From a virus, in the IMG/VR virus record IMGVR_UViG_3300007523_000008, positions 1 to 64,000 of that record: a stretch of 64,000 nt of DNA; one strand, written 5' to 3'. This document shows positions 1-64,000 of the stretch, piece after piece. Below the pieces are notes generated by a model. It searched no databases, had not been told where the DNA came from, and worked only from the letters and a program-made list of their open reading frames with translations. The position numbers were made by a program, and so were the translations under genes. Position 1 is the stretch's first letter. Each line of letters begins with the position of its first letter.

Positions 1-572
1 CCTGGGTACCAGTTGTTCCTTGGGTACCAGTTGTTCCTTGTATTCCCTGTATGCCTTGGATACCTTGGGTACCAGTTGTTCCTTGGGTACCAGTTATACC
101 CTGGGTGCCAGTTGTTCCTTGGGTACCAGTTATACCCTGGGTGCCAGTTGTTCCCTGGGTGCCAGTTGTTCCCTGGGTGCCAGTTGTTCCTTGTATTCCC
201 TGTATGCCTTGGATACCTTGGATGCCCTGGATTCCCTGAGAACCAGTTACACCTTGCCGTCCTTGAATTCCTTGTATACCCTGGCTACCTGTTGTGCCTT
301 GGGCGCCGGTAGTTCCTTGGATTCCTTGAATACCCTGAGTTCCAACAGTACCTTGGGTTCCTGTTGTTCCCTGTGAACCAGTCACACCTTGGATACCTTG
401 AATACCCTGGGTGCCAGTTGTTCCCTGGGTGCCAGTTGTTCCTTGGGTACCGGTAGTTCCTTGACGACCTTGTATACCTTGTATACCTTGTGTTCCAGTA
501 GTGCCTTGAGTTCCTGTTGTTCCCTGTGTGCCAGTTGTTCCTTGTGCGCCAGTATTTCCCAAGTCTCCCGTT
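1..572 (-). repeat. Collagen-like Gly-X-Y repeat block 2 (coding)
   Basis: Nine-base periodic DNA encoding about 190 residues of uninterrupted Gly-X-Y triplets, mostly GTQ, GIQ and GTT. It continues past the window edge. Almost no proline occurs; Thr and Gln fill the X and Y places. Confidence 0.85.
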
Positions 573-3121
573 CGGTAAAACCGTACAACACAAGCTTCGT
601 CGTTTGATGGCTCACTACCACTGAGATACGTCACGTTTAATTTTCTATATCCGGTCGCTGTGGTGATTGAATTTAATTCAAATAGACCGAACGTTACATC
701 GGAGTTGGTGTTGGAATCGATAGCAATAACTCCCTTAACTGTAGATGTGGAGTCGTCCCAGTAATCTATAAACGTAGTCAAATCTACAGAACCTTGATCC
801 AAAACGTCAATGTAGATAATTGTTGTGCTAGCAATAGTAGCATTGTTGAATCTAAATACACCAGTCCCTGGATCTGAGTCTGTGGTTGTTGTGCTAAAAT
901 TATATCTAGAACCGGCGTTGTTACCTTCGATACCTTGTATGCCTTGGATTCCCTGTGTACCTGATGTGCCTTGAGAACCTGTAGTTCCCTGTGTTCCTTG
1001 AATTCCCTGGATTCCCTGTATACCCTGGATTCCTTGAGTCCCCTGGGTTCCGGTTGTTCCCTGCCGACCTTGAATGCCCTGAATGCCCTGGGTTCCTTGA
1101 GTACCAGTTACGCCTTGAGTTCCTGTTGTACCCTGGACACCCACAGTTCCCTGTGTGCCAGTTATACCCTGTATGCCTTGGATTCCTTGGATTCCTTGAA
1201 TACCCTGACTTCCGGTGGTTCCTTGAGAACCTGTTGTTCCCTGTATACCTTGGATTCCTTGAGAACCCGTAGTTCCCTGGGTTCCCTGGGTTCCGGTAGT
1301 TCCCTGTGTTCCCTGTGTTCCTTGAATTCCCTGTATTCCTTGAATGCCCTGGGTGCCAGTTGTCCCCTGTGTACCTGTGATTCCTTGGGTTCCCGTAGTG
1401 CCCTGAGAACCAACAGTTCCCTGCATTCCTTGTATACCCTGGCTACCCGTTGTGCCTTGGGTTCCCGTTATACCTTGGATTCCTTGAATACCCTGGATAC
1501 CTTGGATACCAGTCACACCTTGCCGTCCTTGGATTCCCTGTATGCCCTGTATTCCTTGAATGCCCTGGGTGCCAGTTGTACCCTGAGTTCCGTCGGTTCC
1601 CTGAGAACCAGTTGCACCTTGGATGCCCTGGATTCCCTGAGAACCAGTCACACCTTGCCGTCCTTGGATTCCTTGGATTCCTTGGATTCCTTGTGCACCA
1701 GCTATTCCTTGAGTTCCCTGTGAACCGATGATGCCTTGAGTTCCTTGAGTGCCAACTGTTCCCTGGATTCCTTGAATACCCTGCACACCCTGAACCGTTG
1801 GATTCAGCGCCCAAGAAGCTGTTACTGCGTACGAAGAGGTTACTGCATTTTCTGCCCATGAAGCAGTGCCAAATACACTTCCTGTAAAATGTGTTAATCT
1901 ATCTGAAATAGAAGCGGATGTGTTCGTGTATGAACTCGACAATATACCAAGACTAGAACTAAGGACAGTGGTTGTTGTAGAGAACGATGAACTATTTTCC
2001 CCAATAGTAATCGTCACTGACGAACTTAATTGAGAGGTTGAAGCTGATAGAGACGAACTGAGAGATGTAACCGTGGAAGAGAACGGTGAACTGTTCAACA
2101 CAATTGAGGCACTCAATTCATTGATTGACGAAGACACCGAAGAACTTAAAGTAGTAACGGTAGATGAAAATGATGAGCTATTCGATGTGACCGAATTTTC
2201 AAGTTCGGATATAGAAGATGACAACGACGAGCTTAAATTTGTAATCGTAGAAGAAAATGAGGAACTTGTTTCACCAATAGTAATCGTCACTAACGAACTC
2301 AATTCAGCGGTGGACGCTGAGAGTGAGGAACTGAGGTTCGTGACTGTGGTCGAAACCGATGAACTTAGTATGCTAGTTTCTCCTGACAGAGAGGAGCTCA
2401 ACGACGTCACGGTTGTTGAAAATGATTGAGAATAATCTAAGGCATTAATAGCAAATGAAGCTGTCTTGGCTTCTAAAGCGTATGACGACGTTCCCGTTAT
2501 TAAACCCACAACCTTTAAGGAAGATGTGATTTCAACTGATCCGGTGAATTGATGGATATCTGACAAATCATAACCGAATCTATTACTCCCACTACTGTAC
2601 TCTATGGATGAGGAAATCGTGTTAACCAGTAAAGTATTTACTTTGATGATTGACGCTGTTATTTCACCTACGTTAAAGTTATCGCCGGTATTAAATTGTG
2701 CGGATGAAGATATTAAGGCTGGTTTATTAGCTACGTTAGTATATTCTACATATGAGGCTGTCTTTGCTAGATTCGCTAAACCAGCGACGTGTGTATATGA
2801 GGATGTAACCGCCGTCGTAGCATAAACCGAATTTATTGAGAGAGATGATGTAGCTGAATTTCTCGCGTAACTAGCGGAAACAGTAAATGAAGCGGTCGAA
2901 GCTAAATCAGCGTGGTCTGAGTTATTAGCGTGAGACGCCGATGTAAATGGACCAAACTCCCACATCGTGCTAGATACGTATTGAACTAAATCTGTAGATA
3001 GAATCTTTGTGTTCTTGATTCCATCTGCGGCATCTGAGCCCGATTCCATCCCAACAAGATAACTTCCTGTGGATAAGGTGGCGACGGTTTCGAACTGTGA
3101 CATTTTTACTGGAGTAGACAT
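1..3121 (-). CDS. Collagen-like tail fibre / adhesin, C-terminus cut by window edge
   Basis: Open frame of 1040 codons from an ATG at 3121 that leaves the window at its left edge, so the C-terminus is missing. The N-terminal ~100 residues look like a virion-attachment region with many Ala/Ser. Residues ~210-440 are Ser/Thr-rich units of the kind SSSFSSTVTxLSSSL, similar to the giant fibre at 28358-34618. From about nt 1795 downward the chain becomes Gly-X-Y repeats (GIQGTQGTTG type). They are interrupted by a compact ~115-residue segment (nt ~575-925) and resume to the edge. Gly-X-Y repeats form collagen triple helices and are known in phage fibres, so a trimeric host-contact fibre is likely. 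An alternative start is the ATG six codons downstream. The motif ATATTTATA lies just before the start. Fibre identity is inferred from repeat architecture only. Confidence 0.85.
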   Translation of the reverse strand, partial: MSTPVKMSQFETVATLSTGSYLVGMESGSDAADGIKNTKILSTDLVQYVSSTMWEFGPFTSASHANNSDHADLASTASFTVSASYARNSATSSLSINSVYATTAVTSSYTHVAGLANLAKTASYVEYTNVANKPALISSSAQFNTGDNFNVGEITASIIKVNTLLVNTISSSIEYSSGSNRFGYDLSDIHQFTGSVEITSSLKVVGLITGTSSYALEAKTASFAINALDYSQSFSTTVTSLSSSLSGETSILSSSVSTTVTNLSSSLSASTAELSSLVTITIGETSSSFSSTITNLSSSLSSSISELENSVTSNSSSFSSTVTTLSSSVSSSINELSASIVLNSSPFSSTVTSLSSSLSASTSQLSSSVTITIGENSSSFSTTTTVLSSSLGILSSSYTNTSASISDRLTHFTGSVFGTASWAENAVTSSYAVTASWALNPTVQGVQGIQGIQGTVGTQGTQGIIGSQGTQGIAGAQGIQGIQGIQGRQGVTGSQGIQGIQGATGSQGTDGTQGTTGTQGIQGIQGIQGIQGRQGVTGIQGIQGIQGIQGITGTQGTTGSQGIQGMQGTVGSQGTTGTQGITGTQGTTGTQGIQGIQGIQGTQGTQGTTGTQGTQGTTGSQGIQGIQGTTGSQGTTGSQGIQGIQGIQGIQGITGTQGTVGVQGTTGTQGVTGTQGTQGIQGIQGRQGTTGTQGTQGIQGIQGIQGIQGTQGTTGSQGTSGTQGIQGIQGIEGNNAGSRYNFSTTTTDSDPGTGVFRFNNATIASTTIIYIDVLDQGSVDLTTFIDYWDDSTSTVKGVIAIDSNTNSDVTFGLFELNSITTATGYRKLNVTYLSGSEPSNDEACVVRFYRTGDLGNTGAQGTTGTQGTTGTQGTTGTQGIQGIQGRQGTTGTQGTTGTQGTTGTQGIQGIQGVTGSQGTTGTQGTVGTQGIQGIQGTTGAQGTTGSQGIQGIQGRQGVTGSQGIQGIQGIQGIQGIQGTTGTQGTTGTQGTTGTQGITGTQGTTGTQGITGTQGTTGTQGIQGIQGIQGTTGTQGTTGTQ
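930..1795 (-). repeat. Collagen-like Gly-X-Y repeat block 1 (coding)
   Basis: About 285 residues of Gly-X-Y triplets in the fibre gene, the first of two blocks. It is dominated by GIQ, GTQ and GTT with a few GRQ, GSQ and GVT variants. The DNA is a degenerate 9-bp repeat and is prone to slippage and misassembly. Confidence 0.85.
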
Positions 3122-3125
3122 ATGT

Positions 3126-3136
3126 TATAAATATAG
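3126..3136 (-). promoter_or_regulatory. ATATTTATA motif before the collagen-like fibre gene
   Basis: The coding strand reads TATATTTATAACATATG: the motif ends a few bases before the fibre start. It is one of a dozen such sites placed just upstream of start codons in this window. Its function (promoter or mRNA element) is inferred, not shown. Confidence 0.4.
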
Positions 3137-3137
3137 A

Positions 3138-3364
3138 TTAAGCAAGGGAACCTGATGTGAATAATGCGAATAATGCGAATGCAATTCTATCGATGGCCTC
3201 TGAAACTGTTGTTGGTGGAGGGGAGTCCCAGTGAGAAGATGAAACTGGATTATATGAAATAGAGGCGGTGACTGATGTGCCCACGACGATGTACCAAAAA
3301 TCGATTCGGCGGAAAATACACCATCGACGGTCAATCCTGTAAATATACGAAGCGGTGCTTTCAT
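3138..3364 (-). pseudogene. Small virion-module protein with an apparent frame break at its start
   Basis: The ATG at 3364 overlaps the stop of the upstream gp15-like gene (TAATGA), as expected for a coupled gene, but its own frame gives an unconvincing His/Gln-rich chain. One frame over, the DNA is open from before 3358 to a stop at 3138. It encodes a plausible protein with the segments YIYRIDRRWCIFR, FWYIVVGTSVTASISYNP and PPTTVSEAIDRIAFALFALF, and that frame has no ATG of its own. Adding one A to the AAA run just after the ATG (3359-3361) joins the start to this frame and gives exactly 76 codons. Either the read has a homopolymer error, the gene is broken, or an unusual start or frameshift is used. 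The function is unknown; small proteins of this kind sit next to fibre genes. Confidence 0.5.
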
Positions 3365-4635
3365 TAAATTGTTGTTCTCATGGTTCGAACAGACCAAACT
3401 CCACCGGTCGGAATAATTTTTAACAATATATTACCATTCTCTGAGACAACATTTAAAGTCGCTGTAACAACGCCTATGGTGGTCGTTCCATACTCAGAGA
3501 AATTGAGGGTCGATCCATTTTGATTCCAATTAGCCAAAATTTGGCTAGTGTAAAAATTCGTACCATCGTTCAGTGTAACTAACCAACTTACCGAATTTCC
3601 TGTACTTAGCGGAAGTGTATCGACTGTAGATTCTACTGAAACCGTGACTGCTTGAGAAACGTTGATTCCTCCGGTGGCTCCATTTGTTATAGATAGATAA
3701 GGAACTTTAGCTGGATTACCAGCAGCGTAATTTGCGGATGGGGCCATAATTGGATCGGCGGTTATTGGCGATGCTGGGAGAACACTACTTGCACCCAGTA
3801 TAGCCGCTTCTTTATCAGTAGTAACGTTGCCGGTCAGCTCAGTGTTAAATATAACTTTGCGTGGTGAAAATGCTTTTTCCGTGGTTTGTCGATGGTTCTC
3901 AAAGGTCTCGGGTAGAAGGTATGCATAAACCATCATGGAGAATGTAGCTTTTACAATTCTATCTGAATCAGCCGCGACCTCAGTCTCAAAATTGTAATCT
4001 GAGATTTGGGTACGGAACCTAAACCGGGTAAAATCTCCCCAGTAATCTTCTGTTGCAAAATTGATTGCTTCGACAACTCCATTTAACTGCTCGATATAGT
4101 CGGTCCACACTACGAAATCATAATTAACAATAACATGGTCGGGAGCTGTGACCGAGTAAATTTCTTTGACCGGAGAAAACCCTGTCATAACTGAAAATTT
4201 GTCATATTTGTTTTTTTCAGAATATCCCTTACTTGTCGGATATGATAAGTAACGATTGAAGGTGATTAGATTGTCGTTACGTTGCATCGTTGTGCGTCTG
4301 AATGCAATCGCGGGTGTTTGAACTTTTCCATGCTTGTCTCGCATATATCCGTCCTTACGAATCGCTTTCCAACGTTCGGGAGAAGCATAATTGACGGGTA
4401 CTTTTATATTTTGTCCATTATCGATGACTTGTGGGTTGATAACGTCGTCGAGATACCTCAAAATTGTGGTATCCACATCCATCAATGTCACCGAAAAGTT
4501 CTTCACATTATCAGTGTCGCGCCGAACATTGAGTGCTCTATTTTCTGATTTTAGCACGTCGGAGTTTTCCGTAGTTTTGTTCAAACGGTTCGGTGTCGGA
4601 TTATTGACTGGTTTAACTGGTCCTCTCCATGCCAT
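3364..4635 (-). CDS. gp15-like tail sheath stabiliser / tail terminator
   Basis: A 423-residue protein. Residues ~45-210 follow the pattern of T4 gp15: a hydrophobic stretch with TTILRYLDDV, then IKVPVNYASPERW (T4 gp15 has FIRVPITYASKEHF), a middle region with arginines and NRYLSYP, and then FSPVKEIYSVTA...VNYDFVVWTDYIEQLNGVVE (T4 has NPSPIKMIYELSIFTRYEDD). In T4 gp15 caps the tail tube and sheath and joins the head. The C-terminal ~140 residues (after ~285) are extra relative to T4 gp15 and look like a beta-rich, Ig-type appendage. It lies directly downstream of the gp14-like and gp13-like genes, matching the T4 order 13-14-15. The assignment rests on remembered motif similarity and gene order. 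Confidence 0.6.
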   Translation of the reverse strand: MAWRGPVKPVNNPTPNRLNKTTENSDVLKSENRALNVRRDTDNVKNFSVTLMDVDTTILRYLDDVINPQVIDNGQNIKVPVNYASPERWKAIRKDGYMRDKHGKVQTPAIAFRRTTMQRNDNLITFNRYLSYPTSKGYSEKNKYDKFSVMTGFSPVKEIYSVTAPDHVIVNYDFVVWTDYIEQLNGVVEAINFATEDYWGDFTRFRFRTQISDYNFETEVAADSDRIVKATFSMMVYAYLLPETFENHRQTTEKAFSPRKVIFNTELTGNVTTDKEAAILGASSVLPASPITADPIMAPSANYAAGNPAKVPYLSITNGATGGINVSQAVTVSVESTVDTLPLSTGNSVSWLVTLNDGTNFYTSQILANWNQNGSTLNFSEYGTTTIGVVTATLNVVSENGNILLKIIPTGGVWSVRTMRTTI

Positions 4636-4637
4636 AA

Positions 4638-4973
4638 TTAAAATTGATCATCTGTGCCGGTGTGTATCTTGGAGTCGGAATCCCCAGCACCACCTTCATA
4701 GTTTAAAAATTCTTCAACGAGCCCACCGTCGATGTCAAAATATTCCAACGATTCTCTAGCACACTTCACCAAGTAGCTATCGATACTACCACCGTGCTTT
4801 TTGACTTCTGCAAAGTACGTTCCAAGTACGCCAAAAATTTCGGCATTGTCTTCACGTTGCTCTGGGGTCAAGTCTTCAATCATGGCACCTATCTCATCCA
4901 TCGGATTGACAGAGTTTGAGACATCGTCGTATTGTGTTTCTTTCAATAGGTCTTTCAGTTTGATGTGTTTCAT
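4638..4973 (-). CDS. Small acidic protein with LLKE-type N-terminal motif
   Basis: A 111-residue protein between the gp14-like and gp15-like genes with 2-3 nt gaps on each side, so it is part of the neck operon. I do not recognise its family. The N-terminus MKHIKLKDLLKET matches a recurrent start in this window: a short basic amphipathic helix ending in (L/I)xE. In T4, a short N-terminal peptide ending in (I/L)xE is the capsid-targeting tag of internal head proteins and is cut by gp21. The remainder is acidic and helical (EEFLNYEGGAGDSD), with no membrane segment. It may be a head-internal or neck-associated protein; this is inference. Confidence 0.7.
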   Translation of the reverse strand: MKHIKLKDLLKETQYDDVSNSVNPMDEIGAMIEDLTPEQREDNAEIFGVLGTYFAEVKKHGGSIDSYLVKCARESLEYFDIDGGLVEEFLNYEGGAGDSDSKIHTGTDDQF

Positions 4974-4976
4974 AAA

Positions 4977-5453
4977 TTAACTAGGGTTTCTTTGAACAAT
5001 ATTCAACGTGCTTAACTTTGTGTAGTGAGCGTTGATTATTATTGAGTGAGATTTTTCTGCGATACCACCCAATAGTTGTTCTTGAACAACGTTATCTACT
5101 TCGTAATACCGATCATTCCAAAATATAATGTCCCCGATTTCAGGATAAAAGTTAAGAAGTATACACATTTTTTCACGCAATTTGAAGATGTGGGTTTGTT
5201 GACGATTTGGACCGAAATCATCATACTCAGCTGACATTTCGGGACGTTCTGTGAGAGACGATATTCTAATTCCGGGTTCGTACCATTTTCCGGTGGTCGC
5301 CGATGTTTCTCCGTAAATATTTGTTACAGTCTCGCTGGGCGAAATTTTGAAAATATCTATGAGGTTCTCAATAAGATCACCCATCAACTCACCGTTGACC
5401 GAGCCAACAAATCTCAAATCTCTCTCAGAAAAGAAGCGGCCTTTTAATCCCAT
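4977..5453 (-). CDS. gp14-like neck protein
   Basis: A 158-residue protein immediately downstream of the gp13-like and VSR-like genes; its start overlaps the end of the VSR-like gene by 10 nt. The middle carries a metal-site-like beta protein pattern seen in T4 gp14 and marine T4-like gp14 proteins: a NIYGETSATTG segment, then FGPNRQQTHIFKLREKMCILLNFYPEIGDIIFWNDRYYEVD. T4 gp14 has the parallel LNVYPQPGDVLRYNTTYYEID. gp14 joins gp13 in the neck that closes the filled head before tail attachment. The protein is shorter than T4 gp14 (about 256 residues), so only the core domain is kept. Order and motif agree; I could not align it. Confidence 0.6.
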   Translation of the reverse strand: MGLKGRFFSERDLRFVGSVNGELMGDLIENLIDIFKISPSETVTNIYGETSATTGKWYEPGIRISSLTERPEMSAEYDDFGPNRQQTHIFKLREKMCILLNFYPEIGDIIFWNDRYYEVDNVVQEQLLGGIAEKSHSIIINAHYTKLSTLNIVQRNPS

Positions 5454-5875
5454 TTTTTCCTCCCGTTGACTAGTTCACGTAATTGAAAAGAGTTAATTGG
5501 CTCGTCTTCGCGTATGCGGTAAAGTTTCAAACCTCTTTCTTTTGCATATTGGTCTTTCAGTCTGTCTACTTTAAAGTTTTTCTTTTGATGTTCGTATGTG
5601 GCATCTTTCTCTGTTTTTGGATGCCAAAACGAACCATCAAATTCCAGTAGAACTTTCTTTTCGGGAAGATATGCGTCGTAAAATCGCCCGTCCATAGGAT
5701 ATTGGGGAACAAACTTCACACCGATTTCAGTCAACATGTCGTAGTATCGAATTTCCAATGAAGTAAACTTGGCCTTAGACGGTTTAATAAGTCTCCTAAT
5801 GCCAATATGACTCATTAACTCTCTTTGTTGAGTCGTCATGACGTTTGAGAATATGGATGATAGGATTATACTCAT
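5444..5875 (-). CDS. VSR/PD-(D/E)xK-like endonuclease between neck genes
   Basis: A 143-residue protein. The core YLPEKKVLLEFDGSFWHP follows the very-short-patch-repair (VSR) and DUF559-type nuclease pattern: an acidic residue in a strand (LLEFDG) followed by a conserved WH. Upstream, YYDMLTEIGVKFVPQYPMDGRFYDAY matches the usual preceding helix and strand. The C-terminal GLKLYRIREDE is the matching last strand. Related cores occur in this window in the homing endonucleases at 8309, 13095 and 44987, but this one has no zinc finger or NUMOD part. It sits between gp13 and gp14 with a 6-nt gap and a 10-nt overlap. It may be a stripped-down homing endonuclease or a domesticated nuclease; I cannot decide which. 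Confidence 0.65.
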   Translation of the reverse strand: MSIILSSIFSNVMTTQQRELMSHIGIRRLIKPSKAKFTSLEIRYYDMLTEIGVKFVPQYPMDGRFYDAYLPEKKVLLEFDGSFWHPKTEKDATYEHQKKNFKVDRLKDQYAKERGLKLYRIREDEPINSFQLRELVNGRKKWD

Positions 5876-5881
5876 TAAAAT

Positions 5882-7114
5882 TTAGCGTCTAAGAACGAAG
5901 CACATCACAAAAATCCCAACATAAATCAAAAGGGGAATTTTATTCAACGACTCATTTAATTGTTGAGATTCGAGAGCTTTATTTTCCATCTGTGTTTTTC
6001 GTGAAGTTGCCTCCAAATTTTCTCGTAATTGAGTGATGAGGTCGGTTTTCTCTGCAGCAGCTTCTTGACGAAGTTCTCCACCATCCATAGTCACCTCAGC
6101 TCCTGGAATTGGAATAGTTTGATATTTTTGGCGAATGGAGCCGAGAACTTCTTTACAAAGAGCCAAGAAGTATTTCCGGATCCACTGTTTACCAACTTCA
6201 TTGATGTTGGAATATAAAATTACTTCATATGGTACATTGCTGTAGTCACCAATTTCCGAAAAACTTCCGGTGTCCGTACCTGTCCCATTTGTGAATATTT
6301 GCTCATCGCGGTCCCTAGACACAATGTAGTCAACATACACGGTTTTATCATATGTCGGTATTGGAAAAATCTTTAATTTATTATTGACGATTTCAAAACT
6401 GTATGCTGATTTACGAACCAAGTCGTTAAACTCAATTGCTTGCATGCGCAGCAAATCTTCGAAGATTGGTGTCATCAAGAATTGCGTAGCTGGAGAGTAA
6501 CCAGCGAATCCCATTTCATTCAACACGTTCGAGTAGCTCATACCCGTCATAGAGAATGGATCGTAGATACGTGCTGAAGCCGGTGGGGCGTTGTGGAAAA
6601 CCCGTTTAATTTCAATTCTGGAACCACTTTCAACAGTATCACCAATCAGCGCTTGTAAATCGTAGGATTGAGTTGCGTATGATGCAGTGAACGAACCACG
6701 CTTCCAATCTACGTCGCCACCAGTTCCGACTTCAGTACCGTATGCCTTGCTCAGTTGGATGAGATATGGCAATCCATTTCCTTGAATATTCCGCTGATTC
6801 ACAATCGTGGTTGTTGGCCGACCTTGTAGAAGTGTGATGTTATTTCTAATATTGAATTGATTGACTTGTGCGCCGTATTCGAGCACCGACTCTTCAAAAC
6901 ATGCGTAAAAATTATAGTCAACCATTTCAACGTCAACAATTGGATATCCGAGACGCTTAGCAGCCCAGTCAGCTGCACGTGGAGCTGACGCGGTGAAGGC
7001 TGCATCCAATTCAAAAAAACCAAATGGTGTGCTTCCAAGTGTAATAGCGGAACCAGATCCTGGCCAACGGACTCTGTCCTGGTCAACAGTGTAGTTTATT
7101 TCGGGACTTGACAT
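5882..7114 (-). CDS. gp13-like neck / head-completion protein
   Basis: A 410-residue protein, first of the neck genes downstream of the capsid gene. Residues ~45-80, AAKRLGYPIVDVEMVDYNFYACFEESVLEYG, follow the signature start of T4 gp13 (RLGAP-v-VELT-eqi-dcIe-AL-ly). gp13 with gp14 forms the connector at the portal vertex. The middle is beta-rich with Phe and Tyr. Residues ~325-385 form a charged helix (RQEAAAEKTDLITQLREN). The last 20 residues (IPLLIYVGIFVMCFVLRR) look like a membrane segment, which is odd for a neck protein and is not in T4 gp13. An ATATTTATG motif lies just before the ATG. The family call is from the N-terminal pattern and position. Confidence 0.6.
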   Translation of the reverse strand: MSSPEINYTVDQDRVRWPGSGSAITLGSTPFGFFELDAAFTASAPRAADWAAKRLGYPIVDVEMVDYNFYACFEESVLEYGAQVNQFNIRNNITLLQGRPTTTIVNQRNIQGNGLPYLIQLSKAYGTEVGTGGDVDWKRGSFTASYATQSYDLQALIGDTVESGSRIEIKRVFHNAPPASARIYDPFSMTGMSYSNVLNEMGFAGYSPATQFLMTPIFEDLLRMQAIEFNDLVRKSAYSFEIVNNKLKIFPIPTYDKTVYVDYIVSRDRDEQIFTNGTGTDTGSFSEIGDYSNVPYEVILYSNINEVGKQWIRKYFLALCKEVLGSIRQKYQTIPIPGAEVTMDGGELRQEAAAEKTDLITQLRENLEATSRKTQMENKALESQQLNESLNKIPLLIYVGIFVMCFVLRR

Positions 7115-7117
7115 ATA

Positions 7118-7128
7118 CCATAAATATT
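7118..7128 (-). promoter_or_regulatory. ATATTTATG motif before gp13-like gene
   Basis: The coding strand reads AATATTTATGGTATATG, ending five bases before the start codon. It belongs to the recurrent start-adjacent motif of this window. Confidence 0.4.
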
Positions 7129-7199
7129 AAGAAAACACCAAATTACGGTGTGAACAATAGATTTATTATACGACACGTCTAACATAGTTGTTTCATTTC

Positions 7200-7208
7200 A
7201 TATTTATA
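7200..7208 (+). promoter_or_regulatory. ATATTTATA motif before lysozyme
   Basis: The plus strand reads CATATTTATACCCGTG. The motif sits three bases before the GTG chosen as the lysozyme start, in the same orientation relative to the gene as at the minus-strand genes. This is the main sign that the motif is tied to gene direction. Confidence 0.45.
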
Positions 7209-7211
7209 CCC

Positions 7212-7892
7212 GTGAAACTACGAGATTTGTTGCCAGAAAGTATCCGTGATTTGAATAAGGAAGCTATCGACTTGCCTCCCCAAATCCATTTTAGTATTCC
7301 ACAATCGGCTCACCACTCTACCGCAACAAAGCCGTCAACCCCCAGTTTTTATCAAAATAAAGACATAAATTTTAAAACATCAAAAAATATGAAAGACTTC
7401 AAAGTTACCGACGATTTTGTTGATTATGTAAAAACAATGGAAAATGCACAACGTGTCGGTTATAATAAAAAATCTGGATTATGGATGCCGCACCGTTCTC
7501 CCGAAGGTGGAATGGATACGGTTGGATATGGACACAAATTAGACCATTCTGATGCTCGGCGATTGTCGGGTGGTATAACTGACAGTCAAGCGGAGAAACT
7601 GTTGCAGAATGACCTAGAAGACGCGGCACGCACCGTTAAATCACACATCTCAAGTCATTTCGGTGATGTTAAACTCTCCGATGAACAAATGGAGATGTTG
7701 GTTGAATTTACCTTCAATTTGGGTGGGTTAAAAAAATTCCCCAAGTTTACCAAGGCTGTTGTGAATAAGGATTGGGACACCGCCAAGAAGGAATATAAAA
7801 GAAGTTACGTCGATTCGGCAGGATCACGACATGAATTAAGTCGTCGTAATATCGCGTTCTACAACCGTTATCTCTCAGATAAGGTAGATTGA
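7212..7892 (+). CDS. T4-type lysozyme (GH24) with head-targeting-like N-terminus
   Basis: A peptidoglycan hydrolase on the plus strand, opposite its neighbours. With the GTG start at 7212 it has 226 residues; a TTG at 7188 would add eight weak residues. The GH24 domain covers about residues 65-226: the catalytic Glu in YVKTMENAQ, then GGMDTVGYGHKL (the T4 D-T...GIGH segment), ITDSQAEKLLQNDL, and MEMLVEFTFNLGG followed by a Trp/Lys helix and SRRNIAFYNRYL. The N-terminal ~65 residues are not part of the enzyme. They start VKLRDLLPES, the same LxE/S pattern seen at several head-module proteins, followed by a Pro/Ser/Thr linker. It may serve host lysis, or be carried in the virion if the N-terminal tag works. 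Its 3' end overlaps the convergent two-TM gene by 25 nt. Confidence 0.85.
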   Translation: MKLRDLLPESIRDLNKEAIDLPPQIHFSIPQSAHHSTATKPSTPSFYQNKDINFKTSKNMKDFKVTDDFVDYVKTMENAQRVGYNKKSGLWMPHRSPEGGMDTVGYGHKLDHSDARRLSGGITDSQAEKLLQNDLEDAARTVKSHISSHFGDVKLSDEQMEMLVEFTFNLGGLKKFPKFTKAVVNKDWDTAKKEYKRSYVDSAGSRHELSRRNIAFYNRYLSDKVD

Positions 7893-8257
7893 AACTTTTT
7901 ATGTTTCTTGCTATGGAAATACTCAATTACCGTTGACCCAACGATTACGAGACCACACGCCACAATTAAACTAACTGCTAGTTGATTGTGTTGGGCATAC
8001 AACAAAAACTTTTCATACAGAGTTGGATCCGGCGCAGACATCGCCATTGTAGGAGTAATACCATCAACGAAGGAGTCCGAAGAGGACATCATCGCATTTA
8101 CGGTTGGATGAGCGGATTCACGTTTCTCCACTATACGACTATACCACCATGGTTCGGATGTCCACATGGTATTTAAAAATGATCCAAAAGCTGCAACGCC
8201 GGCGGCAAGCGCTGACCATCTGGCGACTCTTACGGCCGTGGGTGTTGATTTTGACAT
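7868..8257 (-). CDS. Two-TM membrane protein, holin candidate
   Basis: A 129-residue protein with two clear hydrophobic segments: residues ~13-32 (WSALAAGVAAFGSFL) and ~92-113 (LAVSLIVACGLVIVGSTVI). They are separated by a polar Met/Ser-rich loop, and the C-terminus is basic (FHSKKHKKFQ). Its 3' end overlaps the 3' end of the lysozyme gene on the other strand. Size, two membrane segments, charged C-terminus and the lysozyme neighbour fit a class II holin, but I see no family signature. A small virion membrane protein is the alternative. The ATATTTATA motif is four bases before its ATG. Confidence 0.6.
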   Translation of the reverse strand: MSKSTPTAVRVARWSALAAGVAAFGSFLNTMWTSEPWWYSRIVEKRESAHPTVNAMMSSSDSFVDGITPTMAMSAPDPTLYEKFLLYAQHNQLAVSLIVACGLVIVGSTVIEYFHSKKHKKFQSTLSER

Positions 8258-8260
8258 ATC

Positions 8261-8270
8261 TATAAATATT
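8261..8270 (-). promoter_or_regulatory. ATATTTATA motif before the two-TM gene
   Basis: The coding strand reads CCAATATTTATAGATATG. If it were a -10-like box, transcription would begin at or next to the start codon. Confidence 0.4.
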
Positions 8271-8308
8271 GGACGATTATACAGAAAGAAGCTTTTTTCT
8301 ATGGTTAT

Positions 8309-9893
8309 TTAACCGCATATCATCTCATATCTGAGGTGGCCACAGTCCCAAATACGATCATATCCAGCCTCTTGCATCAGCTGCCATTCGGTTTTAAGTG
8401 GATCACCGCCTGATTTTACAAGTGAGGATTTTGTAAAGTTGAATCTATGTAGTCGAGTTTGGGTTCCATTCAAATAAAAATATCCACATTGGGTTTTTCC
8501 GATGAGTGAGAATCCAAGTTTCTTATACATGTTTTCAGTTTCACTGGACCAACGTCTGTCGGCATATGTCAATATTTTTTTCGGTTGATGATTTTTTATA
8601 AAATATGACAACAATTTTCCAGCACCTCCGATTACATTGCGACTTGTTGCGTATCTATTTAATTCTATAAAATTTTTTTCTGATGATTTCCCCTTTGAAA
8701 TGTTTGGTTTGGAAAATGTCATAACCGCTACTAAGTTATTGCTTTCAAACAATCCTAATTTAATTTGAGATTTATCTTTTCCCTGTATATGAAATTCATC
8801 AAGAAATTTATTCTTTGTGCTGGGGTCGATTTCTTTAACTACACATTTTCGAGCAAATATAGAATTTGTTTCACGGATCCTAAAAATGCTTTTCAATTTT
8901 GATTCCACAACTTTTCTGTTATAAATCCATTCGTCTTCAAATATATGAATCATTCGTATTCCTTTAGAGACGGCATTTTCAGTTTTCCATAGATGGTATG
9001 ATTTTTCTTTTTTTCCAAAAATTTCTGAGTGATAGTATAGTCCATTGAACTCAATTGCTATTTTTTTGTTTGGTATGTATATGTCGATTTCTTTTCTATT
9101 GTCTAACATCTTTTGTGTATTTTCAATAATTTCTTCGTTTGGTAAAATCAATCGTATAAATTGTAATATTTCCGACTGCAGTTTGCTCTTGGTTTTTTTC
9201 CTAAACGGAGATTGAGCGTCTAATAGAAGTTGACTAAATTCTTTTTGTGTTTCTATACAGCTAAATTTTAATTCCTTCCCATCAGTTCGTATGTCAGATT
9301 CATTTGATAAAAATTTTACCCCTCTCTCCAAAAGTTTTTGTGTATATACATCTATGCTTCCATAGACTCGATCGAATACACAGGATCTACGGTGTCTAGG
9401 TTCACAAATTCCTTTAACTCTATATTCATTTAAACGGAACACAGCTTTCTTTCTCATCTTTTCTCGACTCTCATCGGAAAACTTGAATCCTAGAGTAGAT
9501 TTATTATGGCCGCTTAAATATTCTCTACCAAAGGGTTGATTGTATGATGAAATCTTGGTCTCTCCACCACACCCACACTTACACACCAATTTCATTCCGC
9601 TTAAGAGCTTTTCTGTAACATACGACTCTTTATTAGTTTTATGTTGTTTAATCAAATGAAAAGGCGGTGGATGTGTAAGTTTTATCATCTCCACACATCA
9701 AACATTTATATAGAGTTTTTCCTTCTTTCAATTTTTCCGCTTTTTTTGTGTTTACACGAAAATCTCCAAATTTTTCAATATACTCCACCGTAGTCATACC
9801 ATTGTGTTTATAATTAAGATGTGTGTGAATGCCATTGGACGGGTGCGTTTCTCTACAAATTTGACAGACTATTGGTTGAAGTATCCTTTTCAT
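8309..9893 (-). pseudogene. VSR-like free-standing homing endonuclease, frameshifted
   Basis: Two overlapping frames make one protein. From the ATG at 9893, 81 residues carry CQICRETHPSNGIHTHLNYKH and YKCLMCGDD zinc-finger parts. That frame stops at 9648, while the next frame continues as HLIKQHKTNKESY, CKCGCGGETK and a NUMOD-like FSDESREKMRKK. Then comes the nuclease core EIDIYIPNKKIAIEFNGLYYHSE, IHIFEDEW, and a C-terminal GNAT-like or DNA-binding part with LTYADRRWSSETE and GYDRIWDCGHLRY. Removing one T from the TTTT run at 9659-9662 joins the frames. It is homologous along the C-terminal half to the plus-strand gene at 13095. It lies just after the capsid terminator and carries its own T4-type late promoter box. 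It is a mobile gene; a homopolymer error or real decay would explain the break. Confidence 0.7.
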
Positions 9894-9904
9894 GTGTTAA
9901 ATGA

Positions 9905-9912
9905 TATTTATA
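9905..9912 (-). promoter_or_regulatory. T4-type late promoter box (TATAAATA) for the homing endonuclease
   Basis: The minus strand reads TATATAAATATCATTTAACACATG, with TATAAATA ending 11 bases before the ATG at 9893. This is the canonical T4 late -10 sequence in sense orientation. Most genes here have the reverse complement instead. Confidence 0.5.
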
Positions 9913-9960
9913 TATAACACAGAAGTCAATATTTATTTAGTAGATTCAAATATTTTTGGA

Positions 9961-9990
9961 CAAAAAAAGGGTGGCCTTTTCGGGCCACCC
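9961..9990 (-). terminator. Rho-independent terminator after the major capsid gene
   Basis: On the minus strand: GGGTGGCC, loop CGAAAA, GGCCACCC, then TTTTTTT. It has an eight-base-pair perfect GC-rich stem with a seven-T tract, 40 nt past the capsid stop. It is the clearest terminator in the window. Confidence 0.93.
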
Positions 9991-10029
9991 ATTTTGATAT
10001 AAACGATTAGGATTATCTGGAGTCTACTA

Positions 10030-11637
10030 TTAGACCTTATCCAAATCACCGATGATGATTTTTCCATAAAATTCCGGACGAAGCATCTTCTTAGCGTAAC
10101 GGGTCATTACTCCGCGACGTGGTGTGAAGTTAACTGGGTCATACACTAGAGGTGTTTGAATCAATGGAATGTAAGGAGCGTAAACAGCGCCGGTCTCGAG
10201 GAAGTTATTTCCACGGAAACCTACGAGCATTACGTTGTCAGTCATGTATGGGTTCTTGTAAACGGTCCAGCGATTGGAGAGAGCTCCAACCTTGGCCACG
10301 CCCATTGCGAACTTAGCCTGGTCACCATCAGTGTTGGTGGAGAATCCAGGGATAGATTCGATGATTGTTGCGACGTCAGGCGAGCAAACCAAGAAGTTAG
10401 CTCCACCACGAAGGGTGAGCTGGTGAATCTTGTTGGACACCTTTTGAATCTTGTTACCAAGAGTTTGGAACCATGTGCTCTTCACGTAAGCCGTACGGTT
10501 AGTAGCGGTGTCGATGAAAGAACGGGAACCTACGTCGAATTCCTTACCGATAGCAGCCGACCAGTAGTCGGTTGTTACGGCAGGAGCTGCTGTTACCAAC
10601 ATGTCAAGGATTTCGAGGTCGATTTCCATGGAGACGTATTCGGACAGAAGTGCTGTCAATTCTGCTTCAGCGTCGATTGAGTGGTAAGCGTTCAAGTCTT
10701 GAGCCAATTCTGGGGTCCAGACGGCTTTCAACTTACGTGTCTTAGCAACGATTGCCTCAGACTTCAACTCTAGGTTGACTTCTGGGATACCGATGTCGGT
10801 GTTGAGACCGGACGATCCAGCACTAGCTGTTGTGCCAGTGTCTTCAAAGTCGCCACGTGATGTGTCGGCAGGTTGGTTGTGATGAGCAACTGTTCCTGTA
10901 GAAGCACCGGAGACGGAACCGGAAACAACGAATACTACGTTTGTTCCAGATACGGACGTGAAGGCTGGGAAGAAATCTACGATGCCGGAACCGCTGACGG
11001 TAAAGGCGCGAGCACCATTAGCATCGAACGATGTAGCTGACAAGTCAGCTGTGACAGTCCAGATTTTGTTAGCAGCAACCGAAGCGCTGAGGTTAACATC
11101 GAAGTTAACGTCTTCATTTGAACCTGTGGCCCATGTGAAGGTGACGCCTGTAGCGGTTTGGTCATTGATTGTGTAACCGAAACGACCTTGGCCGTAAAGA
11201 CCATTTGTAGCGGAATCCGTAGAACCGAGCTTTGTTCCAGTACCACCGAACAGGGACTGTCCGTTGAATGCTGGTTTACCGGCTTGTGCTGTACCGTACT
11301 TGAAGTCCAAGTAGAACACGAGACCAGATGGGAGATTCATTGGTTGAACCGAAACGAATTCCTTAGCTGCGATTTCTGCGAACACACGACGAACCAATGG
11401 GAGAGCAACGCCGGCCCATTGTTCGGAGTTCGATGTTGTACCTGTACGGGTAGCTTCATCGATAAGTTGCTTTGCTTGATTCTCTAAAAGAATCGCCATG
11501 TGCGACTTGTCCATATCGGACTTGACGCCCTCGAGCAGTCCAGTCTTTTCCCACTTATTGACAAGGCCGCGGGTTTGGGCCATGAGCTGAACCATTGGGT
11601 TCGCTGTCTCACTGAGTAGTGATTTAATATCTGACAT
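10030..11637 (-). CDS. 23: Major capsid protein (gp23-like)
   Basis: A 535-residue protein (T4 gp23 has 521), directly downstream of the scaffold and followed by a strong terminator. N-terminal features match gp23: residues ~25-55 have NKWEKTGLLEG and ILLENQAKQLIDE (T4: NKWKPLLEGEG and IFENQEKDF), then PLVRRVFAEIAAKEFVSVQPM (T4: GMVRRAIPNLIAFDICGVQPM) and NLPSGLVFYL. The chain carries a predicted gp21 cut after Glu61 (LIDE|A), which would remove a propeptide close in size to the 65 residues cut in T4. A Ser/Thr-rich insertion at residues ~135-275 may form a surface domain. The end (RRGVMTRYAKKMLRPEFYGKI) is typical of the family. An AAGGAAA ribosome site is 10 nt before the ATG. Confidence 0.93.
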   Translation of the reverse strand: MSDIKSLLSETANPMVQLMAQTRGLVNKWEKTGLLEGVKSDMDKSHMAILLENQAKQLIDEATRTGTTSNSEQWAGVALPLVRRVFAEIAAKEFVSVQPMNLPSGLVFYLDFKYGTAQAGKPAFNGQSLFGGTGTKLGSTDSATNGLYGQGRFGYTINDQTATGVTFTWATGSNEDVNFDVNLSASVAANKIWTVTADLSATSFDANGARAFTVSGSGIVDFFPAFTSVSGTNVVFVVSGSVSGASTGTVAHHNQPADTSRGDFEDTGTTASAGSSGLNTDIGIPEVNLELKSEAIVAKTRKLKAVWTPELAQDLNAYHSIDAEAELTALLSEYVSMEIDLEILDMLVTAAPAVTTDYWSAAIGKEFDVGSRSFIDTATNRTAYVKSTWFQTLGNKIQKVSNKIHQLTLRGGANFLVCSPDVATIIESIPGFSTNTDGDQAKFAMGVAKVGALSNRWTVYKNPYMTDNVMLVGFRGNNFLETGAVYAPYIPLIQTPLVYDPVNFTPRRGVMTRYAKKMLRPEFYGKIIIGDLDKV

Positions 11638-11660
11638 AATTTTTTGTTTCCTTTTAAGGG

Positions 11661-12923
11661 TTATTTGATACGAATACCGGCCAATTTTTGGAAGCGGGAT
11701 GCCATTTCGGCTCCCTCTGTCAATAATGCAGCAGGCTTTGTCGGTTTGGTTGATGCAACTGTTTTCGATGCGAGACCTTCAGTGATGCTCTTAACCGTGG
11801 CCTTCGTGGAAGGCTTGGTCTTGACACCGAAATTAAGCGACTCAGACAACGTAGCGTAGATGAGTTTGGCTTCACGAACCGATTTCGTGAGGTCAAATGA
11901 TTCAATAACACTGAGTTTTTGCTCGTTCGTGAGGCTGGTCTTCTTGAACAACTTGTTCGTGTAGAGCAACTTCGCGTTGAGCAGGTTAACTTCATTGATG
12001 CGGTCCCGTAAATACTGAACAGTGTTACGGTATTCTTGTAATTCCGCTTTCAAGGAAATGTTTTCTTTCATCCATGGTTCTTTATTACCACGGTCTTCTT
12101 TATCTTCTTTTTCCTCTTCCATGTCGTCTTCCTCGTCATCTTCGTCATTATCGTCAGATTCAAAGAGACCGGAGAGGTCAATTTCTTCGTCTTCTTCACA
12201 AACTGCTGGGGCAGCTGGCGCCTCTTGTGGTGCGCCACTTAGTTGTGGTTCGGACAATTCGGATGAAGTAGCTTGATGAACTTCGTTTTCAAGTTCTTTT
12301 AGAATTTCATCGAGCGTTTGATCGTCGATTTCGTCTTCAGCGTCTACTTCTTTAAGTGGGGAGGTGCCGGAGTCGGTCTTCTTCAAGCCTTGGGAAACTT
12401 CCTTCGAAGCTCCTTGTGGGTCTTTGGAGATAGAGGCGACTTCACGGTCAACAATGGTTTTTCCAGCTGTCTTCTCATGTGGTTCACCAGCGGTCAAGCT
12501 TGTAGCAGCCTTTTTAAAGGTCTTTGCTACTGTAGGACCCTGTGGGTCTTCCGTCTTGTGTCCGGTTGGAGCACCTTTAAGAGCGACATCTGTGTCTTCA
12601 CACATGTTTTGATCCACTGAGTCTGGGTTTCCAGCACCAAATGGTTGATATTCTTCGAGTGATTCCTCATCATCGAATGAAGGCTCTTGTGGAGCAACTT
12701 CACCTTCTGGTGGGGCGACGTCGAAGGCTGCTGGGGCTTCAACTGGTAGAGCTGGAGCTTCAAGACTTTCTTCGTCGTCACTGATTTCTTGCTGGAGCTT
12801 TGCAGACAGCATACTTTGAAGTTTAGGCGTGAAAGCCTCTTCAAGAGCTGCGCGAGCGTTGGCAAGAGCTGTTGCTCGGACTGCTTTCGCGTCGGCAATG
12901 GCTGCTTTTAATAGTTCTGACAT
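11661..12923 (-). CDS. 22: Prohead core scaffold (gp22-like)
   Basis: A 420-residue, strongly acidic helical protein directly upstream of the capsid gene, the place of T4 gp22. The N-terminus (MSELLKAAIADAKAVRATALANARAALEEAFTP) and C-terminus (TNEQKLSVIESFDLTKSVREAKLIYATLSES... MASRFQKLAGIRIK) match the scaffold pattern of long charged helices with a capsid-binding tail. The middle (residues ~40-270) is low-complexity Glu/Asp/Pro/Ala, including a run of more than 20 acidic residues around nt 12100-12160. It is longer than T4 gp22 (269 residues). In T4 the core is digested by gp21 during maturation. An AAAGGAA site precedes the ATG. Confidence 0.85.
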   Translation of the reverse strand: MSELLKAAIADAKAVRATALANARAALEEAFTPKLQSMLSAKLQQEISDDEESLEAPALPVEAPAAFDVAPPEGEVAPQEPSFDDEESLEEYQPFGAGNPDSVDQNMCEDTDVALKGAPTGHKTEDPQGPTVAKTFKKAATSLTAGEPHEKTAGKTIVDREVASISKDPQGASKEVSQGLKKTDSGTSPLKEVDAEDEIDDQTLDEILKELENEVHQATSSELSEPQLSGAPQEAPAAPAVCEEDEEIDLSGLFESDDNDEDDEEDDMEEEKEDKEDRGNKEPWMKENISLKAELQEYRNTVQYLRDRINEVNLLNAKLLYTNKLFKKTSLTNEQKLSVIESFDLTKSVREAKLIYATLSESLNFGVKTKPSTKATVKSITEGLASKTVASTKPTKPAALLTEGAEMASRFQKLAGIRIK

Positions 12924-13094
12924 AGTTTTTGTATTCCTTTATTAAGGTGAAGCTATTAGAACTTCAAAAGTGGTTAAATCTCACTCGCGCCAAATAGTTA
13001 GCGCATTTTGTAATGATAAATAGTTAAAATATGTAAAAACTTGATTTTTTTAAAGAAAATATCAATAGTTATTTAGTAATAGCAGAGGCAAAAC
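12924..13094. other. Divergent intergenic region between scaffold and homing endonuclease
   Basis: 171 nt between two outward-reading genes. It holds the scaffold ribosome site (AAAGGAA near 12935), a short inverted repeat GCGC..GCGC (about 12987-13004) and a GATAAATA box at 13015-13022 facing the plus-strand gene. I see no coding frame. Confidence 0.5.
13015..13022 (+). promoter_or_regulatory. T4-type late promoter box (GATAAATA) for the plus-strand homing endonuclease
   Basis: GATAAATA lies 73 nt upstream of the ATG at 13095, in sense orientation. It resembles the NATAAATA late boxes of T4-like phages. The long leader lowers confidence. Confidence 0.35.
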
Positions 13095-14741
13095 ATGATA
13101 ACATTAACTTGTAAAAATTGCGGCGAAACATTTCAATCGAGAAAATCATCCAAGACACACTGTTCTAATATGTGCTTCTCAGAGTGGAGAAAAAAGCCGC
13201 AAGTGATAATAGAAACAAACCGTCGCCGGGAAGAAACCACCGTTGCAAAATATGGGGTAAAAAATGTTGCGATGGCTCAGTCGTCTATAGAAAAGGCAAA
13301 GAAAACATGCTTGGAAAAATATGGATGTATATCTCCAACATTGAATGTGGACATAAGAAAAAAACAAATTGTGACATGTGTAGAAAAATATGGAGAGGAT
13401 AATCCTCAAAAAAATAAAGATGTACAATTTCGACAGAGGCAAACACTATTGAAAAATTTTGGCGTTATTGTACCACTAAAGTCTAAGGTAATCTTAGATA
13501 GGATGCAGAAAACAAATCTTGCGAAGTTCGGTGTAGATAATCCATTAAAATCTAAGAAAATTCAAAAAAGAATTAAAAAAACAAATTTTAAAAAATACGG
13601 AACAACGGTCCCAATCAGAAACGCTGATGTGAAAATTCGCCAAAAAGCTACACTTTCACAAACATATTATTTCCAAATAAAAAAACGGTTGGAAGAAAAA
13701 GGGATAGTTCCGCTCTTCAAAGTTGAAGAGTATACTAATATGGTTGGTTACAAGGAATATACTTTTCAGTGTGAAAAATGCAAAAATAAATTTCAAGACT
13801 GTTTAAATCACGGTCACGTTCCACGGTGTACTACTTGCTATCCAACAAATAATAATTCATTATTAGAAAGAGAGGTAAAGGAATTTTTAGAGACTATAGT
13901 TGGAAAAGATGATATAGAAGAAAAAAATAGAACGATACTTTCCGGCCTCGAACTAGATTTTTTAATAAAGTCAAAAAATATTGCTATTGAAGTGAATGGA
14001 AATTACTGGCACTCCGAATTGAACGGTAAAAAATATAAAAATTATCATATCAATAAGACCCAACGGTGTGAGAAACTGGGTATTCATCTTTTGCACATTT
14101 TTGAAGATGAATGGATTAATAAAAGAAATATTATCGAAGACAGAATCCGTCGAATTGTAGGATATGCTACGTCAGAAAATATATACGCTAGACAATGTGA
14201 TATAAAATTAATCACGTCAAAGGAGTCAAACGCTTTTTTAGAAAAAACACACCTCCAAGGAGGAGATAAATCATCTATACGCTACGGGGCTTATTATGAA
14301 AATTCTTTAATTGGAGTAATTACATTCGGGAAACCTCGCATCGCATTGGGTAATAAATTTTATTCTAAAGATGAATATGAATTGTGTCGATTTTGTACAA
14401 CCGGCACCGTTGTTGGGCTTCTATCGAGATTTGTGAGCCGGTTTATTTCTGATCATTCGCCACAGAAAATAACAACATATGCTGATAGGCGATTTTCGAC
14501 AAAATCTAAATGTGCATATTCAAGGGTTGGTTTCGTGTTTGATAAAGAAACACAGCCAAACTACTGGTATCTAAATAAGAGGTATTCAATTCGTGAACAC
14601 CGTTTTAAATATAGAAAGTCTGAATTAAAAAGAATATTAGGTTCCTTTGACAGTACATTGACTGAGTGGGAAAATATGAAAACCGCTGGGTTTGATAGAA
14701 TATGGGATTGTGGTAATTTAAAGTATGTCTGGAATACGTGA
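13095..14741 (+). CDS. Free-standing VSR-like homing endonuclease, Hef-type
   Basis: A 548-residue protein on the plus strand inside the head operon. The N-terminus has a zinc finger (CKNCGETFQSR...HCSNMC). Residues ~45-190 carry repeated units of the form KYG-x-N/T-P (KYGVKNVA, KYGCISPTLN, KYGEDNPQK, KFGVDNPLKS, KYGTTVPIRN), DNA-binding repeats often seen in phage homing endonucleases. A second CxxC pair follows (CEKCKN...CTTC). The nuclease core is LDFLIKSKNIAIEVNGNYWHSE with LHIFEDEW. The C-terminus (HLQGGDKSSIRYGAYYE, TTYADRRFSTKS, FDRIWDCGNL) is homologous to the 8309-9893 gene. It resembles the hef-like endonucleases of T4-like phages. The ribosome site is AGAGG. Its 3' end overlaps the FeoA-like gene by 24 nt. 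Confidence 0.85.
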   Translation: MITLTCKNCGETFQSRKSSKTHCSNMCFSEWRKKPQVIIETNRRREETTVAKYGVKNVAMAQSSIEKAKKTCLEKYGCISPTLNVDIRKKQIVTCVEKYGEDNPQKNKDVQFRQRQTLLKNFGVIVPLKSKVILDRMQKTNLAKFGVDNPLKSKKIQKRIKKTNFKKYGTTVPIRNADVKIRQKATLSQTYYFQIKKRLEEKGIVPLFKVEEYTNMVGYKEYTFQCEKCKNKFQDCLNHGHVPRCTTCYPTNNNSLLEREVKEFLETIVGKDDIEEKNRTILSGLELDFLIKSKNIAIEVNGNYWHSELNGKKYKNYHINKTQRCEKLGIHLLHIFEDEWINKRNIIEDRIRRIVGYATSENIYARQCDIKLITSKESNAFLEKTHLQGGDKSSIRYGAYYENSLIGVITFGKPRIALGNKFYSKDEYELCRFCTTGTVVGLLSRFVSRFISDHSPQKITTYADRRFSTKSKCAYSRVGFVFDKETQPNYWYLNKRYSIREHRFKYRKSELKRILGSFDSTLTEWENMKTAGFDRIWDCGNLKYVWNT

Positions 14742-14960
14742 CTCAATAGCAAGGATTTTTCCCGCGCCGTCGTGATTTAATACCAACCGAACGCCATTTA
14801 CATTGAATAGGAATGGACCATTGCCAGAGATTTTAACAATCTCACAGTCTTCATTGAATCCAAATTCACGGACTCGAGTTTGAAAATCAATAGTTCCGAG
14901 AATTGTCAATATGCGGTATCGTGCACCAATCGCCATCTGACAAATTGGTTTGATTACCAT
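14718..14960 (-). CDS. FeoA-like SH3-fold small protein
   Basis: An 80-residue protein in the head-assembly operon. The order of motifs follows the FeoA domain: a strand (ARYRILTILG), then TRVREFGFNEDCEIVKIS (FeoA: RLLELGLTPGAEIEVL), GPFLFNVNGVRLVLNHDGAGKI (FeoA: GPxxxxVxGxxxALxxxxAxxI). In bacteria FeoA is a cytosolic partner of the FeoB iron transporter and also occurs fused to DtxR-type regulators. Nothing nearby suggests iron transport, so the fold may be used here for protein-protein contact. It is separated from the next upstream gene by 24 nt. Confidence 0.65.
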   Translation of the reverse strand: MVIKPICQMAIGARYRILTILGTIDFQTRVREFGFNEDCEIVKISGNGPFLFNVNGVRLVLNHDGAGKILAIESRIPDIL

Positions 14961-14984
14961 GATAAGGAGAACTTAGTTCTTCTT

Positions 14985-15443
14985 TTACTCTCTCATCGGC
15001 GACTGTGCGCCAGCAGAAAGAGAATCCATCTCACCCTCACTAGCCTCAATTTTTGATTCTGCTACATTATCCTTAATATCAAAATATCGATTTAGTACAT
15101 GTCCCATGTCTTCGTAAAGAGCTTCCATACGTTGTTCAACCACGTAACTCTCACGGGCGAGTTTTCCAAATTCACCACTGCAACGGCTGAGTTCCTTCAT
15201 ATTACGGCCGACTGTATTTTTATCAAACATATCTCCGGTTTCGTTCATGGTGAAACGCTCAGCTGATTTGGCAATCTCCTGTAGGGTCTGTGCAATTTCC
15301 ATAAGATTTTGTTCACGTCGAAGCGCCTTACCATACTCGTTGTATTTACCAATCATTTCAAGAGCGGCCTTCTTTTCTTCGAGGGACCAGTCATTTTGTT
15401 TGTTTGCGAATCCTTCTACGAGATTTCTTAGTTTCATGTTCAT
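14985..15443 (-). CDS. Helical head-module protein with LVE-type N-terminus
   Basis: A 152-residue, almost fully helical protein between the FeoA-like and the Ala/Glu-rich core-like genes. The N-terminus MNMKLRNLVEGF contains LVE|G, a fit to the gp21 cleavage rule (L/I-x-E before a small residue). The rest (KKAALEMIGKYNEYGKALRREQNLMEIAQTLQEI, EQRMEALYEDMGHVLNRYFDI) is amphipathic helix. It could play the role of a T4 prohead core protein (gp67/gp68 lie at this place in T4), but there is no recognisable sequence match. AAGGAT lies upstream of the ATG. Family unknown. Confidence 0.75.
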   Translation of the reverse strand: MNMKLRNLVEGFANKQNDWSLEEKKAALEMIGKYNEYGKALRREQNLMEIAQTLQEIAKSAERFTMNETGDMFDKNTVGRNMKELSRCSGEFGKLARESYVVEQRMEALYEDMGHVLNRYFDIKDNVAESKIEASEGEMDSLSAGAQSPMRE

Positions 15444-15463
15444 TTGTAATCCTTATGGGTAAA

Positions 15464-16144
15464 TTATGCTGGTGCCTGTTGTTTTCCTATCATGCCACCC
15501 ATCGATGAGAGCAGCTCGGCGACTCCTGGAATATTCTTAAAAGGAATCATTTCGTCTGAAAAATTCTGGAATTCTTCTTGGTCCTGTATTTTTAGCTTCT
15601 GAACCATCTCGGTTGCTAGAGAGTCAATCGTGTTGGTTTTCTGTGCCGAGTCTACAAGTTTTCCAAGAAGGAAACTGGTTCCACCATTTGAATTTAGGTG
15701 TACATAAGATTGCGTTTCGAGTTCCTTTTCAGCTTCACCTTTTTCAGCCTTAGCCTTCTCCAACTCAGCTTTAGCTTTTAGAGCATCATCTTGCGCTTGG
15801 GAGACTTCTTCCCCAGAGTCTTCTGCTGGAGGGGCTTCTTGACCTTGCGGGGCTTGTGGGGCTTTCGGGGCTTCTTGATTGGCAAAAGCGTTGCCGGTTC
15901 CCCGTGGAGGATTTGCCTTTGGCTCGGTTGGACTGCTGGCCGGTTCTTGCTGAGCATCTGCTCCATCCATTTCTGTATCTTGTTCATCAGGTTCTTTAAC
16001 ATCGTTTTGTGCCTCTAGTTTAAGGGTTCTCTTCTTAGACTCTGCAAGCATTCCCCAACTTAAATCGAGGCGGCCAGTTGTTGTCTTGCTTGAAATCTGA
16101 CGTAAGATTTCTTTAAAATTTGGATTGGTTTTGAAGTCACTCAT
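15464..16144 (-). CDS. Low-complexity prohead-core-like protein
   Basis: A 226-residue protein. The N-terminal ~40 residues (FKEILRQISSKTTTGRLDLSWGMLAESKK) are conserved-looking and hold MLAE|S, a candidate gp21 site. Residues ~45-130 are Pro/Ala/Gln/Glu-rich low complexity (KAPQAPQGQEAPPAEDSG). Residues ~110-150 are a Lys/Glu/Ala helix (KAELEKAKAEKGEAEKEL), and the C-terminus is a globular helix pair ending QNFSDEMIPFKNIPGVAELL. Position between protease and scaffold, acidity and a cleavage-like site suggest a prohead core component. This is inference; I do not recognise the family. The ATATTTATA motif is three bases before the ATG. Confidence 0.7.
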   Translation of the reverse strand: MSDFKTNPNFKEILRQISSKTTTGRLDLSWGMLAESKKRTLKLEAQNDVKEPDEQDTEMDGADAQQEPASSPTEPKANPPRGTGNAFANQEAPKAPQAPQGQEAPPAEDSGEEVSQAQDDALKAKAELEKAKAEKGEAEKELETQSYVHLNSNGGTSFLLGKLVDSAQKTNTIDSLATEMVQKLKIQDQEEFQNFSDEMIPFKNIPGVAELLSSMGGMIGKQQAPA

Positions 16145-16146
16145 GG

Positions 16147-16156
16147 TTATAAATAT
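16147..16156 (-). promoter_or_regulatory. ATATTTATA motif before the core-like protein
   Basis: The coding strand reads CCATATTTATAACCATG. The spacing to the start is almost the same as at the lysozyme on the other strand (CATATTTATACCCGTG). Confidence 0.45.
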
Positions 16157-16160
16157 GGAA

Positions 16161-16736
16161 TTATTTAGATAAACGACGTTCGTTGATAACTTCGAGTATG
16201 GTTTTTTTGATTATTTCCCTTAATTGTTCGGTGGAAACGTTATTCGCCGGCTCTACTTCAGTATAGTCTATACCGATTAATTTACCGCCGAAGTTAACGT
16301 TCATGTGTTTACTTCCATTAAATAAACGTTGGACCTTTCCAATTTTACCTTCCAATTCCCCCAAGGCTTTACGCCAGGCGAATTGGTTAGTTGTGTATCC
16401 CATATGGGCTGGGACAGAACTGGCGTGTCTTCCCAAGGCATCTTTTCTTAATTTGACTTCATCTCCGATTTTATATGGATTCTTCATTGTAATTGTAATT
16501 GTTTCTAATCTAAATTCTTCTGTTCTATCACCCGTCCCACCACAGTCTGAACATTGAATCTGACCTGATCCATTATTTATACCTGTAGTAAACCAACCTT
16601 GCCCGCCACACGTTTTACAACGCCCAACGGGTTGAGCGCCTGTTCCGGCCTTTACAGACGCTCCACTAAAATCTTGGACTTCTCCGGGCTCTATTTCTAA
16701 ATTCCTCGCAACCTCAGACTGTATTTTGTGAACCAT
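16161..16736 (-). CDS. DnaJ-type zinc-finger protein with KOW-like segment
   Basis: A 191-residue protein. Residues 40-70 hold two CxxCxGxG-type halves (CKTCGGQGWF and CSDCGGTGD), the zinc-binding module of DnaJ, which binds unfolded protein. There is no J domain. Residues ~80-155 (YKIGDEVKLRKDA, ELEGKIGKVQRLFNG, MNVNFGGKLIGIDYTEVE) resemble a KOW/SH3 strand set. The C-terminus LREIIKKTILEVINERRLSK echoes the IxE helix found at the N-termini of neighbours. It sits between protease and core genes, so a role as assembly chaperone is possible, but only the zinc-finger call is firm. Confidence 0.7.
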   Translation of the reverse strand: MVHKIQSEVARNLEIEPGEVQDFSGASVKAGTGAQPVGRCKTCGGQGWFTTGINNGSGQIQCSDCGGTGDRTEEFRLETITITMKNPYKIGDEVKLRKDALGRHASSVPAHMGYTTNQFAWRKALGELEGKIGKVQRLFNGSKHMNVNFGGKLIGIDYTEVEPANNVSTEQLREIIKKTILEVINERRLSK

Positions 16737-16762
16737 TTTATAAGACGGAAAATCTTTAAGAA

Positions 16763-17062
16763 TTATTGTAGGTAGTGTTCGTGTGCAATATCATTAACCA
16801 ATTCCCCATTCTCTTCGCCGAATCGTTGACACTCATCTTCCGACAAGGGTGTGCCATCCACATATGATGCCGCTTCGACAAATGAATCTGAAAAATCTGG
16901 ATAATCCCTCGGGTCAACATCACCAATTTTGATTGTACTTGGATCAACAAATCTACCATTAAAAGGAATAGGATGGCCAGACGACTCATTCAGAGTCTTC
17001 TTCTCTTCTCTAATTTCACAAACAATTTCTTTAATCAATTTTTTTAGTTGGCTCTTTTTCAT
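16763..17062 (-). CDS. Small head-module protein with LIKEI N-terminal helix
   Basis: A 99-residue protein. The first ~25 residues, MKKSQLKKLIKEIVCEIREE, form a basic then acidic amphipathic helix of the type repeated across this window. The rest contains GHPIPFNGRFVDPSTIKIGDVDPRDYPDF and a C-terminal acidic helix with Cys. It lies 15 nt downstream of the protease gene. Family and function are unknown. Confidence 0.7.
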   Translation of the reverse strand: MKKSQLKKLIKEIVCEIREEKKTLNESSGHPIPFNGRFVDPSTIKIGDVDPRDYPDFSDSFVEAASYVDGTPLSEDECQRFGEENGELVNDIAHEHYLQ

Positions 17063-17077
17063 AACAGTTGACGCGGG

Positions 17078-17707
17078 TTATCGGGTCTCAGATATAATAT
17101 CTCTGATGATGTTTTCGATGTTCAAATACTTGTCAATCGCTTGGCGGTTTCCTTCACCGAGTAATTTTTTTGAATGGTCGATTGATTCATTCAAATTCAT
17201 GTAAGCTCCGCGTGTTGATGGAGAGGATACTAAGTCAAAGCAGAGAAGCTCGAAATCGTCCTGAACCTCAACAGTGTTCTCTGCCATCTGACGAACCGAA
17301 CCGAGTCCTCTAGAAGAAATACCAAGTCGGACATTATTCTTAACCAATTCACGAGCAATGTTACCCGATGGAGTTGTAAGAATTTCAATTGTTCCTACAA
17401 CATCTTCTCCTTCCCAGTGACATTCGACGATGTTGTGCGATACATTTTTTAAATTGATAACTGACGAATCTGGGTGGTCAAGTTCACCGAGTGCACGCCG
17501 TTCTCTAATAATTTGTTGGTATTTTTCAACCTCGCGTTGGAGAATGTGTTTTGGGTACACACGTCCATTGTGATTCTTTTGACCAGCTTTTTGAAGAATG
17601 CCTTTTAAAGAAAAAACGCCGTTTGTAGACGTTTTTGCTTCGTTAATCATCTGTGGGGTGATTTCGAAGGGGATGAAATCTACCAAGAGTTGTCGTGTTT
17701 CGCTCAT
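17078..17707 (-). CDS. 21: Prohead maturation protease (gp21-like)
   Basis: A 209-residue protease (T4 gp21 has 212). Hallmarks in order: GQKNHNGRVYPKHIL at ~42-55 (T4: VVNRNKRLYPKRIL), GELDHP with the catalytic His at 78, a strand pair HNIVECHWEGEDVVGTIEIL, LGISSRGLGSV with the catalytic Ser at ~131, and DDFELLCFDLVSSPSTRGAYM with the acidic third residue. These fit the U9/S78-like fold. In T4 it cuts scaffold, core proteins and capsid protein after (I/L)xE inside the prohead. Its start overlaps the stop of the upstream gene (TAATG), so translation is probably coupled. It is the processing enzyme for the cleavage-like N-termini noted in this window. Confidence 0.9.
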   Translation of the reverse strand: MSETRQLLVDFIPFEITPQMINEAKTSTNGVFSLKGILQKAGQKNHNGRVYPKHILQREVEKYQQIIRERRALGELDHPDSSVINLKNVSHNIVECHWEGEDVVGTIEILTTPSGNIARELVKNNVRLGISSRGLGSVRQMAENTVEVQDDFELLCFDLVSSPSTRGAYMNLNESIDHSKKLLGEGNRQAIDKYLNIENIIRDIISETR

Positions 17708-18282
17708 TATGATCTTCCTATGTTAGCTGGTGAACTAAGCCCCATTGTTTGTGGATAAGCCATGTTGGTTCTTTGTCCAACTCCTGGGTCCTTAGATGGG
17801 TCTTGTGGTGGTGTAACATTTGTTACTTCTGGAGAATCTTGAGAGTCAACTTCTGTGCTTGTTGCTCCAACTTTAATTTTGAATGCTGGATTGACGAAGT
17901 AGTCTTTTTTATCCTTGTCTTTAACGACCACATAGTACTCATCATTCATATACGAAACATCGAGGCCTGTAACCGTGACCGTGTAATCCTTTTGAATTTG
18001 ACCAACAGCACCCTTAGAAGCGCGAACGGTCGCTGTCTTATTTAGAAGATTCTTAGATAGCATTGCTACTAAATTCTTCTTCGCAGCCTCCACTTGTTTA
18101 TCTACAGTAGTTTCAAATGTCTGAAAGTCGCTTAGCACATCATAGTACTTCGTAGCCTCAGATGGTTGATTCGTATCAGGAGCTGATGGTACTGGAGACG
18201 ATGAAGCGTCGGCTGGATTCGCGCCGTTCTGTGCTGTGATTTCCTCTTTGAGAATGTTTTTAGCGATGGTGGATAGTTTCAT
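17707..18282 (-). CDS. Head-module protein with ILKE N-terminus
   Basis: A 191-residue protein. The N-terminus MKLSTIAKNILKEEITAQ again ends a short helix in ILKE. A Pro/Ser/Ala linker follows (residues ~20-45), then a helix (YYDVLSDFQTFETTVDKQVEAAKKNLVAMLSKNLL). A beta-rich part comes next, with QKDYTVTVTGLDVSYMNDEYYVVVKDKDKKDYFV, and a disordered Pro-rich tail. It overlaps the protease start by one base, so it is in the same operon. I do not recognise the family. It may be a core or portal-associated protein. Confidence 0.72.
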   Translation of the reverse strand: MKLSTIAKNILKEEITAQNGANPADASSSPVPSAPDTNQPSEATKYYDVLSDFQTFETTVDKQVEAAKKNLVAMLSKNLLNKTATVRASKGAVGQIQKDYTVTVTGLDVSYMNDEYYVVVKDKDKKDYFVNPAFKIKVGATSTEVDSQDSPEVTNVTPPQDPSKDPGVGQRTNMAYPQTMGLSSPANIGRS

Positions 18283-18284
18283 AT

Positions 18285-18776
18285 TTATTTTCCTACACGA
18301 TTGATTTTTTTAGCGATATTTTTCAATCGGCTGTGAATTTCTTGGATATCTTGGGCGCTCCGTTTCCAAAGCTGAGACTGATCCACGCCAGTTTCCAACT
18401 TTAACCGCTCACAAATCCCAACTAAAAATTCAACTTCCCGTATAATCTTCTTTGCTTCACGGATACCAAGTGACACTTTAGAGTGGCTCTTCATCACGTT
18501 ACTCTCTCTAAAATTATAATAACGGCCCTTACCTTCTTCCAGGCTTCGTGTAATGATTGATGGATTTTCGATATCTACATCGTCGGTGATTTCTTCGCCG
18601 ACCACTTTTCCTCCTGGCATCGACCGGACGGCAATTTTTTTCTTTCGCTTAGCATCACTTGCTCCACCTTGAAATGCATTCGGTGTGCTATATGGCCCGG
18701 CCGCACCGGAGGTTGTCATCTCTTCGACGACTTCTTCTATAACCTCGCGGATAAGTTTCTTTAGCTCAGCCTTCAT
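18285..18776 (-). CDS. Head-module protein with LIREVIEEV N-terminal helix
   Basis: A 163-residue protein. The N-terminus MKAELKKLIREVIEEVVEEM is the longest version of the recurrent helix, followed by TTSGAAGPYSTPNAFQGG. That Thr/Gly/Pro/Phe string is, to my memory, common in small proteins of marine T4-like phages. The C-terminal half (SLGIREAKKIIREVEFLVGICERLK, QEIHSRLKNIAKKINRV) is helical and basic. It overlaps the end of the upstream gene by 4 nt. Function unknown. Confidence 0.72.
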   Translation of the reverse strand: MKAELKKLIREVIEEVVEEMTTSGAAGPYSTPNAFQGGASDAKRKKKIAVRSMPGGKVVGEEITDDVDIENPSIITRSLEEGKGRYYNFRESNVMKSHSKVSLGIREAKKIIREVEFLVGICERLKLETGVDQSQLWKRSAQDIQEIHSRLKNIAKKINRVGK

Positions 18777-19663
18777 TCCTTGATTGTCTCCAACTCTTTG
18801 ATAAGTTCGTACGAAAGTAGGAGAGCCATGACGTGATTTTCTTTAACTAAGGTTCCCTTAGAAATCTTATCCAACTGATTACACGTCTCATCAAGTTTAA
18901 TTTTGATGACTTCGTTATCAACTACATTCTTCTTTAATTCTAAGATACGGCCTTTGACAGCCGGTATTTCTTGGTTGATATACTGACGGAGTGAATTCGT
19001 GTTACTGATGTTATTGATGTATTCTCTAATCAATACCTTCTGCATGTTATTCAAATTTTTATATTTTTCATTGAAAGAATCCACCAATAATTTATAGGCC
19101 AGTAATCTAACTTCTTCGTTCTGTTGTTTATAGACCTTGATTAAATCTTTCTTTTCTTCTTCTGAAATTAATCGAGTTGGGGTCTTTCCTGCCACCATAC
19201 TCTCAACGATACAATTGCGTGATTTATAAATTTCGCGGGGGTCGCAGGCCTCATTTGTAATAGCCTCTTCAAAAATTTTATAAATCGATGCCAGTAATTT
19301 ATAATTTCCGATTGATCCTTTTAAGAAATCTTCGATTGGATAATTTTCACGGATTTCCTTGATCAACTCATATTTCTGTTTGGTCAACGACGACTCATTT
19401 AGTTTCTTACGAGCGCGAATAACTGTTTCTAAAAGTCTGTCGGCGTGTGAGGAGTCTTTGACCTTTTCTTCAAAAATAATACGGTATAGTCGATTTTCTT
19501 TACCAAGCTCCGTTGTTTCTGTAAAATATTTGCGCAATATTGAGTTTGCTTTTGAATCTTCCGAACCATTTAAAATGTCGGCAGTAACTTGTCTAACAAG
19601 CAATTCAAACAATATGCCGCTGTTGCGGTATTTCGAATGTTTCATTTTTTTAATCGGGGCCAT
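18773..19663 (-). CDS. Conserved helical head-module protein next to portal
   Basis: A 296-residue protein, highly charged and helical throughout. The N-terminal MKHSKYRNSGILFELLVRQVTADIL and the following KANSILRKYFTETTELGKENRLYR are familiar from uncharacterised proteins encoded next to the portal in marine T4-like phages. I know no function for them. It contains a coiled-coil stretch around residues 75-110, and no membrane segments or catalytic motif. Its location just after portal and before protease, where T4 has gp67/gp68, suggests a prohead core or portal-ring partner. The start could also be the Met at residue 7. Confidence 0.75.
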   Translation of the reverse strand: MAPIKKMKHSKYRNSGILFELLVRQVTADILNGSEDSKANSILRKYFTETTELGKENRLYRIIFEEKVKDSSHADRLLETVIRARKKLNESSLTKQKYELIKEIRENYPIEDFLKGSIGNYKLLASIYKIFEEAITNEACDPREIYKSRNCIVESMVAGKTPTRLISEEEKKDLIKVYKQQNEEVRLLAYKLLVDSFNEKYKNLNNMQKVLIREYINNISNTNSLRQYINQEIPAVKGRILELKKNVVDNEVIKIKLDETCNQLDKISKGTLVKENHVMALLLSYELIKELETIKE

Positions 19664-19674
19664 AGAAATCTTAC

Positions 19675-19685
19675 ATATAAATATG
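19675..19685 (-). promoter_or_regulatory. ATATTTATA motif upstream of the 296-residue gene
   Basis: The coding strand reads CATATTTATATGTAAGATTT, ending about 11 bases before the start. Confidence 0.35.
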
Positions 19686-19710
19686 TCTTAACGTGATAAA
19701 AACTTAATAA

Positions 19711-22524
19711 TTACTCTGCTTTGTCATCCCCAAGGAGATTCGACTCATCCAGTATAGACTTTTTCTCAGTAATTACCTGTTTTTCTTTCTTACCAAACTT
19801 AATACCCAAAGTAGCTTTCAACCTCTTCAACTCTTCATCGAGGGATAGTGGAGAACCACCCCGGAAGGTATGTTTTAGTGGATTTGATGTAGTTTTTGCC
19901 TTATTTTCCATACTACCGAGGGGATCTTCCCCACGATTTTTAACCTGTCGGGTAGAATATTTTTCTTTGTTTCCCGTTTGGTCCCGGTCCTTATCTTCTT
20001 CAATTGGAGGCGCATCTTTTTCTTCAACGGTTTCTGTTAAATCCGGTAAACCAGCGCCAGCTTCTTCTGGTGGACTATCCGGCGGTGTTGCCGGTTCTAA
20101 GTCTGAACCGGTTGGTTCATCCACACCGACGTCTTCGATACCTCCGTCGGCATCAACGGCTTGATTGCTCTTCATTGGGTCATTGCCCTCTTCTTCAATC
20201 TGCTGCATTCTCCAAAAGGCTTTCTGGTCATCGATGACTTCACTCTGTATCTGTTCGACGTCAGTTTCCGACATATTAAAGACGTTGTGGTATACCCAAG
20301 CCCGACTAAATAATTTTGCCTCTATCATATCCTTAGATACATTCAATTTATCTTGCCAAATTGCAATCTTCTCCTGTTCAAAGATTGTAGAGGGATTTGT
20401 TAGTTCTAACGTAAAGTCAACCAAACTAGCATCTGTATATCCTTGAATATACAAGTGGACAACTGCTATCTTACTCAACTCCGAAACAATAATTCGTTGT
20501 AATCTAGCAATTGTACGAGAAAAGCGAACATCTTCCGCGGCGAGGGTAGCTTTGCCGGAAATGCCTTCTTCGTATCCCAAGAAAGCCTTCGGAATTTTGA
20601 GTGCAGCCATCATCTTGTTGCGGACATACTCAATATCTTCCGTGCCTGTAAATTCCATACCTGGAAGTGTATCGATTGAAGTTCCACTATCACCGCCACG
20701 GACTGGCAGATAGAAGTCCTCAACCATATTATTTAAGTTAAAGCGTAGATTGTAATCACCCGTTCTCTCGTCAAGATACGGAACCTTTTTAATTTGGTTC
20801 ATAATCTTCTGCATAAATCCGTCAATTTCATTTGGCGGAATATTTCCAACGTCAATCTTAAAGATACGTTTTTCAGGAGCACGCATGATGCGGTGAATCA
20901 ACATGGCATCTTCCATCAAACTTAACTGTTTCCACACACGACGAGCTCCCTCTAACATAGACTTTCCATACGGAAGAAAGTTACTATCTGAAATAAGTCT
21001 GAAGTGTGCGATTTCGAAATTTTCATATTCTGAGCCGCCACTCAGACCATCGTGCTGATACTTAACGTAATTGATATTTGTTGGGTCTGACCCTTCAATG
21101 CGGGTTATTTCGTAAGCACTAAGCGGCCTAACGGTATACACGCCATACTCAGGTGATAGCTCCAACTTGAGGAAAAAATCACCATATTTACAATTTTTTA
21201 CGAATACGCCACTATCATAGTTGACTGTCCCGTTTGAATTTTTTCCACATATAGGGAAATTGTGACGGTCAGTTTCACCATTCGGACCAACCACTGTCAT
21301 GCAATACATGTCGGCCGATTCGGAGATTGTTTCTATCGAAGAAACCTTATGATTGGTTAGACTTTTAACGGGTATTCTTTTGAACTTTCTGGTGTTTATA
21401 GAATTCCACTCTACCATGAAAACATCGTTTTTTTGAAGAGTTGAGACAATTTCATCTTTTGGAATGTTGGAATGGAAGTCAAATATCTCTGACAGTTTAG
21501 AGTTCCACTTCAACTTCATATTTTCTTGAGCTCGCTCTCTTCTAACCGGGTCATTCCACATTTCTTTCTTTCCATTTGACCTAATCGAATTATGCTTGGA
21601 GTGTAGTTGGGAATTGTTATATTTATCAAAATCTTTGTGGTGAATGACCTTACCAACATCCCCGGTTTTAATTCCGAGTTCTTTTGCAACAATTCGGTGC
21701 GAAAATTCATATCCGTCTACACTTGGGTCGTACACCGTCTCATATTTGTCGAGGGAATTTTTCGAACACTTTTCACTCAGTTTTCTATAAAATGGCATTA
21801 AACTGTCACCCAAGTTTAGTTGGTCGGCCCTCTTGTCGTGGCCGTCACGTAACAAAAATGGGTGTTCTGGTGCAGTTTCTACAAATCCACCATCATCAAA
21901 TGTTACCCTGGTCGTCGTATTTGACGTATAGTTTTTATCGCACCACGTCACCTTGCCCGGAACAACTTTGTTAGTTTTATCTTGAATGGAATGAACCCAC
22001 ACCTCTTCCCCGGACTTTACTTTATTAGATAGCTCCTCAATTGAAATATTCTCACCGTTTAGAAGCGGAATTACAGAATCATACTTTACTGGCATGTTCC
22101 GTGTCCACGACCAAAGATTAAACTCAATGTTCATAATGTCATAGAAAAGATTCTCCAGAATCTTCTTAATACTTTCATCCTTGGAATTGATGGTTAGAAC
22201 ATTGCCGAACTCAGAAGGGACCAAACATTCATCAGCGTAGATATCTAAAGCACTACTTAAAATTGGATCCATGTCCATAACATCATAATCACGAAACAGC
22301 TCCAATCGAGCTGATTGATATGACAACGACATGTCTCGGTTGTGTAGGTTGTAGGTCGAACTACGCAGCCGGTTGAACCTGTCTCTCAGACTGTTCTTGT
22401 CGGTAGCGTACTGAACCGCGTCGGTGTCGATTACTTTGAGTTTCTTGCCGCCAACATTACGAACGATAACATCCGTCGAAAACAGTTTCTTTAATCTTGT
22501 GAATAGGTCTTTTTGTTCTGCCAT
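19711..22524 (-). CDS. 20: Portal vertex protein (gp20-like) interrupted by an intein
   Basis: A 937-residue translation product; removal of the intein (residues 145-444) leaves about 637 residues, compared with 524 for T4 gp20. Extein features: TDVIVRNVGGKKLKVIDTD, LELFRDYDVMDMDPILSSALDIYADE, then NLWSWTRNM joined to CKYGDFFLKLELSPEYGV, FEIAHFRLISDSNFLPYGKS, MRAPEKRIFKIDVGNIPP, LPGMEFTGTEDIEYVRNKMMAALKIPKAFLGYEE. These are hallmark segments of T4-type portals. The portal is the dodecameric ring at the packaging vertex, docking terminase and later the neck. The C-terminal ~160 residues are an acidic Pro/Glu-rich extension ending in a basic helix. A motif of the ATATTTATA type lies about 30 nt upstream. 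Confidence 0.92.
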   Translation of the reverse strand: MAEQKDLFTRLKKLFSTDVIVRNVGGKKLKVIDTDAVQYATDKNSLRDRFNRLRSSTYNLHNRDMSLSYQSARLELFRDYDVMDMDPILSSALDIYADECLVPSEFGNVLTINSKDESIKKILENLFYDIMNIEFNLWSWTRNMPVKYDSVIPLLNGENISIEELSNKVKSGEEVWVHSIQDKTNKVVPGKVTWCDKNYTSNTTTRVTFDDGGFVETAPEHPFLLRDGHDKRADQLNLGDSLMPFYRKLSEKCSKNSLDKYETVYDPSVDGYEFSHRIVAKELGIKTGDVGKVIHHKDFDKYNNSQLHSKHNSIRSNGKKEMWNDPVRRERAQENMKLKWNSKLSEIFDFHSNIPKDEIVSTLQKNDVFMVEWNSINTRKFKRIPVKSLTNHKVSSIETISESADMYCMTVVGPNGETDRHNFPICGKNSNGTVNYDSGVFVKNCKYGDFFLKLELSPEYGVYTVRPLSAYEITRIEGSDPTNINYVKYQHDGLSGGSEYENFEIAHFRLISDSNFLPYGKSMLEGARRVWKQLSLMEDAMLIHRIMRAPEKRIFKIDVGNIPPNEIDGFMQKIMNQIKKVPYLDERTGDYNLRFNLNNMVEDFYLPVRGGDSGTSIDTLPGMEFTGTEDIEYVRNKMMAALKIPKAFLGYEEGISGKATLAAEDVRFSRTIARLQRIIVSELSKIAVVHLYIQGYTDASLVDFTLELTNPSTIFEQEKIAIWQDKLNVSKDMIEAKLFSRAWVYHNVFNMSETDVEQIQSEVIDDQKAFWRMQQIEEEGNDPMKSNQAVDADGGIEDVGVDEPTGSDLEPATPPDSPPEEAGAGLPDLTETVEEKDAPPIEEDKDRDQTGNKEKYSTRQVKNRGEDPLGSMENKAKTTSNPLKHTFRGGSPLSLDEELKRLKATLGIKFGKKEKQVITEKKSILDESNLLGDDKAE
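21193..22092 (-). mobile_element. Intein with HNH homing endonuclease in the portal gene
   Basis: A 300-residue in-frame insertion (portal residues 145-444) between RNM and CKYGDFF. Splicing blocks are visible: N-terminal PVKYDSVIPLLNG (block A-like), VTFDDGGFVETAPEHPFL (block B with the usual T/H-P), MYCMTVVGPNGETDRHNF (block F, with Cys at the position usually held by Asp) and DSGVFVKN before Cys+1 (block G). Between B and F lie HRIVAKELG, VIHHKDFDKYNN and NDPVRRERAQENM, an HNH-type nuclease with a DNA-binding helix. Residue 1 appears to be Pro and the penultimate residue Lys, not the usual Cys/Ser and His. Exact junctions are inferred from the extein. Confidence 0.85.
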
Positions 22525-22554
22525 AAGCGTATAAGGATATATATGAATCCGTTA

Positions 22555-22567
22555 TCTATAAATATTG
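22555..22567 (-). promoter_or_regulatory. ATATTTATA motif upstream of portal
   Basis: The coding strand reads CAATATTTATAGATAACGG about 30 nt before the portal ATG, leaving room for a short leader with TCCTT-like bases. Confidence 0.35.
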
Positions 22568-22583
22568 TCTTAGACTTGTTTTA

Positions 22584-24218
22584 TCAGAGGAGCCAACGCA
22601 AATCTTCTCTATTACGATCTGATGTGCCCATCTTCATTGTCCATGGGTCATTGGCGACCCCATATGGATTACTCTGTATAATTGCTGTACGTGTCTGCAC
22701 GCGTTGTGCCTCAGCGGCGGAGTTTGAACCAATCTTACCTAAGAGTATTTTGGTCACGTTATCTCTCTCTGTTCGTAATCTCAAGGCTACATCCCGAATC
22801 CACATAGCTATTCCAGCCGCCATAACTAAGTCGTCATTGTAACCACTCATGGCTTCAGCTCGGGAAGAAACTCCCACAGACTTCCAAATGAATACCTTCA
22901 ACTCATCAATTAATCTACTCGATCGTATAATAAATTCTTTATTTCGAATGTAACTTTCCAATTTAGAAATAACTAAAGGTCGTGTTTTTGAAGAAGTTGT
23001 AAACCCTGGTTTGAGTTTTTTCTCTTCGCTATTTATTTTATTGGTCATCTGACTTTCTGTATCAACGTACTGTAAATCAGCCGAACTGTAGAATAGATTT
23101 GGGTATAGTTTGTCTATAATTTCTTGAATAACCGCCCAACCGATGTTTGCGTTTTCAACAACAACTAGGCCCATATTATATTCTGTTCCGATTGCCATGA
23201 GTGACCGGGCATAGTCCTTCGTCGGCAATTTACCCTTGTATTCAGCAACCTGCTCCATTGATTCGATGTCTATAACCTGCGCTCCCGAAAAGTCAGACGC
23301 ATCACCACGACCTACGTCACCGACAATCATATATGATTTCCCATCTTCGGGGTACTTCCAAATCCAATAACCGTGGTCCGCACCCCGCATCTCAATTGGC
23401 GGAATTACGTAGTTTTCTGTGTACCAATCTAATATTCCAATTTCAACAACGGTATTACCAGACGTACTGAATTCGCAATCACATTCTTGAGCCGCACCAC
23501 GTTCACCAAGTAGTTTGGTTTGGTTATCTCTCCACGCTTGGTCACGATCTGGATGAAGGTACCATGGTAGATTTACACGAACAAACTTATTTCCGGGAGA
23601 TTCCATCCAAGTTTTGTGAAAGAAGTTACCCACACCATTTGGGGTCGATAATATAATAGCTTTACCACCGGTAGACAATGTAGACTGTGCCGACAACCAA
23701 ATAGCTTCTACTCCGTCGATGAACGCAGCCTCGTCAATGATGAGCAGAGATACTGCCGCTGAACGGCCGGAATTGCTAGCCGATGACACCGCCCTAATCT
23801 GCGAACCGTTTGTTAATCTCAAAGACAGTTGATTATTTGTTTCTTCTTTTACCTTTAACCATGAGGGCAAATTATCATTAGCAAAACGAACCTTTGTAAC
23901 AATTGCCTTGGAAGTTTCCTGAGTAATCGACAGACATAGAATTTCCTTGTCAGTGTGAAACGTCATTAACCACAACGAATATGCTGCAACTAGTGTTGAA
24001 ATGCCCATCTGACGAGACTTCAGAACGGCCGTCAGCGTATTTTTCTGAAACGTATTTAGAGCTTCATCTTGAAATTCATAAGTCAAGAGAGGCAACGTCC
24101 CACGAGTAGGGTGTTGAATTTTGACATACTTCTTCATGAAGTATATGGCGTCGGATGCACATTTAACGTACTCCGACCTCATTATGTCCCTAAGATTCTT
24201 TGTGGTTGTCTCAGCCAT
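22584..24218 (-). CDS. 17: Terminase large subunit (gp17-like)
   Basis: A 544-residue packaging motor from the ATG at 24218 (a TTG one codon upstream is possible). ATPase: LKSRQMGIST at ~66-75 is the Walker A variant of T4-type terminases (T4: SRQLGKT), and LLIIDEAAF at ~158-166 is Walker B plus the catalytic Glu. The coupling motif IILSTPNG follows. Nuclease: MIVGDVGRGDASDFS (first Asp ~301), VVVENANIG (~354) and GYNDDLVMA give the RNase-H-like acidic triad. It cuts concatemeric DNA and pumps it through the portal. It lies directly upstream of portal; T4 has gp18 and gp19 between them, absent here. Confidence 0.95.
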   Translation of the reverse strand: MAETTTKNLRDIMRSEYVKCASDAIYFMKKYVKIQHPTRGTLPLLTYEFQDEALNTFQKNTLTAVLKSRQMGISTLVAAYSLWLMTFHTDKEILCLSITQETSKAIVTKVRFANDNLPSWLKVKEETNNQLSLRLTNGSQIRAVSSASNSGRSAAVSLLIIDEAAFIDGVEAIWLSAQSTLSTGGKAIILSTPNGVGNFFHKTWMESPGNKFVRVNLPWYLHPDRDQAWRDNQTKLLGERGAAQECDCEFSTSGNTVVEIGILDWYTENYVIPPIEMRGADHGYWIWKYPEDGKSYMIVGDVGRGDASDFSGAQVIDIESMEQVAEYKGKLPTKDYARSLMAIGTEYNMGLVVVENANIGWAVIQEIIDKLYPNLFYSSADLQYVDTESQMTNKINSEEKKLKPGFTTSSKTRPLVISKLESYIRNKEFIIRSSRLIDELKVFIWKSVGVSSRAEAMSGYNDDLVMAAGIAMWIRDVALRLRTERDNVTKILLGKIGSNSAAEAQRVQTRTAIIQSNPYGVANDPWTMKMGTSDRNREDLRWLL

Positions 24219-24226
24219 CAAATACC

Positions 24227-24847
24227 TTAAGCCACAGATTTCAAGTCAGCATCAAGCTTTGCAATTTCTTTATCGAGCCGCCCGATTTCTTTTAGGCACT
24301 TGACGTGATCTTTTTTCAGCGATTTTAGCAATTCATCTCTACGGTTATCTTCCCACTCTTCAACCAGACCATTTGAATTCACAAATGTCAAAACATGTGT
24401 TTTCTTTGTATAATCCAATCCGTCCTTCACTTTGGCTTTAATGTCCATGATGTATGAGCGTTCGTTCTCATATAATTTTTTCTGCTCATAGACGGACCAT
24501 TTGCCTTTAATTCTAATTTGAGTTTCGTAGTCTGTAAGACAGTCGAGACACATGCCCGTTTTAACAAACATCTTTGAATCTTGCTTCGAGCCCCATTTGA
24601 TGTCTTTTTTACACGTGTTACACTTAACGTTGATTTCGGTGCTAATCATGTCCATCAGTGGAGTATGGCTGGCCTTTCCGTATTCTTTCTGTACCCATGA
24701 CTTACCTCGTGTGTCGGTCCATACCTCACCGACTTTCCGCTTAGTCATATCCTCAGTTTCTTTATAACCAACTTGTACAAATGGTCTGTCGCCAGCCTGA
24801 TAGGCCCGAACGATATCCATGTTTGATGTGTGTTTTCCGCGTTTCAT
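24227..24847 (-). CDS. Zinc-ribbon protein upstream of terminase
   Basis: A 206-residue protein ending 8 nt before the terminase start. Residues ~75-105 hold CNTCKKDIKW...CLDCLTDYE, a four-Cys zinc ribbon. The N-terminal part has EVWTDTRGKSWVQKEYG. The C-terminal 60 residues are a charged coiled coil (SLKKDHVKCLKEIGRLDKEIAKLDADL). Its place is that of the small terminase subunit (gp16) in T4, and a coiled coil fits an oligomer, but gp16 has no zinc ribbon. I therefore leave it unassigned. Confidence 0.75.
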   Translation of the reverse strand: MKRGKHTSNMDIVRAYQAGDRPFVQVGYKETEDMTKRKVGEVWTDTRGKSWVQKEYGKASHTPLMDMISTEINVKCNTCKKDIKWGSKQDSKMFVKTGMCLDCLTDYETQIRIKGKWSVYEQKKLYENERSYIMDIKAKVKDGLDYTKKTHVLTFVNSNGLVEEWEDNRRDELLKSLKKDHVKCLKEIGRLDKEIAKLDADLKSVA

Positions 24848-24889
24848 GTCTATATATACGGATTATAAAAAATTTTCGGTGATATTATG

Positions 24890-24907
24890 AAAGAAGAATT
24901 CTTCTTT
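24890..24907. repeat. 18-bp perfect palindrome between two genes
   Basis: AAAGAAGAATTCTTCTTT lies in the 65-nt gap between the fusion gene at 24913 and the zinc-ribbon gene. In RNA it could fold only by dimer or cruciform formation, as there is no loop; it could act as a weak terminator followed by As. Confidence 0.5.
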
Positions 24908-24912
24908 TATCC

Positions 24913-27792
24913 TTATATCGAGATACCCAATATTTTTTGAATAGGAGCTTTAATAGCATCAATCTCAGCTTGGCTAATTGCTTCTCCGGAAATTGCTTCG
25001 GTGAATCTTTCTATAGCCAACAGTTGAATTTTTCTAGGTAGATATTTCTTAGCATTTGCCAGCAGTCCGGTAAAACTTCTAAAATTTTTCAGCTCCTCTG
25101 ATGTGGGAGTTGTGTCAAACAGTATTTCAAAAGCTTTTTTCAAATCTGTGATTCTTTCTTGCCCTTCTTCTTTAGCTTCAACAAATCTATATGCGGGGTA
25201 CACCTTACCATCAACAGATACATTTTTTACAAACTTATATGCCGGTCGAAGCCCGGGCATTCCTCCTCCGGTATTAAGCGTGTATCTTGATGGAACCGAA
25301 TCTCCTTTATTCTTAGCAACAAAACTCAAAGGGATAACTGGAGAATCGCTTGGGTCATCCAATACCTTTTGAACCTTACTCGGCTTCAACACTAAAACAT
25401 TACCCAGGCTAGTTGCTGCTCTAGCCAACGATCTAAGGAATAATGCTCCAGCCATTCCTTTTATACCAACTTCCAAGTCTGAATATGGTGAGTCTTTTGT
25501 AAACTTTGTCCATTCCGAAGGTTTCTCATATCCAGCAGAATCTTGAGTCATATCATCGCCCTCGAAATCAACTTGTACGATTTGATGTTTTGGTTTATAG
25601 TAAAATAGTGTAATAACTTGGTCGGGAATAGAATTGAAACTCTTGGTTCTTCCAACATAATAAAAATTTGGAGTTATCATGGTTTTAGAAGTCAGAGTCC
25701 ATTGAATCTGATTATCATCTATACCATCCAAAAATGTTTTGAGTTCATCCAACTTCGTTTTCGGGATGATGATGTCGATATCACCAAACTCTTTTTTATA
25801 CTTACTGATAAAAGGCCTTGTCTCCGGATTCATAAGATGCTGTGAGCTTCCGTTGAAAATATAACCGTCGTCAATGTATGGATTATTGTCTTTCCAAAAT
25901 CTGACCTTTTTATTTAAGGCTTGGGCAAGAGATTTCACATCCTTGGAGACAGAGTTTGCGATGTCATTACCCGCGTCGTCAACTATTTTTAGTTTGGTCG
26001 TGGCTTGGGCTGGTCCTCCGTCAAAGGTTTTTGGTGTCTTCGAATCGACAGCAGCTACACTTTGACCTGACTCAAGTAATAGTGTGTTCCGAAAGACTAC
26101 TTCTATAAGTTCATTCACCAGTGATGCATATGGATTTGACTCTTTCAATTCCGGTTTATTTTTCATAAGCGTGTCCCATATTTCTTCTTTTTCAGATTGG
26201 CTTACCGGTGGTAGATATTTTAAAAATGATTCTTTGTCTCCGGTTTGTAAAAATTCTCGCATCCTGGTTCCACTGATATTCACCGTGGACGATCTCTCCA
26301 CACCAACTTTATTTATTTTCCCAGTCTTTAAAAGTTCTGGAAATTTATTCAAATCTTCATCTTTAAAATTAGCCTCCACATCATCCTTGTCCGAATAAAG
26401 ATTTACAGTTGGAACATTAGAACCATCCTTGGTGAGCGACTGTTCTAACCAGCCCAACTCATGAACAACGGATCGTACAGGTGAATCGACAAATTTTACT
26501 TTAACATTCTTTGGAAGATATGGGATGAAGATATCACTCCACAATTTGATAAAGTCCTCTCCCTTTATTGGAAACTGATTTCTCTCAATTCGACTCTTAG
26601 ATGTAGTATAGACTACAACCCGATCATTCTCTTTGGCGGCTCTCTCTATCAGTCTCCAGTGTCCAAGGTGTAATGGTTTTCCGGCGATTGGAATCAAACC
26701 AAGAGTCGTTGATTTTTCTCCAAGAAGGTTTTTCTTAGATACAACCAATCGCACCGTATCGTGAATGTCGTCTTTTATCTGACGAATATCCTTTTTTCCA
26801 TTCGCAATTTCTAACAGTATATCAAAAAACTTTTCGAGTCGAGCTTCATTTTTAACCACGTAAGAATTAACATCCGAAATAATATCCTCTTCTGATTTTC
26901 CCTCGACTCCAATCTGAGAAATAACCTTCTGGATTAAACTGCGTATTTGTTGATAGTAGTCAGTTGCAAGGTCGGGGTCTAATCTATACATAGATTTTTT
27001 AGCATCACGTGTCTCTGCGTCGTATTGGTCGGATTGAACTAGTTTGAAGAAGGTGCCATTGTCGAATTTTAAGACAACACCCTCGGTAACTCCACCCAAG
27101 GACGAAGGCACAGATAACATAGCTTCCGAAAATTTTGATATAACATCAATTGGATTATTCCAGTCTACATTTGTCAATTTCGAAGACACCAGTGGATTTT
27201 TCATCAAACTTTCCTTAGTCAGATTTCCATCATGGAAGACTGGAAATGACGCAATTTTCAAGGACTCAGCCATACTTTTTACTTTATCATAATCTGTAAT
27301 TTCGGTCTTTGCTTGCGTATGTAACGTTCCTTGAATAATTCGATAATCGACTGGACCATAACTTCGTAAAAACATACCACCCTTATTTTCATATGTTCTG
27401 GTAAGGGTATCTTTGTTTTGTGCAAATTCTATACTAAATTCTGTAGATAGTGGAATAGAATTTATTTTGTTGTTAATTTTTTTCAGATGATCAAAAATAA
27501 TGGAGTATTGGCCGATTCCAACTGAAGTTGTTGAGATGTCCGATTTCTCTTTGTCATTCAGGTGTGCGAATTCTTTTGCAGAAAGTATAGCTCCCTTGTA
27601 TGATACTATCCAATTCTTAGTATAGTCTGGGTCAGCTGCCCGATTTGTTCTAACCAAAGTAAGCTTTGTCCCATCCACCTTTTCGGTGATGACAACATGT
27701 TGGTGAATTATTTCGCTGGCTCGTTTTAGTCTCAAAGATTCTGTCTTTGGATCAAATATATAATTTTTTAAATTTTTAATGGAAATGTCCAT
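24913..27792 (-). CDS. Three-domain nucleotidyltransferase: ligase-like + HxGH + pol-beta-like
   Basis: A 959-residue protein with three different nucleotidyl-transfer folds. (1) Residues ~20-260 are an ATP-grasp-free RNA/DNA ligase-type domain: TEKVDGTK (Lys38 as AMP acceptor, motif I), FSIEFA (~119-123, motif III-like), TEGVVLKF (236-243, motif IV) and FFKLVQ (248-253, motif V). (2) Residues ~360-545 are an HxGH nucleotidylyltransferase: GKPLHLGHW (His375, His378), RVVVYTTSKS, ISGTRMREFL (506-515) and YLPP, the pattern of NMN- or pantetheine-phosphate adenylyltransferases. (3) Residues ~625-790 are a pol-beta/MNT-type domain: IFNGSSQ (Gly648-Ser649), FGDIDIIIP (Asp671, Asp673) and VQVDFEG (Asp742). 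All key residues are present. The substrate is unknown; RNA repair or NAD-linked chemistry are possibilities. It lies upstream of the terminase genes. Confidence 0.8.
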   Translation of the reverse strand: MDISIKNLKNYIFDPKTESLRLKRASEIIHQHVVITEKVDGTKLTLVRTNRAADPDYTKNWIVSYKGAILSAKEFAHLNDKEKSDISTTSVGIGQYSIIFDHLKKINNKINSIPLSTEFSIEFAQNKDTLTRTYENKGGMFLRSYGPVDYRIIQGTLHTQAKTEITDYDKVKSMAESLKIASFPVFHDGNLTKESLMKNPLVSSKLTNVDWNNPIDVISKFSEAMLSVPSSLGGVTEGVVLKFDNGTFFKLVQSDQYDAETRDAKKSMYRLDPDLATDYYQQIRSLIQKVISQIGVEGKSEEDIISDVNSYVVKNEARLEKFFDILLEIANGKKDIRQIKDDIHDTVRLVVSKKNLLGEKSTTLGLIPIAGKPLHLGHWRLIERAAKENDRVVVYTTSKSRIERNQFPIKGEDFIKLWSDIFIPYLPKNVKVKFVDSPVRSVVHELGWLEQSLTKDGSNVPTVNLYSDKDDVEANFKDEDLNKFPELLKTGKINKVGVERSSTVNISGTRMREFLQTGDKESFLKYLPPVSQSEKEEIWDTLMKNKPELKESNPYASLVNELIEVVFRNTLLLESGQSVAAVDSKTPKTFDGGPAQATTKLKIVDDAGNDIANSVSKDVKSLAQALNKKVRFWKDNNPYIDDGYIFNGSSQHLMNPETRPFISKYKKEFGDIDIIIPKTKLDELKTFLDGIDDNQIQWTLTSKTMITPNFYYVGRTKSFNSIPDQVITLFYYKPKHQIVQVDFEGDDMTQDSAGYEKPSEWTKFTKDSPYSDLEVGIKGMAGALFLRSLARAATSLGNVLVLKPSKVQKVLDDPSDSPVIPLSFVAKNKGDSVPSRYTLNTGGGMPGLRPAYKFVKNVSVDGKVYPAYRFVEAKEEGQERITDLKKAFEILFDTTPTSEELKNFRSFTGLLANAKKYLPRKIQLLAIERFTEAISGEAISQAEIDAIKAPIQKILGISI

Positions 27793-27819
27793 GACTATAA
27801 GTATATACGAAAAGACTAT

Positions 27820-28365
27820 TTAACACGACGAATCTTGGTATGCTGGGGCACTTCCGCCGTTTGGCGGATCGCTATCCAACGCACAAGATGATTGACCCCA
27901 GTAAGCATCATTACCACCATAATAATCGATGGCTGAGTCTGAACCACCGATGCACTTTGTCCAAATCATATAAATTGTGCCGCCAGAGTCGTAGTACAAA
28001 TCCCAATAGTGACATGCTGGTGCAGGAGTTGGTGTTGGTGTTGGTGTCGGCGTCGGTTGCCCGGTTGGAAATGGTGTTGCGGTAGGTAACGGTGTAGATG
28101 TTGGTGCTGGTGTTGGGGTTAGTGTTGGTGCTGGTGTTGCTGTCGGCGGAGTATACCCAGAAGACCGGAACAAATATCTCAAGTCTGTTCCATCAGCATA
28201 ATAATTCGTGTCATAATCTATCTGATCTCCTCCCGCGGTTTTTTCCCAAGAGTTTGATACATCGGTGCCACCAATCTTAAACCCCACATCCGCACGCTTT
28301 GCTGATGTCCTAGTAACAAATATAGCTGCTAAATTAGAACCGGCAACTTTGTATTCATTAGCCAT
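27820..28365 (-). CDS. Fibre-tip-like protein with Thr-Pro linker
   Basis: A 181-residue protein whose start overlaps the end of the giant fibre gene by 8 nt; AGAGGAAAA gives a good ribosome site. Residues ~1-70 form a compact domain ([34 protein letters not shown]). Residues ~72-118 are a Thr/Pro/Ala linker ([10 protein letters not shown]). The last ~60 hold four Cys in a Tyr/Trp/Gly-rich domain ([21 protein letters not shown], then two more Cys), which may be disulphide- or metal-stabilised. Position right after the fibre suggests a tip adhesin or fibre-associated protein. Function is inferred. Confidence 0.75.
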
Positions 28366-31300
28366 TTATTTTCCTCTTTAATTCATCGACTTCAGCAGAA
28401 AGCTCTTTTACAGCTTCAATGAGAACAGCGACGATGCGGCTATATTGTAGACTTGTCACTTCATTTTTTTCATTCTTGGAAACTAACTGTGGAAATACCT
28501 CAATAACTTCTTCAGCGATGAGACCGATATCATTAAGTTTCGATTTATCTTTTCTATCGTACGTGACCCCACGTAGTTTTTTAATTGAAGTTAGTGAATT
28601 TTTTAAAGTACGTACATTCTCTTTTATTCTAATCGTGGAATACGTATCGTAACCACCAGCCATCACGGTAATTAGTTGGTCGAATTCTGCAAATCTAGCT
28701 CCCGCTGGTGGATTTTCATTTCCCTCGATGAAGAATCTAAGTCTTCCATCAGAATATACATCCATTGCCCACAGACCGGTGATTCCGGAAGGCATTTGCA
28801 TGAATAGCTGTCCACCCTCAGAAGAATTTGGGTCTCTGAGGAATGATGTGGCGTGGTCAAGGGTGGCTCCCTTCAAAGCTCCTGTGATACTAAGATTAGT
28901 TCCGTCCCACGTCATCTTATTTCCGCCACTGTTGCCTATGGAGAACTTGGGAGTGCCACTAACATCACCTAGCCAAAATCCTGTTCCCGTGTCGTATGCG
29001 GTCTGACCAGACCTTACATGCCCACCACTCGTGATATCAATTGCTGTTCCAGTAATGGTTCCTCCGGACATACCAGAACTATTAATTGTACCAGCATTAA
29101 TCGTGGCAGCATTCAATGCTAAGGCCACATTAATGGTCCCAGCATTAATCTTAGATGCGTCAATATTACGAATATAGGCTTGGTCCATATAGACGCCAGA
29201 GCCATCAACTGTAAACGGTGAGGTGAGTTGTCCACCCGACACATTTACTATTTGGAATTTGTCAACTTGAACGATGAAAGCTGATCCTCCACCACCACCT
29301 CCAACATTGGTCAATCTAAATCCAGCGACCCGATTTCCAGCCGTGACATTCAATACGTATTCAGCTGCCACGGAATTGTTGAGATTTGTTACAGTGGTGG
29401 AAAGAGTTGAAACCGAAGCTGACGTCGTGCCGTTAGCAGATGATACCGTCGCAATCGATGAGGCTGCTGATTGTGAATTGGTCGTGACGGTGCTGGACAA
29501 CGTTGAGACTGTTCCAGAGAGTGAGCCCACGCTGGAATTAATCGTATCCATCCTACTGGCGGCACTCGATGAATTATTAGTTACCGTTGTAGAAGTGGAT
29601 CCAATAGATGAACTAAAAGAGGAAGAGGCCGTTTGATATGAACTATTTAATGTTGTTACTCTCGCGGCCAAGGACGATGAGTTAGTTGTTATTGTTGAAG
29701 ACAATGTTCCAACCGAAGCATTTAACGATGCTGATGTTGTGAGGTATGAACTACTCAACGCCGTCGTAATAACCGCAGCTGATGCTGAGTTAGTTGTTAT
29801 TGTTGAAGACAATGTTCCAACTGAGGAATTCAGTGATGCTGATGCTGCTAAGTATGAACTACTCAGAGTTGACACCCTCAGTGCGATAGAGGATGAATTA
29901 TTCGTGATGGTTGTTGTGAGCGAACCAATAGAGGAACTGTACGATGAGGATGCGGTTCGATATGAGCTATCCAATGAGGCGACTCTCACTGCTATAGACG
30001 ATGAGTTAGTCGTAACCGTGCTGTCTAGATTATTGATGGATGAGTTGAGAGAGGACGATGCTGCTAAGTATGAACTGCTCAGCCCAGAAACTCGCAACGC
30101 AATTGACGCAGAGTTATTGGTTATGGTTGTTGTGAGCGAGCCAATGGAGGAGCTGTACGATGAGGATGCGGTTTGATACGAACTGTTAAGAGCAGACGTT
30201 ATGAGGGCGGCTGATGATGAGTTTGTGGAAACGGTCGCGTCCAGACCCACAATTGATGAGTTTGTAGAAGAAATCGAATTTGAGACAGATGAGCTCAAGC
30301 TTGTAACGCGAGCGGCCATCGACGATGAGTTGCTACTGATAGACGTGGTTAGGGTTCCAATAGAAGAACTATATGACGATGATGCGGTCTGATATGAACT
30401 ATTGAGTGTAGACGTCAGAACAGCCGCCGATGAGGAATTGGTTGAGACCGTCGATGATAACGACGATACTGAAGCGTTCGTTGTTGTAAATGAGTTGGAA
30501 ATTGATGAGCTGAGCGACGTGACTCTTAAAGCAATCGATGATGAGTTATTCGTAATTGTCGTAGAGAGAGTTCCAATTGACGAACTAAATGAGGATGATG
30601 CAGTTTGGTATGAACTGTTGAGACTGGTAGCCACAATGGCCGCTGAGGAAGAATTTGACGTAACTGTGCTGGACAAGGTATCCACTGAAGCTGATGTATT
30701 TGTAAATCGGCTGTTTAAGTTGGATGTGACCGCGGCAGCGGACTGAGAATTTGTCGTTACTGCGGTCGATAAGGTTCCAACGGTAGAACCGAATGAAGAG
30801 GATACCCCTTGTAATGAACTGCTTAGCGTAGTTACTCTTAGAGCAACCGATGCTGAATTGGTCGAAATCGTGGTAGATAGTGTACCAATTGAAGAACTAT
30901 AAGACGATGAAGCATTCTGATATGACGTGTTCAGCGAAGAAACCACAGCTGCGGCCGATGATGAATTGCTTGAAATCGAAGTTGTCAGAGAACCTACCGA
31001 CGAACTAAATGAAGAGGACGCTTCTCGATACGATGTACTCAACGTAGATGTAACCAAGGCCGCTGATTGAGAATTGTTTGTGATTGTCGTGGACAGTGTA
31101 CCAATCGAAGAACTTAGCGAAGATGACGCGGCTTGATAAGAACTATTTAAATCAGCCGTTACTAACGCTGCTGATTGCGAGTTCGTATTAACAGTTGCTG
31201 AGACAGTCTTTATCGACGAGCTTAATGAGGCAGAAGTTGCCAGAAACGAACTATTGAGGTTAGCGGTTACTAAAGCCGCCGATTGCGAATTTGTCGTGAC

Positions 31301-34300
31301 CGTGGTAGATAGTGATGAAATTGATGCGTTTGATAACGACAGCGATCCGGATAATGACGAACTCAAATTCGTTATAACCAATGCCACTGATTGAGAATTG
31401 TTTGTAACCGTTGACGACAACGCACTCACGGATGAATTAAGTGAAGACGATGCTGCCTGATACGAACTATTTAGCGTAGAAACAACTGCCGCAACCGACG
31501 AAGAGTTATTGGTGATGGTGGTGGCCAGATTTCCGATTGAAGCCGTCAGAGAGGATGATACAGTAGTCACGCGACTGCTTAGTGTATCAGACACGACCGC
31601 TGCTGATGCGGAGTTAGTTGAAATAGTTGACGTTAGATTTCCAACAGAAGAATTCAACGAAGACGATGCTGATAGATAGGAGCTACTCAAAGTACTGAGT
31701 CTGGACGCAATCGATGAAGAGTTATTAGTGGCAGTAGTTGTTATAGTTCCTATTGAAGAACTAAATGAAGATGAAGCGGTTCGGTACGAACTATCCAACG
31801 AAGCTACGACCAATGCGGCTGAAGATGAGTTTGTCGTGACCGTCGAAGAAAGATTTGTAACAGAAGCGTTGGTAGTTGTAAATGAATTTGCTACCGATGA
31901 ACTTAAACTTGTAACACGGGTTGCTATAGATGATGAGTTACTTGTGGCCGTAGTTGTAAGTGTACCAATTGATGAGCTAAATGAAGACGATGCGGTTTGG
32001 TATGAAGAATTCAAACTCGTTACAACCAAGGCGGCTGACGATGAATTGTTTGTAACAGATGTTGTTAGTGAACCAACTGATGAACTGAATGAAGACGATG
32101 CGGTTTGGTATGACGAATTTAAATTGGAGATTTGAATCGCCGCGGACTGTGAGTTCGTAGTTATTGTTGTGCTTAAATCTCCAATCGATGAGCTATATGA
32201 TGAAGATGCATTTTGGTACGAACTGTTCAACGTTGACAATCGGAGTGCTAGCGAAGAAGAATTCGTACTAACGGTTGTTGTCAGAGTACCAACTGATGAA
32301 TTTATTGAAGAAGATTGTGTTTGAAAGGCACTATCTAAAGACGAAACCTGTGCAGCTATAGACGACGAGTTTGTTGTAATCGTTGTAGAAAGAGAACCAA
32401 TCGATGAACTATACGACGCTGACGAGTTCTGATAGGAACTATTTAGGTTAGTTACAACTGCTGCTATAGAAGATGAGTTAGAAGTAACTGTAGAAGAAAC
32501 ATTAGAAATCGAAGAACTTAACGACTGTGTAGCGTTCTGGAGGGATGTATTTAAATTAGAAGCAACCGTGGCGGCTGATTGAGAGTTTGTGGTTATCGTT
32601 GAGGATAAATCTACTACAGAAGCACTGAGTGAAGATGAGGCTGCTAGATAAGAACTGTTTAAATTTGAAACAACTCCGGCCGCCGACTGTGAGTTAGTTG
32701 TTATTGTCGTGCTTAGAGTTTCAACCGACGCACTTAGTGAAGCTGATGTTGTCTGATAAGTTGAACTTAGTGTTGAAAGGTTAAGAGCCACCGAGGCTGA
32801 GTTGGTTGTGATTGTGGTGGATAGATTACCGATTGACGAACTGTATGAGGCTGACGCGACTTGGTACGAGCTGTCGAGGGTGGAGACCACCGCTGATATA
32901 GACGCGGAATTGTTAGTCGCGGTCGTACTCAAAGTTTTTATCGAAGAGCTCAATGACGCAGATGTATTTAGATATGAACTGTTTAACGCTGTCGAAACTG
33001 AGGCTGCGGATGCCGAGTTTGTAGACACCGTGACAGATAGATTCTGTATAGAAGAACTCAGTGAGGCTGAAGCCTGGCGGTATGAGCTGTCCAATGTTGT
33101 TACAACTAACGCGATGGATGCGGAATTATTATTCTGCGTTGTAGATAATGATCCGATTGACGAGCTGTATGAAGCTGATGAGTTGACATACGACGAGCTC
33201 AGTCCAGCAAACTTTAGGGCAATGGATGAAGAAAATGTAGTTGTAGTCTGCGATACATCCGTGACTGACGCCGCCAGAGACGATGAATTGGTTGTGACTC
33301 TTGACGATAGAGATGTTAGGTCTGTTGCTGACGACGCTGAGTTGTCTGATACGACACCCGTCAAATCAAAAATTAGGGTTTCGATAGACCCAGAAAATCC
33401 ACTGTATGATGCTGAATACACAGCTATAGAAGCGGCGAGTGAGGCTGATTGCGCGGTGAAAACGACCTGTTGGTCTTGTATCGTGGAAATGACGGAGGAA
33501 GAGACTTGTATGGTTGTAGCTTCTAACGACGTCATCGTTGAGGCTAACGATTGAGAGTTGCTCGTCAACAGAGCGTTTGTTGTGACAATCGATGCTGAGT
33601 TTTCATTGTAGCTGGAGCTTAAAATTGAAATACTCTGCGTGGCTGCTGTCATCGCCTGTGCGAACGATGACGAATTGTTATCAATCGACACGTTTGATAG
33701 GTTTATCGACGTATCGAGAGACGCCAGAGAAGCTGAGGTGTCGCTTATTGTGAATGACAAAGATGAAGAAACCAACGTTAAGTGAGAATCTATCACAGCC
33801 GAAGATGCACTCAGCGACGATGATACAACTGATAATGTAGTTAGTATCGACGACGATACCGTATTAAGAGAAGAAGTTACATCCCCTATGGAAGAATTTA
33901 AAGAAGTTGTTGTCGATTCTAGTGACTGAGAAACAGTCGTCAGAGTTGTATTGAGAACATCCGTCGTCGCGCTCATGGACTGTGACACAGCAGATAAATC
34001 TAGAACTGCCGACGCAGAAACTATCGACAGAGATGAGCTGACAGTACTGAGTGTTGAGCTCAGCGACGATGATACTCCAGATAATTCGGAGTTGAGAGAA
34101 CTTGATACAATTCCCAACGATGTATCTACGACAGCTATCGATGCGCTCAACGACGAAGATGCTGCGTCAATGGCTGAGTTTAGAGATTGTGTTGCTAAAT
34201 TTAGAGCGTCGTCAACCTGTCCGAAAGTAGTACTAACAGATGACGATACTAATCCTAATGCAGTGTTCAGAGAAGATGAGGCCTCTCTAAGCCCGGTATC

Positions 34301-34618
34301 TACAAATGAAATGGATTCAGATAGTGTCGTATTTTCTAACACAAAACTGGATGATAATAGGCTGAACCCACCTGATATTTCCGCGTTGGAAGAGGATAAA
34401 GATTCAACCGATGCCGTTAACACATCGTAGGAAGCACTTAACCCGAGTAATACTCCCGAATTGATAGTGTATGGTAGAGAAGACCAATTTGTATAGCCGT
34501 CACCAAATTTAACATTTAAAGTGTCTGTTTCAAAACCCTGTTCACCAATCCCCAGTATCGGATTAGCTATCACCCACTCCGCTGCTGTACCTCTTCGTAC
34601 TAGAATTTTAACTGCCAT
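28358..34618 (-). CDS. Giant Ser-rich repeat tail fibre with S74 self-cleaving chaperone
   Basis: A 2086-residue fibre. Residues 1-55 (KILVRRGTAAEWVIANPILGIGEQGFETDTLNVKFGDG) match the N-terminal attachment module of phage fibres (major-tropism-determinant/hyaluronidase type). Residues ~60-1780 are Ser/Thr/Ala/Asn repeats; from ~360 a 36-residue unit is clear (SLNSSYQTASSSFSSSIGTL... type). Residues ~1800-1985 hold beta-helix and Gly-rich segments (GGGGGSAFIVQVDKFQI, ITSGGHVRSGQTAYD). The C-terminal ~97 residues are a Peptidase_S74 chaperone: STIRIKENV has the Ser/Lys catalytic pair (about Ser1994 and Lys1999), followed by DIGLIAEEV and a C-terminal helix. The chaperone would fold the trimer and then cut itself off. 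It is flanked by coupled genes on both sides (TAATG overlap upstream). Confidence 0.9.
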   Translation of the reverse strand: MAVKILVRRGTAAEWVIANPILGIGEQGFETDTLNVKFGDGYTNWSSLPYTINSGVLLGLSASYDVLTASVESLSSSNAEISGGFSLLSSSFVLENTTLSESISFVDTGLREASSSLNTALGLVSSSVSTTFGQVDDALNLATQSLNSAIDAASSSLSASIAVVDTSLGIVSSSLNSELSGVSSSLSSTLSTVSSSLSIVSASAVLDLSAVSQSMSATTDVLNTTLTTVSQSLESTTTSLNSSIGDVTSSLNTVSSSILTTLSVVSSSLSASSAVIDSHLTLVSSSLSFTISDTSASLASLDTSINLSNVSIDNNSSSFAQAMTAATQSISILSSSYNENSASIVTTNALLTSNSQSLASTMTSLEATTIQVSSSVISTIQDQQVVFTAQSASLAASIAVYSASYSGFSGSIETLIFDLTGVVSDNSASSATDLTSLSSRVTTNSSSLAASVTDVSQTTTTFSSSIALKFAGLSSSYVNSSASYSSSIGSLSTTQNNNSASIALVVTTLDSSYRQASASLSSSIQNLSVTVSTNSASAASVSTALNSSYLNTSASLSSSIKTLSTTATNNSASISAVVSTLDSSYQVASASYSSSIGNLSTTITTNSASVALNLSTLSSTYQTTSASLSASVETLSTTITTNSQSAAGVVSNLNSSYLAASSSLSASVVDLSSTITTNSQSAATVASNLNTSLQNATQSLSSSISNVSSTVTSNSSSIAAVVTNLNSSYQNSSASYSSSIGSLSTTITTNSSSIAAQVSSLDSAFQTQSSSINSSVGTLTTTVSTNSSSLALRLSTLNSSYQNASSSYSSSIGDLSTTITTNSQSAAIQISNLNSSYQTASSSFSSSVGSLTTSVTNNSSSAALVVTSLNSSYQTASSSFSSSIGTLTTTATSNSSSIATRVTSLSSSVANSFTTTNASVTNLSSTVTTNSSSAALVVASLDSSYRTASSSFSSSIGTITTTATNNSSSIASRLSTLSSSYLSASSSLNSSVGNLTSTISTNSASAAVVSDTLSSRVTTVSSSLTASIGNLATTITNNSSSVAAVVSTLNSSYQAASSSLNSSVSALSSTVTNNSQSVALVITNLSSSLSGSLSLSNASISSLSTTVTTNSQSAALVTANLNSSFLATSASLSSSIKTVSATVNTNSQSAALVTADLNSSYQAASSSLSSSIGTLSTTITNNSQSAALVTSTLSTSYREASSSFSSSVGSLTTSISSNSSSAAAVVSSLNTSYQNASSSYSSSIGTLSTTISTNSASVALRVTTLSSSLQGVSSSFGSTVGTLSTAVTTNSQSAAAVTSNLNSRFTNTSASVDTLSSTVTSNSSSAAIVATSLNSSYQTASSSFSSSIGTLSTTITNNSSSIALRVTSLSSSISNSFTTTNASVSSLSSTVSTNSSSAAVLTSTLNSSYQTASSSYSSSIGTLTTSISSNSSSMAARVTSLSSSVSNSISSTNSSIVGLDATVSTNSSSAALITSALNSSYQTASSSYSSSIGSLTTTITNNSASIALRVSGLSSSYLAASSSLNSSINNLDSTVTTNSSSIAVRVASLDSSYRTASSSYSSSIGSLTTTITNNSSSIALRVSTLSSSYLAASASLNSSVGTLSSTITTNSASAAVITTALSSSYLTTSASLNASVGTLSSTITTNSSSLAARVTTLNSSYQTASSSFSSSIGSTSTTVTNNSSSAASRMDTINSSVGSLSGTVSTLSSTVTTNSQSAASSIATVSSANGTTSASVSTLSTTVTNLNNSVAAEYVLNVTAGNRVAGFRLTNVGGGGGGSAFIVQVDKFQIVNVSGGQLTSPFTVDGSGVYMDQAYIRNIDASKINAGTINVALALNAATINAGTINSSGMSGGTITGTAIDITSGGHVRSGQTAYDTGTGFWLGDVSGTPKFSIGNSGGNKMTWDGTNLSITGALKGATLDHATSFLRDPNSSEGGQLFMQMPSGITGLWAMDVYSDGRLRFFIEGNENPPAGARFAEFDQLITVMAGGYDTYSTIRIKENVRTLKNSLTSIKKLRGVTYDRKDKSKLNDIGLIAEEVIEVFPQLVSKNEKNEVTSLQYSRIVAVLIEAVKELSAEVDELKRKING
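29400..34400 (-). repeat. Coding repeat array of the giant fibre, ~108-bp units
   Basis: Degenerate tandem repeats of about 108 bp encode roughly 35-45 copies of a 36-residue Ser-rich unit, preceded by shorter SSSL-type units. Copies differ at many silent and coding sites, so the array is old or diversifying and not a recent expansion. Confidence 0.8.
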
Positions 34619-36225
34619 TATGGACCGCCTCCATCGTAAATTAAATCAGCTATTAATGCTGAACCTACTAATTGTTCAGTGTATCCTTCCGGATCGACAT
34701 GAAGCTGTGCCTTTAATGGGTTCATACAGATTTGTCCTGACACGTCCAGTATTTCTACAGTCAGCTTAACTTTTTCATTTTTAATGATCGGAGTGTATGG
34801 AAATTCTATCGAAAATGAATCTAAGGCATAAATGGTATCTGAATACGGTTTCAAAGAAACGTTGGCAACGGCTATTGTGTTTATGTACTTTGGCGTGATT
34901 ATGATTGTTCCAAACATTGTTTTTGGTGTAAAGAATTTTGACTTGTATGTTCCACTATAAGTAGTCGCGGTGTTTTTATCCAATGAGCCGAGTAAAAACT
35001 TTTGGGTTGTTCCATTAGGCGATGTTGTTATGAAGAATGCTTCCAACTTATAGTTGGTCGATGAATACTGTATATTTGCCCAATTTACTGAGAATTCATA
35101 CATTGTATTCTTGAGCATTTTTATTGAATTACTGTTAAGAGCCGATCCATTATTAACGACTTCTATTGAGCCGGAGTATTCTAACAGTTTAGCATTCTCA
35201 ACCGAGCAGCTGTAGTATGTGTCCGGTTCTCTATCAAAGTTTTCAAATAATGCTGGTGATGTGTACCAGGCAGAACCGCTTTGATAGGTTGGAGCCACAT
35301 ATTGATAATCACGGCTTACTTCTCCCGTATTTTCTTTGAAAATGATATACAACGCCTCTGTTTCATTTGAATTTCCCGAAGAGTCCAGTGTGATGGAATC
35401 CATCATTATATCGGGTGTATGGGTGTATGTTAGACCAGGTGATGCGAACCAATACGACTGGACATGTGACAGAGAATAAAACTGTCCACCGTTCTGATAA
35501 TCGATATTCGTATTTTTAGTCAGAAGAAGTTCGTTAGCTTCTACCTTTCCGAGCGCTACACAAGTTGCAGTCTCCGGTGTATTTAGACTCTTCTTGAGCA
35601 CGCGGTACGAGTTTGGTACAGCTGAAAATTGTAAATTCTCAAGCGTAGCTGTAATAATTGAACACACCTTAGCGGAGGATGATAGTTCAGAAGTACCAAT
35701 TCTAGGAATATGAACCATATCAAAATTTCCCTGCTTGATGTTGGTTACATAGTATGAGGTGTCAGTTTCAAAATACGGAGACGATTCTTCGTAAATGTCT
35801 GAATCAAGTGTGACGTCTGATACATAGACTGGAGTTTCTAATTTTAAGACATTTGAAGAAATGACCGACTTCACCTTTGCTGAAAAGTCTCTGGCAATTA
35901 AACCACTGTGGACAGATTGTTTTCCTGACAAACCTGTGTAAAAGAGTGGTTCTATCTCCAGATTAAATAGTCTTATAGATGATCCGACCATCGATGAAGA
36001 AAATTCCGCACCAGACGAACGAACCAACGTATAGTCTATACTTGCAGGAAAATCCGTTATCTTTTCACCATGGTCGGGTGAAGTTGCAACGGTAAAGAAA
36101 CTTCCCGATACCAGTTGTGTGCTACACTTCGGACGGTGTGCGGTAGGGTGCGCTTTTGACTCCACCACAATTGATGGGGAATCAAAAAGACTACGAAGGG
36201 ACTTATTTTCAACTAAATTTGCCAT
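34618..36225 (-). CDS. Virion protein upstream of the giant fibre
   Basis: A 535-residue, beta-rich protein with no family I recognise. The N-terminus (MANLVENKSLRSLFDSPSIVVESKAHPTAHRP) is followed by repeated Ser/Tyr/Thr-rich beta segments. A carbohydrate-binding-like stretch around residues 330-460 has FENFDREPDTYYSCSVENAKLLEYSG, MYEFSVNWANIQYSS and YKSKFFTPKTMFGTIIITPKYI. The C-terminus (ELTVEILD-like VKLTVEILDVSGQ) is Ig-like. The stop overlaps the giant fibre start, so the two are probably made together; it may be the fibre base or hinge. The ATATTTATA motif is ~18 nt upstream. Confidence 0.75.
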   Translation of the reverse strand: MANLVENKSLRSLFDSPSIVVESKAHPTAHRPKCSTQLVSGSFFTVATSPDHGEKITDFPASIDYTLVRSSGAEFSSSMVGSSIRLFNLEIEPLFYTGLSGKQSVHSGLIARDFSAKVKSVISSNVLKLETPVYVSDVTLDSDIYEESSPYFETDTSYYVTNIKQGNFDMVHIPRIGTSELSSSAKVCSIITATLENLQFSAVPNSYRVLKKSLNTPETATCVALGKVEANELLLTKNTNIDYQNGGQFYSLSHVQSYWFASPGLTYTHTPDIMMDSITLDSSGNSNETEALYIIFKENTGEVSRDYQYVAPTYQSGSAWYTSPALFENFDREPDTYYSCSVENAKLLEYSGSIEVVNNGSALNSNSIKMLKNTMYEFSVNWANIQYSSTNYKLEAFFITTSPNGTTQKFLLGSLDKNTATTYSGTYKSKFFTPKTMFGTIIITPKYINTIAVANVSLKPYSDTIYALDSFSIEFPYTPIIKNEKVKLTVEILDVSGQICMNPLKAQLHVDPEGYTEQLVGSALIADLIYDGGGP

Positions 36226-36242
36226 AGTATATACTACTATGG

Positions 36243-36252
36243 TATAAATATA
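36243..36252 (-). promoter_or_regulatory. ATATTTATA motif before the 535-residue virion gene
   Basis: The coding strand reads CTATATTTATACCATAG in the 29-nt gap after the Mre11-Rad50 gene. Confidence 0.4.
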
Positions 36253-36254
36253 GT

Positions 36255-39200
36255 CTACTTCGTGTTATCTACCTTAGAGAAGCCGTTCTCTTTAGTTATC
36301 TCTAACTGTTTATCAACCATATCACGCATAGCGTCCAAATGGCTGATGACAATGATGAAATCAAAATTCTTCTTCATGAAATCAAAGAGTGCGTGAACCA
36401 TTGGAAAATTTGATGCGTCAAGGGCAGAAAATCCTTCGTCCACCACCATGAAATTAGGTCGTGGAAGATTACTGATGTTGATAAGGGCTACACGTAGAGC
36501 CAAAGCGGCCATGAATTTTTCCATGCCGGAACATAGTTCGAGTGGCCATTTTTTATCTTCGTAGTTGATATATACGTTAACATTTCTACCGTCAGTCTCA
36601 ATAGACATGCCGAATTCTACAATCTGTGTTAATATATTGTTAACTTCTGCCTCAATCTGTGGAATCACATCGGAAATAATTTGGTATGGAATTCCATTAC
36701 TACCAATCGACTGAGAATAATATTCGAAGGCTACAAACTCATTCTCTAAGAGTTCGATTTCTTCAATACGTGTCTTTATTGTCTGAATCTGGTCGGTTAT
36801 TGACGTTTTGCGAGCAAAGTCCTTTAGATACTGATCTTCAAGATTCTTCAATTTGACGCTATTATTGCTGAGGGTCTGTTTGTATTGTTTGACAACAAGT
36901 AGGTGTTTTTTATTATCTTCAACCACCTCTTTGGACTTTTCATACAACTCTATTCCTTCGACAAGCGTTCTATGTTTTACCGTAAATGAGTTTAGGTCGT
37001 TTGTAAGTGAACTAATCTTTAGTTCTTTTCTGGAAATGGTATTGGTGGAGACTGGTAACTTTTTCGATAGTTCGTCACGCTTGTGTTTCATTTCCAAGAA
37101 TCTATCATAATTTTTTAAAGCATTCTTAGAAGTTTCAATGTCGCCCTTCAACAACGTTGCAGTTTCTTTATCAGCAGTCAAACTGCCCCGAGTTGCTTTA
37201 GCATCCTTCACGAAAACATTATCCATGCAAAATCGACAGTTTGGGTCGTACTGATGCTCGTCAAGGTGCTCGAGCTTCTTGATTTTTTCTCTGACAAACG
37301 TTTTTAGAGCATCAAGTTCCCGCTCCTTTTGTTGGACATTGTTAGATAGTGAAACAAATTCGGAATACTTTTCATCTAACTTATGTATATTTAAACTTTC
37401 TAGAGCTTCTTTATCTTGCTGGTGAAGAACCTTTAAATCGATTACCTCAGTTTTAAGAGCCTCAATTTCTTCACTGGTTGCGGAAATCTTATTTTCAAGT
37501 TGTAATTTCTCCTCAATGTAATCATCTACATTGGTCGGAACATTGTCCAACGATATAATTTTTGCCGTCTCATCGGATATATCAACAAGGTCGCGAGATA
37601 TCTCAGACTTGAGATTATCGATGTTCGTCTTTTCCTCCGATATTTTGGCGCTCAGTGATTCATTCTCAAGAGCCATATCGGCAGAACGCTTTGTATTGTC
37701 TTCCTTGTTGTATGCTCTGACGGCGGCTCCGACTTCCTTTACCCGGTCTGACGCTATTAGAGCGAGCTTGTCGAAAATATTAAGTCCGATGAACTGAGAT
37801 AGCAACTCCTTTCTTTCAGACTGGCCGAGGTCGATGAATGAACCACCGTTTCCCTGTAGAGCCAACGTAGTTAAAATAAAATCGTCGTATGTTCCAAGAT
37901 AATCTCGAATGAGTTCGTTTGTACTACGACGAGCCTCAGCATTGAGAGGAATCTGTTCATCGTTTTCAATTTTATAAAAGTTTACCTTAACTGCGACATT
38001 ACCCTTCTTATCGCGAGACCCACTCCGTTCGATGAAATAATCAATTCCGTTAATTTCAAAGTTAAATTTACACTCAAAGGACATTTTTTCAGAGTTCATC
38101 ACTAGAGATGCTTTATATGCTCTAGCCGATTTGTCATAGATACAGAAGCTAAGAGCATCCATCAGCGACGATTTACCGCTCGCATTGGCGGCAAACAGTC
38201 CATATACATCTGTTAATTTTGTGAAGTCGATTACATTGTTCTCACCATAACTAAACATGTTTGAGAATTCAAACTTCTTCGGCTTCCAACGAATGTTTTT
38301 ACTTTGGTCATCTTTATTTAAGCCCTCATTCAAAGTTTTATTAATATCGACAACTGCATCAATTGTGGCCTGGTCAATTGTGGTATATTTGTCTTTTAAG
38401 AATTTTATAATCAATTCGTTTTGATAATCAACGTTGGTTATTTTTGTGAGGTTCGCCGAATTTTTATTGTTAAACTGTTTCTTAACATCATCAGAATCAA
38501 CCCGAATAAAAACCAAGTCGGTAATATCATACGACTTACGTATTTCGGTCACAACACGCTTAACCTCAGTCGGAACCGTTTTATCACAACGGATACGTAG
38601 CTTTGGCTTTGCGGGCATGTCCTTGATATCGGTGATGAGTTTTCCATCTCGGATGTCAATCGTATAATACCCGTAGTCATTTGGAACTTCGATGTGAATG
38701 TATTTTCTGGCATCTATATTCCACACCGTATAACCGTGTCCTTGTAAGAATTCGCCATGATTCTGCTGAAGCATGCTACCAGCGTAGTGAATAATCGGTT
38801 TCTCTTCTGCCGGATTGTATTCCTGTATATCTTGAATCAGATGAATATCACCAAGCATTGCAATATCGTGGCCATCGAATATAGATGGGACAATTGTTCG
38901 ATTACTAATCTGATAACCAATGTCGGTCATTGCTTCGTGAACTGGACCGTGAAATAGTGCAACCTTACAATCGAATTGGTTAGAAATACTTTTTACCACA
39001 GTTTTGATATTCAAATACTTTGTAGGGTCATCAAATACGCTCATGTTATTGAACAAAATATTCCCCGCTCCATACAACTTAGACTCTTTTAAATAAAATA
39101 ATTTACTATGATTTAAGTTATTTACGATTGGAGATAGACTGTCCATTCGAGAAGAGTTCGTGAGTAGACAGTCGTGGTTTCCAGCAATAACAATTGTTGG

Positions 39201-39461
39201 ACGGATATCCGCACAATTCTTTAAAAACTCACTGGCTAATTGAATTGCTTCTGGAGATAAATCTACCTTCGAGTGAAAAACGTCGCCCAAGTTTAAGATA
39301 AGAGTGTTCGTCGGTGTTTTTCTAAGACCGTCGTAAACCTTTTCAAATGCCTCACGATATTCATTATGTCGTTTGGTAAGCCGAATATGAACGTCGGCGA
39401 GATGGACTACACACTTAACTTTATCAAATCCTATATCTAATTTTTCGTAGGTATCTATCAT
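36255..39461 (-). CDS. Fused Mre11-Rad50 (SbcD-SbcC; gp47-gp46) recombination nuclease
   Basis: About 1068 residues from the ATG at 39461, which overlaps the upstream stop (ATGA); an ATG at 39497 would add 12. N-terminal half, Mre11 phosphoesterase: HLADVH (~20-25), LGDVFHSK (~58), AGNHD (~93), LFHGPVHE (~170) and LGDIHL (~204), the full set of metal ligands. C-terminal half, Rad50 ATPase: LFAANASGKSS (Walker A, ~422-432), a long coiled coil with zinc hook CRFC (~742-745), LELCSGMEKFMAALA (signature), FMVVDEGFSALD (Walker B, ~1004-1015) and ISHLD. In T4 these are separate proteins gp47 and gp46, which resect DNA ends and degrade host DNA. Here one chain carries both. It lies with primase and resolvase. 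Confidence 0.92.
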   Translation of the reverse strand: MIDTYEKLDIGFDKVKCVVHLADVHIRLTKRHNEYREAFEKVYDGLRKTPTNTLILNLGDVFHSKVDLSPEAIQLASEFLKNCADIRPTIVIAGNHDCLLTNSSRMDSLSPIVNNLNHSKLFYLKESKLYGAGNILFNNMSVFDDPTKYLNIKTVVKSISNQFDCKVALFHGPVHEAMTDIGYQISNRTIVPSIFDGHDIAMLGDIHLIQDIQEYNPAEEKPIIHYAGSMLQQNHGEFLQGHGYTVWNIDARKYIHIEVPNDYGYYTIDIRDGKLITDIKDMPAKPKLRIRCDKTVPTEVKRVVTEIRKSYDITDLVFIRVDSDDVKKQFNNKNSANLTKITNVDYQNELIIKFLKDKYTTIDQATIDAVVDINKTLNEGLNKDDQSKNIRWKPKKFEFSNMFSYGENNVIDFTKLTDVYGLFAANASGKSSLMDALSFCIYDKSARAYKASLVMNSEKMSFECKFNFEINGIDYFIERSGSRDKKGNVAVKVNFYKIENDEQIPLNAEARRSTNELIRDYLGTYDDFILTTLALQGNGGSFIDLGQSERKELLSQFIGLNIFDKLALIASDRVKEVGAAVRAYNKEDNTKRSADMALENESLSAKISEEKTNIDNLKSEISRDLVDISDETAKIISLDNVPTNVDDYIEEKLQLENKISATSEEIEALKTEVIDLKVLHQQDKEALESLNIHKLDEKYSEFVSLSNNVQQKERELDALKTFVREKIKKLEHLDEHQYDPNCRFCMDNVFVKDAKATRGSLTADKETATLLKGDIETSKNALKNYDRFLEMKHKRDELSKKLPVSTNTISRKELKISSLTNDLNSFTVKHRTLVEGIELYEKSKEVVEDNKKHLLVVKQYKQTLSNNSVKLKNLEDQYLKDFARKTSITDQIQTIKTRIEEIELLENEFVAFEYYSQSIGSNGIPYQIISDVIPQIEAEVNNILTQIVEFGMSIETDGRNVNVYINYEDKKWPLELCSGMEKFMAALALRVALINISNLPRPNFMVVDEGFSALDASNFPMVHALFDFMKKNFDFIIVISHLDAMRDMVDKQLEITKENGFSKVDNTK

Positions 39462-39823
39462 ATGTAATTTTTTGCGAAGCTCCGGGCCATCTTCCAACCC
39501 TCATTAGTTGGAACAAATCTGGCAATTGGAGACGCGGGCTTGTCGTTGTTTGAAAAGTGCGGGTTGAGTGGTGTTTGTTTTGAGAGTTTTTCGTAGTCGG
39601 ACTTTCTGTGCACCAACAACTTCGTCCCTTCATAGTTCGTGTAGTCTGGGTACTTTACTGACATTAAGATGAAGTCTCCACGAGTCTCACATTTTCCAAC
39701 AACAAAGTTGGATGGATTTGGTTTGGGCAACTGCTTTGGTTCGCAAGGTGCGAGGTCTCTATACCCATACCTAATAGGTTTAAAGTCGTAGGTTGATGAA
39801 CTGCCAAATAGTGATACGCCCAT
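39458..39823 (-). CDS. Small unrecognised protein coupled to Mre11-Rad50
   Basis: A 121-residue protein with a short Cys-containing N-terminal part (YGYRDLAPCEPKQLPKPNPSNFVVGKCETRGDFILMSVKYPDYTNYEGTKLLV), which looks like a small beta domain, and a C-terminal NDKPASPIARFVPTNEGWKMARSF. Its stop overlaps the start of the Mre11-Rad50 gene by four bases, so it is co-translated; it lies 10 nt after primase. A role in replication or recombination is plausible from place only. Confidence 0.7.
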   Translation of the reverse strand: MGVSLFGSSSTYDFKPIRYGYRDLAPCEPKQLPKPNPSNFVVGKCETRGDFILMSVKYPDYTNYEGTKLLVHRKSDYEKLSKQTPLNPHFSNNDKPASPIARFVPTNEGWKMARSFAKNYI

Positions 39824-39833
39824 GTTTATAATT

Positions 39834-40769
39834 TTAGATTTCCAATCTTAACCGCATTATGCCTGTAAAGTCAAGATAATCCGTTTCTTTAATGAGTTGT
39901 GTAATTTTCCGAAATCCCATAGACCCAGCATCTCCATTTCGAACTTCGACAAGTTTAAGTTTCAAACCAACCGACAATAAAAAGTCTGCGATATCTAAAG
40001 ATAATTTTACAGCGTCGGGGTCTAAAATAAGATTAACCTCAGTCTGATTCTCCACCAGAACCATTTTTAATTTTTTGCTCAAATATGTTCCGAATAGTGG
40101 GCTTACATTTCGCTTGACAGCAATCGCATCAAGTGGTCCTTCTACCAAACTGACTGGATAATTAAAATCTATCATGTTTTCGAATCCAACGACATCCTTA
40201 GACACATCACAGTTATCATATTTTAGATAAACGTCGTCGTAATAACTACGGCCGGTGAAGAAGTTTAATCGATTATTCTTATCATAAGAAGGAAAAATTA
40301 TTCTGTCCTTGAAGCGACCCACCGTGCAATAACCCAAATTGTATTTTATAACATCGTGGGCTGTTATGCCACGCTTGATAGCATATCGGACAGCTTGTTT
40401 ATACTCTCTCGTGTCATCTTTTATCGTGAGAGATCGAAAGTCGGGAGGTAAATCCAATATCACTTCACTGGCTTCTACGTTCTCAGTTGGTTGGTATACT
40501 TCTTCTTTGAGTCCAAGTTTATCCAATTCTCGAAAAACGATGTCTTCAACGTTCATCTTCTTAAATAAATAGCGGACACCTTTTCCTTTGTTATGACAGA
40601 CCCAACAGTGCCACGCATACGGCGAATCTAAACACACTTCAAGCTTCCGTTTTCGGTGATGACAAAACGGACAGAAATATTGTAGGTTATTACCTTTTCT
40701 TAACCTACCAGGTTCTTTTAACACTCTGTCCAAGAGGCCCGTAAGTTCAGATTGAACTAATAATGACAT
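39834..40769 (-). CDS. DNA primase (gp61/DnaG-like)
   Basis: A 311-residue primase from the ATG at 40769. N-terminal zinc ribbon: CPFCHHRKRK (Cys33, Cys36) and CWVCHNKGKG (Cys55, Cys58). A helicase/RNA-pol-like middle region has YAIKRGITAHDVIKYNLGYC and RFKDRIIFPSYDKNNRLNFFTGR, typical of DnaG/gp61-type primases. The Toprim core begins VSLVEGPLDAIAVKRN (the conserved Glu) and NLILDPDAVK (the Asp-x-Asp place). It would make RNA primers for the lagging strand, with a gp41-type helicase not in this window. Shorter than gp61 (342) but with all key motifs. Confidence 0.88.
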   Translation of the reverse strand: MSLLVQSELTGLLDRVLKEPGRLRKGNNLQYFCPFCHHRKRKLEVCLDSPYAWHCWVCHNKGKGVRYLFKKMNVEDIVFRELDKLGLKEEVYQPTENVEASEVILDLPPDFRSLTIKDDTREYKQAVRYAIKRGITAHDVIKYNLGYCTVGRFKDRIIFPSYDKNNRLNFFTGRSYYDDVYLKYDNCDVSKDVVGFENMIDFNYPVSLVEGPLDAIAVKRNVSPLFGTYLSKKLKMVLVENQTEVNLILDPDAVKLSLDIADFLLSVGLKLKLVEVRNGDAGSMGFRKITQLIKETDYLDFTGIMRLRLEI

Positions 40770-40772
40770 CAA

Positions 40773-40906
40773 TATAAGATACGTTATAACAAGTTCTCTG
40801 TCAACATATAATAAGGTGGCTGTTATAGTTCACGGCGTTAAACCGAAACTATATCACCACAATGTCACGGATTCCTCATAAACTCAACGCCAAAAGCGTT
40901 ATTGTC
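40773..40906. other. 134-nt gap between primase and resolvase genes
   Basis: No convincing coding frame. A short inverted repeat AACGC..GCGTT (about 40886-40900) follows the resolvase stop, too weak and without a T tract to be a sure terminator. Confidence 0.4.
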
Positions 40907-41413
40907 TCAAGGAATGGGGTTGTACAGTGATATGACTATCGAATCACGAACGTCTTCCATTCTTTTGTCTGGATTATTTTTCTTATTATAAACTGTCCAC
41001 GGGGTGAGGTCGTACATTTTATCCATCTTCATTTTTACAAATTCTTTTGGCTTGATTCCATCCAAACGAGCAGCACCCAAGACTTGCTTCCGTGCTGTCA
41101 TAGCTCCAACGAGATTTATTTTCTTTCCAAAAGCGTCTTCGAGAGCATATTCAAATATGGCATTCCACCGAGCAAGCATGACAACAACTGTCCGTGAAGA
41201 CGGCCCCGCAAAACCGCTTAAGGAGTCTTCTAAATTTATATTTTCAACAGTGTCTATGAGCGAATGGGCCTTCATCTTGTCAATGACAAGCTTTGCTTTT
41301 TCTCGATTCGGTTTAATATCGGATATATCGATAAAACCGGCATCCTTTATTTTCCCATCTTCCGAGAGCGCCCATCCGACTGTTGTAGTCGAAGCGTCAA
41401 ATCCTAGATTCAT
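40907..41413 (-). CDS. RuvC-like Holliday junction resolvase
   Basis: A 168-residue protein with an RNase-H fold. MNLGFDASTTTVGWALSEDG has the first Asp in the RuvC pattern (xGIDxSxxxxGxA); VENINLEDSLSGFAG gives the Glu-containing second strand; VGAMTARKQVLGAARLDGIKPKEFVKMKMDKM is the RuvC-like middle; and RMEDVRDSIVISLYN holds the terminal Asp-x-x-Asp-type acidic residues. It would resolve or trim branched DNA before packaging, a job done in T4 by the unrelated gp49. The closest type may be the poxvirus A22/phage RuvC group. Confidence 0.75.
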   Translation of the reverse strand: MNLGFDASTTTVGWALSEDGKIKDAGFIDISDIKPNREKAKLVIDKMKAHSLIDTVENINLEDSLSGFAGPSSRTVVVMLARWNAIFEYALEDAFGKKINLVGAMTARKQVLGAARLDGIKPKEFVKMKMDKMYDLTPWTVYNKKNNPDKRMEDVRDSIVISLYNPIP

Positions 41414-41416
41414 TTA

Positions 41417-41764
41417 TTATCCTTTATACTTCTCCGTCTTCAATTTGTAGTGTCTAGCAGCGTAATCCAGAGCGGCTGGCTGATATGATGTCACTCCGCG
41501 TTGAGCGAAAGTACGAAATTCTTTTTGAGCGGTATTTGGACTGTCTATCATGTTGGTTGCGGCCAAACCTGGCGTTCCAGCATTTTTAGCGCCTCTTCCA
41601 AAATCCTTCCCACCATTGTATCGGGACTCGATTGAACCACCTGCCGCATACGTTCCTGGACCAGCCTTGGTGGCTCCTTGACCGAAGCTTCCGCCTGCAC
41701 CATATTTCTGTTCGATTGATGTGGTGAGCGATGCTCTGTCAATTGGTTGTAGTGGGTCTGCCAT
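41417..41764 (-). CDS. Gly/Ala-rich small protein with internal duplication
   Basis: A 115-residue protein with two similar units: TSIEQKYGAGGSFGQGATKAGPG and GSIESRYNGGKDFGRGAKNAGTPG. A C-terminal basic segment follows (LDYAARHYKLKTEKYKG). AGGAGAA is a good ribosome site, and the ATATTTATA motif is ~20 nt upstream. The pattern suggests a small virion or decoration-type protein, but I do not recognise it. It is 3 nt from the resolvase gene. Confidence 0.7.
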   Translation of the reverse strand: MADPLQPIDRASLTTSIEQKYGAGGSFGQGATKAGPGTYAAGGSIESRYNGGKDFGRGAKNAGTPGLAATNMIDSPNTAQKEFRTFAQRGVTSYQPAALDYAARHYKLKTEKYKG

Positions 41765-41781
41765 GTGTTATTCTCCTATGA

Positions 41782-41792
41782 CTATAAATATA
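41782..41792 (-). promoter_or_regulatory. ATATTTATA motif before the Gly/Ala-rich gene
   Basis: The coding strand reads TTATATTTATAGTCATAGGAGAATAACACATG: motif, short leader with a strong ribosome site, start. The layout fits a promoter in the sense direction. Confidence 0.5.
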
Positions 41793-41795
41793 ATG

Positions 41796-44700
41796 TTATG
41801 TATCAAAACGGACAATTATATTCACCGGCCAATCAATCAAATTCTTAATTGGGTTGCCTAATTTTCCCACCATGAGGAGTTGGCCCGCGTTGTTGTATAG
41901 ACCAATGGTTGTGATATAAGGTGCCAGATAAGAACCAGTTGGGTCAAACGAAGACGATTCTATGTAACTTGAAAAATTAACATCAATGTCAGATTTCCTA
42001 TTTCCAGAATATACATCGATGTGATTTTTTATATCCTTGTAGTATCTCCTTGTTGAATCTGTGGTAATTAGAGTGGCTAATTTAGCTTCATTTAGAGTGT
42101 TGAGATAGTAATTTAAAAGGAGGGCCCCGTCGAGGATATCTATGATTCCGTTTCCGTCTATATCCATTATTCCTGTATCAATCAAATTGGATTTGATATA
42201 ATCGTAGATTCCTTCGGTTAGGATATCGTCGAATGTAGTAACCGCCGTTCCGGCAACTCCCGCCAAGGTTTCCAGATACAACACGTCCTCCGATTCTGTT
42301 TGGAGAATGTCATTATTCCACCAACTCTCATCCTTCAACGTATCTTGTTCCAAGACATATCCGTTATCATCCGTATCTGTGGCTGTGTAGAATCTCTGTT
42401 TATTTAAAAACCTTAAAATTAAATCAATGTCCTGCATGTCAAACACGCCGTCTTGGTTTACATCGAATACGGTTGGGTATTGTGCCAATGATGCTGGATT
42501 TGTAGAGTAATTAAATTCTGACGGCGACACATTGACTAAATATTCGTGTTCGTATATTGTGTGGGTTCCCTTATATTCTAGTGAGAAACCTCGGGACCCG
42601 GTACCAGTCATTATAGTTTGATAGTTGGCATCGTCGGATGTTATTACTATCTGTCCGTTTTTGTAGAAAACATTTCCTATCTTTGGATTTCTTTCGAGTC
42701 TCTCAATGTCGTAAACATAAGCAGCCCCATGGATACTAGCTGAAACCAATGAGCCGGACGCCTCAAAATAGTCGAGAGTTCCTGTGTCAACTGGGTAGTT
42801 AAAAATCGGGCTGCCGACCACCAAGAACATTGAGCCGGATGAAGCATCGGATAGCGCTGTCGAATAACCGTAGTTATAATATGGCATCTCTTTCTCCTTG
42901 ACGCGCTTTATAGTCTGTGCTAAATCCCAACCCATTTCTCCAACATTATAACTGTAAATAGATACCCTACCTAAAACAGTTGATTGGTCAGACGAACTTG
43001 TAGAATATGTTTGCCAGTTTTCTATATCAAAATTACCACCGCTAAACGAAGCTGTGTAACTGAGTTTATCCGCTGAGTACCCAACAGAAGCGTATCCGTT
43101 ACTCACTGAGACACTTCTGGCAAAATTGTTATTCAAAGTCACCGAACGGTCTCCGAATGTTTTGTCTCTCAACGCACAGTCATAAATTCCACACGATGTG
43201 TCTGTATCGAAACTGTAGAAATAAACTGCCCCCAAAGACTGGGTTACTTGGGCTCCAATGAAAGGTACAAATCCCTTGTCATATGGTGAGCAAATTGCTA
43301 AATGGTTCCCATCAATCGAAACGTTATATCCAAACCCATCTGTGTAAATTGGAACCTCCAAGAAATTGAATGGGTGGGTGGCATCTAAGTCAGAGTAATC
43401 TTCGTTGCTGGTAAAGGTCTTGTACAAATCCCAAGAAGCGGTTGGGCATGTATCCGTGGTATATGATGCGGTGAACAGTACAGCGTAACCCGAACCACTG
43501 GTTATGTGTGTGCCGACTAACAACCGACCGTCACTTATGGATACGGAATATCCAAATTGAGAATCTGCGACACTCGACGTGATGATAGTTTCAAGCTCCC
43601 AACTAAAATTTCCAGATACAAAATATGGTGCACCTTCTTCTCCATACACTTCGAATAAACTCCCCGATTCAGTAACTATGATCGAACAAGAACCGCTTTC
43701 AGATGAAATTTTTTGCCAGAACGATGAAGTTGGTATGCTCATACAACTACCACTACCATATTGCTTTTGTCTAAAAATGTAAACTGAGCCAGAATTCGAA
43801 TCGGCGCCTGGCGCTCCCACGGCTAAAATTCCCCTATCGTGCGCGGCGGATGCTCCAAATTGGTCCGACGACCCCGAACCTTCTAAAATATTTATAAGCC
43901 CCCAGTGGTCAGCTCCACCCTTGTATTTATCGTAAATATAAACCATTCCGGAACCAGACTGTTCAGAGATACACCCGTCTTCGGTTGGAGAACCAATCAC
44001 AACAAAATCATCCCTCACGGAGACCGCGTATCCAAATCCATCTTGATAGCTTGAAGTAAAGCCGGCGCGGTTGGAAATAAAAGGTGAACGAAACGTTTTA
44101 ATCAATCTATGACGACTCTCATTGGTATCGTATTTGTAGACATCGGCTCGGCCATTTTTAACGTAGGCTGATGTATTTGTGTCTGTTGGGGAGCCGACCA
44201 AAACATACTTATACCACGAAGACACAGAGTAACCAAATCTTTCATTTTCAGAATGGTATTCCGGTATACTTACCGACGCAGACCATGATCCCACACCTTC
44301 AACGTAGTCGATTAAACCGCCAGCGTTTTTGATTGTTTGAGCTTGAGCGTACGTGACTAGATTCTCCCTGTAATAAAACTCTCCCGAACCCGTGACCCAA
44401 TATGAAGCGGTCTCGCCGTTATACGGTAATAACACATCAGTCGTTGGAAAGAAACTACCACTGGAATATAGATTTGTAAATCCGTCATCGCGCACAACAA
44501 TACTTTCGTGTTGGTTACTATTATCCTCCAATCGGATTGTACCAGGAACTATTTTGTCGCCCCAGTAGTTTCGTGAAATCCGTCCAACCATAACTCTATC
44601 GTTGATTAGTCGGATTTCTTTTTCCTTAGTAATAGGATCTTCACCGACAAACTCAACACCGAATTGGTTCATCGGGTTATTAATGTTTCTATAGAACAGT

Positions 44701-44960
44701 GAGTCAACCGCTGAATAGGTATTTCTCTTGTATTCACCTGATACATTTACCGGCTCGACCGAGGAATCGTATAGTGAACTTCCCGTTGGATAAAAATTTC
44801 CTGAGATATTTAGTCCCTCATTAACCGTCATCTTATCCTCAAAATATGTAGAATCTCCATAGGAGTCCACACTTGAGCTATCAATACTTTGGATTGTCCA
44901 ATTTTTGTGAGTACGGAATGGCCTAACGGTGATGTCGCTTTTTGAGAATTTTTTGTGCAT
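41796..44960 (-). CDS. Large virion protein: FG-GAP beta-propeller with dockerin-like insertion
   Basis: About 1054 residues from the ATG at 44960. Residues ~1-230 are a Ser/Tyr-rich virion part. Residues ~240-710 hold at least six FG-GAP-like repeats (FGYSVSSWYKYVLVGSP, FGYAVSVRDDFVVIGSP, FGASAAHDRGILAVGAPG, FGYSVSISDGRLLVGT, FGYNVSIDGNHLAICSP), an integrin-type beta-propeller. Near ~830-950 are two calcium-loop repeats, DVNQDGVFDMQDIDLIL and DIDGNGIIDILDGALLL, as in type I dockerins. The last ~50 residues (ITTIGLYNNAGQLLMVGKL) match the C-terminus of the 371-residue protein at 45871. A baseplate- or fibre-network adhesin is likely. A motif sits four bases before the ATG. Confidence 0.82.
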   Translation of the reverse strand: MHKKFSKSDITVRPFRTHKNWTIQSIDSSSVDSYGDSTYFEDKMTVNEGLNISGNFYPTGSSLYDSSVEPVNVSGEYKRNTYSAVDSLFYRNINNPMNQFGVEFVGEDPITKEKEIRLINDRVMVGRISRNYWGDKIVPGTIRLEDNSNQHESIVVRDDGFTNLYSSGSFFPTTDVLLPYNGETASYWVTGSGEFYYRENLVTYAQAQTIKNAGGLIDYVEGVGSWSASVSIPEYHSENERFGYSVSSWYKYVLVGSPTDTNTSAYVKNGRADVYKYDTNESRHRLIKTFRSPFISNRAGFTSSYQDGFGYAVSVRDDFVVIGSPTEDGCISEQSGSGMVYIYDKYKGGADHWGLINILEGSGSSDQFGASAAHDRGILAVGAPGADSNSGSVYIFRQKQYGSGSCMSIPTSSFWQKISSESGSCSIIVTESGSLFEVYGEEGAPYFVSGNFSWELETIITSSVADSQFGYSVSISDGRLLVGTHITSGSGYAVLFTASYTTDTCPTASWDLYKTFTSNEDYSDLDATHPFNFLEVPIYTDGFGYNVSIDGNHLAICSPYDKGFVPFIGAQVTQSLGAVYFYSFDTDTSCGIYDCALRDKTFGDRSVTLNNNFARSVSVSNGYASVGYSADKLSYTASFSGGNFDIENWQTYSTSSSDQSTVLGRVSIYSYNVGEMGWDLAQTIKRVKEKEMPYYNYGYSTALSDASSGSMFLVVGSPIFNYPVDTGTLDYFEASGSLVSASIHGAAYVYDIERLERNPKIGNVFYKNGQIVITSDDANYQTIMTGTGSRGFSLEYKGTHTIYEHEYLVNVSPSEFNYSTNPASLAQYPTVFDVNQDGVFDMQDIDLILRFLNKQRFYTATDTDDNGYVLEQDTLKDESWWNNDILQTESEDVLYLETLAGVAGTAVTTFDDILTEGIYDYIKSNLIDTGIMDIDGNGIIDILDGALLLNYYLNTLNEAKLATLITTDSTRRYYKDIKNHIDVYSGNRKSDIDVNFSSYIESSSFDPTGSYLAPYITTIGLYNNAGQLLMVGKLGNPIKNLIDWPVNIIVRFDT

Positions 44961-44962
44961 CA

Positions 44963-44974
44963 CCTATAAATATT
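44963..44974 (-). promoter_or_regulatory. ATATTTATA motif before the beta-propeller gene
   Basis: The coding strand reads CAATATTTATAGGTGATG. Confidence 0.4.
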
Positions 44975-44986
44975 GACCATGATGAG

Positions 44987-45817
44987 TTATTCTGACTCCA
45001 AAATGATGACTTCTCTTAGTCTGTTCTTAACAACGCTGATATCTTTTTTAATATCCGCCTCCCACATACGAATAATCTTATACCCTCTATTTTTCGCCAT
45101 TATTTCTTTTAGCGAGTCCTTAATCCTAGTTTTTTCAGCTCCCCGAAAATGACTCTTAGTGTTGGGATTTCCGTGCCAATAATCACCATCAACTTCGATA
45201 ATAATTGGTTTATTCTTAATTTTGAAATCATAAGCTCCAACTTCATTTCCTTCCGATATAAAAAATTGATATGTATATTTCAATCCAAGTCGGTCAAGCT
45301 CGTCAGCGACCCGCTTTTCGAGCTTGTTCATACTATGTCCAATGGAAAACATCTTTTTTCTGGACTCAACGGTGTGTTTTTTTCCGAACATTGGATTGTT
45401 TTTTCCTTTAGAATACCCCTTTTCGATTCTTGTTTTTGACATTTTTTCTCTAACTTCTTTTCTTTTTGAAGAATTATTTTCACCCATATTTTCTGGTCGT
45501 GGGTGACTATTGGCAATTCCTATTTTTCTTTTAGATTCATCACTCATTTGGAATCCAAAATGAGGAGACTTCTCCCCAGTCCAAGTTTTTCTTAACTTAG
45601 CTAAACATGTTCTCGAACATGTTCTTCCTTTTTTTCCCTGAGCCTTGGTGACAGTTCCACACACCTCACATTCCGTCCAACCAAACTGTCTAAAATCATC
45701 AAGATTATTTCTTACATAGTCGTTAAAGTTTACACCATGATGCGCTCTCAGGTGTATAGATATTATCTTCGGAAGAACGGATTGATTACATAATTTGCAT
45801 GTTATATTCACGCTCAT
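44987..45817 (-). CDS. Homing endonuclease: zinc fingers + NUMOD3 + VSR-like nuclease
   Basis: About 276 residues from the ATG at 45817. N-terminal C2H2-like segment CKLCNQSVLPKIISIHLRAHHG and a second CEVCG...C-C pair. Then NUMOD3 DNA-binding units (HFGFQMSDESKRKIG and NPMFGKKHTVESRKKM). The C-terminal nuclease is GAYDFKIKNKPIIIEVDGDYWHGNP, with IIRMWEADI as last strand. The N-terminal finger resembles the start of the 8309-9893 gene. It is inserted between two virion genes that share a C-terminal module. The start codon is inside the motif ATATTTATG. It is a mobile gene that would copy itself into phages lacking it. Confidence 0.85.
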   Translation of the reverse strand: MSVNITCKLCNQSVLPKIISIHLRAHHGVNFNDYVRNNLDDFRQFGWTECEVCGTVTKAQGKKGRTCSRTCLAKLRKTWTGEKSPHFGFQMSDESKRKIGIANSHPRPENMGENNSSKRKEVREKMSKTRIEKGYSKGKNNPMFGKKHTVESRKKMFSIGHSMNKLEKRVADELDRLGLKYTYQFFISEGNEVGAYDFKIKNKPIIIEVDGDYWHGNPNTKSHFRGAEKTRIKDSLKEIMAKNRGYKIIRMWEADIKKDISVVKNRLREVIILESE

Positions 45818-45870
45818 AAATATAAACAAGACTGCAAAATGCGCCGTCTAATCGAATTTTAATTAAATCC

Positions 45871-46986
45871 TCAAGTATCGAGGCGAATTTTAATTAGCGT
45901 TTCGTTAGAAAAGTTCTTCAACGCTGGTTGGCTGAGCTTTGCAACGGCTACAAGATCATTATTCTCATTATACAATCCGACTGTGGTAATATATACCTGA
46001 GGGTCGTTCGTGAAATCTGTGAACCGAAGTTTTCCAACATCACCAGAATCAACAGAGCCCGCATCTGCCTCCGATTGGGCGTATACAAAAGAAGGGTTAT
46101 TGGAATAATTGAATTCTTGATTCTTGACACGAACAAAATAGTGACGGGCTGGTACATACTCAGTAACTCTAGCCTGCAATGAGCCACTGTGGTTATTGAT
46201 GATAGCATTGGCGAGACGTTGGTGCATCAGTGAGTAGTTAGTGTTAGATGCGCCAGGTGTACCTAGTGAAAGTCCGCCCACAGTACCGACAATCGAACTG
46301 ATTACAGTTGGGTTCAATATTACAACCCCAAGGTCCGGATACATCGACCCAGCACCAGAATAAACAACCTGACTGAGTGAATCGATTACTGCACCGTCAG
46401 CAAGGCTTCCGGATACTACATTGAACCGTTTACCGCCCGCGGTTCCGTCCGGCGTAGTGTTATACCTAGAATCATCCACAAAAGTAAATGTTCCATTAGC
46501 ACCGGTCAGTTTTAGTTCAAATTGGCCCGGATCGAGTCTGTCTTTAACTTTAGAACTAGCAAAGTTTAAAGCGTAGATGTCCGGTGAATTGTATTCTGAT
46601 AAAGAAGAACCGGTGTAAAATGTGAACAGTTGGTCGTCCGGAATCAATAGAAAATTACGATATTGATTGTAGATTGCTTGGGTTGGTTTTAGAAGACTTC
46701 CTGTTGAAGTTGATAGGTCGAGGTCAGATGAACCAGACGCAGCGTAGTGGCCGTATGCTACTGACAAGTAAACTTCCGATGAAGCCGAACCGGTGACATC
46801 GTCGTATAGGTTAATATAGTAGAGTCCATTTAGTGGATCGAAAGCAGATGAGCCGGTTATACGTGCTTGGGTACTTGAAGTAAAGAATGTGGTCCATGAG
46901 GATACGCCACCGGAGAACATACCAGTAGAAACTTGTTGAACTCTTCCGGCTACTACATCTGTTGAATCGAAGTTTTTAAAAATCAT
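45871..46986 (-). CDS. Virion structural protein sharing a C-terminal module with the propeller protein
   Basis: A 371-residue protein (MIFKNFDSTDVVAGRVQQVSTGMFSGGVSSW). Beta-rich, Ser/Thr/Gly/Tyr-rich, with FFTSSTQARITGSSAFDPLNGLYYINLYDD near residue 40. The C-terminal ~100 residues hold EFNYSNNPSFV and then VYITTVGLYNENNDLVAVAKLSQPALKNF. The same two segments occur at the end of the 41796-44960 protein, where they are split by a dockerin-like insertion. Such proteins are frequent in marine T4-like phage tail modules, but I know no function. The homing endonuclease follows it. Confidence 0.8.
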   Translation of the reverse strand: MIFKNFDSTDVVAGRVQQVSTGMFSGGVSSWTTFFTSSTQARITGSSAFDPLNGLYYINLYDDVTGSASSEVYLSVAYGHYAASGSSDLDLSTSTGSLLKPTQAIYNQYRNFLLIPDDQLFTFYTGSSLSEYNSPDIYALNFASSKVKDRLDPGQFELKLTGANGTFTFVDDSRYNTTPDGTAGGKRFNVVSGSLADGAVIDSLSQVVYSGAGSMYPDLGVVILNPTVISSIVGTVGGLSLGTPGASNTNYSLMHQRLANAIINNHSGSLQARVTEYVPARHYFVRVKNQEFNYSNNPSFVYAQSEADAGSVDSGDVGKLRFTDFTNDPQVYITTVGLYNENNDLVAVAKLSQPALKNFSNETLIKIRLDT

Positions 46987-46993
46987 AACGAAA

Positions 46994-47620
46994 TTACTTT
47001 ACAGTGACGGTTACTGGGATAGAAACCGAACCACCACTCTCATTACCAATAACCGTCAACCTTGTTGTAGTCGTGGTGGTGAGCGATGCGTTTGGAACAA
47101 ATCGGAAACGGAGTCCTAGAGAAACTTGAGCGGTTGTGGATGTTATGTCACCGATAAAGGTTGGAATAGTAGCGTTAACGGTACTTTGTAATTGCTCACC
47201 GATGATTGTCCCAACATTCTTATTGGACAAGATAGCGGTGTATCCAGTGGTTGTATTGTAGAGAGGATTTGTTGAAGGGACGATGACGACTTCACCCTTG
47301 TAATCAGACGTAACATTGATGCTGGTTTGACCAAGGCTGATAACAGGAATAGCCGATACTCCAGCTGGTAGAGTGACGAGCTTATATTTCAATACTTGTG
47401 TTTCATCCGTAAATGCTTCCATGATTGGAGTATTACGTATCGCCAAATCATAAAAACCAGAGCCTTGTGGGTGATTTGGTTGGTATAGTTTATAATCAAT
47501 CTCGTCATCGGATAGCGCGAATGATGTGATGTTTAATCCACCCTGCGTAGCGAGAAGTTCACGACCCTTTTTGGTCAAAACAGCATCGACAGTAACGGTT
47601 TGATTGTTCAGATAGCTCAT
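46994..47620 (-). CDS. Virion structural protein (LTKKGRELLA type)
   Basis: A 208-residue protein. The N-terminus MSYLNNQTVTVDAVLTKKGRELLATQGGLNITSFALSDDEIDYKLYQP is a pattern I associate with conserved tail or baseplate-associated proteins of marine T4-like phages. A beta-sandwich-like rest follows (PTFIGDITSTTAQVSLGLRFRFVP, then TTTTTTRLTVIGNESGGSVSIPVTVTV). Its start overlaps the stop of the GIY-YIG gene. A fibre-network or collar role is possible; the exact function is not known. Confidence 0.75.
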   Translation of the reverse strand: MSYLNNQTVTVDAVLTKKGRELLATQGGLNITSFALSDDEIDYKLYQPNHPQGSGFYDLAIRNTPIMEAFTDETQVLKYKLVTLPAGVSAIPVISLGQTSINVTSDYKGEVVIVPSTNPLYNTTTGYTAILSNKNVGTIIGEQLQSTVNATIPTFIGDITSTTAQVSLGLRFRFVPNASLTTTTTTRLTVIGNESGGSVSIPVTVTVK

Positions 47621-48378
47621 ATTTTTTGTGGTTTGTTTACAAGTTTATTTAAAAATCGACCCATTGAGGATGGTGTTACTCCATATTTAACCGATAATTG
47701 TTTTTTGTTCATCTTTCCCAATAAATATAGTTCTTTAATGGTTTCTGTCTCACTTTTAGGTATTTTGTTTTTCTTGTGAATACCATTTTTAATAGACCGC
47801 CCAACACCCTCAGAGATTCTAAAACGCTCCTCAGTAGTAAATTTTTTATCAGAGCGTAATTTACCCGCAGAAATACACAAACTGTGTTGTTTTGTATATA
47901 TTCTTCCAACATTCGCCAGTTGAGCCAACTTTATATTCTGGTAAGAACTCGGTCTACCAACCATCTTCACCCGCGTTGTCACCAAATGGGGCCGCTTCTT
48001 TCCAAAATGCGGGCTGTCAACCCCTTTAAATTTTCCAAACTTCGAATTGCTAATTTTTTTCTTTGTTTCATCGGACAATCTACCATGACTACCAGCTCCC
48101 CGAATGTTATATCCCCTTTTTATAGAATCTTTTTGAAACATCCAATATGACTCCCTAGCATCTAACTCAGATTGTGGACATGTTGTTTCTTCCAATATCA
48201 CTTTTTCAAAATTATCATATCCATATTTTTTAAGAGCGTTGTATAATTTTACTTGAGATTTACATTGTAAGTTGGAATAGGCCGTTCTCCACCGCTTACA
48301 TATATCCCAACTTTGACCAACATACCACTCATCCGATTTTAGCACATTTCTCAAACCATATATTCCAGAAATTCTCAT
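47617..48378 (-). CDS. GIY-YIG homing endonuclease
   Basis: A 253-residue protein. Residues 5-25 carry GIYGLRNVLKSDEWYVGQS (GIY...YVG, the second motif being YVG for YIG), followed by YNALKKYGYDNFEKVILEE, the conserved catalytic helix with Glu, and ARESYWMFQ. NUMOD3-like repeats follow (LSDETKKKISNSKFGKFKG, PHFGKKRP), and a C-terminal helix-turn-helix LLGKMNKKQLSVKYGVTPSSMGRFLN. It is inserted in the operon with the upstream stop at 48380 and the downstream start overlapping its stop, so neighbours keep coupling. Confidence 0.9.
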   Translation of the reverse strand: MRISGIYGLRNVLKSDEWYVGQSWDICKRWRTAYSNLQCKSQVKLYNALKKYGYDNFEKVILEETTCPQSELDARESYWMFQKDSIKRGYNIRGAGSHGRLSDETKKKISNSKFGKFKGVDSPHFGKKRPHLVTTRVKMVGRPSSYQNIKLAQLANVGRIYTKQHSLCISAGKLRSDKKFTTEERFRISEGVGRSIKNGIHKKNKIPKSETETIKELYLLGKMNKKQLSVKYGVTPSSMGRFLNKLVNKPQKI

Positions 48379-48379
48379 T

Positions 48380-51300
48380 TTATACTACTTCTGTTATCAC
48401 GACTGGCGGTGTATTATCAAACAATCCGCTTCCGGAGTGAACAGTAGTTTTTACAGTTTGTAGTCCCTTTTTAAAGGTTCCCGACACATTTCCACGATTG
48501 TCGAGGGTGACAATGGATTTACGGTCATTATTTACACGTTTGTATTTATAATGACTTCCGAAATAGCCATTTAGTGGGTACGAACCTTGTGGTACATTCT
48601 GTGTGGAAAGGGCGTAACGGTAAACGTACTCATTATCTTTGATATTAGAAAATAGAGATCCGCTTGTATTTCCAGATAGAGCGTTGAAAATAGATTGATT
48701 TTCTTTGAGTGAATAGAAACTACATGTCACTGCACCTAAAATAGTGCAAGAGGATATTCCGTCTGATGATATGTTTGCTGATGGCCCTTCCATCGTTATC
48801 CCTAGGTTATTTATTATTTTACCCGTCGCTCCACTGCTCGATACAAGCGTGGTTCCATTAGTCGTAAAGGCTCCGTCGATTGTAGTGATACCGCTGACGG
48901 TTGTTATAGTTCCATCGAAAACTGCTTGGCCCGACGTTAATATAAAACCGGGGTATTCAGTCACTATTGGAAATTGTGAAATATTAATCCGTTCAAATGT
49001 TTTTGTTATAGTTTGGAATTCACCACGGTTTGTTGTATAGGCTAGAGCCTCTGTCATGGCTGTAGCTGGGCGGTTCTTCCGTCTGACGGTGTACGTCTTT
49101 TGAACAGGAACAACCTCAACTCTCCAGTAATCGTCCTTGTAGTAGGATACTCCATTTTTTGCTAATATGCTAAAACCGTATGGTTCCATCTTATCAGCGA
49201 AGAATGCACTTTCTGCATCTTCGTATACCGCGGTTCCATTCACATAACGGTCTATCGATTGAGTTAATTGTTGAATCAATGAACTCTGCAATTCTTTAGT
49301 GATGTAATTGATTCCGTCCTCTGGGATATTAATATTTTCTCTGGCAATTGGGCGTAATTGAATCTTCGGTCGCTCTAAAATAGACGGCTCAACCAATACT
49401 CCCGTCACAAGTTTTGCTCTGGCGGGAACCAAGTTCTTAATGTACTTGAACAACGACTTGTCGAAATAAGCTCTAACCAAATTCATAAAAGTCTGATAGT
49501 CTATGTTACCGAAGCCTCTATCATAAAATACTTGACGGAATTTCTCAAATCGGCTGTAGTTTTTCTCATAAACATCCGAAGGTTTTCCTATTAGGTCGCC
49601 AAACTCAAAGTTTCCAAAGAATTTTATAATTTCTAAATTTAATTGTTCGGTTGGGGAAAAGAAGATGCCCAATTTGTTTGCGTCAGTTGGAGAGTCATTG
49701 ATTGAAGGTATCGTGGAACGTGTATCTGACGAGAGGTTAGAAGACAAAATTTGTTGTTTATAATTTATCTTATTACTTCTGAATTTGTTGGACCCGAAGT
49801 TAGGTAAATTCATCGTCTGCTGTGTCTCAAATTTCTTGAACTGATATGGATACGTTGAAGACGAAGTATAACTCTCACATTCCGTTGAATCTAAAGTAGC
49901 CACTCCATAAAAAGGAAAGTTTGACGCCGAAATATCAGATGATAGCTCTCTAAAAGCTGAGTTACCAATTATTACATTCGACGATGTATCATACAAATCA
50001 ATCGGTGTTGAGAATGTTATTCTGATTAGATTTTTGTCAACCATACTACTTGGACTTGTGTCGTCGTATGATCCCTTAAACGTAGAGTGATGGTTAAATC
50101 TATCAGTTGTGAGGAAACTTTCCCAAACTCTGATTTCGTCGATTGTCCCAAAGAAAGCTTCAGGGTCGATACTCAGCGAAGCAGTACTCTGTTCATAGTT
50201 TCCTAAATATAGATTTTGAGGAAGACGGAATGACGTGTTATAGCTACCACTTAAATAAATGCTTGAAGTAGCTTCAAAAGTTGTGCGAGAGTCTTCACTA
50301 CGACGTATGAGGAGTTCGTAATTTTGAGGATAATTATCGCTCACGGATAAGGAGGCGGTCGAGGAAAGGTTAAAGTCAGCGTCAACACCGGAGTGTCTCA
50401 ACATAAGAGAGTAAACATCACCATTGAAGAATGGGGCCCTATTTGTGACAGTCGTTAGTGTGTTGCTTCCAGTATCTTGAATTGTGAAAAACGCTTTTCC
50501 CCAATCAGTCCCACGCTCTTTTAAAATTCCGATGGCCCAGCTACCACTAGCATGTGCTAGTCGGAATACCTGACCCTGTTGATTTACCTTATCGGTATCG
50601 AACGAGAAATTAAATTCTAAAGTTTGGGCTGAGCCGGTCCACGGCAAAGTGAAAAACTCCGAACTTCCGCTGAAGTGTGGTGAGTATCTCGTCTCATCAA
50701 TTATATATCGGGAATTCTGGTCGAGGTTGGTGGTGTACTCTATTCCACCATACTCCTTTATCTGAATTAGATTTCTAGGAATTCCATAACAGCTGATAAG
50801 CGAATTTATCGCGGCCTCAGTTCCCTTGCTCTTTAAAATGTGTGGAAGGTTGTTTAGGATCCTCTTCCAAATAAATTTATTTCTGTCATCCTCCGACATT
50901 ATTCCAACCTTGTCGTATAATTCTGAGTCAACGTCAAAATCATTCTTGGAGAAGGATGCTAATATTAGGGGTAGATTTTCTCTACCAATCTCAGGTTCCC
51001 ATCCGAGAGAGGCCAGCATGTTATAAACAACATCTTTTGAAACGCCCTCAATTTCTGAGTTGGCGGAGTTATTTTTCTCTGTAAATTGAGTTATGAAAAG
51101 TGTAAGATTGTCAAAGTAGTGACCTACAAGATTTACAAATCGAACATACTCATAATTCTCAGGAGCCTCAGAGATAGCCGCCGGAAGATTGTTCTGGAGA
51201 CTATCAGCGTTATTCATGTCATACATAGACCCGGAAGATAAACTGCCGCCGTAAATTTGCGTGTGTTCACTGTACCAGTTTGGGTTGTTGTACAGAAAGT

Positions 51301-52954
51301 TTTCATAACCGTCCATAGATGATTCGAGCGAATTCCATTCCACATCTAAATCGTCCCGTTGTTTCGAATAATACTCATCATTCGGATTGAGGATTAGTTT
51401 AGCATCTAAGTCAGCTATCTCTATTCTGATTTCTTCAACTCTATCCCTCTTATATCCAAACACGGCTAAACGTTCTGAGACCGATGAGAATTTTATAAAA
51501 TTTTCAAAGTATCTGTAGTCTACATTGATTGGTGACTTGTCTTCGAGCTTGTATCGGAGCTTTGAATATAACTCATCGTAAAGAGACCCAGATTCGCCGA
51601 TAACTGTTTCTAATGAATGGTCTATAGTAGAGTTTCCTTCATTCTCTAATTTGATTCCAAAATTCGGTCCCTTAACTGGTATAGTGACAACGGGAGAATC
51701 TGTAAAGAAGTGAACAGATTGAAGGATAGTATTACTGACGGTTGTGTTAGTTATCCAGAAGTTGTCGCCGACCTTATATTTGTTAGGAAGAGCATCGCGG
51801 AGTTTTAATATTAACCTATCGTGAAGATAGTCATTGTCTGACGGAATAATTCCTGTATTTAGTATCGGAAAAACGCTGCCGCCACCGAAATTAATGGAAT
51901 TCTTTAAATAGCCTGAAAAGTACTTCTCATACTGGAATTGAGTAAAATCAGACTTTGGTAGGTAGATGGTATCAAAGAAAATCTGCTTAAAGAAGTCAAC
52001 CACACCGTCGTAGTTAGATGGACGACTGTTTGTAATTTGATTTAATTCTTGGTTGAGAATATACGCAAATAAGCTGTAATAGTAATTTGTAATTTCTGCA
52101 AATGTAGTCGTTGCAACATAATTCTCATACAAGAAATTTTTAAATTGGTCGAATAGACCGAAGACGAGTCGCGTACTAACTGTACCGTTACTCTTTATTG
52201 ATCCTTTTTGGACACCATAATACATGTCGGTGATAAAGTGTGTCACGTCTACACCGGTGCGAAATGAATAGTTGTACTTTATGGAACTGTCCGTAACAGG
52301 GTTTTTCGTCGCAACTGCCAGATAGGTCTTATACAACTCAACTTTTTCTAATGAGTCTAAAAGAACACTTGTAATTGAAGAAGGTTTTACCTTGGAGTGT
52401 GCAAACAATTCAAATTCATCATTCAATTTAATTTCAGAGACAACACTTGTGTTCCGTGGTGAATGTGGAATAACAGCAATCTCCTTACGGCTTGGAGAAA
52501 TCTCATCGATTATTAACCTCAATTTTGAATCGGCAGATGAACCAACAACTTCTCTAACCGGAGTAATACCAATTTTATAAAATCCTTCATTTATAGACAG
52601 GTCATTCAAACTCCCCTGAGTGTCGAATAAAACGCTTTGTGTTGGTTGCCCGACGATGACATACTCAGTATCATGTTCCTCATACGAATAAACTACAACT
52701 TTGTTGGTGACATCAACATACGACCGGGTTATAGAATTCACCAGAGTTCCATCGTGGATGAGAGATGAGGTTATTTGTTTTCCTGACATATCGTATACCG
52801 AAAGTTCAAATAAATCTTTTTCCGTTGTACCGAATGGAAAGTTTATCACAGACCCGCTCTTCAAGTAGGCTAATTCGTCAGCCGTGTATAGATACGCGGT
52901 TGTCAGCGAAGCGGTTTCTAGCGAAGAGACGTACTTATAGTCCTGATAGCTCAT
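48380..52954 (-). CDS. Large baseplate/virion protein with LamG-like domain
   Basis: A 1524-residue protein, second largest in the window. The first ~700 residues are mixed alpha/beta (MSYQDYKYVSSLETASLTTAYLYTADELAYLKSG). KSKGTEAAINSLISCYGIPRNLI (~700) is a pattern seen in large baseplate-associated proteins of marine T4-like phages. Residues ~755-920 have a LamG/concanavalin-like domain (LPWTGSAQTLEFNFSFDTDKV, RLAHASGSWAIGIL, FFGTIDEIRVWESFLTTDRF), usually carbohydrate- or protein-binding. The C-terminal part (LVPARAKLVTGVLVEPSILERPKIQ) holds another familiar patch. The size and place after gp6 suggest a gp7-like wedge component; this is inference. Confidence 0.75.
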   Translation of the reverse strand: MSYQDYKYVSSLETASLTTAYLYTADELAYLKSGSVINFPFGTTEKDLFELSVYDMSGKQITSSLIHDGTLVNSITRSYVDVTNKVVVYSYEEHDTEYVIVGQPTQSVLFDTQGSLNDLSINEGFYKIGITPVREVVGSSADSKLRLIIDEISPSRKEIAVIPHSPRNTSVVSEIKLNDEFELFAHSKVKPSSITSVLLDSLEKVELYKTYLAVATKNPVTDSSIKYNYSFRTGVDVTHFITDMYYGVQKGSIKSNGTVSTRLVFGLFDQFKNFLYENYVATTTFAEITNYYYSLFAYILNQELNQITNSRPSNYDGVVDFFKQIFFDTIYLPKSDFTQFQYEKYFSGYLKNSINFGGGSVFPILNTGIIPSDNDYLHDRLILKLRDALPNKYKVGDNFWITNTTVSNTILQSVHFFTDSPVVTIPVKGPNFGIKLENEGNSTIDHSLETVIGESGSLYDELYSKLRYKLEDKSPINVDYRYFENFIKFSSVSERLAVFGYKRDRVEEIRIEIADLDAKLILNPNDEYYSKQRDDLDVEWNSLESSMDGYENFLYNNPNWYSEHTQIYGGSLSSGSMYDMNNADSLQNNLPAAISEAPENYEYVRFVNLVGHYFDNLTLFITQFTEKNNSANSEIEGVSKDVVYNMLASLGWEPEIGRENLPLILASFSKNDFDVDSELYDKVGIMSEDDRNKFIWKRILNNLPHILKSKGTEAAINSLISCYGIPRNLIQIKEYGGIEYTTNLDQNSRYIIDETRYSPHFSGSSEFFTLPWTGSAQTLEFNFSFDTDKVNQQGQVFRLAHASGSWAIGILKERGTDWGKAFFTIQDTGSNTLTTVTNRAPFFNGDVYSLMLRHSGVDADFNLSSTASLSVSDNYPQNYELLIRRSEDSRTTFEATSSIYLSGSYNTSFRLPQNLYLGNYEQSTASLSIDPEAFFGTIDEIRVWESFLTTDRFNHHSTFKGSYDDTSPSSMVDKNLIRITFSTPIDLYDTSSNVIIGNSAFRELSSDISASNFPFYGVATLDSTECESYTSSSTYPYQFKKFETQQTMNLPNFGSNKFRSNKINYKQQILSSNLSSDTRSTIPSINDSPTDANKLGIFFSPTEQLNLEIIKFFGNFEFGDLIGKPSDVYEKNYSRFEKFRQVFYDRGFGNIDYQTFMNLVRAYFDKSLFKYIKNLVPARAKLVTGVLVEPSILERPKIQLRPIARENINIPEDGINYITKELQSSLIQQLTQSIDRYVNGTAVYEDAESAFFADKMEPYGFSILAKNGVSYYKDDYWRVEVVPVQKTYTVRRKNRPATAMTEALAYTTNRGEFQTITKTFERINISQFPIVTEYPGFILTSGQAVFDGTITTVSGITTIDGAFTTNGTTLVSSSGATGKIINNLGITMEGPSANISSDGISSCTILGAVTCSFYSLKENQSIFNALSGNTSGSLFSNIKDNEYVYRYALSTQNVPQGSYPLNGYFGSHYKYKRVNNDRKSIVTLDNRGNVSGTFKKGLQTVKTTVHSGSGLFDNTPPVVITEVV

Positions 52955-53181
52955 TGTGTAGGAAATTCTCTTATGACCACATCGTACTTTTCTTCTACTT
53001 TATCGGAGTCAAAATTTATTGAAGAAAGTGGAATTGATATTGAAGTTTCTGAGATGTTGCCGCCGACATAATTGATGAGTAGGTTGCCTGCCGAATCAAA
53101 CTTCGATGGAACCTTACCTAATTTTATGAGTGTGTCTATACAATCACATGTGTATTTTGTGAGTATGGAATTCTTTTTCAT
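52951..53181 (-). CDS. Small protein between two large virion genes
   Basis: A 76-residue protein (MKKNSILTKYTCDCIDTLIKLGKVPSKF) with a Cys-x-Cys in the first helix and a beta C-terminus. ATGA overlap with the upstream stop and a 4-nt overlap with the downstream start show tight coupling. It could be an assembly chaperone or small wedge part; not recognised. Confidence 0.65.
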   Translation of the reverse strand: MKKNSILTKYTCDCIDTLIKLGKVPSKFDSAGNLLINYVGGNISETSISIPLSSINFDSDKVEEKYDVVIREFPTQ

Positions 53182-55130
53182 CGTGAAATCTTAAATGTAG
53201 TAGGACTGCTGAAAGTGTTTATAGAACCGCTGATTTCTGATCGGATTTCTACACGATAATATCTTTCTTGTGGGAGTCCTGTGGTGTCCAACATGAAATA
53301 GTTACCGTATCCATCTGAACTCAACTGCGTGTATGAATCAAATCCAACAATAATCTCCTCACTCTCAGAATCACGAATCGAGTAATAGCTTGAGTCTGGA
53401 AGCCGCATAGGCTCTGTATAATCTGATACGCGGTTGGTAAAAGTTTTAACCGGATATTGTGGGCGTCCTAGCACATTGATTCTAACGATTGCTCCGCTTT
53501 TGTATTCTTTGCTTGTGTGTGAAGATACAACCGACGGCTTGGATGTGTCAGCCAGAGTTAAGATACCGTCGGAGCCCGTCGGAGATAGAGAAACATCAGA
53601 CCACATCACATCTAAATGTGGTTGATAAATGGTGTTACTTTCTTTAGAGAAGAATCGGAGTTTTCCGTAATCATAGCTGCTCGATTCATCGCTGTGTAGA
53701 AGAATCATGCCATTGTTAGGTATCACACCATAAATCCACGCCATAACCATCCGGGTAACGTCCATGTAGATGTCAGAGGATTCGTAGTTAAATGACTGTA
53801 CGGCGCCGAAGCTTCCGGTTGTAAAGACGTAAGGGAAAGATAGTGTGCTAGGCACATCGGTCAAAATAGCCAGTTCATATGAACCACTCGAACCGAATGT
53901 CGGAACCGCCGATGAAGAAATAATACCTCCACTATTATATAGCCATTCCCCGGCTGGATTGTTTGAAAGATTTACGATTGATGTTCCAACAATCGAAGTT
54001 GTTAGTACAGAACTTGAAACATAAGAACCTGAGGAGTATTTAGCGTAAATATCAGTTCCGCCAACATTTGTTAAAACGTGTGGGTCGAGTGTAACAATTA
54101 AGCTTCCTGTCACATAACCTAAGGTAGAGGCTGATATCGGCGTCGGATTGGACATATACCCATCGATAAGTACATCGCCGAAAATTGCTGAAACTGATCC
54201 CGCTGAGTGATCATTTGGGACTATGGAACTAGAGACCGAATTTCCATCGATAGATAATTGAACCGAAATTGGCGTCGATGATGAATTTTCAGCCACGAGA
54301 GTTAGAGTTCTTGGAAATGAAGATCCACTTGGTGTATTGTAAGTGATACCACGCTCAATTGGAGTTGTTCCTGAGCCGGATAATGAGCTCACCAATATTC
54401 CTTCATCGTATAATTTCAAGGTAAAACTGGTCGGACTTACCGTGGGACCACTGTTCGTCGCTGTTAACGAAAAGAAAGTGGCCGTCGAACCAGAATATAA
54501 TTTGGCTTCTAAGGACGCAGAGTTATTGTTATCGAGTATGGCTCCTTGTAATGCTATATATTTAAAACGTATTGGAGACGCCGGGTCAGTACAATTTGGA
54601 AATGGGTTGTATGGGTTCGGGCTTACAAACGGTGGTTCGGCGTAGCCTGAGCCGGAAGCCAATGAACTGGACGAAATATGCCAAACCCCCCCACCGTCAC
54701 AGTTTGTCGAATAGGACGAGCTGACGATTGGGTTATACCACTTAACGCTTCCACTATCACTGTATTTCCAACTTGCTCCGTCTGCGGATGAAGCCCCATC
54801 GTACTTATACTGTGTTCCCATGTCCCAAGACTTTCCAACTGGGTATGCTGCTATATTGTACGACGTGGGAACTTGAGCGGATTCCGCTATCTTGAGAGCC
54901 AAATAGAATTGTGGGTCTGTAATATCGCCAGCGGAAAGTGAGCTGGAAATGTCGGTAAGATTAAAGTGTATTAATGTCCGTGATAGTACAGCGCCCTTTC
55001 CTCCCGAACAACTTGGGTTGCTAATTGTTTTTTCTACTTCGAGAATTTCATCCAAGCCCATGTTCTTTGCCAATAATGATGGGTGATTGGAGATAGTGGT
55101 GTCTTTTGTTGAATATAAAAAATAATGCAT
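53178..55130 (-). CDS. Virion protein with DNRLRE-like beta domain
   Basis: A 650-residue protein, Ser/Gly/Tyr-rich. Residues ~1-75 have MHYFLYSTKDTTISNHPSLLAKNMGLDEILEVEKT and SRTLIHFNLTDISSSLSAG. This is the pattern of DNRLRE domains (xxDxxIxxxxxxxNxGxxxxLxV...RxLIxFDLS), found in surface proteins. Middle repeats are Ig-like (SLTATNSGPTVSPTSFTLKLYDEG). Residues ~470-500 hold IYMDVTRMVMAWIYG and YDYGKLRFFSKESN, which belong to the same type of domain. A tail-surface or fibre-network protein is likely. The ATATTTATG motif lies ~25 nt upstream of its ATG. Confidence 0.72.
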   Translation of the reverse strand: MHYFLYSTKDTTISNHPSLLAKNMGLDEILEVEKTISNPSCSGGKGAVLSRTLIHFNLTDISSSLSAGDITDPQFYLALKIAESAQVPTSYNIAAYPVGKSWDMGTQYKYDGASSADGASWKYSDSGSVKWYNPIVSSSYSTNCDGGGVWHISSSSLASGSGYAEPPFVSPNPYNPFPNCTDPASPIRFKYIALQGAILDNNNSASLEAKLYSGSTATFFSLTATNSGPTVSPTSFTLKLYDEGILVSSLSGSGTTPIERGITYNTPSGSSFPRTLTLVAENSSSTPISVQLSIDGNSVSSSIVPNDHSAGSVSAIFGDVLIDGYMSNPTPISASTLGYVTGSLIVTLDPHVLTNVGGTDIYAKYSSGSYVSSSVLTTSIVGTSIVNLSNNPAGEWLYNSGGIISSSAVPTFGSSGSYELAILTDVPSTLSFPYVFTTGSFGAVQSFNYESSDIYMDVTRMVMAWIYGVIPNNGMILLHSDESSSYDYGKLRFFSKESNTIYQPHLDVMWSDVSLSPTGSDGILTLADTSKPSVVSSHTSKEYKSGAIVRINVLGRPQYPVKTFTNRVSDYTEPMRLPDSSYYSIRDSESEEIIVGFDSYTQLSSDGYGNYFMLDTTGLPQERYYRVEIRSEISGSINTFSSPTTFKISR

Positions 55131-55152
55131 ATCGGTACAGTCAGTTTCCTAC

Positions 55153-55162
55153 GCATAAATAT
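55153..55162 (-). promoter_or_regulatory. ATATTTATG motif upstream of the 650-residue gene
   Basis: The coding strand reads TATATTTATGCGTAGGAAACTG in the 71-nt gap after the gp6 gene; TAGGAAA could be the ribosome site. Confidence 0.4.
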
Positions 55163-55201
55163 AATATGGTGCGACTATTTCTCCGTTATATATACCGAAG
55201 A

Positions 55202-57091
55202 TTACAAACACTTGCCAACAATATCTTTTGTTGGAAATCTCACCTCAAAGACACATGGGTCTATTGAGGGATATACGACCTTATTGGCGGTAGCTTGTGT
55301 AATGTCATATTCATATGGCGAATAATCACCATCACGAGCGGTCAGATTCTTCAATTTTACGGAAGAAACACTCTGGACGCCATCCACTTTAGCAATTTCT
55401 AATTCTAACCGGCTTAAATTAATTGGTTGGCTGAACTGCATGTTATCGACAGCGAGATAGTTCTTAACAGTTTCTATACAGTTAGAAAGTACATCTCGCT
55501 TGTTATAATTCTTATAAGCTACGATTGAAAAATCAACTCCGATATTGATGATGAATCCGTCCAATAGATTGATACTATCTGTCAACATACGATAACGGTT
55601 AAGATAATTACGAAGATTGTTCCTCAGCGCTGGACTTGTTCCGATGAGGCGGCCGTTGCTGTCGGATGAAAGTAAATACAGATTGATAGCAAATGGATTA
55701 TTTTCAGACGCGGTGGACGAATCCAAACTATTTTCTGTGGCAACGTGTGCCTTTGCGATAGAACCATACTTTGGCGACATGGAATATGTTCTAACAACAT
55801 AATCTTGTCCGGTAACCGCGCGATTTTGTGCGGAGAAGTTAGCCAAGGCGTTGTTTTTTATCTCATCGTTGGTCTCAGCGCCCTTACCACCAACTGCCGG
55901 GGTTGGGTTATTTACTTTCAAGGAACTCCGTATTAAGTCAGTGACACGTTTATCGTTCACTCCAAGATCCGTGATGTCACCAAAATAATCTGCGCTCCCA
56001 ACGTTTGTTATCGAATTAGCGTTGACATTACTCTGTGTTCCTCCACCGACAATGTATCTGATAGTTAAGGTTGTATTACTTGGAGCTTGACCGTATGCCT
56101 TGGATTTTAAAAAATTAGATGGGTCGTAAGACACGCTGTTATTTCTGAATACGCCAGCTTGGGAAAGAACCTTATTACTCGGTACGATCAGCTCATCATC
56201 CTCAGAATTTACTCCGGAGCCAAATTCTATAAATGTTGTGTTAGTATCTGAGACCCCGGTTACAAAACGTCTCGACGTTTTTAAAAATTTCATAATAAAC
56301 GGAACAGTGTCGCGGTATTGATAAAATTCAGAATCGTTCTTATAAACATTTTCACTATCCACCGTCACTAAATCTTGAGCCAGATAATCTGTTTCATACC
56401 AACGGTTTCCGTCAGTGTCATATACATCCATCACCTCCACCACGTCGGTTTCCTCTAAGACAATTTTATAAAACGATGTTGGATTCCCAACTTCGAAAGT
56501 CTTTGTAATAATGTTTCCAGCAGACGCATCGACAGATTTCTTCAATACATAAAAATCGGGCTGACCGCTAGCATTTCGTTGGAACACGGAAATCTCCAAA
56601 GGATTATTTTTCGTGTCCACGGTAAAGTCTACCGGATCATTTGTGACAAAATTCACTCCACTGTCACTCACTGTAACCATGCCGGGTTTAATTATTTGAG
56701 CGTACTGTAGGTCTGGAGAATATGAACCATCATTATTAAGTTTAGAAGGGACAAGTTGATAAACATCCAATGTGGTTATAGAGGGCGTGGTTGCCTTTAT
56801 ACGATATCCCAGATGCCTTGACAACAGTATAATGTTTTTACGTTCATCAGCAATGAGCAGTAGTGATTCTTTAAACTGATAATCCGTGTAATAGGATAGG
56901 ATGTCACCTACGTACGCTGACATTTCAATGAACATCATTCCCACCGATGCATCGCTGAAATCTTTGTAGGTCTCTGGGTAATAAACCTTAGCAAAATCCA
57001 CTAGAGTTTGCTTCAATTGCCCGAAGTCTCGGCTGAGATACTTGATATCCTTTTTTCCTGGTTTAAAAGACTTTTGTGTATCTAAAATCAT
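55202..57091 (-). CDS. 6: Baseplate wedge protein gp6 (baseplate J-like)
   Basis: A 629-residue protein (T4 gp6 has 660). MILDTQKSFKPGKKDIKYLSRDFGQLKQTLVDFAKVYYPETYKDFSDASVGMMFIEMSAYVGDILSYYTD is the signature N-terminus of gp6-type wedges. KSKAYGQAPSNTTLTIRYIVGGG and NFSAQNRAVTGQDYVVRTYSMSPKYG follow the baseplate-J pattern, with the C-terminal NYLAVDNMQFSQPINLSRLELEIAKVDGV. In T4 gp6 dimers form the iris ring around the hub and trigger sheath contraction. It overlaps gp25 by four bases, and T4 also has gp25 next to gp6. Confidence 0.92.
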   Translation of the reverse strand: MILDTQKSFKPGKKDIKYLSRDFGQLKQTLVDFAKVYYPETYKDFSDASVGMMFIEMSAYVGDILSYYTDYQFKESLLLIADERKNIILLSRHLGYRIKATTPSITTLDVYQLVPSKLNNDGSYSPDLQYAQIIKPGMVTVSDSGVNFVTNDPVDFTVDTKNNPLEISVFQRNASGQPDFYVLKKSVDASAGNIITKTFEVGNPTSFYKIVLEETDVVEVMDVYDTDGNRWYETDYLAQDLVTVDSENVYKNDSEFYQYRDTVPFIMKFLKTSRRFVTGVSDTNTTFIEFGSGVNSEDDELIVPSNKVLSQAGVFRNNSVSYDPSNFLKSKAYGQAPSNTTLTIRYIVGGGTQSNVNANSITNVGSADYFGDITDLGVNDKRVTDLIRSSLKVNNPTPAVGGKGAETNDEIKNNALANFSAQNRAVTGQDYVVRTYSMSPKYGSIAKAHVATENSLDSSTASENNPFAINLYLLSSDSNGRLIGTSPALRNNLRNYLNRYRMLTDSINLLDGFIINIGVDFSIVAYKNYNKRDVLSNCIETVKNYLAVDNMQFSQPINLSRLELEIAKVDGVQSVSSVKLKNLTARDGDYSPYEYDITQATANKVVYPSIDPCVFEVRFPTKDIVGKCL

Positions 57092-57495
57092 ACGGCTGGG
57101 TAATTGATGGAAATTTTTGTTGTCTGTAAATCAGTCACACCGAGGCTTTCAATTGTAAAATTGATACTGATATCTACTCTATAAATATCTCGGTTGGCCA
57201 AAGATGAATCAATTATTATATCATTCACTTCTATATATGGCATCCATTTTTGAATATCCCGTTTAATGATACTTGTCAATATCGGGGTCAAGTCATCGTT
57301 GTTGAACTCAAATACAGCGTTGTATATATCTGAGCCAAATGAACTCATCCGCCTTTCACCTTTTTTTGTTCTGAAAAGGGTCATTAAATTAACATTTACT
57401 TGGTCAACGATGTCATATGTTTGCTCAAAGTAACCCGACTCTCCCCTTCTAATTGGGAGATTTATTCCATATGGTTGTGTTAACGACAGTGGCAT
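57088..57495 (-). CDS. 25: Baseplate wedge protein gp25
   Basis: A 135-residue protein (T4 gp25 has 132). LPIRRGESGYFEQTYDIVDQVNVNLMTLFRTKKGERRMSSFGSDIY carries the family signature: a helix before LLxTxxGERxMxPxFGxxL. The C-terminal half (PILTSIIKRDIQKWMPYIEVNDIII) matches the rest. gp25 is the core wedge subunit that starts sheath polymerisation; it is conserved in contractile injection systems. Coupled to gp6. Confidence 0.93.
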   Translation of the reverse strand: MPLSLTQPYGINLPIRRGESGYFEQTYDIVDQVNVNLMTLFRTKKGERRMSSFGSDIYNAVFEFNNDDLTPILTSIIKRDIQKWMPYIEVNDIIIDSSLANRDIYRVDISINFTIESLGVTDLQTTKISINYPAV

Positions 57496-57498
57496 GGA

Positions 57499-57960
57499 TT
57501 ATGGTCGGTAATTCCTCTTCGCTTTCTCATCAGCCGCCCTCAATACAGACCTATAATCTCTCGTCAGAGCTTTAGCAACTGCCGCCAAGTCTTTATTTTC
57601 ATTCAAGGCCTCCCTCGATATATTAGTTGGGAATGTGGGTGGTACTGGTACATCCTCAGTCATCATTTCTGCGCCAAAGTCAGGAACAGTAGTACCTAAT
57701 TCTTGAGGAACTCCACCTGCGGTTTCATTTAAAATCTTGTTGAGTATTGGGTCGGTAGAATACTGCTTCAGTTCCTTCACCGGCTTCGCTTCGTACGGAC
57801 TCCTAGCCGCGGCCGGGCGTCTTTTTTCCGTCAATGTCGGAATTTCACTACGGCCTTGCAGTGACTCTAGTAACGCTTCGCGCACTAATTCTGGCCCGAG
57901 ATTTTTCAGTTCACTTCTTACGATTTCTCGAATAATGTTTGATAGTTCTGTTTTGTTCAT
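57499..57960 (-). CDS. Unrecognised protein with IIREIV N-terminal motif
   Basis: A 153-residue protein just upstream of gp25. The N-terminus MNKTELSNIIREIVRSELKNLGPELVREALLESL is the shared amphipathic helix type, here in the baseplate block. A Pro/Arg-rich middle follows (EKRRPAAARSPYEAKPVKEL), and then helix KDLAAVAKALTRDYRSVLRAADEKAKRNY. AGAAGGAC is a fair ribosome site. Function unknown. Confidence 0.7.
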   Translation of the reverse strand: MNKTELSNIIREIVRSELKNLGPELVREALLESLQGRSEIPTLTEKRRPAAARSPYEAKPVKELKQYSTDPILNKILNETAGGVPQELGTTVPDFGAEMMTEDVPVPPTFPTNISREALNENKDLAAVAKALTRDYRSVLRAADEKAKRNYRP

Positions 57961-57971
57961 ATATACGTCCT

Positions 57972-57982
57972 TCTATAAATAT
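57972..57982 (-). promoter_or_regulatory. ATATTTATA motif before the IIREIV protein
   Basis: The coding strand reads TTATATTTATAGAAGGACGTATATATG: motif, then ribosome site AAGGAC, then start, a compact promoter-like layout. Confidence 0.45.
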
Positions 57983-58005
57983 AATGTATGGTTGATTATT
58001 TTGTT

Positions 58006-58830
58006 TTATACGATATTGTCGGGCAACTTTGGTTTTGGTATCGAGACCTGTGGTATCGTTGGAACCTTCACATTCGAAGTTATACCAACTACCTGCGATT
58101 TCACGTCACCAACAACATTTGTAACCTGTGATGTAGCATCAGAAACTTGTTGTTTTAAGTCAGATGTAATGCTAGATATATCCGGTAATTTTGGTAATTT
58201 CGGTAGACTGGGGAGACTAGGAAATTTTGGTAACTTGGGTAAAGATGGTAAAGTTGGAAACGGTATGGAAGGAATTTTCGGAATTTTAAATGGAATTACT
58301 GGTATTTTTATCAACGGAAATGCTAGAGCCGGAAAAGCGATTGAAGGGAGAGTAAACTTGGGGATCTTAAAACTCTCCAATTTCTTCGTCACCGCGGATA
58401 TAGCACTATCAAGTGGAGCTGTGGCGCCAGCAACAATTCCCTCAATACCTTTAGCGACGTTATCGATTTTAGCGGAGGCTGAATCTGTCACACCTGTTAG
58501 CTTATCTGTTACTCCAGCAGTGGCGGCCGAGACCTTATCACCAACCGCTGATACCTTTGCTGTAGCAGTTGTTACCACGGTGGTGGCTGAGGTTGAGGCG
58601 GTTGTAACTTTGTCTGTTACTCCAGAAATATTTGCCGAGACATTGTTTGTGGCGGTTGTTGTCGTAGAGCTTACTTTCTTTGCAGCCGCTACCACTTCTT
58701 CACGCTTTTGATCGGCTGGTAGTAACCAGTCGTTTGACTTTGCTGCAGCAGCGGCCTTTTCCGCGTTAGTTTTTGTTTGGTCCGTCGTGGTCCACGCTGA
58801 AACAGCTGAATTTACTTTTAGTTCTGGCAT
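58006..58830 (-). CDS. Ala/Ser-helical protein with Leu-Pro repeat segment
   Basis: 274 residues from the ATG at 58830, two bases after the upstream stop. Residues ~50-130 are apolipoprotein-like Ala/Ser/Val/Thr/Lys helices (VSAATAGVTDKLTGVTDSAS). Residues ~145-215 are a Pro-every-third-or-fourth run (FPTLPSLPKLPKFPSLPSLP), an extended polyproline-type segment. Residues ~215-255 again are helix (DLKQQVSDATSQVTNVVGDV). It follows the gp5-like gene. It may be a flexible baseplate hub or tail-lumen protein; there is no family call. Confidence 0.7.
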   Translation of the reverse strand: MPELKVNSAVSAWTTTDQTKTNAEKAAAAAKSNDWLLPADQKREEVVAAAKKVSSTTTTATNNVSANISGVTDKVTTASTSATTVVTTATAKVSAVGDKVSAATAGVTDKLTGVTDSASAKIDNVAKGIEGIVAGATAPLDSAISAVTKKLESFKIPKFTLPSIAFPALAFPLIKIPVIPFKIPKIPSIPFPTLPSLPKLPKFPSLPSLPKLPKLPDISSITSDLKQQVSDATSQVTNVVGDVKSQVVGITSNVKVPTIPQVSIPKPKLPDNIV

Positions 58831-58831
58831 A

Positions 58832-60376
58832 TTACTTTCCATCCTTTCCCGGTGCCCCACCGGCGCCGACGGTAAATACTCTCTTACTCATAATTCTTGG
58901 AAGCGTATCTCGTAACTCTTCAAGCTTTTCTCTGAGGTCTACAAGCGCGTCTATTTGGGCTGTAATCATGTCGGCTGATGTTTCAGCTGTTGTTCCTGTG
59001 TTTCCAGCCTCCGATATATGAGTATGGCTTCTCAAGGATTGTGCAAGTGCAATCTGCATATCAATTCCCGTTATCATGAAATTGCACATTGCGAACAACC
59101 ACAAGGATGTTGTCCTACCCAATAATATCGGTTCATTTTCTTCGTTAAATTCTCCCAAGAATAACTTTGGAGCGTTCAAGGACATAACCATATTAGAGGT
59201 CAATATTAACTCCTTCAAAGCATCAACTGTATATCTGTCTTCCGTGGTAGAAACCATTTGTTTTTTTGAGTCAACCGTAAATTCGTCGTCGGTCACTATA
59301 GCAAATCTTTTCTTAGAATAGTGGAAAGATTCACCAGCCTTAGAAGAGAAAATTAGTCTGTCGCTGTTTATTACAATTTGGTCGCCGGATAATTCTGGGG
59401 TTTTATAGTCAGTCTTCTTTTTTGGTAAAAATATAGACTGTTCATTTTCTTTTCCCTTTTGAAATAAATTCATTTCAATCGTTGGAAAAAATTTTGTTAT
59501 AGTTTTTCCCGACGTAAATTGTATAGACGATCCATCTTTATTTATATCTTCGAGAGTATAGCCCTTATTAAATTTTCCCGGATTTCCATCCATACTCTCC
59601 ACAGCAGGTTGCCTATTTCGGATAAATATCATTGGATTTCCACCACCATCGTAATAATCATTTAATCCGGAATCATTCTCTCTGATATCATCGTAGGCGC
59701 CGAATCGAATTGAAGATCCAAACCGCGATTCTATAACCGTGTCGCCTTCAAATCTTCTTATCGCGCGAATTCTGTGGTTGTATTTAAAATACCTGCCCAA
59801 TGCTCCCATATTAACATCCTCAACCTTATTGGCCGCTAACTCAGATGTTGGTCCTTCGAATTTTTTATCTGAATTTTCCTCGGTATTCCCTATGGTTAAT
59901 CCATACACTCTTTCAATGTTTATATCCGCATTGGCGTTTAACATTGAGTTAATGTTTATCTTACGGGTATAGTAATATGCATCAAGATATTTTACAACAG
60001 CTACAACTTCATTAACCAGTGGAAATTCAGTTAAACCTGTGTTTTCTAATGGATACGCCCAACCAAGCAACTCTTTGTCGGCGCCGGTCTGACTGTACAA
60101 CATTCGTACTTTAACTCGACCTATCCAAGAGAAATCTGGGTCAGTGAACTCCGGAGAAGAACCATCAGCGTTGGGTGGATAAGTGTCAACATCCAACGTT
60201 TTCCCTTTGAAGCTCGGATGGGATTCGTCAAGGATTACATCAAGAACTACAGCGGGCTCAAATTCGTAGAATAAAGAAAGCTCAGGCTTTCTATCCATTC
60301 CAGCACGACGTGACATAAGATAGTCATCTTGTTTAGCCACACTCTCATTTCGTCGTTGTATCTTTACGTAAGACAT
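58832..60376 (-). CDS. gp5-like baseplate hub / spike protein with OB-fold
   Basis: A 514-residue protein. Residues ~90-160 have FSWIGRVKVRMLYSQTGADKELLGWAYPLENTGLTEFPLVNEVVAVVKYL, the OB-fold pattern of T4 gp5 and VgrG-like spikes (xGRVxVR...P...vG..V). The chain then has DNIRENDSG-like and FIRNRQ segments and a hydrophilic repeat region (QIVINSDRLIFSSKAGESFHYSKKRFAIVTDDEFTVDSKKQ), which can build a beta-prism spike. The Gly/Ala-rich end GAGGAPGKDGK is unlike T4. No lysozyme domain is visible, unlike T4 gp5. The position with gp25 and gp6 fits a hub gene. Confidence 0.65.
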   Translation of the reverse strand: MSYVKIQRRNESVAKQDDYLMSRRAGMDRKPELSLFYEFEPAVVLDVILDESHPSFKGKTLDVDTYPPNADGSSPEFTDPDFSWIGRVKVRMLYSQTGADKELLGWAYPLENTGLTEFPLVNEVVAVVKYLDAYYYTRKININSMLNANADINIERVYGLTIGNTEENSDKKFEGPTSELAANKVEDVNMGALGRYFKYNHRIRAIRRFEGDTVIESRFGSSIRFGAYDDIRENDSGLNDYYDGGGNPMIFIRNRQPAVESMDGNPGKFNKGYTLEDINKDGSSIQFTSGKTITKFFPTIEMNLFQKGKENEQSIFLPKKKTDYKTPELSGDQIVINSDRLIFSSKAGESFHYSKKRFAIVTDDEFTVDSKKQMVSTTEDRYTVDALKELILTSNMVMSLNAPKLFLGEFNEENEPILLGRTTSLWLFAMCNFMITGIDMQIALAQSLRSHTHISEAGNTGTTAETSADMITAQIDALVDLREKLEELRDTLPRIMSKRVFTVGAGGAPGKDGK

Positions 60377-60798
60377 TAGGCAGAATCCTTTTTAATCTTT
60401 TCTTTAATATCTTTTATTTTAGTAGAGTGGTCAGGAACTTTCGACTCCATCTCCTTGACAGCTTCCTCAACAGATTCCATCAATTGTTTTTTCTCATCCT
60501 CAGTTAGCGTAAGACCGCCAGCGGAATCCTCGCCCGCAGCCTTTCCACTGATGATACGTTGTATAATGGCGGCTAACTTTACCAGTTGGTCGTCATTTTT
60601 TATACTGACGTCGTAATAATCTTTCAACAGTGGAATGACCATAACAGCCTCTGGAATGGTTTTAATCATTCCACGAAGGTCTGATATTAGGATATCGACC
60701 TGATTACGCTTGTCTTCGGAATTCGTCACAATATCCTTACACAACGATGCGAAGGACTTGCCTTTATACAATTCAAAATCTACACTTTCTTTACTCAT
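60376..60798 (-). CDS. Small helical protein between sigma factor and baseplate hub
   Basis: A 140-residue, fully helical protein: FELYKGKSFASLCKDIVTNSEDKRNQVDILISDLRGMIKTIPEAVMVIPLLKDYYDVSIKNDDQLVKLAAIIQRI. This string is one I have seen in uncharacterised proteins of marine T4-like phages. The C-terminal tail is Glu/Lys-rich. It overlaps the hub start by one base. A chaperone or assembly role is possible, but unknown. Confidence 0.75.
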   Translation of the reverse strand: MSKESVDFELYKGKSFASLCKDIVTNSEDKRNQVDILISDLRGMIKTIPEAVMVIPLLKDYYDVSIKNDDQLVKLAAIIQRIISGKAAGEDSAGGLTLTEDEKKQLMESVEEAVKEMESKVPDHSTKIKDIKEKIKKDSA

Positions 60799-60827
60799 AT
60801 GTATAATTATTAGTCAGGCCGACTAAT

Positions 60828-61739
60828 TTATGAGTCCATTTTAATCGATCCGGTGGTCAAATACTCTTCTAGGATGAGTGCCTGAGCATCCTTCATGCGA
60901 TTTATGACCTTGGTAATATGTTGAGTTTGACAGTCGGCGATTTCTCTGATGTAAAGATATAATGCTTTTTTATTGAATACATCAATACGCTCCGCGTTTC
61001 TAAAAATTTCAATTACACCATTGGCTATCTGTAAATCTCTTTCCTTATTGAAATATTTTCCTACATTTTTATCCCAAAATTTTACCATTAGTTTTATGAA
61101 CTCCCGCGTTTCATTCTCACGTTTCTGGTGTTCTGGTTCAACTAAGAATTCACCAATCTCTCCGGGTTGTTCACTGATGGTGGTGTGTTTCTTAAAGCGT
61201 CGGTAGTTATTGTTGTTCTCCAAAATGAACCAATGTTTGGCTACAATTGAAAAATAACTGAAGGCCTTACCTTTTTCGCGTTCATACTTCTCCATATTAG
61301 CCACCATATGAGAGACAGCTTCTTCTTGAACCTTCAATGGGCTAACTTCATTGTAGCTGAATTTGAAAGTATTGAATATGTTTTCAGCAATTTTTTCGAA
61401 AGCATATCGTATACGTTCATTGTAAATTGTATTTTTCTCACGAGCATCGTGAGTTTGATTGTATTCTACAATTGCATTTTCTGTCTCTTTGGTAAAATAC
61501 ATAATTGCACCAGTTCCTCTTTTTACTCTAGCGGTCTTTTCGGCTGGTCTTGTCTCTACGAGAGCTGATCTCGCTACAACGATTGGTTTAGATTTTACAA
61601 CGATTGGTTTAGATTTTACAACCTTAACACTCTTTTCAACTTTTTTTGGTTTTTTTAGTTTTTTTGTCAATACCTTAGTGAGAGGCCTTTTTACTTTGTT
61701 TTTCTTTTTCGTCCTCTTTGGGGCAAGTGTTTTTGGCAT
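60828..61739 (-). CDS. 55: Late-transcription sigma factor (gp55-like) with Lys-rich N-terminal tail
   Basis: A 303-residue protein. Residues ~100-280 fit gp55-type sigma factors: IRYAFEKIAENIFNTFKFSYNE, VQEEAVSHMVANMEKYEREKGKAFSYFSIVAKHWFILENNNNYRRFKK (T4: [42 protein letters not shown]), then a helical end. gp55 replaces host sigma to direct RNA polymerase to late TATAAATA-type promoters, with the sliding clamp. The first ~75 residues are unlike T4 gp55 (185 residues): extremely Lys-rich with two VVKSKPI copies. It heads the late structural block here. Confidence 0.85.
   Translation of the reverse strand: MPKTLAPKRTKKKNKVKRPLTKVLTKKLKKPKKVEKSVKVVKSKPIVVKSKPIVVARSALVETRPAEKTARVKRGTGAIMYFTKETENAIVEYNQTHDAREKNTIYNERIRYAFEKIAENIFNTFKFSYNEVSPLKVQEEAVSHMVANMEKYEREKGKAFSYFSIVAKHWFILENNNNYRRFKKHTTISEQPGEIGEFLVEPEHQKRENETREFIKLMVKFWDKNVGKYFNKERDLQIANGVIEIFRNAERIDVFNKKALYLYIREIADCQTQHITKVINRMKDAQALILEEYLTTGSIKMDS
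61576..61617. repeat. Tandem 21-bp repeat inside the sigma factor tail
   Basis: Two exact copies of ACAACGATTGGTTTAGATTTT, in frame, duplicating seven residues (KSKPIVV) in the basic tail. Confidence 0.85.
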
Positions 61740-61741
61740 AA

Positions 61742-61993
61742 TTATTTTACCTTCTGGTTAAACTCATCGGATATTCTTAAAAGTTCTGAAAATACAAATC
61801 CTACATCATCGTCTTTTTCGAAGATGTTTCTTTCGTCGACCTGTTTTAATCTTACATAGGTATTCTGAATCTCGTCACCGAAGTGTTGAACCCACTCCTC
61901 ATACACTTCCAATTTACGTGTCTGATTAATGACTAGGTAAGTTAAAACTGCCACCGCCATCACTAAAATTCCAATTATAATATACTCAATCAT
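61742..61993 (-). CDS. Small membrane-anchored protein
   Basis: 83 residues with one N-terminal membrane segment (IEYIIIGILVMAVAVLTYLVI), then a helix with acidic bias (QNTYVRLKQVDERNIFEKDDD). Overlaps the next upstream gene by 8 nt and lies 2 nt before the sigma gene. Function unknown; an inner-membrane or virion membrane role is possible. Confidence 0.7.
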   Translation of the reverse strand: MIEYIIIGILVMAVAVLTYLVINQTRKLEVYEEWVQHFGDEIQNTYVRLKQVDERNIFEKDDDVGFVFSELLRISDEFNQKVK

Positions 61994-62168
61994 TGTCGTC
62001 CTCCGTTGTTTCTTCGTCTCTGGATGAGACGTAATCTAATTTTTCATCTATATCAAGCTCTTCATTTATAATCTCAACAACACTAATTACCTCAGACCAT
62101 TCCTTGTGCTTGATTGCGTATTTCAACACGTCTTTGATTTCAACCAAAAATTCTTCAGCGTTTGTCAT
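61986..62168 (-). CDS. Small acidic protein
   Basis: 60 residues from the ATG at 62168, which overlaps the deformylase stop (ATGA); a GTG at 62180 is possible. MTNAEEFLVEIKDVLKYAIKHKEWSEVISVVEIINEEL is a helical pair, followed by an acidic tail. Not recognised. Confidence 0.6.
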   Translation of the reverse strand: MTNAEEFLVEIKDVLKYAIKHKEWSEVISVVEIINEELDIDEKLDYVSSRDEETTEDDND

Positions 62169-62785
62169 AGTAGTTTCCACCCTTCTTTCTCTATAAATTC
62201 TAAAGCGTGTTTATACTTTAAATACTTCGTATCTTCCCCGCGTCCAATCATGACCTTATCGTTTCTGCCGTACTTGGTGCCGGCTTTCTTTGGTGGAAGA
62301 ATCACGCGAATTCCATCATCAATCATAAGCCGTCCACACAAATGATCTATTTCATGCTGAACACATACTGTCTCAAGCAGGCCAACATCGGACCCGACCG
62401 ACTCATTCGTTACGGGAGAAATGTCCGCTGCAAATGGAATTGGATTCGCGTGATTCAACGTGTTGACGACTACCTTTGTCGATCTCATCGTTGAGGATCT
62501 TTTTCCCGGAAGACTTAGACACCCCTCTGTGTATATTACTTTCTCCGGGCCCCGCTCAACCACGGATGGGTTTATTAGAATGATTGGCGGCTCATCCTTT
62601 TTAGCTCTAATAATTGAAACGCTCTTAGGAATACCAATTTGATTAGCGGACAGTCCGATTCCAAATTTTATTTCACCGAGGGCTTCAATCAGTTTATTTG
62701 CGATTTCCATTCCCTCTTCAACAGTTTGAACTGGAGTTGTCGGGCGGTGTAAATGGTCTTTGTTCGTGACAATTTTGTATTTCAT
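62165..62785 (-). CDS. def: Peptide deformylase
   Basis: 206 residues from the ATG at 62785 (an upstream start would add nine). All three motifs are present: GIGLSANQIG (~42-51, GxGLAAxQ type), EGCLSLPG (87-94, with the metal Cys) and CVQHEIDHLCG (~141-151, HExxH with two metal His and the catalytic Glu). It removes the formyl group from new N-termini using Fe or Zn. Marine T4-like phages, notably cyanophages, carry such genes, where host-organelle or photosystem turnover is suggested. AGAGAG precedes the start. Confidence 0.92.
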   Translation of the reverse strand: MKYKIVTNKDHLHRPTTPVQTVEEGMEIANKLIEALGEIKFGIGLSANQIGIPKSVSIIRAKKDEPPIILINPSVVERGPEKVIYTEGCLSLPGKRSSTMRSTKVVVNTLNHANPIPFAADISPVTNESVGSDVGLLETVCVQHEIDHLCGRLMIDDGIRVILPPKKAGTKYGRNDKVMIGRGEDTKYLKYKHALEFIEKEGWKLL

Positions 62786-62844
62786 ATTGATTGCTCTCTT
62801 AGATATATACACTTAGAAAACTTTTTGTCAATATATAAGAACTA

Positions 62845-63899
62845 TTATCTCGTTGGGGCGTGGAATATTTCGTGGTCGCGCAACCCGTGATTATCTTTTG
62901 CAAGTTGTCTTTGAGGTGGTGGATTTGAAATAATACTCACGTCTATTGGTATATCGATTGGAGATGATTCGTTCGTTGGAGCCGCCGGTTCCACCGACAA
63001 TTTCAGGGGAGCTATCTCCACCACCTCACTCTTTACTTTTTTTTTTCTTCTTCAAGTGAGGTTTCACTTGGAACTATAACTGTTTCATCTTTTATAGATG
63101 GTTCTTTATAGATTGCAACGTTGTAGGCGATAATTAAACAGATTGCTAGAGGGTCAAATACCAAAATAATTCCCAAGATAAAATACTTTACCGTTGTCGT
63201 TAAATCTAATCCGAGGGCGTCGGCTACAAACTTGAATGTAATGACGTCTTTTGTTTTTATCATTTCTAACTTTGCGTCGGAAACCTTCTTATCAAATTCA
63301 AACGAATTAGTCAAAATCCCAGCATAACGAGTTTTTTCATTAGTAATTTCTCTTTCGGTTTGGGAAATGAGGTCGGTGTTTTGCTGCTGTAACTGACGTA
63401 ATTGTGTTGGATTCCTCAAAAGAGTCTGATTATTTAAGGTATCGTTGTAACGTTGTTCTTGGTCACGTCTATTCTTTAGCAAATCATCAATTCTTTCTTT
63501 TGAGATATTAATCTGGCCTTGTAACTGAGATTTCTGCTCAACCATTACTTCAATCCGCTGTTGATTTATTTCATATTGCAGTGCAGAACTCTGATAAGCG
63601 GAGCTCAACCAACCAAAAATACCCAAGGATGTTATAGCCATTAATGCTATAATAGCAATTGCTAAATAAACCTTTAAGAATTTTTTAGTCTTATTCCAAT
63701 AACGGTAGAGAAACGTTGTAGCAGTTAATTTACCAAATTCAAGAGACATCGCCATTAAGATGGCTGAAATTGTTGCTCCGGAGAACAACATCCCAATACC
63801 AGCGACGGAGAAGAAGGCGGCACATCCTGCAACAAATATTGCAGAAAAACCTAAAATGAGGGGAAAGAATTTTTCGTTATTAAAATGGAATTTCATCAT
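62845..63899 (-). CDS. Membrane/coiled-coil protein with likely -1 frameshift extension
   Basis: The zero frame gives 288 residues (63033-63899). Residues ~12-33 and ~38-58 are hydrophobic (LILGFSAIFVAGCAAFF, ATISAILMAMSLEFG), ~75-100 is another TM, ~105-185 is a long Gln/Glu coiled coil (INQQRIEVMVEQKSQLQGQI), ~235-262 is a final TM. The chain ends EEEKKK at TAA. The last sense bases read A AAA AAG, the classic -1 slippery heptamer. A -1 slip joins a 63-residue Pro-rich frame without stops (VKSEVVEIAPLKLSVEPAAP... ending HEIFHAPTR, stop at 62845). Its codons look like real coding. The alternative is a single-base homopolymer error (10 versus 11 A). Family unknown; membrane proteins of this type occur in other T4-like phages. 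Confidence 0.7.
63030..63046 (-). promoter_or_regulatory. Putative -1 ribosomal frameshift site A_AAA_AAG
   Basis: The coding strand reads GAAGAAAAAAAAAAGTAA with the zero-frame stop next to it. The frame fits X_XXY_YYZ. A short downstream stem GGAG/CTCC is possible. Confidence 0.6.
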
Positions 63900-64000
63900 G
63901 AATTACTCTTAAATATTCTTCTGGTGGAGTTTTTGGGTTCCGTATATACATATTTTTTATAATATTTAGGTATTTCTTGAAATCTGGACCCGGTTCTAGT
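63880..64000 (-). CDS. Unidentified gene, C-terminal end only
   Basis: An open frame enters at the right edge and ends at a TAA at 63880-63882, overlapping the start of the membrane protein by 20 nt. It encodes 39 residues (PDFKKYLNIIKNMYIRNPKT then PPEEYLRVIHDEIPF). Composition and the overlap are typical of real phage genes; the product cannot be named from this piece. Confidence 0.6.
   Translation of the reverse strand, partial: LEPGPDFKKYLNIIKNMYIRNPKTPPEEYLRVIHDEIPF

Follow-up and report, generated by a model that had tools for sequence, protein, structure and literature searches.

What does a phage gain from a single protein with three kinds of nucleotidyltransferase domain, and why does its gene lie among the genes for the phage head? 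We examined these questions for a 64,000-nucleotide stretch of viral DNA (the window; positions 1 to 64,000 of IMG/VR record IMGVR_UViG_3300007523_000008). An earlier note, made from the sequence alone, had recognized the motifs of three nucleotidyltransferase folds in one open reading frame at 24913-27792.

A fused gene in the head region of a T4-like phage

The genes that matter for our argument are:

10030..11637, minus strand: T4 gp23-like major capsid protein (Pfam Gp23, E = 1.7e-78)
17078..17707, minus strand: T4 gp21-type prohead core protease (Pfam Peptidase_S77, PF03420, E = 2.6e-25)
19711..22524, minus strand: T4-like portal protein (gp20) with an intein (Pfam Portal_T4, E = 6e-67)
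22584..24221, minus strand: terminase large subunit, gp17-like (phrog_2, E = 2e-41; order kept in relatives)
24227..24847, minus strand: small conserved ORF between the terminase and the fused gene
24913..27792, minus strand: triple nucleotidyltransferase gene, 959 amino acids, ORF with an ATG start

The fused gene is exactly where the earlier note had placed it, and it is on the minus strand; the plus-strand reading of these positions has stops throughout. The phage encodes a gp23-like major capsid protein, so we consider it T4-like. It is a freshwater phage. The intein occupies residues 153-413 of the portal protein (Pfam Intein_splicing, E = 1.6e-12).

The 959-residue protein has full-length relatives at 54-70% identity (tblastn), and its location next to packaging genes, which the earlier note had pointed out, is conserved in them: the neighbourhood of head and packaging genes, with terminase and portal and ending in gp21, is kept. 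We checked 19 relatives, and the small ORF adjoins the fused gene in 18 of them; the remaining locus, L045, stops within the fused gene. The protease gene is 7 kb from the fused gene, and an S77 protease is present in 13 of the 14 records that carry the family (the window's record and 12 of the 13 others). We predict that the gp21-type protease is the processing enzyme of the 959-residue protein.

There are no tRNA genes in the window or in the five flanking regions that we scanned, and we saw no Pnkp-type end-healing enzyme. A PADLOC scan for known defence proteins gave only a chance match to Cas11b (E = 0.027). The T4 late promoter TATAAATA is absent upstream of the fused gene. The sequence TATTTATA is repeated before several minus-strand genes of this phage; a copy with one mismatch precedes the fused gene.

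Three nucleotidyltransferase domains

The protein is a true fusion of three distinct types of nucleotidyltransferase. An AlphaFold2 model built from an alignment of 39 sequences (mean pLDDT 86.8) shows the three domains that the earlier note had proposed: an Rnl2-like RNA ligase, a PPAT/NMNAT-like adenylyl/cytidylyltransferase of the HxGH type, and a domain of the pol-beta type. (This model replaced a run with 9 close sequences, which had a pLDDT of 52 and was unusable.) All of the motifs quoted in the note are present, their columns are conserved over the 39 relatives, and the three-type fusion is found in more than 20 related phage contigs. The parts of the protein are:

Residues 1-350 (26743..27792, minus strand): Rnl2-like ATP-dependent RNA ligase domain (Pfam, Foldseek, invariant residues)
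Residues 360-546 (26155..26715, minus strand): HxGH (HIGH superfamily) adenylyl/cytidylyltransferase domain (PDB profile, Foldseek, phrog_395)
Residues 549-576 (26065..26148, minus strand): disordered linker (pLDDT < 50)
Residues 572-575 (26068..26079, minus strand): candidate prohead-protease site LLE/S (L/I-x-E) at the junction of the ligase-HxGH and pol-beta parts
Residues 575-959 (24916..26070, minus strand): pol-beta-type nucleotidyltransferase with a helical C-terminal part (motifs, BFVD, phrog_19290)

The ligase domain resembles solved RNA ligases by fold; its sequence similarity to them is almost nil. In Foldseek, T4 Rnl2 was the best PDB match (2hvr, E = 6.8e-9; 1s68, E = 4.6e-6), with Naegleria RNA ligase also matched. 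Pfam RNA_ligase (PF09414) matches residues 32-250 (E = 3.1e-6, 27.9 bits versus a cut-off of 27). The motifs are EKVDGTK, TEFSIEFA, TEGVVLKF, and FFKLVQ. K38, D40, G41, E237, G238, and K250 are invariant across 19 sequences, and E122 is conserved in at least 90%. We predict that the lysine K38, within EKVDGTK, accepts the AMP. The note's statement that each catalytic set is intact needs qualification, however: motif V has only its first lysine, K250. (The usual KxK is KLV here and KxQ or KxV in relatives.) Because the second lysine is missing, we make a weaker claim for a standard ligase. The domain shares the fold, KxDG, EG, and the first lysine of motif V with T4 Rnl2 and Rnl1, but it lacks the second lysine and is fused to two other transferases. 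Its substrate may be RNA. In PHROGs, the ligase half belongs to phrog_27149, which is annotated as "unknown function."

The HxGH domain has HLGHW at 375-379 (HLGH at 375-378) and ISGTRMREFL at 506-515 (SGTRMR at 507-512). Its matches in a PDB profile search include NMNAT (9x6f, E = 2.6e-8) and PPAT (3nd5, E = 3.5e-6); Foldseek finds PPAT, NMNAT, and ATP sulfurylase, all with E of about 4e-4. Pfam's HxGH families match only at or below their cut-offs, and the domain belongs to phrog_395, "cytidyltransferase" (E = 1.7e-5). With this part alone as the query, tblastn against phages gave no match. The catalytic set is intact in the 959-residue protein and is kept in the fused lineage, but it is degenerate in most stand-alone relatives, which have T/N-x-x-H and ISATKVI without the arginine. 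So its intactness here does not reflect a universal constraint, and the degeneracy counts against a universal catalytic role.

The pol-beta domain has FNGSSQ (646-651), FGDIDIIIP (669-677), and VQVDFE (739-744). Among 20 diverse homologs, GS, GDxD, and QxDFE are invariant or nearly so. This part has no PDB profile match and no Pfam match, and the Foldseek list for the whole model is dominated by the other two domains. In BFVD, it matches the homolog from Campylobacter phage IBB35 (E = 2.9e-24, TM 0.84 on the target), and in PHROGs, this half belongs to phrog_19290 (E = 5e-28), again of "unknown function." A genome-contig scan with the pol-beta alignment found no bacterial or prophage relatives.

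A known phage pol-beta transferase, RlaP (PF10127), partners an ATP-grasp RNA ligase (PMC7824862). The concept of pol-beta plus RNA ligase is the same. However, hmmscan found no match to PF10127 in our protein or in the window's record, PF10127 is absent from most relatives, and the spacing from GS to DxD is long here. One relative of 297 kb encodes a separate true RlaP in addition.

Most close relatives (1300 amino acids) have four domains, with the extra one lying between HxGH and pol-beta; in the alignment, it is inserted at linker 549-576. The extra domain is probably a second pol-beta domain. In hhalign, GS, GDID, QxD, and G(I/L)KG align with the C-terminal pol-beta domain, although with E = 0.025 and a probability of only 2%; the two domains are probably paralogs. 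The earlier account missed this fourth domain, as well as the separate co-occurring genes and the capsid-targeting and prohead-protease signatures described below.

The same parts as separate genes

No named phage family seems to cover the combination of ligase, HxGH, and pol-beta, as the note had supposed, but the combination is not unique to the 959-residue protein, because cultured phages of Campylobacter and Vibrio encode the same parts separately, in genes that strictly co-occur. Among 50,697 records, the ligase-HxGH and pol-beta genes are found in exactly the same 21 (for phage IBB_35, the two genes are on two contigs of one genome). A match to ligase-HxGH or to HxGH was present in all 13 records checked.

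Members of phrog_27149, such as gp026 of Campylobacter phage CPt10 and Vibrio phage Va1_166, have the ligase followed by HxGH, as in our protein, and are 27-30% identical to it. Unlike our protein, they are encoded by a separate gene of about 500 codons, their HxGH set is degenerate, and they lack the pol-beta domain. Similarly, gp103 of CPt10 (phrog_19290) shares the GS...GDID...QxDFE domain and the helical tail (the IBB_35 homolog, AEF56792.1, is about 32% identical to our pol-beta part), but it stands alone, 65 kb from the ligase gene, and has a short propeptide ending in ILE/GGN.

The distantly related cyanophage cytidylyltransferase T4-GC190 (phrog_395/3041) also has the HxGH domain. It was detected in S-SM1 virions by mass spectrometry and was listed as a structural protein (PMC3037559). 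Its N-terminus resembles a capsid-targeting sequence (MKSFSQFLTE/T in the P-SSM2 member and MKKFSAFLTE/A in the S-RIM2 homolog). Its recognisable kinship with our protein is confined to the HxGH domain, and we saw no pol-beta domain in it. Upstream of the cytidyltransferase, cyanophages have a gene with KWDG (Pfam DUF6267) that we considered as a possible ligase homolog, but this was unsupported (hhalign E = 0.2).

Candidate signatures of capsid targeting and prohead processing

Known T4 targeting sequences are N-terminal, and we find MKTYQEFIAE/A at the N-terminus of T4 internal proteins. The prohead protease gp21 cuts after L/I-X-E, and a capsid-targeting sequence alone is enough for a foreign enzyme to be taken up by the head and later delivered to the host (PMC9026906).

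Such motifs recur in this family. Among 12 stand-alone pol-beta homologs, 5 begin with Met-GGN and the other 7 have an extension that ends exactly with [LI]xE/GGN; none begins otherwise. The stand-alone ligase homologs number 19, and in 16 of them [LI]xE[ASGT] occurs in an N-terminal extension; shuffling gave an expectation of 0.78 and a maximum of 5 in 2000 shuffles. In the fused proteins, [LI]xE[GAS] occurs in 1-3 copies, nearly always at module junctions, and the junction site is common to all 7 representative fused lineages. (L/I-x-E is short and would turn up by chance at about 1% of positions, and the homologs in this comparison share ancestry.) These N-terminal sequences make it well supported that the relatives' proteins are packaged. 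On the other hand, the Vibrio and Xanthomonas homologs and some metagenomic ones start with Met-GGN and have no propeptide, so packaging is not universal. The Stenotrophomonas homologs also lack a propeptide.

In the 959-residue protein itself, pLDDT falls below 50 only at residues 549-576 and in two short loops, so that the linker is the sole long disordered stretch. It ends with LLLE/SGQ, which fits the motif for the T4 prohead protease. The protein has no N-terminal targeting propeptide of 10-20 residues (it starts directly with the ligase core, as MDISIKN), and its sole candidate cut site is internal. We infer that it is packaged and cut. The capsid-targeting and prohead-protease signatures go beyond the mere location near packaging genes in suggesting that the product is virion cargo.

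Proposed function and alternatives

We propose that the 959-residue protein is a late-made, head-packaged, protease-matured polyprotein for RNA-end repair in a T4-like phage; we put the chance that this is right at about even. The protein would be incorporated in the prohead core, and the gp21-type protease would cleave it after E574 (LLLE/SGQ) into a ligase-HxGH enzyme and a free pol-beta enzyme, much as the separate-gene homologs would lose their short capsid-targeting propeptides. Both freed enzymes would then pass into the host together with the DNA. There, the pol-beta domain would put back nucleotides that RNA ends have lost; once adenylated on K38, the ligase would join 5'-phosphate and 3'-OH ends; and the HxGH domain might make or process an adenylylated intermediate or the RNA terminus. 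(Of all these steps, the part given to HxGH is the most conjectural.) From the first minute of infection, the injected set would thereby work against anticodon nucleases and other defences that cut RNA. The gene for a CCA-adding enzyme near the two separate genes of Vibrio phages speaks for this proposal. The absence of tRNA genes from the window, the missing Pnkp-type enzyme, and the single lysine of motif V count against it.

T4's internal proteins and Alt, which are capsid-targeted, processed by gp21, and injected, likewise have L/I-x-E sites, and the separate-gene homologs have similar N-terminal propeptides. But the T4 cargo is a restriction inhibitor or an ADP-ribosyltransferase, instead of a set of RNA ligase and transferases, and here the site is internal. 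Polyvalent proteins (PMC5512222) also join several enzymatic domains in one polypeptide and are meant for the newly infected cell; the part of their description considered here reports no RNA ligase among them, and our protein, we infer, is processed by the prohead protease.

It is also conceivable, though rather unlikely, that this is an unpackaged enzyme that, like T4 Rnl1 and Pnkp, is produced during infection and repairs RNA in the cytoplasm, and that the junction has its LxE only by chance, within a flexible linker. This would account for the homologs without a propeptide, for the absence of an N-terminal targeting sequence from the 959-residue protein, and for the Vibrio phages, whose ligase-HxGH and pol-beta genes sit among non-structural genes with a gene for a CCA-adding enzyme 3-7 kb away. 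It does not fit with the cleavage motifs in the extensions of the stand-alone pol-beta and ligase homologs, the retention of the junction site in all fused lineages, the conserved location beside terminase, portal, and gp21, or the detection of the cyanophage cousin in virions (PMC3037559). We find it less likely still that the protein is a virion or DNA-acting factor that works on phage DNA ends (by nick sealing, protection, or tagging) while DNA is packaged or once it has entered the host, or that it consists of enzymes turned structural. The gene does lie among terminase, portal, and head genes, Rnl2-type folds seal duplex nicks, the cyanophage cousin's listing is as a structural protein, and some catalytic residues are degenerate in relatives. 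However, the solved structures that match by fold are RNA ligases rather than DNA ligases, and the catalytic residues of the ligase and pol-beta domains are near-invariant across very divergent sequences, which counts against a purely structural role.

Among the functions named in the earlier note, RNA-end repair fares best, and we found nothing that points specifically to NAD rebuilding. In that account, HxGH would be an NMNAT that rebuilds NAD after a host defence depletes it, with the ligase and pol-beta domains as accessories. NMNAT is the best solved-structure match of the HxGH profile, and phage NadR, NadM, and NadV pathways are known (PMC9503650). But the domain matches PPAT, glycerol-3-phosphate cytidylyltransferase, and ATP sulfurylase about equally well, and HxGH is degenerate in many co-occurring relatives, whereas the ligase lysine and the pol-beta acids are invariant. 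A role in NAD metabolism also gives no reason for the ligase and pol-beta partners, and we consider it very unlikely.

Implications

Phage RNA-repair sets, such as T4 Pnkp and Rnl1 or RlaP with RNA ligases, are regarded as being made inside the infected cell, and the host's RNA-cutting defence may act before they are made. An injected repair set would work at time zero. More broadly, we suggest, with a confidence just short of even, that the heads of T4-like phages come loaded with an RNA-repair complex matured by the protease and made up of an RNA ligase, an HxGH transferase, and one or two transferases of the pol-beta type. RNA cut by host defences would then be mended ahead of any phage gene expression.

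Our proposal offers a testable function for two PHROG families that are annotated as unknown (phrog_27149 and phrog_19290), and packaging would give a reason for the presence of a cyanophage "cytidyltransferase" in virions. L/I-x-E before a conserved mature N-terminus could serve as a simple signature for finding other injected enzymes of T4-like phages. If the proposal is correct, then the T4 internal-protein idea of injected anti-restriction would extend from protecting DNA to mending RNA, and capsid-delivered counter-defence by RNA repair would span freshwater phages, Campylobacter phages, and possibly the phages of marine cyanobacteria.

A fusion of three transferase modules

The gene at 24913-27792 (minus strand) is a real reading frame of 959 codons, and its product contains every motif that the earlier note had named. 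Motifs, profiles and the predicted fold confirm that one chain joins three distinct types of transferase: a ligase (residues 1-350), an HxGH transferase (360-546), and, judging from its motifs, a pol-beta-type transferase (575-959). In Pfam, RNA_ligase was barely above the cut-off (E = 3e-6), HxGH families matched only weakly, and the C-terminal part had no match. In PHROGs, residues 2-403 belong to phrog_27149 and residues 627-945 to phrog_19290, both families of unknown function, with matches to cytidyltransferase families in between. Profile searches related the HxGH domain to NMNAT (2.6e-8) and PPAT (3.5e-6). The C-terminal domain, for which these searches matched no solved structure, is assigned to the pol-beta type by its motifs: GS, GDxD, and QxDFE are nearly invariant across 20 very divergent sequences. 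The ligase lacks the second lysine of motif V.

The structure was predicted from an alignment of 39 sequences, including distant separate-gene homologs. The mean pLDDT was 86.8, and the only long low-confidence stretch was residues 549-576. Foldseek against the PDB recovered an Rnl2-like ligase fold and an NMNAT/PPAT-group fold: T4 RNA ligase 2 was the top hit (6.8e-9), followed by a Naegleria RNA ligase and then the NMNAT/PPAT/ATP-sulfurylase group. The C-terminal domain matched the predicted structure of a homolog from a Campylobacter phage, with a TM of 0.84 over the target.

Close relatives were found at 22 IMG/VR loci, plus a few from a second scan. They are typically ~1300 amino acids long because ~340 additional residues are inserted at window residue 576. 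This insert, which has its own GS...GDID...QVD set, probably represents an additional pol-beta domain. It is missing from the window protein, from L048 (981 amino acids), and from L012 (1044 amino acids). In L012 (2028-5159), an in-frame deletion took out most of the extra domain, so it can be removed cleanly. L084, a 297-kb relative of the window phage, encodes a true RlaP (PF10127, E = 3e-17) separately from its four-domain fusion. We also considered that the window protein might be an RlaP, but it does not belong to that family.

The modules are separate genes in other phages

Outside the window lineage, the modules are individual genes. In the phage collection, 21 records of Campylobacter and Vibrio phages carry a ligase-HxGH gene; a pol-beta gene occurs in those same phages and in Xanthomonas phage X1. 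The two genes are 1.3 kb apart in the Vibrio phages (which encode a CCA-adding enzyme a few kilobases upstream of the pair) and 65 kb apart in the Campylobacter phages. X1 and Stenotrophomonas phage Moby have four consecutive genes: one for pol-beta, an unknown gene, one for a probable ligase with KxDG and EG motifs, and one for an HxGH transferase. The unknown gene (9011-10015 in X1 locus L050; 2300-3244 in Moby locus L052) may be a further component of the system; by eye, it has a possible D...xK nuclease-like pattern. All 13 records tested had a ligase-HxGH or HxGH match. That the modules co-occur in some phages and are fused in others is good evidence that they act together.

Capsid-targeting and protease-site signatures

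The T4 prohead protease gp21 cleaves after L/I-X-E, and the N-terminal propeptides that it removes from internal proteins (10-20 residues) are capsid-targeting sequences; such a sequence alone is enough to bring a foreign enzyme into the head and from there into the host (PMC9026906; PMC5694885). T4 ipII and ipIII begin with MKTYQEFIAE|A, where the bar marks the cut point. Among stand-alone ligase-HxGH proteins, 16 of 19 have [LI]xE[ASGT] at most 14 residues ahead of the conserved core, versus a mean of 0.78 and a maximum of 5 in 2000 trials with shuffled extensions, although the sequences are related and the counts are not fully independent. (One of the 16, from locus L058, is doubtful, with its site close to the start codon.) Many of these N-termini resemble T4's: MNFETYLSE|S, MKLRDFINE|S, MKKYSDLIFE|A. 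Of 12 stand-alone pol-beta proteins from IMG/VR, five start with Met-GGN and seven have an extension ending in [LI]xE directly at GGN, such as MKSFNQFITENKILNE|GGN; none of the 12 starts otherwise.

Several homologs have no propeptide, and an N-terminal targeting sequence is absent from the window protein. Fused proteins (950-1300 residues) contain the motif 1-3 times, nearly always at module junctions. Its overall frequency is not above chance; what is unusual is where it is placed. The window protein's candidate site, LLLE|SGQ, lies inside the disordered linker, and in two fused lineages LLDE|GGW and ILNE|GGW lie where the extra domain begins.

T4-like cyanophage "cytidyltransferases" also matched in fold and family searches. 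The P-SSM2 protein begins with MKSFSQFLTE|T and the S-RIM2 member with MKKFSAFLTE|A. The P-SSM2 gene is assigned to orthologue group T4-GC190, which was found in purified S-SM1 virions by mass spectrometry (PMC3037559). These proteins share only the HxGH domain with the window protein, so this supports the principle that virions do contain a targeted HxGH enzyme, not the whole architecture. Adjoining DUF6267 proteins (L135 4208-5104 and L137 2026-2604, both cyanophage loci) have KWDG and EGFV...YKLVDR, which recall ligase motifs, a resemblance that was not borne out by profile comparison (E = 0.2).

Other features in the window are:
17078-17707: prohead protease (E = 2.6e-25)
19711-22524, minus strand: T4-like portal protein, with an intein at about 21286-22068 (Pfam Intein_splicing, E = 1.6e-12)
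28358-34618, minus strand: probable fibre protein (2086 amino acids) with dozens of degenerate SSS-rich repeats
8309-9694, 13095-14741, 44987-45829, 47617-48378: probable free-standing homing-type endonucleases among structural genes
Upstream of starts 7114, 8257, 16144, 19663, 22524, 36225, 44963, 55130, 57960, minus strand: TATTTATA element

The protease gene is also present in 12 of 13 other records. Wherever the contig extends far enough, the order is the same: fused gene, terminase, portal, protease. The portal intein has HNH-like residues, and portal regions are longer or shorter in several relatives, which suggests variable intein content. The probable endonuclease at 13095-14741 (DUF7487) is on the opposite strand. 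TATTTATA is repeated 3-35 bases ahead of many minus-strand structural genes and is possibly the late promoter, a variant of T4's TATAAATA.

Proposed role

With the architecture, linkage, signatures, and protease established, we propose that the window protein is most likely a polyprotein that would be made late and transported in the phage head; the prohead protease would cut it, and after injection into the host its ligase and pol-beta modules would mend RNA ends severed by host defence. Our literature search, with partial coverage, found no description of a capsid-targeted RNA ligase. Least certain is what the HxGH domain does: by attaching a nucleotide to a 5'-phosphate, its chemistry could yield adenylylated ends or a cofactor, and its HxGH residues are intact in some lineages only. 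The pairing of ligase and pol-beta fits the known logic of RNA-repair systems, in which pol-beta transferases are predicted to replace lost nucleotides ahead of ligation (PMC7824862). The window protein would work like a phage RNA-repair set and, going by the targeting and cut-site signatures, also like the T4 internal proteins.
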